NCBI RefSeq assembly: GCF_000384295.1
Contig: NZ_KB913037.1
Coordinates: 35,062 to 99,061, forward strand
DNA length: 64,000 bases
Source: Amycolatopsis balhimycina FH 1894
GTDB lineage: Bacteria > Actinomycetota > Actinomycetes > Mycobacteriales > Pseudonocardiaceae
Reading direction: 5' to 3'
Shown one piece after another: positions 1-64,000 of this stretch. Under the pieces are notes generated by a model. That model searched no databases. It saw nothing but the letters and a program-made list of their open reading frames with translations, and was not told the DNA's origin. A program made the position numbers and the translations under genes. The first letter of the stretch is position 1; every line of letters begins with the position of its first letter.

Positions 1-63
1 GTCCGCCCCGGCATGATGGGCCTGGTCTGGCAGGCGATCGCGGCTTGGCTGGAATCGCGATGA
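1..63 (+). CDS. C-terminal end of an upstream gene (partial)
   Basis: An open frame enters from the left edge and ends at TGA 61-63. Only about 20 residues are visible, ending in A-A-W-L-E-S-R, too few to identify a family. In the ramoplanin gene order a terminal NRPS carrying a C-terminal thioesterase precedes the type II thioesterase, and an alpha/beta-hydrolase tail would fit, but that is inference from context. The same strand and close spacing to the next gene suggest one operon. Confidence 0.5.
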   Translation, partial: VRPGMMGLVWQAIAAWLESR

Positions 64-86
64 CGGAAGGAAGGGAGAGAGCGGAC

Positions 87-797
87 ATGGGACGGACATC
101 CCTGGTGTGTGTGCCCTTCGCGGGGGCGGGCGCCTCGTTCTTCCACTCGTGGGCGGCGCTGACGGACGGGGACCCGCGGATCCTCGCGCTCCAGCTGCCC
201 GGGCGGGAATGGCGGCTTTCCGAGGACCCGTACCGGGACGTCGCGGAGGCCGCGGCCGGGCTGCTGCCCGCCGTCACCGGCGAACTCGGGCCGGGGGAGC
301 GGATCGCGGTCTTCGGCCACAGCCTCGGTGCGGTGCTCGCGTACGAACTCGCCCACCTGCTGGTGGCGAAGAGCGACGCCGACGTGGTGCGGTTGTTCGT
401 GAGTGGTTCGCCCGGTCCGTGGACGCGGCGGACGCGGCGCGCGACCGGCCTCCCCGACGAGGAGTTCCTGGTGCGGGTCAAGGAGTTCGCGAAGTACGAC
501 CACGAGGCGCTCGCCGAGCCGGACATGCGGGAGCTGATCCTGCCGACCCTGCGCGCGGACGTCGAGATGCACGAGAACTACGTGCCCACGACGGACCGGC
601 CGTTGCCGCGGCCGATCACCGCCGTGCGCGGGACCGAGGACGACCTGGTGACGGCCGGGCAGACCGGCGAATGGCTGCGGGCGACCAGCGCCGGGTTCGC
701 CCAGGCGGAGATCGAGGGCGGGCACATGTACATCGCGGAGGATCCCGGTGCCCTGCTGCGCCTGGTGAACGACGAACTCGCCCACCGAGAGTACTGA
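87..797 (+). CDS. type II (editing) thioesterase
   Basis: Alpha/beta-hydrolase of about 236 aa, the usual size for free-standing type II thioesterases, which remove wrong or stalled acyl groups from carrier proteins of NRPS/PKS lines in the cytoplasm. The sequence shows the N-terminal V-C-V-P-F-A-G-A-G-A-S-F-F motif (family form: FPHAGGGAxxF), the nucleophile elbow G-H-S-L-G (Ser about residue 80) and the C-terminal catalytic His in G-G-H-M-Y-I. Start: ATG 87 has a purine-rich GGAAGGGAGAG tract ending about 8 nt upstream. ATG 60, overlapping the preceding stop, and TTG 45 are in frame and would add residues outside the fold. It is followed after 9 nt by the dehydrogenase gene and probably shares an mRNA with it. 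Its substrate is presumably the adjacent lipopeptide assembly line. Confidence 0.9.
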   Translation: MGRTSLVCVPFAGAGASFFHSWAALTDGDPRILALQLPGREWRLSEDPYRDVAEAAAGLLPAVTGELGPGERIAVFGHSLGAVLAYELAHLLVAKSDADVVRLFVSGSPGPWTRRTRRATGLPDEEFLVRVKEFAKYDHEALAEPDMRELILPTLRADVEMHENYVPTTDRPLPRPITAVRGTEDDLVTAGQTGEWLRATSAGFAQAEIEGGHMYIAEDPGALLRLVNDELAHREY

Positions 798-806
798 GGA
801 GGGGCC

Positions 807-1631
807 ATGCGACTCGCCGGCAAGACCGCGATCGTCACCGGGGCCGCCCGCGGCCTCGGCCGGGCCTGCGCGGTCGCCTTCGCCCGCGAGGGCGCCGATC
901 TCGTCCTCCTCGACGTCTGTGCGGACCTGCCCGGCGTGTCGTATCCGCTCGGCAGCGCGAGCCAGCTCGCGCACACCGCCGACCTGTGCCGCGAGCGGGG
1001 TGCCGCCGTGCTGACCCGGCACGCGGACGTTCGTGATCTCGTCGCGCTGCGGCAGGTCGTCGACGACGCCCACGGCTGGAGCGGGCGGATCGACGTGCTG
1101 GTCAACAACGCCGGGATCGCCACGCCGTCGGGCACGCCCACCGACGAGATCACCGAGGACGAATGGCAGCTCATGATCGACGTGGACCTCTCCGGCGCCT
1201 GGCGCGCGACGGCCGCGGTCGGCAAGATCATGACCGCCCAGCGCGGCGGCAGCATCATCAACGTGGCTTCGACGGCCGGGCTGGTCGGGTACCGCCACTT
1301 CGCCGGATACGTCGCGGCCAAGCACGGCGTCATCGGGCTCACCAAGGCCGCGGCGCTCGACTTCGCGCCGGTGAAGGTCCGGGTCAACGCGCTCTGCCCG
1401 GGGTCGGTCCGGGACGATCCCGCGGTGGAGGGCCGGATGCTGGCCGAGATCGCCAGGTCGCTGCGGGTACCGGCCGGCGAGCACGAAGCGGCGTTCGTCC
1501 AGTCGCAGCCCATGAACGCCCTGATCGAGCCAGGAGACGTCGCCGAGGCGGCCGTCTGGCTCGCCTCCGACGGCTCGCGGCAGGTCACCGGGTCGGTCGT
1601 CACCGTCGACGGTGGGTTCACGGCCCGCTGA
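807..1631 (+). CDS. SDR oxidoreductase, resembling mycofactocin-coupled SDRs
   Basis: Classical short-chain dehydrogenase/reductase, 274 aa, preceded by a strong GAGGAGG site. Visible motifs: cofactor-binding T-G-A-A-R-G-L-G-R (residues 11-19), N-N-A-G, the active-site Y-V-A-A-K, and the C-terminal D-G-G-F-T. Between the Rossmann entry and the next strand it carries an insert with Y-P-L-G-S-A-S-Q-L followed by D-V-R-D, which I associate with mycofactocin-dependent SDRs (YPLATPEDL in the family) that hold NAD tightly; this sub-family call is from memory. It lies between the type II thioesterase and the A-T NRPS gene, the place taken by an SDR in the ramoplanin cluster as I remember it. A role in acyl-chain oxidation or reduction is possible; the substrate cannot be read from sequence. 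Confidence 0.85.
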   Translation: MRLAGKTAIVTGAARGLGRACAVAFAREGADLVLLDVCADLPGVSYPLGSASQLAHTADLCRERGAAVLTRHADVRDLVALRQVVDDAHGWSGRIDVLVNNAGIATPSGTPTDEITEDEWQLMIDVDLSGAWRATAAVGKIMTAQRGGSIINVASTAGLVGYRHFAGYVAAKHGVIGLTKAAALDFAPVKVRVNALCPGSVRDDPAVEGRMLAEIARSLRVPAGEHEAAFVQSQPMNALIEPGDVAEAAVWLASDGSRQVTGSVVTVDGGFTAR

Positions 1632-1657
1632 ACGGGCCTCGGTCCCGACATAGGGAG

Positions 1658-4243
1658 ATGGATGTGGTCGTCCCTTCGCAGTCGTCCGGGAACGCCAGGC
1701 ACTGCCACGCGCTGCGTCTCCGGCTCGAGACCCCGCCCGACGCCGGGACACTCGCCAAGCGCTTCGCGAGCTTCGCCGAGCCCGGTGCGCTCTGGGCCGA
1801 GCGTGTCCCCTTCGCCGGCGATGATCCGGCCGGCTGCCGCCGCCGTGCCCGCGAGCTGGCCCGGCCCGTCGATGCCCGTCGCGGTGCACGAGCCGCCCTG
1901 ATCGAATACTCCGACGGCCGGGCCGACCTGGTGGTCGTCGCGCACCGGGCCGCGTTCGACGGCCTGGCGTTGCGGCTGCTCGCCGCCGCGACGCTCGACG
2001 GCGGACCGGCGCCCGCGCGGGCCGAGGGCCGCGCACGGCCGTCCGAAGCCGACCACGTACCCGCTTGGGGACTGGGTGACCGAAGGCTCGGCCACGACGA
2101 GCCGGCCGAATTCCGGGTCACGTTGCCGTCCGGCACCGACCGGGACCCCGAGCGCTGGGAGGCGGCGCTCGCCGCGGTCCTCACCCGGTACGAACCGGGG
2201 GAACCGCCCGGGCGGCCCGCCGGCGCGGGCGTGCTCTTCGATCTCGACGGCGAAGGAGAGTACGTGCCTTGTCTGGCACCCCCGTTCCCGCTGACCGTCA
2301 CGGTCGGCCGTGGCACGGGCGGCACGGCCGAGCTGCGGTGCCAGTACCGGCCCGGCCGCGTGAGCCCGCCGGTCGCCGCCCAGTTCGTCCGGCATCTGAT
2401 CGAGGCCCACCGGAGTGCGGGGGCCGGCATCTTCGACGCGGCAGAGCGAGAACGCGTGCTGGCGCTGGGACGCCCGTCGCGCGTCCTGACGAGCACGCCG
2501 CGCCGCATTCCGGAGGTGTTCGCCGAGCGTGCTGCCGAACGGCCCGACGCGATCGCATTGTCCGATGAGGACGGTCAGGTCACCTACGCCGAGCTCGACC
2601 GGTGGTCCGACCGGCTCGCCAACGGCCTGCGCGCGGCCGGGGTGGGCACCGGCGCCCTCGTCGGTGTCTGTCTCGACCGGTCGGCGGAGCTGGTGGCGGT
2701 CCTGCTCGCCGTGCTCAAGGCGGGTGCCGCCTACGTGCCGCTCGATCCGGCCTATCCGGCCGAGCGCCTCGCCTACACGGTCGAGGACGCACGACTCGCC
2801 GTCGTGATCACCACGCACACCGGGTTTCCCGGCTGCCGGGGAGTACGGGTGCTGACACCCGGGTCGGTCGCCGAGCCGGGCGACACCGGCCGCCCGCCCG
2901 CCGTCGGCACCGGTCCGGAGGAAGCGGCGTACGTCATCTACACCTCGGGCTCCACCGGCAGGCCCAAGGGGGTGCTCGTCTCGCACGTCAACGTCGTCGC
3001 GCTGGTGGACGCCACCCGGGACGACTTCGCACTCGGCGCCGCCGACGTGTGGACGTTCTTTCACTCCATCGCGTTCGACTTCTCGGTCTGGGAGATCTGG
3101 GGCTGCCTGCTCACGGGCGGCCATCTCGTCGTCGTCCCGTACTGGGTGTCGCGGTCGCCGGAACAGGTTCACGAGCTGCTGGCCGAGCGCGGGGTCACCG
3201 TGCTGAGCCAGACGCCGTCGGCGTTCGCGCCGCTCGCGGAGGTGGACCGCACGCGCCACGAGCGGCTGCCGGTCCGGCTGGTGGTCTTCGGGGGTGAGCC
3301 GCTGGACACCAGGAGCCTGCTGCCGTGGCTGGACCGGTACCCCGAGACCCGCTGCCGCCTGGTGAACATGTTCGGCATCACCGAGACCACGGTGCACGTC
3401 ACCGCGGAGACCATCACGCGGTGGCACGCTCTCACCGGGTCGAGGTCGGTCGGCAGGCCGATCCCCGGCTGGCGGGTGTCCGTGCTGGACGAACGCGGGC
3501 GGCTCGTCCCGCCGGGCGTGGCGGGCGAGATCCACGTCGCCGGCAGCGGCGTCGCGCTCGGTTATCTGCACCGGCCCCGGCTGACCGGGGAACGGTTCCC
3601 GCGCGATCCCTTCGGCGCCGGGCGGATGTATCGCACCGGTGACCGCGGACGGCTGCGGCCGGACGGCGTGCTGGAGCACCTCGGCCGCCTCGACAACCAG
3701 GTCAAGCTGCGCGGGTTCCGCATCGAGCTGGACGAGATCCGGTCCGTGCTGGTGGAATGCGCCGGGGTGGTGGCGGCCGCGGTCACGCTGCACCGGGCCG
3801 ACGCGGCGGCCGCCGCCACCGACCGGCTCGACGCGTATGTCGTGCTCTCGGAGGGGACCACGGCGGCGGTGCGGGAACGGATCGGCCGTATCCTGCCGGA
3901 CCACATGGTGCCGGCGACCGTCACCGCGCTGCCCGCGCTTCCGATGACCGCCAACGGGAAAGTGGACCTCGCCGCGCTCCCCGGGCCCGCCGCGCCGGAA
4001 CCCGGGGCCGAGGACGAACCTCCGGCCGGGGACGACCTCACCGGTGAGCTGCTGGCGGTGTGGCGGCAGGTGCTCGGCTCCGCCGTCGGCGCGACCGACA
4101 GTTTTTGGGAACTGGGCGGGAATTCACTGCTCGCCATGCGGATCGCGGCGGCCATGCGCGAGCGCGGGCTGCCGCCACTGCATCCGCGTGCGCTCTACCT
4201 CAACCCCACGGTGCGCGCGCTGGCGGCCGCGCTGCGGTCCTGA
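1658..4243 (+). CDS. free-standing NRPS: degenerate C - A (Thr-like) - PCP
   Basis: 861 aa. Residues 1-265 resemble a condensation domain, but the HHxxxDG motif reads H-R-A-A-F-D-G (about residue 94): the catalytic second His is Arg, so it should not condense. The adenylation domain spans about 285-775: A3 Y-T-S-G-S-T-G-R-P-K-G (about 427), A4 F-D-F-S-V-W-E-I-W, A5 N-M-F-G-I-T-E-T, A8 R-T-G-D...K-L-R-G-F-R-I-E, A10 N-G-K. A carrier domain with G-G-N-S-L (Ser about 823) ends the protein; there is no thioesterase. By alignment to the Phe/Thr pattern the pocket reads D-F-W-S-V-G-M-V-H, closest to the Thr code D-F-W-N-I-G-M-V-H. This suits an in-trans Thr supplier such as Ramo17. Start: ATG 1658 is used, but GGGAG at 1653-1657 sits better for in-frame GTG 1664. 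Confidence 0.9.
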   Translation: MDVVVPSQSSGNARHCHALRLRLETPPDAGTLAKRFASFAEPGALWAERVPFAGDDPAGCRRRARELARPVDARRGARAALIEYSDGRADLVVVAHRAAFDGLALRLLAAATLDGGPAPARAEGRARPSEADHVPAWGLGDRRLGHDEPAEFRVTLPSGTDRDPERWEAALAAVLTRYEPGEPPGRPAGAGVLFDLDGEGEYVPCLAPPFPLTVTVGRGTGGTAELRCQYRPGRVSPPVAAQFVRHLIEAHRSAGAGIFDAAERERVLALGRPSRVLTSTPRRIPEVFAERAAERPDAIALSDEDGQVTYAELDRWSDRLANGLRAAGVGTGALVGVCLDRSAELVAVLLAVLKAGAAYVPLDPAYPAERLAYTVEDARLAVVITTHTGFPGCRGVRVLTPGSVAEPGDTGRPPAVGTGPEEAAYVIYTSGSTGRPKGVLVSHVNVVALVDATRDDFALGAADVWTFFHSIAFDFSVWEIWGCLLTGGHLVVVPYWVSRSPEQVHELLAERGVTVLSQTPSAFAPLAEVDRTRHERLPVRLVVFGGEPLDTRSLLPWLDRYPETRCRLVNMFGITETTVHVTAETITRWHALTGSRSVGRPIPGWRVSVLDERGRLVPPGVAGEIHVAGSGVALGYLHRPRLTGERFPRDPFGAGRMYRTGDRGRLRPDGVLEHLGRLDNQVKLRGFRIELDEIRSVLVECAGVVAAAVTLHRADAAAAATDRLDAYVVLSEGTTAAVRERIGRILPDHMVPATVTALPALPMTANGKVDLAALPGPAAPEPGAEDEPPAGDDLTGELLAVWRQVLGSAVGATDSFWELGGNSLLAMRIAAAMRERGLPPLHPRALYLNPTVRALAAALRS

Positions 4244-4415
4244 GAGCCTGTTTGGGCACTTTTCTCGGCCGGTGCGGTATGGCGCCCGCGGCGATGCGCA
4301 CGCTTCTTTTCGGAGAAGTAATTGATCACACGGAAGTCAGGATCGATTCCGTGCGTGTCGCGTGGACGGAATGGAATCGTCGCGATACCGGAAACGCTCG
4401 TCAAAACCGGCGGCG

Positions 4416-4441
4416 GCCACCGCGGGGGAAAGTTCGGTGGC
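4416..4441. terminator. possible weak convergent terminator
   Basis: A 7-bp inverted repeat (gccaccg / cggtggc, 12-nt loop) lies between the convergent ends of the A-T NRPS gene and the response regulator gene. It has no T-tract. The rest of the 247-bp gap shows nothing I can name. Confidence 0.3.
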
Positions 4442-4490
4442 TATTCCGGCCGGCTACCTGAGGTCTGCAACCATGGCTTGAGGCGCGTCG

Positions 4491-5156
4491 TCACGTGGCA
4501 CTGTGGACGATGCGGTTTTCCCAGGCCCACGCGGCGATCCCGACCCGGTTGCGCACCCCGAGCTTGGTCTGGATGCCGGAGATGTGGCTCTTGACCGTGC
4601 TGAGGGAGATGAACAGCTCGGCGGCGATCTCCCGGTTGGTGAGACCCCGCGCGACGGTCCGCACGACCTCGATCTCCCGTTCGGACAGCGACATCTCCTG
4701 CGCCGGTACGGCGTGCGACACGTCGCCGGTGCTGTTCAGGTGCTTCAACAGCCGGAGCGTGACCGAAGGGGAGACCAGCGCCTCGCCGTCATGGGCGGCG
4801 CGCACCGCCTCGATGAGCAGGGTGGGCCCGGCATCCTTGAGGACGAATCCGACCGCGCCACCGCGCAGAGCCCCGTAGACGTACTCGTCGAGATCGAACG
4901 TGGTGACCACGACAACCCGCATCGGATCGGCCGTCCCGGGACCCGCCAAGGCGCGGGCGACCTGGATGCCGTCGAGCTTGGGCATCCTGATGTCCACCAG
5001 GCACACGTCCGGCCGCAGCCGCCTGGCCATGGCGATCGCCTCGGCACCGTCCTCGGCTTCCCCGACGACTTCGATGTCGGGCTGGTCCTCCAGGAGCAGC
5101 CGCAGGCCGGCGCGGATCATCGCCTGGTCGTCGGCGAGCAGGACCTTGATGGTCAT
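4491..5156 (-). CDS. NarL/LuxR-family two-component response regulator
   Basis: 221 aa. The N-terminal receiver domain starts V-L-L-A-D-D-Q, with the phospho-acceptor Asp in C-L-V-D-I-R-M-P (about residue 54), a Thr in the V-V-T-T-F switch region and the conserved Lys in L-K-D-A. The C-terminal LuxR helix-turn-helix contains L-S-E-R-E-I-E-V-V, G-L-T-N-R-E-I-A and S-T-V-K-S-H-I. It is a DNA-binding response regulator phosphorylated by the kinase encoded immediately upstream. Its ATG overlaps the kinase stop by 4 nt (ATGA), so translation is coupled. In ramoplanin and enduracidin clusters a comparable kinase/regulator pair sits near the acyl-chain genes, so control of the left cluster is the simplest inference; no target site was identified. 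Confidence 0.93.
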   Translation of the reverse strand: MTIKVLLADDQAMIRAGLRLLLEDQPDIEVVGEAEDGAEAIAMARRLRPDVCLVDIRMPKLDGIQVARALAGPGTADPMRVVVVTTFDLDEYVYGALRGGAVGFVLKDAGPTLLIEAVRAAHDGEALVSPSVTLRLLKHLNSTGDVSHAVPAQEMSLSEREIEVVRTVARGLTNREIAAELFISLSTVKSHISGIQTKLGVRNRVGIAAWAWENRIVHSAT

Positions 5157-6289
5157 CGGGGCTCCCTGGTGGGGATGGGCAGCGTGGTCCGCACGGACCA
5201 GCCGGCCCCCGACGGCCGGGGACCGGCGGACAGCGAGCCGCCGAGCGTCTCCACCCGTTCGCGCATCCCGATCAGACCGTACCCCCCGCGGTGATGGGGG
5301 CGGGCGGAGCCCGGCGGGGCGTCGTCGACGACCTCGACGGTGACGCCCTCGGTGTCGCGGCCGACGGTCACGTCGACCGAACGGGCGTGGGGGGCGTGCC
5401 GCAGCACGTTCGTCAGCGCCTCCTGGACAATCCGGTACACGGTGCTGGTCACCTCGGGCGGCCAGTCCGGCTCGTCGTCGGGAACGCTCAGCCGGACCTG
5501 CGCACACTGTTTGCCGAACCGCTCGACCAGCGCACTCAGCCCCTCCGGTCCCGGCGATGCGGGGGCCACGTCCTCGGTGTCACGCAACAGTTCGACGACG
5601 CGGCGCATCGCGATCATGGCGTCGGAGCCCGCGGCCTCGATCTCGGTCAGCGACTCCGAAACCTTTTCCGGGTTTCGCCGCGCGACGACCTGGGCGGCCT
5701 GCGACTGGATCAGCATCCCGGTGATGTGGTGGGCCACGATGTCGTGCAGTTCCCTGGCGAGCTCCAGCCGTTCGGCCCGGCGCACCCGGTCGGCGGCCGC
5801 CCGTGCTTTGGCGTCGAGCAGCCGCAGCGCAAGCCCGGCCGCGAGCCCCGCCAGCCAGGTCGCGGCGGCGATGGCGGGTACGGCCGACGTCGGCCCGGCG
5901 GCGAGCTGAGCGGCGATCACCACCAGCCCGGCGCCCACGATGAGACCGGCCCGGACCGGCGCCAGCGTCCTGACCGCCGAGCCGATGAGCACCGCGAGGC
6001 CGAGCGCCGTGGCAGGCCCCGGTTCGGCGGGAAGACGGCCGGCGAACAGCATTCCGAGCAGAACCGCGAGTGCCGCGACCGCCAGGCCCGCGACCGCGGT
6101 CCAGGTCCGCTCCCGGCGGCGCGCGACCGCGAGCCCGCACACCACCGCGGCGGCGATGGCGCCCGGAACCCAGGACGCGCCACCCCAGCTCCTCGCGAGG
6201 GCGAAGGCTTGGAGGACGATCGCGCCGAGGAAGAGGATGCCGAGCCCGGCGTCGGAAGCGACCTTGACCCAGCGGTCCGGAATGGTCAC
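5153..6289 (-). CDS. membrane sensor histidine kinase (HisKA_3/NarX type)
   Basis: About 378 aa from GTG 6289. The N-terminal third is hydrophobic with several membrane segments, including S-W-G-G-A-S-W-V-P-G. It is followed by the dimerisation/phospho-acceptor helix E-L-A-R-E-L-H-D-I-V-A-H-H (His about residue 180), an N-box V-Q-E-A-L-T-N-V-L-R-H-A and the ATP-lid region G-Y-G-L-I-G-M-R-E-R. This is the standard layout of kinases partnered with NarL-type regulators. The reading frame stays open far upstream, but codons before 6289 run through a hairpin and have no homology, so GTG 6289 (V-T-I-P-D-R-W) is chosen; no clear Shine-Dalgarno is visible. The membrane domain closely resembles the separate protein encoded just upstream (6418-6957). 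Confidence 0.88.
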   Translation of the reverse strand: MTIPDRWVKVASDAGLGILFLGAIVLQAFALARSWGGASWVPGAIAAAVVCGLAVARRRERTWTAVAGLAVAALAVLLGMLFAGRLPAEPGPATALGLAVLIGSAVRTLAPVRAGLIVGAGLVVIAAQLAAGPTSAVPAIAAATWLAGLAAGLALRLLDAKARAAADRVRRAERLELARELHDIVAHHITGMLIQSQAAQVVARRNPEKVSESLTEIEAAGSDAMIAMRRVVELLRDTEDVAPASPGPEGLSALVERFGKQCAQVRLSVPDDEPDWPPEVTSTVYRIVQEALTNVLRHAPHARSVDVTVGRDTEGVTVEVVDDAPPGSARPHHRGGYGLIGMRERVETLGGSLSAGPRPSGAGWSVRTTLPIPTREPR

Positions 6290-6309
6290 GTCGGTCAGAT
6301 TACCAAATC

Positions 6310-6350
6310 GCCGTCCGGCGGCCGTGCCGCTCAGCGGACCGCCGGACGGC
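6310..6350 (-). terminator. 12-bp hairpin between membrane protein and kinase genes
   Basis: Perfect 12-bp arms (gccgtccggcgg / ccgccggacggc) with a 17-nt loop. They lie 68 bp after the stop of the membrane protein gene and 21 bp before the kinase start, all on the minus strand. There is no T-tract, which is common for high-GC actinomycete terminators. It could end or attenuate the upstream transcript before the kinase/regulator pair. Confidence 0.55.
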
Positions 6351-6417
6351 ACGACGGGGGCGGCTCGCGGGTCGGCGGGCCGGGCGGATTCGGTGCTGTG
6401 CGGGTCTTCGCGCACGG

Positions 6418-6957
6418 TTACCGCTGGGGCGAACCGGACGACCAGGAGGAGCGCCGCGCCGGGCCGTTGGCCCGTGAGGCGCGGTCGACGGCCCGCAGCG
6501 ACAGTCCCAGCACAAGGGCGCCGGCCATGCCCATCGTGGCCAGGTACGTCACCGCGGTCCGCCCGTCGACCCAGGCGCCGATGGTCACCAGGACGCCGCC
6601 GAGGGCAATGCCGGTGGCCGGCCCGAGGGGGAGCGTCCGGAGTGCGGAGCCGACGAGCACCGCCATGGCCAGCGCCGTGATGGGCGCGGGTTCCTGGGGC
6701 ATGGAGTGGCCGGTGACGATGGACACCACGACGGCGACGGCGGTGACGGCCACGCCCGCTCCGGCGATCAGCGTCTTCTGCCGTTCGCGCAGGAGGGCCA
6801 GCGCGCACACCACCACCGAGACGACCGAACCGAACACCCAGGACGCGCCGCCCCAGCTGTCCATGAGCATGTACGCCGTGAAGACGATCCCCGCGGTGAA
6901 CACGGCGCCGAGCCCGACGTTGACCATCATTCCCGCTGGTCGATCCGCTGAAGTCAT
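6418..6957 (-). CDS. membrane protein, paralogue of the adjacent kinase sensor domain
   Basis: 179 aa, ATG start, TAA stop. It has four or five hydrophobic segments and no kinase or catalytic motifs. V-G-L-G-A-V-F...D-S-W-G-G-A-S-W-V-F-G and the following helices align with A-G-L-G-I-L-F...R-S-W-G-G-A-S-W-V-P-G at the N-terminus of the histidine kinase encoded downstream, and the later segment V-L-V-G-S-A-L-R-T-L matches V-L-I-G-S-A-V-R-T-L. It therefore looks like a tandem duplicate of the sensor/membrane domain that lost or never had the kinase part. It may modulate the kinase, sense the same signal, or confer self-protection; none of these can be decided from sequence. Confidence 0.75.
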   Translation of the reverse strand: MTSADRPAGMMVNVGLGAVFTAGIVFTAYMLMDSWGGASWVFGSVVSVVVCALALLRERQKTLIAGAGVAVTAVAVVVSIVTGHSMPQEPAPITALAMAVLVGSALRTLPLGPATGIALGGVLVTIGAWVDGRTAVTYLATMGMAGALVLGLSLRAVDRASRANGPARRSSWSSGSPQR

Positions 6958-7068
6958 GCGGCTCAGAGTAGGAAGCGCGGGCGCGGGGGCGAACCGGCCG
7001 AAAGTACAGGAGAGCGCCTGACAGCCGTGCTTTCGGCCGGTATTCGACGCCGCTCCGGCCCTCGTCGC

Positions 7069-8769
7069 CTATCCCCGGCTCCGGGCCCGGTCCGGGACGC
7101 CAAGCGCGGACAGTCCCAGCGGACGGCCGTCGAGGCTGTGCGCGACGGCGCAGTCGAACAGACGCTGCTCCACGTCGTCGCGTTCGGCCGGGGTGAGCAC
7201 CGCCGGGCCGCCCATCCGCTCGGTCAGCCGGTCCAGCACGCCCAGCACCGCGGCATCGCCGTGGCGTTCGCCGCCGTGCCACCACACCGCGAGGACGGAG
7301 GCGGCGGCGAGGACCGCGGTGTACCGGTCGGCCAGGGCGAACGCGGCGGGCGACGCGTCGATCGTGATGTCCGCGGGCCCGAGCGCGGCGCACCCGTCCC
7401 GCAGCTTTCGCAGCTCCTGCTCACAGCGCACCGTGAAGCGCCGCACGGGATCCGAGCCGGGCCGTGACCCGGCAGCCGCCATCTCGGTGAGCGCGCCGAT
7501 GATGCCGTCGTGCTTGGGCATGCCTGCGCTCAGCCGGTCGAGGGAGAGCGCGGGCAGGTCGCCGCCGACGTCGAACAGCGACGGCGCGGTGGACGGGTCG
7601 GCCAGCCACGATTTCCTGGCCAGCCGGGGGAGTTGTGGAAGCAACGTCACCAGCGCGGCCGCGAGCGACACGTGGGCGAAAGTGGCAGGCGTGACGTCCC
7701 TGGCCAGCTTCTGGAACATCGCGTACGGGCCCCGCCGGAGGTAGGACCGGGCGCCCAGCACCGCGCGCAGGTCCTCGAACGCGTCCAGCGCGATCCGCGC
7801 GGTCAGGTACTTCGCGGCCGGGGCGTAGACGGCCATGGTCTCCGGCTCCAGGTGCAGCGAGCGCAGGATCACGGCCGAGAACGCGTCCACGGCGAGCAGG
7901 TCGGCGTAGGCACGGGCGATCACTGCACGCACGTACGGCAGGTCGGCGGCCGTGCCGCCGTAGAGGTGGCGCTCGAGGGCGCACCGGATGGCCAGCCGCA
8001 GCGCGGTTTCCAACGGCCCGGCGAACATCGCGCCTGCCACCGATCGGGTGACCTGGTAGGAGCGCAACGCCACCTCGATGCCCTGGCCGGGGGAGCCGAT
8101 CAGGGCATCGCCCGGAATGGGGCTGCGGTCGAACGCCACGCCGCCGAGCTGCACGCCCCGCATGCCGGAGCTGGGGAAGCGCGGCAGGTCCCGCAGCCCC
8201 GTGATCGGCCGGTCGCCCCGCAGGACGAGGAACTGGCTGTGACTACGGCTCCCCGGTGCCGATCCGGTACGGGCGAACAGCACCATCGCCTCAGCTCGCC
8301 GCAGGTTCGTCACGATCTCCTTGCGGCCGGAAAGCAGCCAGCCCCCGCCGCCGGGCCGGGCGACGCATTCGGCGTGCGCGAAGTCGTTGCCGTGTGCCAG
8401 TTCGTGGAAGGCGGCGGCGACCCGGCCGTTCGCCAGCAACAGGCCGGCCGTGCGGCGCCGCTGGTCCTCGTTGCCGGCGGTCCAGATGTTGACGGACGCG
8501 ATGAGGGAGCTGAAGCCGTAGCCGAGGCCGAGGCACGGGTCTCGCCGCCACACCGTGCGCAGGATTTCGGCGAGCCGGTCGGCGCGTTCCCACCGGCCTC
8601 CGTAGGCCACCGGAACGAACTCGGCGTTCAGGCCATACCGGTCCAGCACCCGCTCGCCCTCGGCGAGCATCTCCTGGCGCTCGTCGGCGGCGAGGACCGC
8701 CGCGTGCCCCACCGGGTTCCGGTCGTCCCAGGCGTCCCCCAACAGCGCGTCCAGCTCGGCCGCGCTCAT
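7069..8769 (-). CDS. acyl-CoA dehydrogenase family protein (acyl-chain desaturation)
   Basis: 566 aa, longer than the usual 380-400 aa of acyl-CoA dehydrogenases, with an extra C-terminal helical region as in the large subfamily found in lipopeptide clusters. Visible family features: the N-terminal helical domain, a substrate/flavin-binding stretch around F-H-E-L-A-H-G-N-D and W-L-L-S-G-R-K-E-I-V-T-N, and the C-terminal helical bundle with R-S-Y-Q-V-T-R and L-G-A-R-S-Y-L. It should be an FAD enzyme introducing a double bond in an acyl thioester. Its ATG overlaps the stop of the second dehydrogenase (ATGA), and the fatty acyl-AMP ligase precedes both. Paired dehydrogenases plus such a ligase make the dienoyl chain in ramoplanin/enduracidin-type lipopeptides, which is the inferred role. 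Chain length and bond positions cannot be read. Confidence 0.85.
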   Translation of the reverse strand: MSAAELDALLGDAWDDRNPVGHAAVLAADERQEMLAEGERVLDRYGLNAEFVPVAYGGRWERADRLAEILRTVWRRDPCLGLGYGFSSLIASVNIWTAGNEDQRRRTAGLLLANGRVAAAFHELAHGNDFAHAECVARPGGGGWLLSGRKEIVTNLRRAEAMVLFARTGSAPGSRSHSQFLVLRGDRPITGLRDLPRFPSSGMRGVQLGGVAFDRSPIPGDALIGSPGQGIEVALRSYQVTRSVAGAMFAGPLETALRLAIRCALERHLYGGTAADLPYVRAVIARAYADLLAVDAFSAVILRSLHLEPETMAVYAPAAKYLTARIALDAFEDLRAVLGARSYLRRGPYAMFQKLARDVTPATFAHVSLAAALVTLLPQLPRLARKSWLADPSTAPSLFDVGGDLPALSLDRLSAGMPKHDGIIGALTEMAAAGSRPGSDPVRRFTVRCEQELRKLRDGCAALGPADITIDASPAAFALADRYTAVLAAASVLAVWWHGGERHGDAAVLGVLDRLTERMGGPAVLTPAERDDVEQRLFDCAVAHSLDGRPLGLSALGVPDRARSRG

Positions 8770-10526
8770 GTCCGGCCCGCCGGGGCCCGGAGTGCCGGTG
8801 CGCCGAACGGGGTGACCGGGGCACCGGTACGGGCGGCCTCGGCCACGTGTACCGCGATCGCGTCGTCGATCCGATCGTCTCCCCTTTCCGGGGCGGGCAC
8901 CGGGATCCGCAGCGTGACGGCGAGCCTGGCCCGCAGTGCGCGGAGCGCGGCTCGGACCCAAAGACCGTCCTCCCACAGCGGTTCCCCACCGTGCCGGTGC
9001 CGCTCGGCCGACCACGTGTGCAGGCACGCGGCGCCCGCGTAGCAGAGTTCGTACGCGCCGGCGAGCTCGTACGCGGCCATCGGCGGACGGGCGGCCGGAG
9101 TCACCGCGGCCATCAGTTCGTGGACGTCCCCGGTGGTGGCGGCGAAGGCGGTGGCGTGTGCCGCGAGCCCGTCCGGAGCGGTCCCGGCGGCGATCGAGCG
9201 GGCCAGGGCGGGAAGGGACTGCACCACCGAGCATCCCTGCCGGGACAGCAGCGTGAGCGCGCCGCGGTCGAGCGGGCCAGGGGGACACCCGACCGCCGCC
9301 GCCTTCGCCAGCCCATCCGCGTCCACGGTGCCGGCGGCGAACTCCCTCGCCAGGCGCGGGAACTGCTGCACCAGCGCGGCGCGGTTCACCGGCGTGCTGC
9401 CGTCGAACACCGAGACGATCTGGTGATCCCGCCCGACCTTCTGGAACGCGCCGTGCGCGTATACGCCGGTGAGGAAGGACCGCGCGCCCAGCAGCTCGGC
9501 CAGCTCGCCGATCACCGAGTCGACCAGGGCGGGCGCCACGGCCTTGACCACGGCGGAGACCACGCTCATCTCGCCGGTCATGGCGTGAATGGCGCGGCTG
9601 CCGACCATGGCCGCCGCCTCCGCGGCGGCCAGCAGCGCGGAACACCGGCCGAGGGTGGCCCGCGGGCGGGCGCGATCCAGCAGCGGGCGGCGCTGGATGA
9701 TCCGCTCCGCGGCGAAGATCGCGGCGAGCCGCAGTGCGTGCTCGCCCGCGCCGAGCGACAGGGCCGCGCACAGGGTCCGGGTGAGCTGGAGCGCACGCAG
9801 CACGGTTTCGATCCCGGTGCCCTCCGCGCCCAGCAACGCACCGGAGGGCAGCGTCGCGTCGAGGAAGGCGATCCCGGAGATGTCGACGCCGCGGATGCCG
9901 TGCGTGGGTTCCTTGGGCAATGTTCGCCACGTGCCGGGAGCGAGCGCGGATTTGTCCACGAGGAAAAGGCTCTGCCCGCGTCCGGTGCCCGCCTCGCCGG
10001 TACGGGCCAGTACGGTCAGGTACCGGGCCCTGGTGGCGTTGTTGATGGGCCACTTCACCCCGTCGAGCCGGTAGCCGCGGTCCCGCGCGGTCGCGGTCAC
10101 CGTCCCGTTGAGCAGATCGCTGCCGTGGTCCGGCTCGGAGAGCGCCCAGGCGACCTGGGCGCCCGTCAGGATCCCGGTCGCGGTGGTGGCGGCCTGCTCG
10201 GCGTCGCCCGCGATCCAGACGGAGGCGGCTCCGAGGTAGGTCTTGCCGTGCGCGACCACGGTGCTCAGGTCGCGCCTGGCCACCGTGCGCCACAGGCGCA
10301 GCAGCACCTCGTGGTCCTCGGCCTCGCCACCCCATTCGGCGGGGACGTAGTACGCAGGCAGGCCGAAGGCATCCAGCCGGTCGGTGAAGGGAGCCGGGAA
10401 CTCCTCGGTGGCGTCCAGTTCGGCGATCCGGCTGTCCTCCGTCCCGCCGGGGCCGTGAGCGGCGACGTCGGCCAAGGCAGCGTCCAGGGCGGCCTCGATC
10501 TCCGTGCCGGCACGGGTGGACGTCAC
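8766..10526 (-). CDS. acyl-CoA dehydrogenase family protein, second copy
   Basis: 586 aa from GTG 10526, whose GTGA overlaps the stop of the acyl-AMP ligase gene. The motif W-A-L-S-E-P-D-H-G-S-D-L matches the flavin/substrate-binding signature of acyl-CoA dehydrogenases, followed by Y-R-L-D-G-V-K-W-P-I-N-N, H-G-I-R-G-V-D-I-S-G-I and the helical C-terminal half with L-G-A-R-S-F-L and a G-S-T-P-V-N segment. It is only distantly similar to the neighbouring dehydrogenase, although both share the long C-terminal extension, so the two probably act at different positions or steps on the acyl starter. Strict translational coupling of ligase and both dehydrogenases argues for a common substrate, probably tethered to a carrier protein encoded outside the window. 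Confidence 0.87.
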   Translation of the reverse strand: MTSTRAGTEIEAALDAALADVAAHGPGGTEDSRIAELDATEEFPAPFTDRLDAFGLPAYYVPAEWGGEAEDHEVLLRLWRTVARRDLSTVVAHGKTYLGAASVWIAGDAEQAATTATGILTGAQVAWALSEPDHGSDLLNGTVTATARDRGYRLDGVKWPINNATRARYLTVLARTGEAGTGRGQSLFLVDKSALAPGTWRTLPKEPTHGIRGVDISGIAFLDATLPSGALLGAEGTGIETVLRALQLTRTLCAALSLGAGEHALRLAAIFAAERIIQRRPLLDRARPRATLGRCSALLAAAEAAAMVGSRAIHAMTGEMSVVSAVVKAVAPALVDSVIGELAELLGARSFLTGVYAHGAFQKVGRDHQIVSVFDGSTPVNRAALVQQFPRLAREFAAGTVDADGLAKAAAVGCPPGPLDRGALTLLSRQGCSVVQSLPALARSIAAGTAPDGLAAHATAFAATTGDVHELMAAVTPAARPPMAAYELAGAYELCYAGAACLHTWSAERHRHGGEPLWEDGLWVRAALRALRARLAVTLRIPVPAPERGDDRIDDAIAVHVAEAARTGAPVTPFGAPALRAPAGRT

Positions 10527-12301
10527 GTGTGCTGTCCCGTCGGCGCGGTGCGCAGGCCTGGCTCGAGCTCGGCGTGGAGTACGTGCATGTCGCCGGCGAG
10601 GAACCGGTCCCGCATGGCGGTGCGCCTGATCTTCCCGCTGGTGGTGCGGCGCACGGTGCCGCGCCGGACGAGCACGATGTTGCGCAGCGGGACGCCGAAC
10701 GACCGGTTGAGCCTGCGGGTGACGGCCGTGATCACCGCGGGCAGCTCGGTTTTCGGGGTCTCCGGACGGACCTCGTGCACCAGCACGACCCGCTCGTCCG
10801 GCGCCCCGATCCCGAAGGCGGCGCCGACCTGGCCGACGAGGGCGTGGTGCGCGGCACGGGCTTCGCGCTCGACGTCATGGGGGGACAGGTTGCGGCCGTG
10901 GACGATCAGCAGCTCCTTGAGGCGGCCGGTGACGAACAGCTCGCGGTCGGCGAAGGCACCCAGATCGCCGGTGCGCAGCCAGCCGCCCCCGCCTTCGGCG
11001 TCGGCCAGCCCGGCGTCGAAGACACGCGCGCTCAGCTCCGGCTTGCCCCAGTAGCCGCGGCCGATGCTGTCACCGCGCAACCAGATTTCGCCCACCCGGC
11101 CGTCGGGAAGCGGTTCGTGGGTCCGCTGATCGACGATCCGCGCGTCGAAGGCAAGCGGCCGGCCCACTCCCATCACCTGCCTGCCGATGCCGTCGCCGTC
11201 GGCCGGGCGCAGTTCGGGACGCTCCGCCGATTCCAGGCTCCGCGCGTCGACCGTGAGCACGGTCGGCCGGACGCCGCCGGGTACGCAGGCGACGTACGCC
11301 GTGCTCTCGGCCAGGCCATAGCCGGGGCTGTGGGTGTGCGGGCCGACCCCGATCGGGGCGAACCGATCCATGAACGCCTCGACCGTGGCGGCATGGATCG
11401 GCTCGGCGCCGTTGACGAAGTAGCGCACCGGCGAAAGGTCGAGGCCGGCCATCATCTCGTCGGTGATGGCGCGCGTGCAGAGGTCGTACGCGAAATTGGG
11501 GCCACCCGTGTAGGTGATGCGGAACCGGTCCAGCATGCGGAACCACTCGACCGGCCGCCGGACGAACGTCGTCGGCTGCATCAGGACTACGGGCGCGCCG
11601 CACAGCAGCCCCGCGGTGAGCTGGGTGAACAGGCCCATGTCGTGGTGCAGCGGCAGCCAGCCGCCGAACCGGTCTTCCGGGCCGAGGCGCAGGTGCGTGC
11701 ACAGGGCCCCGAGGTTGGCCAGTACGGCGCCATGGGTGAGGATCACCCCGTTCGGTGATCCGGTGGAGCCGGAGCTGTACTGCAGCACCGCGTCCGTCTG
11801 ACGGTCGACCGGCCGCACGGGCGTGGCCGGCCAAGAGGACGGCTCGGTGCTCGCGGGGCCCACCGCATCGACAGCCGGCCGTGCCAGGCCGTGCGTGCGC
11901 AGGTGCGCGGTGACCTCCGCCAGCGCGGAACCGGTGGTGACGATCAGACCCGGCGAGCAATCGGCGGCGATCGCGGCGAGGCGTTCACCGGCACTCGCCG
12001 AGCTGCCCGGCAGCGGTGAGGGCACGGCGATCAGCCCCGCGAACAGGCAGGCGAGGTAGATCTCGACGAACTCCGGACTCGTCGGCAGGGCGATGAGCAC
12101 CCGCTCGCCGGGCGGCAGCCGCCGGGCCAGCTCCGCCGCGCGCGCCTGGCTCCGCCGGGCCAGCTCCCGATATCCGATGGTCTCGTGTTCCGGCGCGGTG
12201 GAGCCCCGGAAGCAGGTCAGCGCGGTGCGTCCGGGATACGCGGCGGCGCGCGCGGCGAACGCCTCACCCAGGCTCCGGTATCCGGCAAGGTCATCGCTCA
12301 T
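10523..12301 (-). CDS. fatty acyl-AMP ligase (FAAL)
   Basis: 592 aa, ANL superfamily. Motifs: the adenylate-forming P-loop [11 protein letters not shown] (about residue 170), [31 protein letters not shown] and the C-terminal T-S-G-K-I-R-R. The FAAL-typical W-L-P-L-H-H-D-M-G and the N-G replacing K-G in the P-loop separate it from CoA ligases. Such enzymes activate a fatty acid as the acyl-adenylate and load it onto an acyl carrier protein to start a lipopeptide. ATG 12301 overlaps the MbtH stop (ATGA); an in-frame extension to 12421 overlaps MbtH and is not used. No carrier protein gene is adjacent; in ramoplanin the acyl carrier lies further upstream, outside this window. Confidence 0.93.
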
Positions 12302-12522
12302 GACGTCGGCGCTGTTTTTTCCATCGCCTCGATGAGGCTTTTCGGACGCATGTCGGTCCAGTTCTTCTCGATGTAGTCGAGGCATTCCTGCCTGCCGGCC
12401 TCCCCGAAAACGCTTTCCCATCCGTCGGGGACATCGGCGAAAACGGGCCAGAGCGAATGTTGCCCCTCGGCATTGACCAAAACGAGGTAACCGGCGTCTG
12501 GGTCCTCGAAAGGATTCGGCAT
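12298..12522 (-). CDS. MbtH-like NRPS accessory protein
   Basis: 74 aa. It shows the full MbtH signature: N-P-F-E-D near the start, N-x-E-x-Q-x-S-x-W-P ([10 protein letters not shown]), V-P-x-G-W and a C-terminal Y-I-E-x-N-W-T-D-M-R-P. MbtH proteins bind NRPS adenylation domains and help them fold and activate amino acids. A GAGAGGGG site precedes the ATG by about 7 nt. It is first in the minus-strand run MbtH, acyl-AMP ligase, dehydrogenase, dehydrogenase, all start/stop overlapped. The likely partners are the lipopeptide NRPSs, including the A-T protein at 1658-4243. Confidence 0.97.
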
Positions 12523-12801
12523 GACATTACCCCTCTCGCGGCGAAGGAATCGAGTCCGGGGGCGGCCCGGCCGTGCTCACTATGCTCCGGCGATCCGCTG
12601 ACCATCAACACCGGCGGTCCGGCGCACTGAATCTCCCGGCGCAAGGGGCGTCCAACCGCTCCCCGACCTTCGTTTGGACAACACGTGGGCGGCCCCGCGC
12701 ATGGCGGACACCAGCCCTGGAGTCGCATCATGAGTCCCGTCGAGGAGATCTTCACGGCGTCGGCCGTGGACTACAGAGCTCTTCGCGGTGCCGGCGGCCA
12801 G
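12523..12801. other. intergenic, probable promoter of the MbtH operon
   Basis: No convincing gene. It lies upstream of the minus-strand MbtH gene and downstream of the integrase remnant. I see no clear -35/-10 pair or operator. Confidence 0.4.
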
Positions 12802-13080
12802 TCAGATCAGCTCGTTCTCGCCGGGGCAGATTGGTCCAGTCGAGCCCGCTGCGTCGGCGCCACTGGCCGGCCACCGGTCCTGCCACGATTCACCGGGCTG
12901 GCTCTGGAGCCAGTCCAGCAGCTTGCCCAGGCCGTGTCTTGTCTCGGGTGCGCCCCGCGTTCGGTCGGTGAACGTTCGAAACGGCCGGCGCAGCGTCCAC
13001 CACAGCGCATTGTCTGCCCCTGAAGGGACCAGATTCGTCATATCCTGCGGGTAAAGCCGCAGCCATACCTCCGCGCGCCG
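12802..13080 (-). pseudogene. decayed integrase/recombinase-like fragment
   Basis: A minus-strand open stretch whose translation reads R-R-A-E-V-W-L-R-L-Y-P-Q-D-M-T-N-L-V before an internal ATG at 13041, then G-L-G-K-L-L-D-W-L-Q and G-E-S-W-Q-D-R-W-P-A-S-G-A, ending at a stop near 12802. These phrases resemble, from memory, the N-terminal portion of actinobacterial site-specific integrase-like proteins; the catalytic core (R...HxxR...Y) is absent. The homologous-looking frame runs upstream of the only ATG without a good start, so this is a truncated remnant. It marks past mobile-element activity between the two biosynthetic loci. Confidence 0.5.
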
Positions 13081-13243
13081 CCGTGATCGACGACCGAGAT
13101 GACAGCAGATCCAGCTGCTACGCGCAGTGACCTACGGCTCCGACAAGGAGCCCCGACAGGCTGGACAGTCACTATCCGTTGACATCGAAAAGAGCCCAGA
13201 ACGTACCACGCTATCCGGGTCCTTTGAAGCCCGGGATGCGGAA

Positions 13244-13270
13244 GGCCGCCGCGGGTTTCCCGCGGCGGCC
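13244..13270 (-). terminator. terminator of the O-methyltransferase gene
   Basis: Perfect 12-bp arms (ggccgccgcggg / cccgcggcggcc) with a 3-nt loop, 11 bp past the stop of the minus-strand methyltransferase gene. Confidence 0.75.
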
Positions 13271-13281
13271 CTCCTGGTCCT

Positions 13282-13941
13282 TCAGTCCGCCTTGCGGATC
13301 AAGGTGATGCCGTCGGCGATCGGCAGCAGCGACATCTCCACCCGCGGGTCGTCCCGGACGAGGCGGTTGAACTCGCGGAGGCCCACCGTGTCCGGGTCCT
13401 GGTCGTCCGGGCCGTCGTCGGGGGACAGGGTGCCGGCGACGACGATGAGGCCGTCGGGCGACAGCAGCGTCAGTGCGGCCTCGTAATAGGCGGCGGCGCC
13501 CGCCTTGTCGGCGTCGATGAAGATCAGGTCGATCGTACCTGGGCCGTACTCGGCGAACAGCGCGTCGAGTACCGCGGTCGCCGGCGCGATCCGCAGGTCG
13601 ATCCGGTCCGCCACCCCGGCACGCCGCCAGTGCGGCCTGCCGAGCGCCGGCCACCGGGCGGTGATGTCGCACGTGATCAGCAGGCCGTGGCGGGGAAGGG
13701 CCCGGGCCATGCACAACGAGCTGTATCCGGTGAAGGTACCGACCTCCACCACCGTCCGCGCCCGCGTGAGCTTGACCAGCAGCGCGAGCAACCGGCCCTC
13801 CTCGGCGGACACCCTCATCGCCGCAGCTGTCGGCAGCGACGCCGTTTCTTCACGCAACTTGCGCAGGATTGCGTCCTCGGGACGGGTATGTTCGCCCACG
13901 TGCGTGAGCAGGTCGGAGGACGCCAGTAGTTGGCTCGCCAT
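13282..13941 (-). CDS. class I SAM O-methyltransferase, COMT/CCoAOMT type
   Basis: 219 aa. Methyltransf_3-type features: SAM-binding V-V-E-V-G-T-F-T-G-Y-S-S-L (about residues 65-77), the acidic I-T-C-D-I after strand 2, and the metal-binding F-I-D-A-D-K. Enzymes of this group use Mg2+ and usually methylate vicinal hydroxyls of phenolic or polyketide-derived rings, so a catechol-like or hydroxylated natural product is the expected substrate. Start: ATG 13941 begins M-A-S-Q-L-L; no Shine-Dalgarno is visible, so the message may be leaderless. It is monocistronic with its own terminator and stands alone between the lipopeptide locus and the PTS operon. It cannot be assigned to either cluster; a weak PimM-like half-site lies upstream (see rejected items). 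Confidence 0.87.
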   Translation of the reverse strand: MASQLLASSDLLTHVGEHTRPEDAILRKLREETASLPTAAAMRVSAEEGRLLALLVKLTRARTVVEVGTFTGYSSLCMARALPRHGLLITCDITARWPALGRPHWRRAGVADRIDLRIAPATAVLDALFAEYGPGTIDLIFIDADKAGAAAYYEAALTLLSPDGLIVVAGTLSPDDGPDDQDPDTVGLREFNRLVRDDPRVEMSLLPIADGITLIRKAD

Positions 13942-14656
13942 GGCGTGAGCGTAGGGGCGCGGCCACGTGGAAATGTCTAGAAGTGCGGCCGCCTGGCCCA
14001 GGCGGTGGGCGACGGTCGTCGCTGGGGAATCGCCCTGTTCGTGCCCGGTTCCGGGGCGGCCGAGGCCGATTCCGGCTTGGGTTTGGATGTGAACCCATAC
14101 GCCGGCCACAGTTCGCCGCCGGGCGGCCCGCCGGAAGTCACGGCGCGGCCCTCGATCTTGCCGCCCCGTTTCGGCAGTGCTACCCGATTCGCCCCCGTCT
14201 CCGCGGGGCCCTGCCCGGCAAGGGACCAGGCCGGAAGTCGAGGGATTTCCCGGTCTTTGGGTGGCGGTCCCGGGCGCTGCGCCGGTCGGGCACCGTGGCG
14301 TGAACTCGCTGCGGAAGCTCCGGAATCCAGCCCACTGCCAGTTCGATGCCCCTTGGCTGGGCCGCCACCGGGTCGGGACCAGGTGGGCGTACGCCGGCGA
14401 GGGCGCGGCGAGTGTGCCGATCGAGCACGTTGCGTGACTCGGTTCGCTGTCGTCCATGTTGATTTATGTTGGTTTTCTCGCCTCCGTCCGGCGGCTGACC
14501 GATCGGCCGTGCGACGGGTCCAGCACTGCGGGTCCGCGGGCAAGGGTAGGTGCTCGGCAACGGTTGCGACCTCCGTCACGATTGGGGGTTGCAAACGCAG
14601 ACGAACACAGGCAACATCACTCAAACCAAAGTGGTTCTCGGTGGAGGTGTACTGAA
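13942..14656. other. 715-bp gene-free region upstream of the PTS operon
   Basis: Frames here show no recognisable protein and no codon bias like the neighbours. It must hold the divergent promoters for the methyltransferase and the PTS operon. The last 80 bp (about 14580-14640) are less GC-rich and contain a run of CAAAC/ACGAA words, a possible DeoR-type operator region. Confidence 0.45.
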
Positions 14657-15592
14657 GTGTTCGTGACCCTGACGGCGAACCCGAGCGTCGACCGCACGGT
14701 CGAGGTGGCTCGGCTCACCCGGGGCGATCTGCACCGGGCCACCGGCGCCACCCTCCAGCCCGGCGGCAAAGGCATCAACGTCGCCCGGGCGCTGGTCCGC
14801 AACGGACACAAGGCTCGTGCGGTGGTTCCCGCCGGCGGTGCCGAAGGCGATCAGCTGATCAGTCTCCTTGAGGACTGCGACATCGACGTGGTCAGGGTCC
14901 GCACCGAAAAGCCGGTGCGCAGCAACATCAGCATCGTGGAACCGGACGCCACGGTGACGAAGCTGAACGAGATCGGCCCGCGCCTGTCGGCACAGGAGAT
15001 CGAGACGGTGTGCGACGTCCTGCTGGCCAACGTGGCCGACGCGCGCTGGGTGGTGGTGGCGGGAAGCCTGCCGCCCGGCGTCGGTGAGGACTTCTACGCG
15101 GCGCTGATCGAACGGCTCGCCCCCACCGGGGTCCGGGTCGTCGTCGACACCAGCGGCCCGGCGTTCCGGACGTCGGTGAAGGCCGGGCCGGCGCTGGTCA
15201 AGCCGAACCTCGACGAGCTCGAGGAAGCTGTCGACCGGCGGCTCGACACGGTGCGGGACATCGTGGACGCCGCGCAGGAGCTGCGTTTTCTCGGCGCGGG
15301 AAAGGTTTTGGCCAGTCTCGGCAGCAAAGGCGCCGTGCTGGTCGAAGACGCGGGGATCTGGTGCGCCAACGCATCGGCCGAACCGCGGAGTTCGGTCGGT
15401 GCCGGCGACGCGATGCTCGCCGGTTTCCTGGCGGCAGGGGGGAGTGGCCCGCAGGCGCTGGCCACAGCCGTCGCCTGGGGTGCGGCCGCGGTGTCGCTCC
15501 CGGGCAGCACGATGCCGGGGCCTCAAGACGTGGAGGCGCGTCGAGTGCGGGTGGAACCGCATCCCGGCTGGGACGAGAAGGTTCGCGAATAG
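14657..15592 (+). CDS. PfkB-family sugar-phosphate kinase (1-phosphofructokinase/tagatose-6-P kinase type)
   Basis: 311 aa from GTG 14657 with GGAGG 9 nt upstream. PfkB signatures: N-P-S-V-D-R-T at the N-terminus, G-G-K-G-I-N-V-A-R (about residues 37-45), G-S-L-P-P-G-V and the ATP-site/catalytic S-V-G-A-G-D-A-M-L-A-G. It phosphorylates a sugar phosphate, producing fructose-1,6-bisphosphate or tagatose-1,6-bisphosphate. It is first in a PTS operon that also encodes a polyol-type permease and a zinc polyol-phosphate dehydrogenase. The likely flow is imported hexitol-phosphate, oxidation to ketose-phosphate, then this kinase. FruK versus LacC/GatZ-like specificity cannot be told by eye. Confidence 0.85.
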   Translation: MFVTLTANPSVDRTVEVARLTRGDLHRATGATLQPGGKGINVARALVRNGHKARAVVPAGGAEGDQLISLLEDCDIDVVRVRTEKPVRSNISIVEPDATVTKLNEIGPRLSAQEIETVCDVLLANVADARWVVVAGSLPPGVGEDFYAALIERLAPTGVRVVVDTSGPAFRTSVKAGPALVKPNLDELEEAVDRRLDTVRDIVDAAQELRFLGAGKVLASLGSKGAVLVEDAGIWCANASAEPRSSVGAGDAMLAGFLAAGGSGPQALATAVAWGAAAVSLPGSTMPGPQDVEARRVRVEPHPGWDEKVRE

Positions 15593-15684
15593 CGTTGCGG
15601 CGCAGCGAGAGCCAGTTCGCTCCGGTATCCGCCATCGGTTGATGGCGAACCCTCAAATCACCTTTTCGGAAGAGGAAGCCAACG

Positions 15685-16794
15685 ATGACTACCACTACGG
15701 AGATCGACGAAGAAACTCCGTCGAGGGCGGAGCGCGCGCGGGTCTCGGTCCAGCGCTTCGGCGGTCAGCTCGCCAGCATGGTCATGCCGAACATCGGCGC
15801 GTTCATCGCCTGGGGCCTGATCACCGCCCTGTTCATCCCGAGCGGGTGGGCGCCCAACGCGCACATCGCCGAGCTCGTCGATCCGATGATCAACTTCCTG
15901 CTGCCGGTCCTGATCGGCTACACCGGCGGCCGCTTGGTCCACGGCCAGCGCGGCGCGGTCGTCGGTGCGGTCGCGACGGTCGGGATCGCGGTCGGCGCCT
16001 CAATCCCGATGTTCCTCGGCGCGATGATCGTCGGCCCGCTTGGTGGCTTCCTGATCAAGCTGTGGGACGACAAGGTCGGCAGCAAAACCGCCCCGGGCTT
16101 CAAGATGCTCGTCGACAACTTCAGCGCCGGCATCATCGGTGGCGCCATGGCGGTGCTCGGCCTGCTGGGCATCGGCCCGGTCGTGCAGGGCATCACCAAG
16201 GGCCTCGGCCACGGCGTACAGGTCCTGATCGACGCGCACCTGCTCCCGCTGGTCTCGATCATCGTCGAGCCCGCGAAGGTGCTGTTCCTCAACAACGCCA
16301 TCAACCACGGTGTACTCAGCCCCCTGGGCGTCGCCGACGCTCTGCGCGACGGCAAGGCCATCGAGTTCCTCATCGAGCCGAACCCCGGCCCCGGTTTCGG
16401 CATCCTGCTGGCGCTGACGTTCTTCGGCGCACGCAGCGCACGGGCCACCGCGCCCGGCGCGATCATCATCCAGTTCTTCGGTGGGATCCACGAGATCTAC
16501 TTCCCGTACGTCCTGGCCACTCCGCGCCTGATCCTGGCCGCGGTCGCCGGTGGCGCCGCCGGTGTCGCGACGTTCAGCATCTTCGGCGCGGGCCTGACGG
16601 CGACGCCGTCGCCGGGCAGCATCATCGCGGTCCTCGCGGTGACGCCGAAGGGCGGTTACGTCGGGGTCATCGCCGGCGTGCTCGTCGCCGCGATCGTGTC
16701 GTTCGTCGTCGCCGCGGCCCTGCTGAAGTTCGGCCGGGACGCCCGCAAGGAGGAACGTGAACTGGCCGTGGCGAATGGTGGAGCCGTCACTTGA
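15685..16794 (+). CDS. PTS permease IIC subunit, mannitol family
   Basis: 369 aa, strongly hydrophobic with about eight membrane segments. The conserved mannitol-family phrases V-M-P-N-I-G-A-F-I-A-W-G near the N-terminus, N-N-A-I-N-H-G, and G-G-I-H-E-I-Y-F-P-Y-V-L (the family's sugar-binding G-x-H-E loop) are all present. In Escherichia coli MtlA the C, B and A domains are fused; here the IIC stands alone and IIB and IIA follow as separate genes. It transports the sugar alcohol across the membrane while IIB phosphorylates it. The ATG 15685 is taken as start; the 92-bp gap after the kinase contains AGAGGAAG about 9 nt before it. Confidence 0.93.
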   Translation: MTTTTEIDEETPSRAERARVSVQRFGGQLASMVMPNIGAFIAWGLITALFIPSGWAPNAHIAELVDPMINFLLPVLIGYTGGRLVHGQRGAVVGAVATVGIAVGASIPMFLGAMIVGPLGGFLIKLWDDKVGSKTAPGFKMLVDNFSAGIIGGAMAVLGLLGIGPVVQGITKGLGHGVQVLIDAHLLPLVSIIVEPAKVLFLNNAINHGVLSPLGVADALRDGKAIEFLIEPNPGPGFGILLALTFFGARSARATAPGAIIIQFFGGIHEIYFPYVLATPRLILAAVAGGAAGVATFSIFGAGLTATPSPGSIIAVLAVTPKGGYVGVIAGVLVAAIVSFVVAAALLKFGRDARKEERELAVANGGAVT

Positions 16795-16841
16795 CGGTCA
16801 GGCTTGGCGATCATCGTCGATCGAAGGAAGGAAGTGCGGTT

Positions 16842-17150
16842 GTGAGCAGCATCGAAGGCAAAGAAGTCAAAAAGGTCATCATCGCCTGTGACGCCGGCAT
16901 GGGCAGTAGCGTGATGGTCGCGTCCCAGCTCGCCAAGCGGCTGAAGCCCTACTCGGTCAAGGTCGAGCACACGCCGGTCAACGACATCCCGGGTGACGCG
17001 CAGGTCGTGCTGTGCCAGAGCACCCTGGTCAAACGGGCCCGCAAGGCCAACGCCTCGGCCGTGATCCTCGGGTTCCAGAGCTTCCTGGGCGACCCGGTGT
17101 TCGACCAGGTCGAGACGGCGATCCGGGACGGCGGTTCCCTTGCCGACTGA
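16842..17150 (+). CDS. PTS IIB subunit (mannitol type)
   Basis: 102 aa from GTG 16842, preceded by GGAAGGAAG. The phosphocysteine loop reads I-I-A-C-D-A-G-M-G-S-S-V-M (Cys about residue 14), typical of IIB of the fructose-mannitol family. It receives phosphate from IIA and passes it to the polyol bound in IIC. The coding end overlaps the IIA start by 11 nt. Confidence 0.93.
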   Translation: MSSIEGKEVKKVIIACDAGMGSSVMVASQLAKRLKPYSVKVEHTPVNDIPGDAQVVLCQSTLVKRARKANASAVILGFQSFLGDPVFDQVETAIRDGGSLAD

Positions 17151-17595
17151 CGCTGCCATCCTCGGCGCCGAGTCCGTCCTCATCGGCTGCACCGCCACCG
17201 GCCAGGCCGACGCGATCACGCAGGTCGGCCGCAAGCTCCTGGAGCTGGGGGCGGTGGAGCCGGACTACCTCGACGCGATGCACGAGCGCGAACGCTCGGT
17301 GTCGACCTACCTCGGCGAAAACGTCGCCATCCCGCACGGCACCGACGAGTCCCGCCGGTTCGTGAAGCGGACCAAGCTGGCGATCCTCCAGTTCCCCGGC
17401 GGGGTCGACTGGGACGGCAACGACGTGCGGCTGTGCGTCGGCATCGCCGCCCAGGGGTCGGAGCAGGTCGGCATCTTGTCCTCGCTGGCCCGGATCCTGA
17501 TGGACGGCGAGCAGGCACGGCAGCTGCGGGAGGCGCCGGACGTCGAGACGATCTTGCGACTGTTGAATCAGATGGACGAGGAGTTCTCCGAATGA
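17140..17595 (+). CDS. PTS IIA subunit (mannitol/fructose type)
   Basis: 151 aa from TTG 17140, overlapping the IIB stop. The phospho-histidine motif N-V-A-I-P-H-G-T (His about residue 66) follows E-R-E-R-S-V-S-T-Y-L-G-E, as in MtlF. It accepts phosphate from HPr and donates it to the IIB cysteine. The stop overlaps the ATG of the dehydrogenase gene (ATGA). No better start exists upstream within the frame, and the N-terminus D-A-A-I-L-G-A-E-S-V matches the family beginning. Confidence 0.92.
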   Translation: MPTDAAILGAESVLIGCTATGQADAITQVGRKLLELGAVEPDYLDAMHERERSVSTYLGENVAIPHGTDESRRFVKRTKLAILQFPGGVDWDGNDVRLCVGIAAQGSEQVGILSSLARILMDGEQARQLREAPDVETILRLLNQMDEEFSE

Positions 17596-18650
17596 AGGTG
17601 GCACGTTTCTACGCGCCAGGCGATCTGCGGGTCGAAGAGGCCGACGAGCCGAACCCAGGCCCGGACGAGATCAAGATCCGGGTGCACAACACCTCCACGT
17701 GCGGCACGGATCTGAAGATCTTCAAGCACGGGCACCACCACATCGACCCGCCGCGGGTGATCGGCCACGAGATCGCCGGCGAGGTCGTCGAGACCGGCGC
17801 GAACGTCTCCGGCTGGAACTCCGGCGACCGCGTCCAGGTGATCGCGGCGATCCCGTGCGGCGAGTGCAAGCAGTGCCGCAAGGGCCTGCAGCAGGTCTGT
17901 CCCAACCAGCTGTCGATGGGCTACCACTTCGACGGCGGGTTCGCGGAGTACATGATCGTGCCGAAGCAGGTGCTCAAGGTCGACGGTGTCAACCGGATTC
18001 CCGACGGCGTCAGCTATGCCGAGGCCTCGGTCGCCGAACCGCTGGCGTGCGTCCTCAACGGGCAGAGCTTCGCGCAGGTCGGCCGAGGCGACGTCGTCGT
18101 GGTCGTCGGCGCCGGTCCGATCGGCTGCCTGCACGTGCGGCTCGCCCGCGCCAAGGGCGCGGCCGCGGTGTACCTGGTCGAACTGAACCGCGGCCGGCTG
18201 GACATGGCGGCGGAGCTGGTCAAGCCGGACGCCGCGATCTGCGGCGCCGAAGTCGACCCGGTGGAGAAGGTCCTCGAGCTCACCGGTGGCGACGGCGCCG
18301 ACGTGGTCATCACGGCGGCGGCCGCGGGCAAGGCCCAGGAGGACGCGCTCAAGATGACCGCGCGCCGCGGCCGGATCAGCTTCTTCGGCGGCCTGCCGAA
18401 GGACAACCCGATCATCGCGTGCGATTCCAACCTCGTGCATTACCGCGAGCTGACCATCTACGGCGCCAACGGGTCGAGCCCCGACCACAACCGCCAGGCG
18501 CTCGAGCTGATCTCCTCGGGCCGGGTCCCGGTCGACGACCTGATCACCCACCACCTGCCGCTGTCGGAGGTGCGCCGCGCGATCGACATCGTCAGCAGTG
18601 GCGAGGCCATCAAGGTGACCATCGAGCCGGGCACGTCCGACGCCGCGTGA
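17592..18650 (+). CDS. zinc-dependent medium-chain dehydrogenase (polyol-phosphate dehydrogenase type)
   Basis: 352 aa. MDR features: catalytic zinc ligands in T-C-G-T-D (Cys about 38) and G-H-E-I-A-G (His-Glu), four structural-zinc cysteines in C-G-E-C-K-Q-C...V-C, and the NAD(P) fold G-A-G-P-I-G. It oxidises a polyol or polyol phosphate to the ketose. Its translationally coupled position after IIA suggests it acts on the product of the PTS, like galactitol-1-phosphate or sorbitol-type dehydrogenases; canonical mannitol-1-phosphate dehydrogenase (MtlD) belongs to another family. The substrate could be mannitol, galactitol or another hexitol. Confidence 0.88.
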   Translation: MKVARFYAPGDLRVEEADEPNPGPDEIKIRVHNTSTCGTDLKIFKHGHHHIDPPRVIGHEIAGEVVETGANVSGWNSGDRVQVIAAIPCGECKQCRKGLQQVCPNQLSMGYHFDGGFAEYMIVPKQVLKVDGVNRIPDGVSYAEASVAEPLACVLNGQSFAQVGRGDVVVVVGAGPIGCLHVRLARAKGAAAVYLVELNRGRLDMAAELVKPDAAICGAEVDPVEKVLELTGGDGADVVITAAAAGKAQEDALKMTARRGRISFFGGLPKDNPIIACDSNLVHYRELTIYGANGSSPDHNRQALELISSGRVPVDDLITHHLPLSEVRRAIDIVSSGEAIKVTIEPGTSDAA

Positions 18651-18680
18651 GCGGGGCGGGCGAGAAGGAGGCGACCAGAG

Positions 18681-20348
18681 TTGGTTGAGGAACTGCGCGG
18701 CAACCCGGCGAGCCCCGGTGCGGCCGCCGGCCCGGTGGTGCGGCTGACCCCGCCCCCGGTGCTGCCGGAGCACTGGGACGCCCCGGCAGAGCCGGAAGCC
18801 GAACTGGCGGCCGCCACCGAAGCGCTCGACGCGGCGGTGGCGGACCTGGAGAAGCGCGCGGCCTCGGTCAGCGGCGAGGCGAAGTCCATCATGGACACCC
18901 AGATCATGATGGCCAAGGACGCCTCACTGACGGCGGGCATCCGCGCCTCGGTGGACAACGGGCGGCCGGCGGCGTGGGCGATTTCCGACGCCTTCGGCAA
19001 GCACGTCGCCGCGCTGGAGAGCATCGGCGGCTACGTCGGGGAGCGGGCGGCCGACCTGATCGACATCCGGGACCGGGCGATCGCCGCCGCGCTGGGGCTG
19101 GAGCCACCCGGCATTCCCGACGTCGACGGGGTGTTCGTCCTGGTGGGCCAGGACATCGCGCCGGCCGACACGGTCCTGCTCGACCCGGCGAAGGTGCTCG
19201 GCATCGTCACCGAGAAGGGGGGCCCGACGAGTCACACGGCGATCGTCGCCCGGGCGCTCGGGATCCCCGCGGTGGTCGGCTGCGCCGGCGCCGCGGGCCT
19301 CGAGGCCGGGCAGCGGGTCGCGGTCGACGGCGGGCGCGGCACGGTGGTCGTGGACCCGACCGACGACCACGTTCGCCAGGTCCGGGCCGAGTCCGACGCG
19401 CTGAAGGAAAAGCTCGCCCGGCACAGCGGTCCCGGCGCCACCGCCGACGGCCACCCGGTCAAGCTCCTGCTCAACGTCGGCAGCGTCGGCGGCGCCTCGG
19501 CCGAAGCCGCCGCCGACGCCGAAGGGGTCGGGCTCTTCCGCACCGAGTTCCTGTTCCTGGACCGCACGGAGGCCCCGTCGGTCGAGGAACAGCGGGCGGC
19601 CTACGGCGAGGTGCTGCGCGGGTTCGCCGGCCGTCCGGTGGTCATCCGGACGCTGGACGCCGGAGCCGACAAGTACATCCCGTTCGCCAACACCGAAGAC
19701 GAGCCCAACCCGGCCCTCGGCGTGCGCGGCTACCGCGTCGGCGTCCGCCACCCGGAGCTGCTCACTGCGCAGCTGCGGGCGATCAGCCTGGCGGCCGCCG
19801 ACCACGACGCGGACGTGCGGGTGATGGCTCCGATGATCGCCACGCCGGCGGAGGCCGCGGCGTTCCGCGACCTGACCCGCGAGCACGGCATCGGCCGGGC
19901 CGGCGTCATGATCGAGGTGCCGGCCGCGGCGATCCGGGCGGCGGACATCCTGGCGGAGGTCGACTTCGTCAGCATCGGCACCAACGACCTGTCGCAGTAC
20001 ACCTACGCCGCGGACCGGATGCTGGGTGAACTGGGGGAGCTGCTGGACCCCTGGCAGCCGGCGTTGCTGGCGCTCGTGGCAAACGTCGCGGCGGCGGCCA
20101 AGGAGGCGGGCAAGGCCGCCGGCATCTGCGGCGAGGCGGCCAGCGACCCGGGGCTGGCCCCGGTGTTCGCCGGCCTCGGCATCACCAGCCTGTCGATGTC
20201 GGTGTCCGCGGTCCCCGCGGTCCGCGCCGCCTTGACCGACTACACGCTCGAGCAGTGCGAAGTCCTGGCCCGCGAGGTGCTGTCCGCGCCCGACGCGCCG
20301 AAGGCCCGCCGGGTCGCGGCGGAGTTCGCCGCCAAGTCCGGCGGTTGA
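18681..20348 (+). CDS. ptsI: PTS enzyme I (phosphoenolpyruvate-protein phosphotransferase)
   Basis: 555 aa from TTG 18681 with GAAGGAGG upstream. The N-terminal half carries the phospho-histidine motif G-G-P-T-S-H-T-A-I-V-A-R (His about 187). The C-terminal TIM barrel has F-R-T-E-F-L-F, the P-A-L-G-V-R-G-Y-R stretch, M-I-E-V-P-A and the signature S-I-G-T-N-D-L-S-Q-Y. It transfers phosphate from PEP to HPr, the first step for all PTS sugars. It usually is a general component encoded apart from sugar-specific genes, so its presence here makes the operon self-sufficient. Confidence 0.96.
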   Translation: MVEELRGNPASPGAAAGPVVRLTPPPVLPEHWDAPAEPEAELAAATEALDAAVADLEKRAASVSGEAKSIMDTQIMMAKDASLTAGIRASVDNGRPAAWAISDAFGKHVAALESIGGYVGERAADLIDIRDRAIAAALGLEPPGIPDVDGVFVLVGQDIAPADTVLLDPAKVLGIVTEKGGPTSHTAIVARALGIPAVVGCAGAAGLEAGQRVAVDGGRGTVVVDPTDDHVRQVRAESDALKEKLARHSGPGATADGHPVKLLLNVGSVGGASAEAAADAEGVGLFRTEFLFLDRTEAPSVEEQRAAYGEVLRGFAGRPVVIRTLDAGADKYIPFANTEDEPNPALGVRGYRVGVRHPELLTAQLRAISLAAADHDADVRVMAPMIATPAEAAAFRDLTREHGIGRAGVMIEVPAAAIRAADILAEVDFVSIGTNDLSQYTYAADRMLGELGELLDPWQPALLALVANVAAAAKEAGKAAGICGEAASDPGLAPVFAGLGITSLSMSVSAVPAVRAALTDYTLEQCEVLAREVLSAPDAPKARRVAAEFAAKSGG

Positions 20349-20397
20349 GCGGCCGCCGCCCGGGCAACGCGCTTTCAAACCAGATGGGAATACCGGA

Positions 20398-20682
20398 ATG
20401 TCCAGTAAAACAGTGGTAATCGGGTCGCCTGTCGGGCTGCATGCGCGGCCGGCCAAGCTGCTCGTCGAAGCGGCGGCCAGGCAGCCGGTGCCGGTGAAGA
20501 TCGGCCGCAGCGAGGACAAGCTGGTGGACGCCGCCAGCATCCTCGGGGTGATGGCCCTCGGCGTCCGCGGCGGCGAAGAAGTGCTGATCACGGCCGAGGG
20601 CGAAGGCGCGGAGAGCGCGGTGGCGGAGATCGCCGAGCTGCTGGCGCGCGATCTCGACTCGGCCGAGCAGTCGGCCGGCTGA
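20398..20682 (+). CDS. ptsH: PTS phosphocarrier HPr
   Basis: 94 aa. The active-site His is in V-G-L-H-A-R-P-A (about residue 15) and the regulatory Ser region reads D-A-A-S-I-L-G-V-M. Size and order match HPr exactly. It shuttles phosphate from enzyme I to IIA. It ends the PTS operon, 49 bp after enzyme I. Confidence 0.96.
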   Translation: MSSKTVVIGSPVGLHARPAKLLVEAAARQPVPVKIGRSEDKLVDAASILGVMALGVRGGEEVLITAEGEGAESAVAEIAELLARDLDSAEQSAG

Positions 20683-20783
20683 CGCCGGTGGCCCGGCAGG
20701 TGACCCCCTGGCCGGCCGGGCCGCCGCGCGCCTGCGGTGTCCACTGAGGACCCCGGGTGCGCGCCCTGCCGGCCCTCGGATTT

Positions 20784-20823
20784 CCGGTGAGCCGTTCTGG
20801 TCACTGTCCGGACGGCTCACCGG
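20784..20823 (+). terminator. terminator after the PTS operon
   Basis: Perfect 12-bp arms (ccggtgagccgt / acggctcaccgg) with a 16-nt loop, about 100 bp past the HPr stop and before the convergent DeoR gene. The rest of 20683-21020 holds further GC palindromes but no gene. Confidence 0.7.
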
Positions 20824-21020
20824 ACTCCCACGCGGTACGTCGCCGCGGTTTCGCCCACCCCCGGGCGGGACCGCGGCTTCGTCGTGGGTGCTTTCGGGCA
20901 CCGGCGCCGGACGAACGTGCCCATGCGTAAGGGCGCCGGCTTGTGCGCGGGCGGGCATGACGCCGCCCGGGCGCGACCCGGCGCCCGCTGCGAGGAGACA
21001 GGCTGTTCCCGGCGGCGCGC

Positions 21021-21788
21021 TCAGGCGATGACCATGCGCGGTCCGGCTCCGGCGAGGTCTCGGGCTACGTGTTTGTCGATGCCGTCGTCGGTGATGAAGG
21101 TGTCGATGTCGGATAGTTCGGCGAAGCGGGCGAAGTGGTCGTTGCCGACTTTGGTGTGGTCGGCGAGGAGGACGGTGCGGCGGGCGCAGTTGATGGAGGC
21201 TTGTTTGACCATGGCTTCGGCGGTGTCGGGGGTGGTGAGGCCGCGTTCGAGGGATAGTCCGTTGGTGGCGATGAAGGCGACTTCGACGAAGGTGTCTCGG
21301 AGGGCTTGGAGGGCCCAGGAGTCGACGAGGGCGAGGGTGCGGCCGCGGAGTCGTCCGCCGACGAGCATGAGGGTGATGTTGGGGCGGGTGGAGAGGGTCG
21401 TGGCGATGGTGATGGAGTTGGTGACGACGGTGAGTTCGCGGTCGGCGGGGAGGTGTTCGGCGAGGCGGGCGGTGGTGCTGCCGGCGTCGAGGAGGATGGC
21501 GCCTTCTTCGGGGATTTCGGTGATGGCGGCTTTGGCGATGCGGTCTTTTTCGGTGGCCATGAGGGTGTTGCGGGTGGCGAGGGCGGGTTCGAACCCGAGG
21601 CGCTCGACGGGGATGGCGCCGCCGTGGACGCGGCGGAGCAGGCCGTGTCGTTCGAGTACGGTGAGGTCGCGGCGGACGGTTTCGGTGGTGACCGAGAACT
21701 CGGCGGCCAGTTCGGCCACGTCGACGCGACCGTTGGCACGTGCCCGGTCCAGGAACACACGCTGCCGTTCTTCTGCGTACATCGTCAT
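21021..21788 (-). CDS. DeoR-family transcriptional repressor of sugar metabolism
   Basis: About 255 aa. An N-terminal DeoR helix-turn-helix (V-D-V-A-E-L-A-A-E-F-S-V-T-T-E-T-V-R-R-D-L, residues 22-42) is followed by the V-H-G-G-A hinge and the sugar-phosphate-binding domain with D-A-G-S-T-T, T-N-S, G-G-x-L-R and A-D-H-T-K-V-G. ATG 21788 and ATG 21782 are both possible; AAAGG suits the second better. It faces the PTS operon convergently and probably represses it until a phosphorylated intermediate binds. Its codons use more pyrimidine-ending forms (CCT, TCC, ACC blocks) than the neighbours, giving a long proline-rich antisense frame that is not a gene. Confidence 0.92.
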   Translation of the reverse strand: MTMYAEERQRVFLDRARANGRVDVAELAAEFSVTTETVRRDLTVLERHGLLRRVHGGAIPVERLGFEPALATRNTLMATEKDRIAKAAITEIPEEGAILLDAGSTTARLAEHLPADRELTVVTNSITIATTLSTRPNITLMLVGGRLRGRTLALVDSWALQALRDTFVEVAFIATNGLSLERGLTTPDTAEAMVKQASINCARRTVLLADHTKVGNDHFARFAELSDIDTFITDDGIDKHVARDLAGAGPRMVIA

Positions 21789-22275
21789 CGCCTTTGGTGG
21801 TGCGGAGCCCGCGGTGGTCGGTGCAGTGGTGCCGGATTGGCCTGTTGCCCAGCGTAACGGTTCACGGGAACAAGGCCAACGCGCTGTGTTGTTTTGATGT
21901 CGGTTTTCGTGGGTTCGACCCCGGGCGTGCGGGTCTGTGGCCAGTTTACTGGGGAAAACGTTGATATGGTCAGTAAATCGCGCCCTTAGTCACACGAAGT
22001 CTTGCCAAAGCCATACGAACCCAAGTAACGTCCAAATCACGCGATCAACAAGGCGAAAGCCGAGAAGATCGCCGTCACGTGCGACGCCGGCCCCGCTATC
22101 AGTTTTGGGCCGGCCGCCACGGTGGCGAGGTGCCCGGTACCGGTGGAGGCTCGCCGATCGGTAGCGACCCCGGTGACGCCGACCTGGTGTCGTGCCGGCA
22201 AGCCCTGGCGTTCTGGACGCCCTCCGGGCGCGATCGCCACACGAGCCGGGAACGTGATCGAGGAAGGAGCCGATC
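21789..22275. other. gene-free region upstream of DeoR
   Basis: No recognisable protein in any frame. The part from about 21880 to 22030 is clearly lower in GC than its surroundings and holds three copies of TTCGT/ACGAA words (21906, 21994, 22015), so it probably includes the DeoR promoter and operator. Confidence 0.4.
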
Positions 22276-22422
22276 TTGCCTGCCGAGACCATGACCATGC
22301 CGACCGTGGACGCGATCCGGTTCCCCCGGGAAACCACCGTCGTCGGCGCGTACGGCTCCAGTCCGCCGATCGGCCGTGACGACGGCGCCAAGACCGCCGG
22401 GTCGAACGGGTGCGCGCGCTGA
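22276..22422 (+). CDS. small hypothetical protein, 48 aa
   Basis: TTG 22276 follows an excellent AGGAAGGAG site with 6-7 nt spacing, and codon thirds are almost all G/C, so this short frame looks translated. The peptide begins L/M-P-A-E-T-M-T-M-P-T-V-D-A-I-R-F and ends in S-N-G-C-A-R, with a single Cys near the C-terminus. No family is recognised. It sits about 180 bp upstream of the PAS-LuxR activator gene on the same strand. It could be a leader-like peptide, a small regulator or a peptide precursor; nothing in sequence decides. Confidence 0.4.
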   Translation: MPAETMTMPTVDAIRFPRETTVVGAYGSSPPIGRDDGAKTAGSNGCAR

Positions 22423-22602
22423 CGGGTGCCCCGGGTGGTGCCGCCGCGCGGCGGACATCGATTGACTCGAAACAGGACCTTCTGCGGCGCTGCCCGCAGG
22501 AAGACAATCCGGCTGAGATCGAGCCGGGCGCGGAGGCCGGGAAACCGCTGCCGCGAGTCAGGTTGAGGGCGGTCCCACTCTGGTACTGCCGGAAAGTCGG
22601 TG

Positions 22603-23292
22603 ATGGTGATGATGGAAAGTGCGACTGCGGTACCAGGTTCCGGTCTCGCCGCGATGCCGAACCCGTCCGATGGTGCCGACACCAAGACCTGCATGGCCAG
22701 CCTGCTGCCGGACCTGACCGTGGTGGCGGCCAACGACGAGTTCTTCGAGCAGTTCGGCCGGAGCTCCGCCGACGTGTGCGGGCGCGGGCTCTACGAGCTG
22801 CTGCACCCGGGTACCCAGGCCGTGCTGGACCGGCACTTCGCCGGGCTGGTGAAACGCGGCCACAATCGCTTCGCCGAGCGCGTGCTCGGCATGTACGGGC
22901 CCGACAACCTGTTCTCCGGTGAGCTGACCGCGGTGGCGGTGCGCGGCGAGACCGACGAGCTGTCGTCGATCGTCGTGCTGGTCTCCCCGGACGGCGTCAT
23001 CGCCGAGGAAGCCGAGGTCCCCGAGCAGGGCCGCCGCCGGTCACGCGCCCGGAAGGCGCTGCTGACCGAGCTCGACGGGCGGATCCTGGAAGGGGTGGCG
23101 GCCGGTGCGTCCACCGTGCAGCTGGCCAGCCGCCTGTACCTGAGCCGCCAGGGCGTGGAGTACCACGTCGGCTCGATGCTGCGGAAGCTCCGGGTGTCGA
23201 ACCGGCCGGCCCTGGTTTCCCGGGCCTACTCGATGGGTCTGCTCGCCGCCGACTGCTGGCCGCCCCGGGTCGTGCCCGGCGTGGTGACCTGA
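22603..23292 (+). CDS. PAS-LuxR transcriptional activator, PimM/AmphRIV/NysRIV type
   Basis: About 229 aa. An N-terminal PAS domain begins at M-A-S-L-L-P-D-L-T-V-V-A-A-N-D-E-F-F and extends to about residue 135. A C-terminal LuxR helix-turn-helix follows, with L-D-G-R-I-L-E-G-V-A-A-G-A-S-T, Q-L-A-S-R-L-Y-L-S-R-Q-G-V-E-Y-H-V and L-R-K-L-R-V-S-N-R. This two-domain layout and the M-A-S-L-L-P-D-L phrase are hallmarks of activators of polyene macrolide clusters. Several stacked starts (GTG 22600, ATG 22603, GTG 22606, ATG 22609) follow GGAAAG; ATG 22603 is used. Candidate operators of the family's 16-bp type lie before three transcription units downstream. A strong hairpin follows 8 nt after the stop. 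Confidence 0.92.
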   Translation: MVMMESATAVPGSGLAAMPNPSDGADTKTCMASLLPDLTVVAANDEFFEQFGRSSADVCGRGLYELLHPGTQAVLDRHFAGLVKRGHNRFAERVLGMYGPDNLFSGELTAVAVRGETDELSSIVVLVSPDGVIAEEAEVPEQGRRRSRARKALLTELDGRILEGVAAGASTVQLASRLYLSRQGVEYHVGSMLRKLRVSNRPALVSRAYSMGLLAADCWPPRVVPGVVT

Positions 23293-23299
23293 CGGACAT

Positions 23300-23364
23300 C
23301 CCCAACGGAAAAGCCGTGGCGGTGCCCCTGGCGAAGGGGCACCGCCACGGCTTTTCCGTTGGGG
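23300..23364. terminator. very strong bidirectional terminator
   Basis: Perfect 29-bp inverted repeat (23300-23328 and 23336-23364) with a 7-nt loop. The outer stem carries aaaa/tttt runs, giving a T-tract on both strands. It separates the PAS-LuxR gene from the convergent DUF5988-like gene and should stop both transcripts. Confidence 0.92.
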
Positions 23365-23434
23365 TGCGTAAGCGCGTGCTCTCCGGTGGCGATCCGGGCG
23401 AGCCGGTGAAGGGAGGACCGGCTCGCCCCGGGTT

Positions 23435-23647
23435 TCACTCGGCGACGCGGGTGCTGCCGCACCAGCGGAAGACGGCGGCCTCGGCCCCGTCCACCACCGA
23501 AAACTCGCCGTCGTGGCTGAAGTGCTCGTAGCCCGCTCCGTGCGGGATCTTCAGCTTCTCCTCGAGCCCGGTGGTCACCTCGCGGGTCCGATCGTTCGCG
23601 GGCAGGCCGGCGGGCCCGCCGATCAACGTCGCTTTCCTGGCCGACAC
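23435..23647 (-). CDS. DUF5988-like small protein
   Basis: 70 aa from GTG 23647 with GGAGG 8 nt upstream. The sequence has I-G-G-P-A-G-L-P-A near the start, E-K-L-K-I-P-H-G-A-G-Y-E-H-F and a C-terminal V-F-R-W-C-G-S-T-R-V-A-E. I recognise this pattern (G-G-P-A-D-L-P ... G-N-G-Y-E-H-F ... F-R-W-C) as the DUF5988 family, small proteins common in actinomycete biosynthetic clusters; no function is known to me. It follows the type II thioesterase gene by 51 bp on the same strand and probably shares its transcript. Confidence 0.75.
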   Translation of the reverse strand: MSARKATLIGGPAGLPANDRTREVTTGLEEKLKIPHGAGYEHFSHDGEFSVVDGAEAAVFRWCGSTRVAE

Positions 23648-23698
23648 AGCGGATACCTCCTCGTTGCGGTGATGGGCGGTCGCCGGGCCCGGCGTGGG

Positions 23699-24478
23699 TC
23701 AGGCCCGGACGGCGTGGGTGGCGGCGACCCGGGCCAGCTCGGCCCGCAAGCGCGCCAGCACGTCCGCCGAGTGCTCCACCAGGAAGAAGTGGCCGCCGCG
23801 GTAGACGTGCATGGCGAAGGCGCCGGTGGTGTGCTGCCCCCACATCCGGGCCTCTTCGGCCGTCACCTTGGGATCGGTGTCGCCGATGAAGACGGTGACC
23901 GGGCAGGGCACCAGCCGGTCCGGCGGGCAGCTGTAGGTTTCGATGGCGGTGAAGTCGCCCCGGATGGCGGGCAGCGCCATCCGGCGGATCTCCTCGTCGT
24001 CCAGCAACGCCGTGTCGGTGCCGCCGAGCTCCTGGACCTCGGCGATGATGCCGTCGTCGCCGAGCAGGTGCACGAACTCCTCGCGGACGGTCGCCGGGCC
24101 GCGGCGGCCGGACGCGACCAGCGACGCCGGTGCGCCGCCACCCGCTGCCGCCAGGCGGTGCGCCACCTCGAAGGCGAGGATCGCGCCCATGCTGTGTCCG
24201 AAGTAGACGGTCGGCATCGGCGGCAGGCCGCCCAGCACGGCGGTCAGCCGCGCGGCGTACTCGTCGACGGACCGGATGACCGGTTCCCGGCGCCGGTCCT
24301 GCCGTCCCGGGTACTGCAGCGAGATCACGTCCGCAGCGGGCGCCAGGGCGCGCGCCACCGGCTGGAAGAAGCTCGCCGCGCCACCCGCGTGCGGGAAGCA
24401 GACCAGCCGGGCCGTCGCGTCCGGCGTGCCGGCGAAGCGGCGGATCCAGAGTGCGGCTTCGGTTTCTGAGATGTCCAC
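23699..24478 (-). CDS. type II thioesterase (polyene cluster)
   Basis: 259 aa from GTG 24478. Motifs: C-F-P-H-A-G-G-A-A-S-F-F (about residues 33-44), the nucleophile elbow G-H-S-M-G (Ser about 101) and the catalytic His in G-G-H-F-F-L-V. It removes aberrant acyl groups from carrier domains. The gene is divergent from the C*-A-T NRPS-like gene across 175 bp. A putative -10 (TACCCT) lies only 6 nt before the GTG, so its mRNA may be leaderless, and a PimM-like operator sits just upstream. Amphotericin and nystatin clusters also contain such an enzyme (AmphE/NysE). Confidence 0.93.
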   Translation of the reverse strand: MDISETEAALWIRRFAGTPDATARLVCFPHAGGAASFFQPVARALAPAADVISLQYPGRQDRRREPVIRSVDEYAARLTAVLGGLPPMPTVYFGHSMGAILAFEVAHRLAAAGGGAPASLVASGRRGPATVREEFVHLLGDDGIIAEVQELGGTDTALLDDEEIRRMALPAIRGDFTAIETYSCPPDRLVPCPVTVFIGDTDPKVTAEEARMWGQHTTGAFAMHVYRGGHFFLVEHSADVLARLRAELARVAATHAVRA

Positions 24479-24484
24479 TTCGGA

Positions 24485-24490
24485 AGGGTA
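24485..24490 (-). promoter_or_regulatory. putative -10 box (TACCCT) of the thioesterase gene
   Basis: On the minus strand TACCCT fits the TAnnnT actinomycete -10 pattern and ends 6 nt before the GTG start. The operator-like site at 24503-24518 would cover the -35 position, the arrangement expected for an activator of PAS-LuxR type. Confidence 0.4.
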
Positions 24491-24502
24491 GGTCGCGGCT
24501 CG

Positions 24503-24518
24503 GGCGAGAAATCCCTAG
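24503..24518 (-). promoter_or_regulatory. candidate PAS-LuxR (PimM-type) operator 1
   Basis: On the minus strand: CTAGGGATTTCTCGCC. Against the PimM consensus as I recall it (CTVGGGAWWTCCCBAG) it matches 13 of 16 positions, with the left half perfect. It lies between the divergent thioesterase and C*-A-T genes. Confidence 0.55.
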
Positions 24519-24653
24519 ACAGCGGCGGTCCGGCCCCGCGCGTGGCTGCTTCCGGGACTTCTCCTAGAAGTGCGCCGATTTGTTGTGACCGGCTGATTCC
24601 GGGATGCAGACTTCGACCCGGAGTTGTCGACTGAAGCGGGACGGAGCACGGCG

Positions 24654-27629
24654 ATGACCGATCGTCTACCGGAAGACGCCGCCTTCACGCGGCTGGTGTG
24701 CCCGATCGAGCAGTGGTTCCTCGGCTTCCCGGCGAAGATGTCACCGGTCACGAACTTCTGTGTCGAAGGCGCCGGCCGGCTGGACACCGAGAGCCTGCGC
24801 CGCGCGGTGGCCGTCGCTTCCGAGGCGTGCCCGGGCGCCCGGCTCGTCCGCCGTGGTCGCCGCTGGGTCGACGGGGGTGCCGACCCGGCCGTCAAGGTGG
24901 TCTCCGGCGTCGCGGACCCCTGCGCCGCGCCCGAACTGCGCTCGCCGCTGCCCAACCGCTCCGGCGCGAACTGCGAGGTGCTGCTGCTCGACGGTCCCGA
25001 GCCGACCGTGGTGCTGCGGGCGAGCCACGTGGTGATGGACGGGCGCGGGCTGATCCTCTGGGCGCGAGACGTGTTCCGCGCCCTGCGCGGGGAGGAACCG
25101 GCCGGCGCGCGGTCGACCGGGACCGTGCTGGACCTCGACAACCCGTTCTACAGCCAGGCCGGCCAAGCCGAGGCGGCCACCAAGGTGCCGTCCTTGCTCG
25201 GGATCCCGCCGCGCGCGGACATCCGCCGGCAGCTGTGGCGGCGGCGGACGGTCGACGGGAACTTCCCGGCGTTGAGCGCCAAGCTGGCCGCCGCCGTGAC
25301 CGCGTTCTCCGGCCGGCCCACCGCGCCGATCCGGTTTCCGCTGGACCTGCGCCCGTTCCACCCCGAGATCCGGTCCACCGGCAACCTGTCGCTCGTCCTG
25401 TCCCTGGACGTGGCGGCCGTCGACTCGTGGGAAGAGATCTACCAGCGGCTGCTGGCCGCGCTGAGCGACCAGGACGGCCGGGTCTCGGCCCCCGACCCCA
25501 GCATCCTCAAGGCGCCCGTCCCGCTGCTGCGGTACTTCATCCGGCGCGCCGAGCGCTCGGCCCGCCGGGAGGACCGGTTCAGCGCCACGGCCAACGTGAA
25601 CAACCTCGGCCGGGTTCCGGCGGAGTGGTTCCACACCGGCACGTTCGAGGCCGCCGGCGCGTACATGGTGTCGCCGATGGAGCCGGCCACGCCGGTGTCC
25701 GTCGTGGCGACCGAGGGCGACGGCCGCACCGACCTCACGGTGGCCTGGTGGGACGGCCCCGGCATGTCCGAGCGGGTCGACGCCCTGCTCGACACCGTCG
25801 GCGAGGCGCTCGCTCCGGCCGTCCACCGCGAGCAGGGCCGGCTGACGTCCGCGGCGCTGCCGGATCCGGGCCCCGGAATCGTGGACCGGTTCCTGGAACA
25901 GGTCCGCCGCCGTCCGGACGCGATCGCGGTGAGCGCGTCGGACGGCGAGGTCACCTACGCCGAGCTGGACCGGCGGATGCGCGGTGTCGCGAAGTCCCTG
26001 CGGGAGCTGGGAGTCGGCCGCGAGGACGTGGTCGGGCTGCTCGCGGACAAGACCGTGGACGCCGTCGCCGGAGCGTGGGGCACCCTGATGGCCGGCGCCG
26101 CGTACCTGCCGATGGACCCACAGCACCCGGACGCCCGCATCCGGACCCTCCTGGCCGACGCGAAGGCCGCGGCCTGCCTGGTCACCCGGCCGCACGACCG
26201 GCGCGACCACCGCCCGGACGGCTGCGCCGGGCTCGTGCTCGACGACCTGCCGCGCGACGCCGACCTGGAGCCGGCCGCCCCGGCGCCCGGCGACCTCGCC
26301 TACGTCGTCTACACCTCGGGTTCGACCGGCCGGCCCAAGGGCGTCGAGGTCGAACACCGGAGCATCGCGGCGTACGCGACCTGCGCGACGAAGGAACACG
26401 GCATCGGCCCGGCCACCCGGCTGCCGCTGCTCTGCTCGCTGTCTTTCGACCTCGCGCAGCTCTCGCTGATCCTGCCCCTCACCGTCGGGGGCACGCTGCA
26501 GCTGCTGCGCGACGAGATCAGCCACCTCGGCCTGCAGGAGGTCCTCGACGCCGGGGCCACGACGCTCTCCCTCACGCCCTCGCACCTCGACCTCATCACC
26601 CGCCTGGAGCTGCGGCCGGGCGCGGTGCGGACCCTGCTGGTCATCGGCGAGCAGTTCACCCGCGGGGTGGCCCTGCGCGCCCGGCAGGTGTTCGGGCCGG
26701 ACTGCCTGATCACCAACATGTACGGACCGGCCGAGGCCACCATCGGCGTCGGGTACCACGACTTCGACGCCGACCGCGACGAGGGCGCGGCCGTGCCGAT
26801 CGGCGTGCCGTACGACGGCGTCACCTACCACGTGCTCGACGCCGGCCGGGGTTACGTCGCCCCCGGCGAGCCCGGCGAGCTGTACATCGGCGGCAGCCAG
26901 CTCGCCCGGGGCTACCGGGGCCGGCCCGACCTGACGCGCGAGCGGTTCGTCCGGCTGGCCGACGGCGGCCGGGTCTACCGCACGGGCGACATCGTGCGCC
27001 GGCTGCCCGGCGGCGGCCTGGAGTTCTGCGGGCGGATCGACGACCAGATCAAGGTGCTCGGCCACCGCATCGAGCCCGCCGAGATCGCGCAGACCATGGA
27101 GACGCACCCGGCCGTGTCCGGCGCCGTGGTCGTCGCGCGCTCCCGGCCGGGCCACCGCGACAAGACGTTGTGCGGGTACGTCACCGCCGCCGACGGGCCG
27201 ATCGACATCGGCGAGCTGACCGGCTACCTGGCCGAACAGCTGCCCGGCTACCTGGTGCCGGCCACGATCGTGCCGGTCGCGGAGTTCCCGCGCTCGATGA
27301 ACGGCAAGATCGCGACCGCGTCGCTGCCGGACCCGTTCGGGGACGCGAAGCCGGTGGCCGGCGGGGCGCTCGAAGGCATGGAGGACACGGTGGCGCGGAT
27401 CTGGTCGCAGGTGCTCGGCGTCGAGGCCGACCGGTTGCACGGCGCCAGTGATTTCCACCGGCTCGGCGGCGACTCGCTGTCGCTGATCACCATGGTCGCG
27501 CAGGTCGCCCGGCACGCCACGGGTCCGGACGGTGAGCGCGCGTTCGTCAGCCGGCTGCCCGAGATCATCCGCCGGACGACCGTCGAGCACGTGGCCGAAC
27601 TGGCTGTGCAGGCTCGGGCGGGGCAGTGA
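24654..27629 (+). CDS. NRPS-like protein: C-type acyltransferase - adenylation - PCP
   Basis: 991 aa from ATG 24654 (GGAG 8 nt upstream). Residues 1-390 form a condensation-superfamily domain with the catalytic motif S-H-V-V-M-D-G (HxxxDG, about 126) and a later S-T-G-N-L-S-L. The adenylation domain covers about 410-900: A3 Y-T-S-G-S-T-G-R-P-K-G (about 553), A4 S-F-D-L-A-Q-L-S-L, A5 N-M-Y-G-P-A-E-A-T, Y-R-T-G-D and M-N-G-K. A PCP with L-G-G-D-S-L-S (Ser about 940) ends it; no thioesterase or reductase. The pocket aligned by eye (D-L-L-S-L-I-M-I-G) matches no code I know. It probably activates an amino or hydroxy acid and transfers it to an acceptor, perhaps the polyketide, its sugar or a starter carrier. 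A stand-alone paralogue of its first domain follows 1 nt after its stop codon. Confidence 0.85.
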   Translation: MTDRLPEDAAFTRLVCPIEQWFLGFPAKMSPVTNFCVEGAGRLDTESLRRAVAVASEACPGARLVRRGRRWVDGGADPAVKVVSGVADPCAAPELRSPLPNRSGANCEVLLLDGPEPTVVLRASHVVMDGRGLILWARDVFRALRGEEPAGARSTGTVLDLDNPFYSQAGQAEAATKVPSLLGIPPRADIRRQLWRRRTVDGNFPALSAKLAAAVTAFSGRPTAPIRFPLDLRPFHPEIRSTGNLSLVLSLDVAAVDSWEEIYQRLLAALSDQDGRVSAPDPSILKAPVPLLRYFIRRAERSARREDRFSATANVNNLGRVPAEWFHTGTFEAAGAYMVSPMEPATPVSVVATEGDGRTDLTVAWWDGPGMSERVDALLDTVGEALAPAVHREQGRLTSAALPDPGPGIVDRFLEQVRRRPDAIAVSASDGEVTYAELDRRMRGVAKSLRELGVGREDVVGLLADKTVDAVAGAWGTLMAGAAYLPMDPQHPDARIRTLLADAKAAACLVTRPHDRRDHRPDGCAGLVLDDLPRDADLEPAAPAPGDLAYVVYTSGSTGRPKGVEVEHRSIAAYATCATKEHGIGPATRLPLLCSLSFDLAQLSLILPLTVGGTLQLLRDEISHLGLQEVLDAGATTLSLTPSHLDLITRLELRPGAVRTLLVIGEQFTRGVALRARQVFGPDCLITNMYGPAEATIGVGYHDFDADRDEGAAVPIGVPYDGVTYHVLDAGRGYVAPGEPGELYIGGSQLARGYRGRPDLTRERFVRLADGGRVYRTGDIVRRLPGGGLEFCGRIDDQIKVLGHRIEPAEIAQTMETHPAVSGAVVVARSRPGHRDKTLCGYVTAADGPIDIGELTGYLAEQLPGYLVPATIVPVAEFPRSMNGKIATASLPDPFGDAKPVAGGALEGMEDTVARIWSQVLGVEADRLHGASDFHRLGGDSLSLITMVAQVARHATGPDGERAFVSRLPEIIRRTTVEHVAELAVQARAGQ

Positions 27630-27630
27630 A

Positions 27631-28815
27631 ATGGGCATCGGAACAGGTACTGACATGAGAACTGACAACGGTTTCAGCCGCCCGATCGACCCGATCGAGT
27701 GGTGGTTCCTGGGCTTTCCGCGCAAGGTGTCGGCGGCGTTGAACCTGTGCGTCGAGGGCACCGGCCACATCGGCCCGGGAGAGCTGCGCCGCGCGGTGGC
27801 GGTCGCGTCCCGGGCCTGCCCGGGCGCCCGGCTCGTCCGCCGCGGCCGCACGTGGGTGGACAGCGGCGTCGCGCCGGCGGTGACGGTGACGCACGGGCTC
27901 CCGGCCGACGCGCCCGAGCTGCGCACTTCGCTGCCCGGGCGAGCGGGCCGCACGTGCGAGGTGGTGCTGTTCGCGGGGCCGCAGCCGACGGTGGTGTTCC
28001 GGGCCGGGCACGCCGTGATGGACGCACGCGGGTTGCTGTGGTGGGCCCGTGACGTGTTCCGGGTTCTGCGCGGTGAAGAACCGGCCGGCGCCCCGTCGCC
28101 CGCCACCTTCGAAGACCTCGACGATCCGCTCCACCGGCAGGCCGGCGAAGCCGGATCCGATACCGGGATGCCCGCCCTGCTCGGGATTCCGCCGGGAGCG
28201 GACCTGCGCCGCCAACTCTGGCGGCGGTGCACGATCGAGGGCACGGTCCCGGCGCTCGAGGCGCGGCTGGCCGCGGCGCTGGTGGAGCTGTCCGGCCACC
28301 CCGTGGCCCCGGTCGGCTTCGTCGTCGACGTGCGCCCCGGCCACCCGGAGATCCGGTCGACGGGCAACCTCTCGCTGGCTGTCTCCCTGGACCTGCGGGC
28401 CGGTGACTCCTGGCCGGAGGTGGACCGGCAGCTGGCCGACGCGCTCGCGGACCGGACCTGCCGGGTCGACGCGCCGGGCGCGGAGATCCTCAAAGCACCG
28501 CTGCCGCTGCTCCGGCACATCGTCCGGCGGGTCGACCGCAGCGCGCGGCGGGACGATCGGCACAGCCTGCTGGCCGAGGTGTACCACCTGGGCCCGGTGC
28601 GGCCCGGGTGGTTCCACACGGACGGTTTCACCGCGGCCGCCGGGTATGTGCTGTGCCCGATGGAGCCCGGCGCCGCCTTGTCCGTCGTCGCCACCGAGGG
28701 CGACGGCCGGACCGACCTGACCCTGTCCTGGTGGGACGGTCCCGGGATGGCCGAGCGGGTGGACGCCCTGCTCGACCGGCTCGGCGCGGCCCTGGTGCCG
28801 CAGGAAACCGGCTGA
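27631..28815 (+). CDS. stand-alone condensation-superfamily acyltransferase, paralogue of the preceding C domain
   Basis: 394 aa from ATG 27631 (ATG 27655 also possible). The whole protein aligns with residues 1-390 of the preceding NRPS-like protein: P-I-E-W-W-F-L-G-F-P-R-K-V-S against P-I-E-Q-W-F-L-G-F-P-A-K-M-S, A-C-P-G-A-R-L-V-R-R-G-R, R-S-T-G-N-L-S-L, and T-E-G-D-G-R-T-D-L-T near the end. The active motif reads G-H-A-V-M-D-A: His and Asp are kept but the usual Gly after Asp is Ala. It therefore arose by tandem duplication and is probably still an acyltransferase or a second condensation step using the same carrier. It starts 1 nt after the preceding stop, so the two are one operon. Confidence 0.8.
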   Translation: MGIGTGTDMRTDNGFSRPIDPIEWWFLGFPRKVSAALNLCVEGTGHIGPGELRRAVAVASRACPGARLVRRGRTWVDSGVAPAVTVTHGLPADAPELRTSLPGRAGRTCEVVLFAGPQPTVVFRAGHAVMDARGLLWWARDVFRVLRGEEPAGAPSPATFEDLDDPLHRQAGEAGSDTGMPALLGIPPGADLRRQLWRRCTIEGTVPALEARLAAALVELSGHPVAPVGFVVDVRPGHPEIRSTGNLSLAVSLDLRAGDSWPEVDRQLADALADRTCRVDAPGAEILKAPLPLLRHIVRRVDRSARRDDRHSLLAEVYHLGPVRPGWFHTDGFTAAAGYVLCPMEPGAALSVVATEGDGRTDLTLSWWDGPGMAERVDALLDRLGAALVPQETG

Positions 28816-28869
28816 CAGTCCGCGGAACCGTTGACCCGCACCGCCGATCGAGGGATCGGCCTGGCAACT

Positions 28870-28885
28870 CTCGGAAATTCCCCAG
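28870..28885 (+). promoter_or_regulatory. candidate PAS-LuxR (PimM-type) operator 2
   Basis: CTCGGAAATTCCCCAG matches 15 of 16 positions of the recalled PimM consensus CTVGGGAWWTCCCBAG. It is in the 180-bp gap before the GDP-mannose dehydratase gene, 110 bp from its ATG. Confidence 0.65.
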
Positions 28886-28995
28886 TACCGCTTCGAGTTC
28901 GATTGACACCTGGTTCGACCGGCTGCGACGGTCGGACCGGAGCATGAGATCCGAAGCCCGCTGTCCGGCTCGTCGCGAAGAAAGGGGTGCGGCGC

Positions 28996-30030
28996 ATGAC
29001 CAAGCGCGCACTGATCACCGGGATAACCGGGCAGGATGGCTCCTACTTGGCCGAACACCTGCTCGAGCAGGGATACCAGGTGTGGGGGCTCATCCGGGGC
29101 CAGGCGAACCCCCGGAAGTCGAGGGTGAGCAGGCTGCTGGGTGACGTGACCTTTGTGGACGGTGACCTGATGGACCAGGCCAGCCTGGTCTCCGCCGTGG
29201 ACGCGGCGCAGCCGCACGAGGTCTACAACCTCGGTGCGATCTCGTTCGTGCCGATGTCCTGGCAGCAGTCGGAACTCGTCACCGAGGTCAACGGCATGGG
29301 CGTGCTGCGCATGCTGGAGGCCATCCGGGTGGTCAGCGGGCTGAGCGGCTCCCGCACGCCGACCGTGGACAACCAGATCCGGTTCTACCAGGCGTCCTCC
29401 TCCGAGATGTTCGGCAAGGTGGCCGAGACCCCGCAGCGCGAGACGACCACGTTCCACCCGCGCAGCCCGTACGGCGTGGCCAAGGCCTACGGGCACTTCA
29501 TCACCCGGAACTACCGGGAGTCCTTCGGGATGTACGGGGTTTCCGGGATGCTGTTCAACCACGAGTCACCCCGGCGCGGCGCGGAGTTCGTGACCCGCAA
29601 GATCACCCTGGCGGTGGCCCAGATCAAGCTCGGCCTCCAGGACAAGCTGCGCCTCGGCAACCTGGACGCGGTACGCGACTGGGGGTACGCCGGTGACTAC
29701 GTGCGCGCCATGCACCTCATGCTGCAGCAGCCCACTGCGGGCGACTACGTGGTCGGCACCGGCAAGATGCACTCGGTCCGGGACGCGGTGCGGATCGCTT
29801 TCGAGTGCGTCGGCCTGGATTGGCGCGACCACGTCGTGATCGACCCGGCGCTGGTGCGGCCGGCGGAGGTGGAGACGCTGTGCGCGGACAACACCCGCGC
29901 CCGCACCGAACTCGGCTGGGAGCCCGAAGTGGACTTCACCCGGCTGATGCAGATGATGGTGGAGTCGGACCTGCGGCAGGCCGAGCGGGAGCGCGAGTTC
30001 GGCGATCTCCTGGTGTCGGCGGGCTGGTAG
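28996..30030 (+). CDS. GDP-mannose 4,6-dehydratase (NysDIII/AmphDIII type)
   Basis: 344 aa. Extended SDR: NAD(P)-binding G-I-T-G-Q-D-G (residues 8-14), substrate region Y-N-L-G-A-I-S-F-V, catalytic A-S-S-S-E-M-F-G and Y-G-V-A-K (YxxxK), then N-H-E-S-P-R-R-G, all typical of GDP-mannose 4,6-dehydratases. It makes GDP-4-keto-6-deoxymannose, the first committed intermediate of mycosamine (and of 6-deoxymannose-type sugars). The length and its position directly before a giant PKS gene match nysDIII/amphDIII in the polyene clusters as I recall them. No aminotransferase (DII) or glycosyltransferase (DI) is in this window, so the final sugar is not shown. AAAGGGG lies upstream of the ATG, and a strong terminator follows. 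Confidence 0.93.
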   Translation: MTKRALITGITGQDGSYLAEHLLEQGYQVWGLIRGQANPRKSRVSRLLGDVTFVDGDLMDQASLVSAVDAAQPHEVYNLGAISFVPMSWQQSELVTEVNGMGVLRMLEAIRVVSGLSGSRTPTVDNQIRFYQASSSEMFGKVAETPQRETTTFHPRSPYGVAKAYGHFITRNYRESFGMYGVSGMLFNHESPRRGAEFVTRKITLAVAQIKLGLQDKLRLGNLDAVRDWGYAGDYVRAMHLMLQQPTAGDYVVGTGKMHSVRDAVRIAFECVGLDWRDHVVIDPALVRPAEVETLCADNTRARTELGWEPEVDFTRLMQMMVESDLRQAEREREFGDLLVSAGW

Positions 30031-30051
30031 CCCTCCCGCCGGTTTTCCGTT

Positions 30052-30085
30052 GAAAAGCACGAACCCCGCGGGGTTCGTGCTTTTC
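30052..30085 (+). terminator. strong intrinsic terminator after the dehydratase gene
   Basis: Perfect 16-bp arms (gaaaagcacgaacccc / ggggttcgtgcttttc) around a 2-nt centre, ending in a TTTTC run followed by GCTTTT. It isolates the dehydratase transcript from the PKS transcript, so the PKS needs its own promoter. Confidence 0.9.
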
Positions 30086-30112
30086 GCTTTTCCGGCATTG
30101 TCCTGGCACTAC

Positions 30113-30128
30113 TAGGGATTTACCGATC
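30113..30128 (+). promoter_or_regulatory. candidate PAS-LuxR (PimM-type) operator 3
   Basis: CTAGGGATTTACCGAT matches 14 of 16 positions of the recalled consensus. It sits between the terminator and the ATG of the giant PKS gene; GAGACT about 14 nt downstream may serve as the -10. Confidence 0.62.
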
Positions 30129-30185
30129 CACCGGCGAGTGAGACTCGTCCCATGGCGTTCGCCGCGACGGATGGGTTGAGCTGAC

Positions 30186-53162
<22,977 letters not shown>

Positions 53163-53173
53163 AGGAGATCACC

Positions 53174-56100
53174 ATGGCGGCATCCGGCGACAAGGTCGTC
53201 GAAGCACTGCGCGCGGCGATGAAGGAGACCGACCGGCTGCGCCGGCAGAACCGGCAGCTGCAGGCGGCAGCCAGGGAGCCCATCGCCATCGTGGGCATGG
53301 CCTGCCGCTACCCCGGTGGGGTGCGCTCGCCGGAGGACCTGTGGCGGCTGGTCGCCGAGGGCGTCGACGCCGTCGGCGAGATGCCGGCGGACCGCGGCTG
53401 GGACCTGGACGCGCTGTACCACGGTGGCCCCGACGGCACCGGCGAGAGCGTCACCCGCCAGGGCGGGTTCCTGGAGAACGTGGCGGACTTCGACCCCGGG
53501 TTCTTCCGCATCTCGCCCAATGAGGCGATGGTGATGGACCCGCAGCAGCGGCTGATGCTCACCGTCGCCTGGGAGGCCGTGGAACGAGCCGGCATCGACC
53601 CGCTTTCGCTGCGCGGCAGCGACACCGGCGTGTTCGTGGGCGGCGGCAGCGGCGACTACCGGATGCCCCACGGGCACGTGGACTGGCAGACCGCGCAGTC
53701 GGCCAGCCTGCTCTCCGGCCGGCTGGCCTACACCTTCGGCCTGCAGGGCCCGACCATGTCCGTGGACACCGGGTGCTCGTCCTCGCTGGTCTCGCTGCAC
53801 TTGGCGGTGCAGGCGCTGCGCGCCGGCGAGTGCTCGATCGCGCTGGCCGGTGGCGTCATGGTGATGTCCACCCCGGCCGGGTTCACCGAATTCTCGGCGC
53901 AGGGCGCCCTGTCCCCGGACGGCCGCTGCAAGGCGTTCTCCGACAGCGCCGACGGCACCGGCTGGGCCGAGGGCGCGGGGATACTGCTGGTCGAACGGCT
54001 GTCCGACGCGCAGCGGCTCGGGCACCCGGTGCTGGCCGTGGTGCGCGGCTTGGCCGTCAACCAGGACGGCACCTCGAACGGCTTGACCGCGCCCAGCGGC
54101 GGCGCCCAGCAGAAGGTGATCCGCGCGGCGCTGGCCGCCGCCGGGCTCGGCCCGGACGGGATCGACGTCCTGGAGGCCCATGGCACCGGCACCAAGCTGG
54201 GTGACCCGATCGAGGCCCGTTCCCTGCTGGCCACCTACGGCCGGACCGAGCGGGACCACCCGCTGCTGCTCGGGTCGGTCAAGTCCAACATCGGGCACAC
54301 CCAGGCCGCCTCCGGCGTCGCCGGCGTGATCAAGATGGTGCTCGCGCTGCGCCACGGCGTGGTCGCGCGCACGCTGCACGTGACCGAGCCGTCGTCGCAC
54401 GTGGACTGGTCCTCCGGGGCGCTGCAGCTGCTCACCGAACCGGCCGGGTGGCCGTCGGTGGACCGGCCGCGCCGGGCCGCGGTGTCGTCGTTCGGGGCCA
54501 GCGGCACGAACGCGCACGTGATCCTGGAGGAGGCGCCGGCCGAGCCGGTGGTGGCCGAGCCCCCGCCGGTCGAGTGCGGTGTGGTGCCGTGGGTGGTGTC
54601 GGCCAAGACCGGCGAGGCCCTGGCCGAGCAGGTGGCCCGGATCCGCGAGTGCGCCGGTTCTCCCGTGGACGTCGGGTTCTCGCTGGCGACCACGCGGTCG
54701 GTCTTCGAGCATCGGGCGGTGTTGCTCGCCGGTGCCGGGGGAAGCGAGGTGGTGGCTTCCGGCGAGGCCACCGACGCCGTGGTGGGCCTGGTGTTCTCGG
54801 GCCAGGGTGCGCAGCGCGCCGGGATGGGCCGGGAGCTGGCGGCCCGGTTCCCGGTGTTCGCCCGAGCCCTGGACGAGGTGCTGGCCGAGCTCGCCGTCGA
54901 CGGGCTGCGCGAGGTCATGGGGTCCGGGGAGGACCTCGAGCAGACCCGGTTCACGCAGCCCGCGTTGTTCGCGGTCGAGGTGGCGTTGTTCCGGCTCTTC
55001 GAGTCGTGGGGTGTCAAGCCGGCCTGCCTGGCCGGGCATTCCGTGGGGGAGATCGCGGCGGCGTACGTGGCCGGGGTGTTCTCGCTGGCGGACGCGTGTG
55101 CGCTGGTGGCGGCCCGTGGCCGGCTGATGCAGGCGTTGCCCGCCGGCGGGGCGATGGTGGCGGTGGGTGCGGCCGAGGACGTGGTGGCGCCGTTGCTGGC
55201 CGGTCGTGCGGACGAGGTGGCGATCGCGGCGGTGAACGGGCCGGCTTCGGTCGTGTTGGCGGGCGTCGAGCCGGTGGTGCTGGAGATCGCGGAGGTGTTG
55301 CGGGAGAACGGAAACCGGGTCAAGCGGCTGCCGGTGTCGCACGCGTTCCATTCGCCGTTGATGGAGCCGGTGCTGGCGGAGTTCCGGTCGGTGCTGGCGG
55401 GGTGTGGAGTCGCCCGAGCCGCGGATTCCCGTCTGGTGTCCAACCGTGACCGGTGCGCTGGTGACGGCTGGAGGTGTGCGACCCCGGAGTACTGGGGTGC
55501 GGCACGTGCGTGAGCGGTGCGGTTCGCCGACGGGGTGGCCGCGATGCGGGACGCCGGTGTGTCCGTGTTCGTCGAACTGGGGCCGGGAACGGGCCTGCGC
55601 GTCGATGGTCCACGAGATCGTCGTCGACGACCCCGACGGTTGGCGGTGATCCCGGCGTTGCGGGAGAACACCGGAGGAACGTTCGGTCGTCGCGGCGCTG
55701 GGGGCGCCTTCGTGGCCGGGGTGGAGATCGGCTGGCCTGCGTTCTTCGCGCCGGGCTGGGTGGCCGCCGGATCGACCTGCCGACGTATCCGTTCCAGGAG
55801 ACGCGGTTCTGCCCGAAGACCACCACCCGGGCCGGCAAGGTGGCCGACTGGGGCCTCGTGGCCCGCCGGGCACCCCGCTGCTCGGCGCGGCCGTGCCGCT
55901 GGCCGACGACCAGGGCGCGGTGCTGACCGGCCGGCTCTCCGTGGCCACCCACCCCTGGATCGGCGACCACGTCCTCGGCGACGCCGTGGTGTTCCCGGGC
56001 ACCGGCTTCCTGGAACTGGCCGTCCCGCGCGGCCGACCAGGTCGGCTGCCGGCAAGTGCAGGAGCTCACCTTGGCCGTCCCGATGGTGCTCGGGGCGGGG

Positions 56101-59100
56101 AAGCGGTCCGACGTCCAGGTCGTGGTGGGCGCCGCCCGACCGCGGCCGGCCGTCGCGACCTGCGGATCCACTCCCCGGCCCGCCGCCGCCCGGACAGCAC
56201 GTGGACCCACCACGCCACCCCGGCGTGCTCGCGCCCGGGGAGATCCGCAGCGGCCAGGCGCCCCAGCGCAGTGGCCCCCGGCCGGTGCGGAAGCCGTGGC
56301 CATCGACGACTTCTACGCCCGGATGGCGGCCGGCGGCTGTCTACGGACCCGTCCTTCGAAGGGCTGCGCGCGCTGTGGCGGCGGGGCGAAGACCTGTACG
56401 CCGAGGGTGGAGTTCCGCAGGCAGCCCCAGGACGCGCGGCCGCTTACGGCCTCCACCCGGCGCTGCTGGACGCGGCCCTGCAGGCCAGCCTCGTTCTTCG
56501 CGGCCAAACGCGGGCAAGAACCTGATGCCGTTCTCCTGGAACGGCGTCAGCCTGCACGCCGCGGGCGCCACACCGTGCTGCGGGTGCGCTGGCAGGGTGA
56601 CGGCGACTCGTTCACCCTCTCGCCACCCGACGTGGCGGGCAACCCGGTGCTTTCGTCGAGTCCCTGGTCCTGCGCGCGCCCACCGGCCGGATCTCGGCCG
56701 CGCCTTCCCGCGCGGGACGCGTTGCTGCGGGCTGCACTTCGCGCCACTCTCCCCTGCCGGAGGCGGCCGAGGTCCCGGCCCGGAACTGGGCGGTCATCGG
56801 CCCGGACACCTTCGGTCTGCGGTCCGTTGTGGACCGCTCGCGCCGCCGGTTCGCCGGGTGAGCTCGCCGAGTCCGGTGTGGTGCCGGACTGGGCACTTGG
56901 TCCAGATCGCCGGCGGGGACGGTGGCGCCGGGCCGTCCGTGGCCCACGAAGCCGCGGCCCCGCGGTGCTGGGCGTGCTTCAGGACTGGCTGGCGCGGCCC
57001 GAGCTGGAGCCGGCCAAGCTGGTCGTGGTGACCCGGGTGCGGTGGACGAGGTGACCGATCCGGCGGCGGCTGCCGTGTGGGGTTGGCTGCGCAGTGCGCA
57101 GTCCGAGCACCCCCGGCCGGTTCGTGCTGCTCGACCTCGGACGCGCCGGCGGCCCGCCCTGCTGCCCGGCTGGCCGCGTGCCGTGTTCGTGGACGAGCCC
57201 CAGGTGGCCGTGCGGGACGTGTGTCGTGCGGGTGGCCCGGCTGGCGCGGTTGGCGACGTCGTCCGTCGCTGGTGCCCGCCGTCGGGGGAGTGGGCGGCTG
57301 GACAGCAAGCACTCCGGCAGCCCTGGACGACCCTCTGCCTGGCCCCGGTCGCCGAGGGAGCCGAAGCCGCTGCGCGACCGGGAGGTCCGGGTGCGGATCA
57401 CCGCGACCGGCATCAACTTCCGCGACGTGCTCAACGCGCGCTCGGGCTCTACCCCGGCCCGGCCGGTCCGCTGGGCTCCGAGATCACCGGCGTGGTCACC
57501 GAGAGATCGGCCCGGACGTGACCCGGGCTGCCCGTCGGCGACCGGGGTCATGGGCATCTCGCCCGGCGGCATCGGCTCGGCTCCCGTCGTGGTCGACGAG
57601 CGGATCGTGGATCCGCGTGCCGGAGGGCTGGGCCGACGAGACGGCGGCCTCGGTGCCGTTGCGTTCCTCACTGCCTTCTACGCCTTCACCCGACCTGGCC
57701 GACCTGCGGGCCGGGCAGAAGGTATTGGTGCACGCCGGAACCGGTGGTGTGGGTATGGCCGCTGTGCAGCTGGCGAAGCATCTGGGGGCGGAGGTGTTCG
57801 CTACGGCGAGCCCGGCCAAGCAGGACACGGTGCGGGCTATGGGTATTCCCGATGATCACATCGCTTCTTCGCGTACGACGGACTTCGAGGGGGCGTTTGC
57901 GTCGCTGGCTGGTGCGGGTTTGGACGTGGTGCTGAATTCGTTGACCGGTGAGTTCATCGATGCTTCGTTGCGTCTGCTGAAGCCCGGTGGGCACTTCCTG
58001 GAGATGGGCAAGACCGACGTCCGGGAGAGCCCGCCGGGTGTCCGGTACCGGGCGTTCGACCTGTCCGAGGCCGGCCCGGACCGGATGGGCGAAATGCTGA
58101 CCGCGCTGCTCGGGCTGTTCGCGCGGGGCGCGCTGGAGCCACTGCCGATCACCGCCTGGGACATCCGCCGCTGCCGGGACGCGTTCCGGTTCATGTCGCA
58201 GGCCAAGCACATCGGCAAGCTCGTGCTGACCATGCCACCGGTCTGGGACCGTGACGCGACCGTGCTGATCACCGGCGGCACCGGCGGGCTGGCCGCGCAC
58301 CTGGCCCGGCACCTCGTCGCCCAGGGCCAGCGGCACCTGCTGCTGGCCGGCCGCCGCGGCCCGGCCGCGCCCGGCGCGGCCGAACTGGCGGCGGAACTGG
58401 GCGACGCCGTGACCATCGCCGCCTGCGACGTCAGCGACCCGGCCGCCGTGCGCGAGCTGATCGACGGCCGGACCATCACCGCGGTGGTGCACGCGGCCGG
58501 GGTGGTGGCCGACGGAGTACTCGGCTCGATCACCCCGGAGCGCCTGGACACCGTGCTGGCGCCCAAGGTGGACGCCGCCTGGCACCTGCACCAGGCCACC
58601 CTCGACCAGCCGCTGGCCGCGTTCGTGCTGTACTCCTCGGCCGCCGGCCTGGTCGGCAGCCCCGGCCAGGGCAGCTACGCCGCCGCCAACGTGGCCATGG
58701 ACGCGCTGGCCGGCTACCGGCACCGGCTCGGCCTGCCGGCCACCTCGGTGGCCTGGGGCCCGTGGGCCGGCTCCAGCGGCATGACCGCCGGGCTGACCGA
58801 GACCGACCGCCGCCGGACCGCCGCCGCCGGCCTCGCCGGCATCGAAGCCGGGCCGGGCATGGCCATGTTCGACACCGCGATCGCCACCGACGAGCCGGTG
58901 CTGATGGCCACCGCGGGGGGCGCGGCCGCGCCCCAGGGCACGGTCCCGTCCATTCTGCGCGACCTGGTCCGCGGCGCCCGCCGCACCGCCGCCGCGGCCG
59001 GCCCGCTCGCACCGGGCGGCTTGGCCGCGGAACTGGCCGGAATGCGCGCGGCGGACCGGCACCAGCACCTGCTGGGCATCATCCGCGGCGAGGCGGCCGC

Positions 59101-62100
59101 CGTGCTCGGTCACCCCTCGATGGACCTCGTCGGCGCGAAACAGGAATTCCGGGAGCTCGGGTTCGACTCGCTCAGCTCGGTCGAGCTGCGCAACCGGCTG
59201 GCCGGTGCCACCGGGCAGCGGCTGCCCGCGACCCTGGTGTTCGACTACCCGACCCCGGTCCGGCTGGCCACGTTCCTGCTCACCGAGGTGCTCGGCGAGG
59301 CCGTGCCCACCACCGGAACCGGTGTGCCCGCGGTGACCACCGGCCCCGCTTCGGACGACGACCGGATCGCCGTCGTCGGCATGAGCTGCCACTACCCGGG
59401 CGGGATCCACACGCCCGAAGACCTGTGGCAGCTGGTCGTGGACGGCCGGGACGTGATCTCCGGTTTCCCGGGCGACCGCGGCTGGGAGGACGCCAGCCGG
59501 TACACGCCGGAGGGCAACACCGTGTCGCTGTCCCCGGTCGGTGGTTTCCTCGAGGACGCCGCCCGGTTCGACCCGGCTTTCTTCGGCATCTCGCCGCGCG
59601 AGGCCATCGCCATGGACCCGCAGCAGCGGGTGCTGCTGAAAACCGCGTGGGAAGCGATCGAGCGGGCCGGCATCGACCCGCTGTCGCTGGCCGGCACGCC
59701 CACCGGCGTCTACATCGGCGCCTCCGACGCCGACTACGCCGGCCTGCTGTTCGGCGACCCGGCGGCCGAGGGGTTCGTGATGACCGGCACCACGGTCAGC
59801 GTGATCTCCGGCCGGCTGTCCTACACCTTCGGCCTGGAGGGCCCGGCGGTGTCGATCGACACCGCCTGCTCCTCCTCCCTGGTCGCGCTGCACCTGGCGG
59901 CGCAGGCGCTGCGCGCCGGCGACTGCTCGCTGGCCTTGGCCGGTGGCGTGACCGTGATGTCGTCGCCGGTGCCCTTCGCCGAGTTCGGCCGCCAGGGTGG
60001 CCTGGCCCAGGACGGGCGGTGCAAGGCCTACGCCGACAGCGCGGACGGCACCGGCTGGTCCGAGGGCGCCGGCGTGCTGGTGCTGGAGCGCCTGTCCGAC
60101 GCCCGCCGCCACGGTCACCACGTGCTGGCCGTCGTCGCGGGTTCGGCGGTCAACTCCGACGGCGCGTCCAACGGCTTCACCGCGCCCAACGGGCCGTCGC
60201 AGCAGCGGGTGATCCGCCAGGCACTGTCGTCCGCCGGGCTGTCCCCTTCGGACGTCGACGTGGTCGAGGGGCACGGCACGGGTACGCGGCTGGGTGACCC
60301 GATCGAGGCGCAGGCCCTGCTGGCGACCTACGGCCGGGATCGGGAAACCCCGCTGCTGCTCGGGTCGGTCAAGTCCAACCTCGGGCACACCCAGGCCGCG
60401 GCCGGGGTGGCCGGGGTGATCAAGATGGTGCAGGCGCTGGGACACGGCATCGCGCCGCGCACCCTCAACGTCGACGAGCCGTCGTCGCACGTGGACTGGG
60501 AGTCCGGCGCGGTTTCCCTGCTCACCGAACCGGCCGGGTGGCCGTCGGTGGACCGGCCGCGCCGGGCCGGTGTGTCGGCCTTCGGGGTCAGTGGCACGAA
60601 CGCGCACGTGATCCTGGAGCAGGCTCCGGCCGAGCCGGTGGTGGCCGGGACCCCGTCGGTCGAGGCCGGTGTGGTGCCGTGGGTGGTTTCGGCGAAGAGC
60701 GAGGCGGCGCTGGCCGAGCAGGTGGCGCGGGTGCGCGGATGCGCTGGTGACCCGGTGGACGTCGGGTTTTCGCTGGCGACGACGCGGTCGGTGTTCGAGC
60801 ACCGGGCGGTGCTGCTGGCCGGTGCCGAGGGGGTCGACGTGGTGGCTTCCGGGGAAGCCGCCGAGGCATCGGTGGGGGCGGTGTTCCCGGGCCAGGGCGC
60901 GCAGCGGTCGGGGATGGGCCGGGAGCTGGCGGCCCGGTTCCCGGTGTTCGCCCGTGCCCTCGACGAAGCGCTGTCCTGTTTGGACGGCGGAGTGCGGGAC
61001 GTGCTGTGGGGCACCGACGCGGAGGCGCTGGACCGGACGGGCGTGACGCAGCCGGCGCTGTTCGCGGTCGAGGTCGCGCTCTACCGCCTGTGGGAGTCAT
61101 GGGGCGTGCGGTTCGGCTCGGTGGCAGGTCACTCGGTGGGCGAGATCGCCGCGGCGCACGTCGCGGGTGTGCTCTCGCTGGCGGACGCGGGTGCGTTGGT
61201 GTCGGCGCGGGCGCGGTTGATGCAGGCGCTGCCGCCGGGTGGGGCGATGGTGGCGGTGGGTGCGGCCGAGGACGTGGTGGCGCCGTTGCTGGCCGGTCGT
61301 GCGGACGAAGTGTCGATCGCGGCGGTGAACGGGCCGGCTTCGGTCGTGCTGGCCGGTGTCGAGCACGTGGTGCTGGAGATCGCGGAGGTGTTGCGGGAGA
61401 ACGGAAACCGGGTCAAGCGGCTGCCGGTGTCGCACGCGTTCCATTCGCCGTTGATGGAGCCGGTGCTGGCGGAGTTCCGGTCGGTGGTGGCGGGTCTGGA
61501 ATTCGCCGAGCCGGTGGTTCCGCTGGTCTCGAACCTGACCGGTGCGCTGGTCGCCGATGAGGTGTGCGACCCGGAGTACTGGGTGCGGCATGTGCGTGAG
61601 CCGGTGCGGTTCGCCGACGGGGTGGCCGCGATGCGAGCGGCGGGGGCCTCGGTGTTCGTCGAGCTGGGACCGGGTTCGAGCCTTTCGTCGATGGTGCACC
61701 AGATCGTCGACGACCCCGCGGTGCCGGTGATTCCGGCGTTGCGGGAGGCGCCGGAGGAGCGGTCGGCGGTCGCGGCGCTGAGTGCGGCCTTCGTGGCCGG
61801 TGCCGAGGTCGACTGGCCGGCGGTCTTCGCCGGGCTGGGTGGCCGCCGGATCGACCTGCCCACCTATCCGTTCCAGGAGACGCGGTTCTGGCCCACGGCC
61901 ACCGGCCGGACCGGCAGCGCCGCCGACTGGGGCCTCGTCTCCGCGCGGCACCCGCTGCTCGGCGCGGCGGTCGGCCTGCCCGACGACGAAGGTGTCGTGC
62001 TCACCGGCCGGCTGTCCACCACTACCCACCCGTGGCTGGCCGACCATCAGGTCGGCGCCGCGATCCTGTTCCCGGGCACCGGTTTCCTCGAACTGGCCGT

Positions 62101-64000
62101 GCGAGCCGGGGACCACGTCGACTGCCGGCAGGTGCAGGAGCTGACCCTGGCCGTGCCGATGGTGCTGGCCCGGGGCGAGGCCGTCGCCGTGCGGGTGTCG
62201 GTCGGGGCCCCGGACGAGACCGGCCGCCGCGACCTGCGCATCCACTCCCGCCCCGCGGGCCGCCCGGAGGGCACGTGGACCCACCACGCCACCGGAGTGC
62301 TCGCCCCCGACGAGACCCGCACCGAGTGGGTCCCCCCGCAATGGCCGCCGGCCGGGGCCGAGGCGGTCGGCCTGGACACCTTCTACGCCGGCCTGGCCGA
62401 ATCCGGCTTGGTGTACGGCCCGGTCTTCCAGGGCCTGCGTGGTGCCTGGCGCCACGGTGAAGACCTGTACGCCGAGGTGGCGCTGCCCGAACCGGCGGTC
62501 TCCGCCGCCGCCGGGTTCGGTCTGCACCCGGCCCTGCTGGACGCCGCCCTCCAGGTCAGCGGCGAACTGTTCGACGCCGGTTCGGGTCAGGGCCTGCTGC
62601 CCTTCTCGTGGAGCGGTGTCAGCCTGCACGCCGGCGGCGCCACGGTGCTGCGGGTGCGCTGGCGCCGGCACGGCGACGCCGTGTCGCTGGCCGCCACCGA
62701 CGTGGCGGGCAACCCGGTGATCTCGGTCGAATCCCTGCTGCTGCGCTCGGCCACCGCGGCCGGTGCCGCCGCTCCGGCCACCGACGCCCGGGAATCCCTG
62801 CTGCGGCTGGAGTGGGAGACCGTGCCACCCACCGGCTCGCCGGCCGGGCAGCGGTGGGCGGTCCTCGGCGACGACCTCTTCGGCCTGGCCCCGGTGCTGT
62901 CGGCCACCACGGCCGGTTCTCCCGGTGAGCTGGCCGAGTCCGGTGTGGTGCCGGACTGGGCGGTGCTCGAAATCGGCGGCGGCGGTGTCGCGGCCGGGCC
63001 GTCCGCCGCCCACGAAGCCGCGGCCCGCGTGCTGGGTGTGCTGCAGGACTGGCTGGCGCGGCCCGAGCTGGAGCCGGCCCGGCTCGTCGTGGTGACCCGG
63101 GGTGCGGTGGACGAGGTGACCGATCCGGCGGCGGCTGCCGTGTGGGGGCTGGTGCGCAGTGCCCAGTCCGAGCACCCCGGCCGGTTCGTGCTGCTCGACC
63201 TCGACGCCGGAAGCGCCGGCGTGCTGCCCGGGCTCACCGCCTCCGTCCTGCGGGAGGAGCCGCAGATCGCGGTGCGCGACGGCGTGGTGCGGGTGGCCCG
63301 GCTGGCGCGGTTGGCGACGTCGCCGTCGCTGGTGCCGCCGTCGGGGGAGTGGTGCCTGGACAGCAAGCACTCCGGCAGCCTGGACGATCTGTACCTCGCT
63401 CCGGTTGACGAGCCCGCGCAGCCGCTGCGGGGCCGGGAGGTCCGGCTGCGGATCACGGCGACCGGCATCAACTTCCGCGACGTGCTCAACGCGCTCGGGC
63501 TCTACCCTGGCCAGGCGGGTCCGCTCGGCGCCGAGATCACCGGCGTGGTCACCGAGATCGGCCCGGACGTGACCGGGCTGGCCGTCGGCGACCGGGTCAT
63601 GGGCATCTCGCCCGGCGGCATCGGCTCGGCTCCCGTCGTGGTCGACGAGCGGATCGTGATCCGCGTGCCGGAGGGCTGGGCCGACGAGACGGCGGCCTCG
63701 GTGCCGTTGGCGTTCCTCACTGCCTTCTACGCCTTCACCGACCTGGCCGACCTGCGGGCCGGGCAGAAGGTATTGGTGCACGCCGGAACCGGTGGTGTGG
63801 GTATGGCCGCTGTGCAGCTGGCGAAGCATCTGGGGGCGGAGGTGTTCGCTACGGCGAGCCCGGCCAAGCAGGACACGTTGCGGGCTATGGGTATTCCCGA
63901 TGATCACATCGCTTCTTCGCGTACGACGGACTTCGAGGGGGCGTTTGCGTCGCTGGCTGGTGCGGGTTTGGACGTGGTGCTGAATTCGTTGACCGGTGAG
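53174..64000 (+). CDS. type I polyketide synthase, first two modules (partial; frameshifted 55396-57692)
   Basis: ATG 53174 follows GAAGGAG and lies 11 bp after the previous PKS. An N-terminal docking helix ([16 protein letters not shown]) is followed by KS-AT-DH-ER-KR-ACP and then KS-AT-DH-ER, cut by the window edge. The frame is clean to about 55396, broken by many single-base indels through the end of the first AT, its DH and most of its ER, and returns to the original frame by about 57692 (net length change a multiple of three). Both ATs are malonyl type (H-A-F-H). A first module with DH-ER-KR matches NysJ module 15. No downstream modules or thioesterase are visible. I treat it as one functional gene with probable sequence errors; true inactivation is the alternative. 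Confidence 0.85.
55151..55392 (+). repeat. AT repeat between PKS2 modules, copy 1
   Basis: Near identical to 61244-61485 (offset 6093), with only a few scattered substitutions. Confidence 0.85.
55396..57692 (+). other. indel-riddled stretch within PKS2
   Basis: Comparison with the intact sister module (about 61489-63740) shows repeated 1-2 base insertions and deletions. Between 57480 and 57692 alone I count six indels (for example gagagatcgg for gagatcgg, accggggtc for accgggtc, cacccgacc for caccgacc) with hardly any substitutions. Confidence 0.85.
57692..57952 (+). repeat. ER repeat between PKS2 modules, copy 1
   Basis: 261 bp identical to 63740-64000 except one base (gtg/ttg). It covers the ER nucleotide-binding motif H-A-G-T-G-G-V-G. 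The repeat reaches the window edge, so its true length is unknown. Confidence 0.9.
61244..61485 (+). repeat. AT repeat between PKS2 modules, copy 2
   Basis: Partner of 55151-55392. Confidence 0.85.
63740..64000 (+). repeat. ER repeat between PKS2 modules, copy 2 (cut by edge)
   Basis: Partner of 57692-57952. Confidence 0.9.

Follow-up and report, generated by a model that had tools for sequence, protein, structure and literature searches.

In Amycolatopsis balhimycina FH 1894, a pair of adjacent genes inside a nystatin-type mycosaminyl polyene cluster may act on the polyene as an aminoacyl-transfer unit of the LstE type, making an ester through the condensation-like domain fused into the first protein, with a free-standing sister enzyme sharing its donor; we put the chance that this whole reading is correct at about even. 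The pair lies in the window, by which we mean the entire 64,000-nucleotide stretch of DNA analyzed here, taken from 35 to 99 kb of a 10.86-Mb genome on a single contig. The best reading of the first gene, drawn by analogy of gene context, is that an LstE-like module was recruited to polyenes, the duplication of its transferase being the unusual part.

The first gene (24,654–27,629, plus strand), delimited by its Pfam domains and full-length relatives, encodes a 991-residue protein that we call C*-A-PCP. Pfam recognizes AMP-binding (E = 1.3e-71), AMP-binding_C, and PP-binding after an N-terminal stretch of about 390 residues without a name. This stretch is the fused C* domain (24,684–25,835), placed by a family profile match, its motif, and alignment with relatives; it is followed by the adenylation (A) domain (25,854–27,323; Pfam, NCBIfam, profile, and motifs) and the peptidyl carrier (PCP) domain (27,339–27,608; Pfam, profile, and the motif LGGDSL), all on the plus strand. 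The order C*, A, PCP in one protein of about 1000 residues fits the family described below. The TGA stop codon (27,627–27,629) is separated by a single base from the first in-frame ATG of the second gene, the free-standing C* (27,631–28,815, plus strand), which begins either at ATG 27,631, giving 394 residues, or at ATG 27,655. GC content by codon position is 0.75/0.52/0.95 for C*-A-PCP and 0.75/0.58/0.90 for the free C*, and both genes are confirmed at the places that the original prediction from the sequence had given them.

The C* parts of both genes have no Pfam match, the free C* has no Pfam or NCBIfam match at an E value of 0.001, and searches of C* against Pfam, NCBIfam, and PDB sequences returned nothing firm for the window proteins. 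The precomputed Pfam Condensation domain is likewise absent from all 65 proteins listed in our family search, and among 55 aligned C* sequences weak PF00668 matches appear in three (best E = 0.0041) and in neither window protein. The canonical HHxxxDG motif reads SHVVMDG in the fused domain and GHAVMDA in the free enzyme, as part of HVVMDGRG (at about 25,026–25,049, plus strand) and HAVMDARG (at about 28,009–28,032, plus strand), respectively; HxxxDxxG (H127, D131, G134) is invariant in all 55. An AlphaFold model of the free C* (pLDDT 92.5) displays the two-lobed CAT fold over its whole length, and both Foldseek and VIA-align match it to condensation domains. On the strength of this predicted fold, we assign C* to the condensation superfamily. 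HMM searches and structure prediction had been proposed as the means of characterizing C*: the former were silent, and the latter gave a condensation fold for the free enzyme. With the shared motif and 63% identity between the fused and free sequences, the two do appear to be sister C-superfamily enzymes, as originally suggested. PapA5 takes a fatty acyl donor from a PKS and has no A-PCP partner. It (PDB 1q9j) therefore differs from the window C* in donor and partner. The lack of a Pfam Condensation match may set the window C* apart from stand-alone condensation enzymes such as SgcC5 (PDB 4znm).

The adenylation domain and its carrier look intact: motifs A3, A5, A7, A8, and A10 are all preserved, as is the serine of the PCP. 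The A domain scores 371.7 bits against TIGR01733, above the cut-off of 317.4, and alignment reproduced the predicted pocket code, D-L-L-S-L-I-M-I-G. Asp235 is kept, as it is in 57 of 58 aligned A-domain rows, and an α-amino acid is therefore to be expected; the pocket sequence points to activation of an α-amino acid rather than any acid. The substrate, originally described only as an unknown acid, is narrowed in class in this way, and the pocket fits no code known to us. An attempt to name the amino acid from the pocket was set aside: against a set of nine-letter codes, the best agreement was four of nine positions, a tie among Gly, Cys, Asp, Asn, and Ala. The code DLLSLIMIG is common to the window and Amycolatopsis genome G066, DVISIILIG occurs in Amycolatopsis G035, G009, and G070, and DVIAMILIG in G034, G058, and three Streptomyces. 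These polyene-subclade codes are without the Lys278 and Glu/His322 of the DLTK-type codes, which we take to mean Asp or Asn and which occur in 13 of the 58 rows.

To place the module, we collected 85 loci (75 from the best 80 of 129 stretches, plus nine and the window), using protein searches that scored 7992 and 7994 candidates sharing most words. Relatives of the window C*-A-PCP form an actinobacterial family, some of it in β-lactone operons, with at least 59 genes of this type at 55 loci in one cluster; because the ORF caller misses some genes and 3′-open frames, and left C*-A-PCP uncalled at some loci, such counts are lower bounds. The recurrent neighboring families, each named from a scan of one representative, are KSIII (at least 23), a protein of about 290 residues whose representative has no Pfam match (at least 16), an AMP ligase (at least 14), and a 3β-HSD/OleD-like reductase (at least 9). 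Among 16 loci whose gene order was read, L049 has the order KSIII, 290-residue gene, ligase, OleD-like gene, C*-A-PCP, and L083 and L103 show the same four genes followed by a C* match. The ligases of L082 and L049 score above the cut-off for the fatty acid CoA ligase family, with olefin β-lactone synthetase next and below cut-off, and their reductases are nearest to OleD, below cut-off (NCBIfam). Profile and tree show the window C* to be homologous to members in these lipstatin-type operons (L049, L082, L085).

The succession KSIII, KSIII-like, OleC-like, OleD-like, and C*-A-PCP is, we presume, that of lstA–F in the lipstatin operon. Bai and colleagues reportedly proposed in 2014 that in Streptomyces toxytricini LstE is the enzyme that adds leucine to the 5-hydroxyl of lipstatin and that LstF formylates it. 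We take the LstE product to be an amino-acid ester on a hydroxyl, and hence to resemble the chemistry proposed here. Relatives of the window gene share the context of LstE, an NRPS accompanied by two KSIII-like proteins, an OleC-like ligase, and an OleD-like reductase, and the likeness runs through their gene context: the window unit itself stands in a nystatin-type polyene cluster, beside a type II thioesterase, a GDP-mannose dehydratase, and a PKS rather than in a lipstatin-type operon, and has the extra free C*. The accessible part of one article describes LstA and LstB as adjacent KAS-III-like genes and gives nothing further of the lst order (PMC12141560). The proposal that this was a candidate new acyl-transfer system is not supported in that form: the C*-A-PCP family is widespread, some of its branches standing in lipstatin-type operons and others next to other PKS genes, which gives amino-acid ester formation a precedent.

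The family varies in other respects. L049 and L082, from the group of operons with KSIII, OleC-like, and OleD-like genes, carry the Asn/Asp-like codes DLTKIGEIG and DLTKVGEIG, and the code of L082, together with a short downstream gene that is GNAT-like by eye (no NCBIfam match), would fit an esterastin-like logic. At L077, a formyltransferase-like gene (below cut-off) lies 3′ of C*-A-PCP and no KSIII gene was called; L070, where the KSIII set is present, has a gene at 12,958–13,698 that resembles it by eye. Two C*-A-PCP genes per locus occur in Dactylosporangium and Streptomyces sp. 150FB (L036, L038, L041, L051), adjoining PKS genes in L036 and L038 (Dactylosporangium) and L041 (Streptomyces sp. 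150FB). Loci with C* only (L061, L092, L093, L102, L104) have a GNAT-domain protein family in common, and some show by eye genes for a small carrier protein and FabZ-like and KS-like proteins, a cluster type we do not recognize. Nocardia has free C* proteins (e.g., P0009), several of them named "peptide synthetase," and in L096 a free C* (4981–6168) follows KSIII, OleC-like, and OleD-like genes, with no A-PCP found on that short contig.

Around the pair, the window reads as a polyene cluster. A type II thioesterase (23,699–24,478, minus strand; PF00975, 1.8e-47) is divergent from the pair, as predicted, and a PAS-LuxR regulator, PimM-like by domain make-up, lies at 22,600–23,292 (plus strand; Pfam GerE and PAS). 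Downstream lies a GDP-mannose 4,6-dehydratase (28,987–30,030, plus strand; PF16363, 5e-122) that scores 392.6 bits against TIGR01472, under the cut-off of 415, and presumably occupies the NysDIII position in the mycosamine pathway. A modular PKS with five KS and five AT motifs follows (30,186–53,162, plus strand), and 18 KS motifs occur in the region read around the cluster. Just beyond the window are two P450s, a DegT aminotransferase, and a UDP-type glycosyltransferase, so that GDP-mannose dehydratase, aminotransferase, glycosyltransferase, P450s, and a large modular PKS, the marks of a mycosaminyl polyene cluster, are all present. Regulator, thioesterase, dehydratase, PKS, P450s, aminotransferase, and glycosyltransferase are shared with the nystatin and amphotericin clusters; relative to the known forms of those clusters, the two genes for C*-A-PCP and the free C* are an addition.

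Several further features of the region may be recorded. Between two PKS frames, 53,162–57,032 has no clean reading frame and an AT-like motif at 55,034; across 51,000–59,000 part of the sequence aligns with G066, at 90% and with its 6.8 kb broken by 99 gap openings, and the G066 PKS changes frame too. The broken frame probably reflects indel errors, or possibly decay. Near the start of the window are signs of a second NRPS cluster: L106 holds two A-domain stretches, and 102–782 reads as TEII-like; an acyl-CoA dehydrogenase and an AMP ligase are encoded at 8766–12,421 (minus strand), and sugar PTS genes (PfkB kinase, EIIC, EIIB, EIIA, EI) with a DeoR regulator lie at 14,456–21,788, between both clusters.

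The start of the PKS bears on another role for the pair, supplying or protecting an amino starter unit, as an amino-acid starter had been among the original suggestions. VinM, which puts alanine on a β-amino starter, would be the model. By its motifs, the first PKS module reads AT-ACP ahead of the first KS, unlike the loading ACP described for Amycolatopsis saalfeldensis in the accessible part of Caffrey's review, where the polyene cluster of that species, a relative with the gene, is nonetheless predicted to use a guanidinobutyryl starter (PMC8944477). We disfavor a starter-unit role on account of the AT-ACP module and consider it quite improbable.

To ask how firmly C*-A-PCP is tied to polyenes, we turned to its distribution. 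C* relatives occur in 12 of 80 Amycolatopsis genomes, and the closest subclade (full-length identity of at least 58%) in seven, the window's own included. All seven carry the mycosamine dehydratase, against 27 of 80 genus-wide (p = 2.8e-4, with relatedness ignored). Dehydratase and C*-A-PCP share one contig in six of the seven, in three arrangements, at distances of 1.4 kb (the window genome, G000, and G066), 18 and 21 kb (G058 and G034), and 112 and 117 kb (G035 and G009); in the seventh, G070, the dehydratase is on another contig, but the C*-A-PCP gene has a fragment of a dehydratase and an aminotransferase next to it. Of the other five Amycolatopsis with a C* relative, one has the dehydratase, about 295 kb away. 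Across 390 family genomes there were 13 matches at E 1e-70, and C* identity of at least 47% was found solely in the seven. The link to polyenes in Amycolatopsis is thereby well supported, and membership of the pair in the polyene cluster, part of the original prediction, is borne out by this linkage and by operator-like sites in some relatives. The proposed search for the same gene pair elsewhere succeeded in part: C*-A-PCP is found in other polyene-bearing Amycolatopsis, and the free C* in two of the seven, the window's own genome included.

That the pair belongs to another pathway bordering the polyene cluster by chance is, given this recurrent linkage, very improbable, even though it sits at the cluster edge. 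The Streptomyces orthologues also speak for such a separate pathway. On the complete chromosome of Streptomyces noursei A-2-1, C*-A-PCP lies near 1.3 Mb; both mycosamine dehydratases are more than 1 Mb away, and 21 kb read at the locus showed no polyene genes. S. sp. CB02959 and S. diastatochromogenes carry the dehydratase and C*-A-PCP on different contigs, but those with C*-A-PCP (39 and 12 kb) are too short to judge linkage. All three Streptomyces with a subclade gene nevertheless also have the mycosamine gene.

The same distribution would also fit transfer to the mycosamine amino group, giving an N-aminoacyl polyene (an amide), in which case a hydroxyl or another amine would fall to the free C*. 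What we tested as common to these genomes was the amino sugar, whose dehydratase is present in all seven closest Amycolatopsis; C domains, moreover, usually form amides. The precedents in lipstatin-type operons presumably have a hydroxyl acceptor, however, and 20 of the 27 dehydratase genomes lack a polyene-subclade gene; we regard the amide as unlikely.

To our knowledge, no member of the polyene subclade has been studied. Related polyene clusters are reported in A. jejuensis and A. benzoatilytica in PMC8944477, the accessible main text of which contains neither "adenylation" nor "peptide synthetase" and "NRPS" once, for another system; in the open-licence literature on NRPS genes in polyene clusters, as far as accessible, we recognized no description of a C*-A-PCP unit. 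An asparagine-synthetase-like gene, which may make polyene carboxamides, lies beside or within tens of kilobases of C*-A-PCP in G009 (8,647,946–8,649,844, L015; TIGR01536), G034, and G058, and a copy also lies close to a free C* at L061. We rejected it as a core partner, as it was not found in G000 (window, L106–L110), G066 (40 kb), G035 (119 kb), or G070 (63 kb).

Candidate operators for the PAS-LuxR regulator had been taken as a sign that the pair is made together with the PKS. Sites resembling the consensus precede C*-A-PCP (24,503–24,518, three mismatches; GGCGAGAAATCCCTAG, identical in G066), the GDP-mannose dehydratase (28,870–28,885, one mismatch), and the PKS (30,112–30,127, two mismatches), all on the plus strand. 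Over the whole window, eight matches with at most three mismatches were found against 2.76 expected, a number reached in 1 of 100 shuffles. Taken alone, the site before C*-A-PCP is weak, since shuffling the 300 bases upstream gave a match at least as good in 5% of 200 trials. Within 300 bases upstream, a site with at most three mismatches occurs in 5 of 10 polyene-subclade genes (the window, G066, and three Streptomyces) versus 2 of 54 other family genes, a comparison whose p-values make the case look stronger than it is because members are related. The 54 controls count genes with C* only and have start codons guessed from where C* begins; loci of the polyene subclade and stretches shorter than 200 bases were left out. 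The best upstream site in G035 and G009 has four mismatches, and in G034, G058, and G070 the best site in the upstream 300 bases is no better than chance. The sites, where present, argue further against a separate pathway.

The free C* was found, among the matches listed, in the window, G066, and four unplaced proteins (P0001–P0004). In a tree of 55 C* sequences the free C* and P0001–P0004 group together (100/99); their sister group is the fused C* of the window and G066 (99/96), and all fall within the 14-row polyene subclade (100/100). The free C* is therefore a duplicate of the fused domain in this lineage. Between G000 and G066, dN/dS is 0.26 for the free C*, 0.24 for the fused C*, 0.19 for A-PCP, and 0.24 for the first PKS stretch; the dehydratase gives 0.04 and the regulator 0.07. 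Both C* thus change several times faster than these two genes, and from their sequences both copies look maintained, at PKS pace. The free C* could instead be a dehydratase, an epimerase-like enzyme, or a helper paralogue, with no acyl-transfer role in this pathway. Fold alone does not establish function, but the nesting of the free C* among C* of aminoacyl modules and its retained H and D leave this alternative little probability.

Under the aminoacyl-transfer reading, the A domain would adenylate an α-amino acid and load its own PCP, the fused C* would move the aminoacyl group from the PCP to a polyene hydroxyl, forming an amino-acid ester much as LstE would on lipstatin, and the free C* would draw on that PCP-bound donor to acylate another hydroxyl or to act with different regiochemistry. 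Sharing of the donor is suggested because the free C* has no carrier of its own and because the transferase alone was doubled in the window. Addition of two amino acids has a family parallel in the tandem C*-A-PCP genes with unlike codes, which differ in code within each of L038 and L041. The window polyene probably carries an attached amino acid. We infer catalysis, amino acid, hydroxyl acceptor, and shared donor, with ester formation as the likely chemistry by analogy with the family context. We know of no amino-acylated polyene. Other points that weigh against the reading are the unlinked gene of S. noursei and those on separate contigs in two draft Streptomyces, the absent or weak operator-like sites in five of the Amycolatopsis, the presence of the free C* in just two of the seven, the pocket that fits no code known to us, and the faster change of both C* relative to dehydratase and regulator. 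More tentatively, and with more doubt than confidence, one A-PCP donor may feed both the fused and the free acyltransferase to place the same amino acid at two polyene positions, defining a class of naturally amino-acylated polyenes, while the orthologues of S. noursei and two other Streptomyces, which stand apart and have an operator-like site just upstream of each, modify in trans the mycosaminyl polyenes of their own hosts. A chemical likeness is offered by bafilomycin, in which, according to the accessible part of the source, a macrolide hydroxyl is acylated by an activating enzyme and a transferase (Orf3/Orf2, fumarate adenylyltransferase and fumaryl transferase), the donor being fumaryl-AMP and not an amino acid (PMC7827423).

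The rare part here is the duplicated transferase; the core module is a polyene-recruited variant of the LstE-like kind. The family, overlooked by Pfam, can serve as a sequence probe with which to locate modules of this type across many PKS clusters, and the fused and free pair would allow a direct test of acceptor choice by a C-type domain. Aminoacyl groups add positive charge, and semi-synthetic work can use this to adjust the solubility and toxicity of polyenes. If the proposal is true, semi-synthesis would gain a natural enzyme for attaching amino acids to polyenes, and if the in-trans reading is true, the nystatin species would hold an overlooked tailoring gene.
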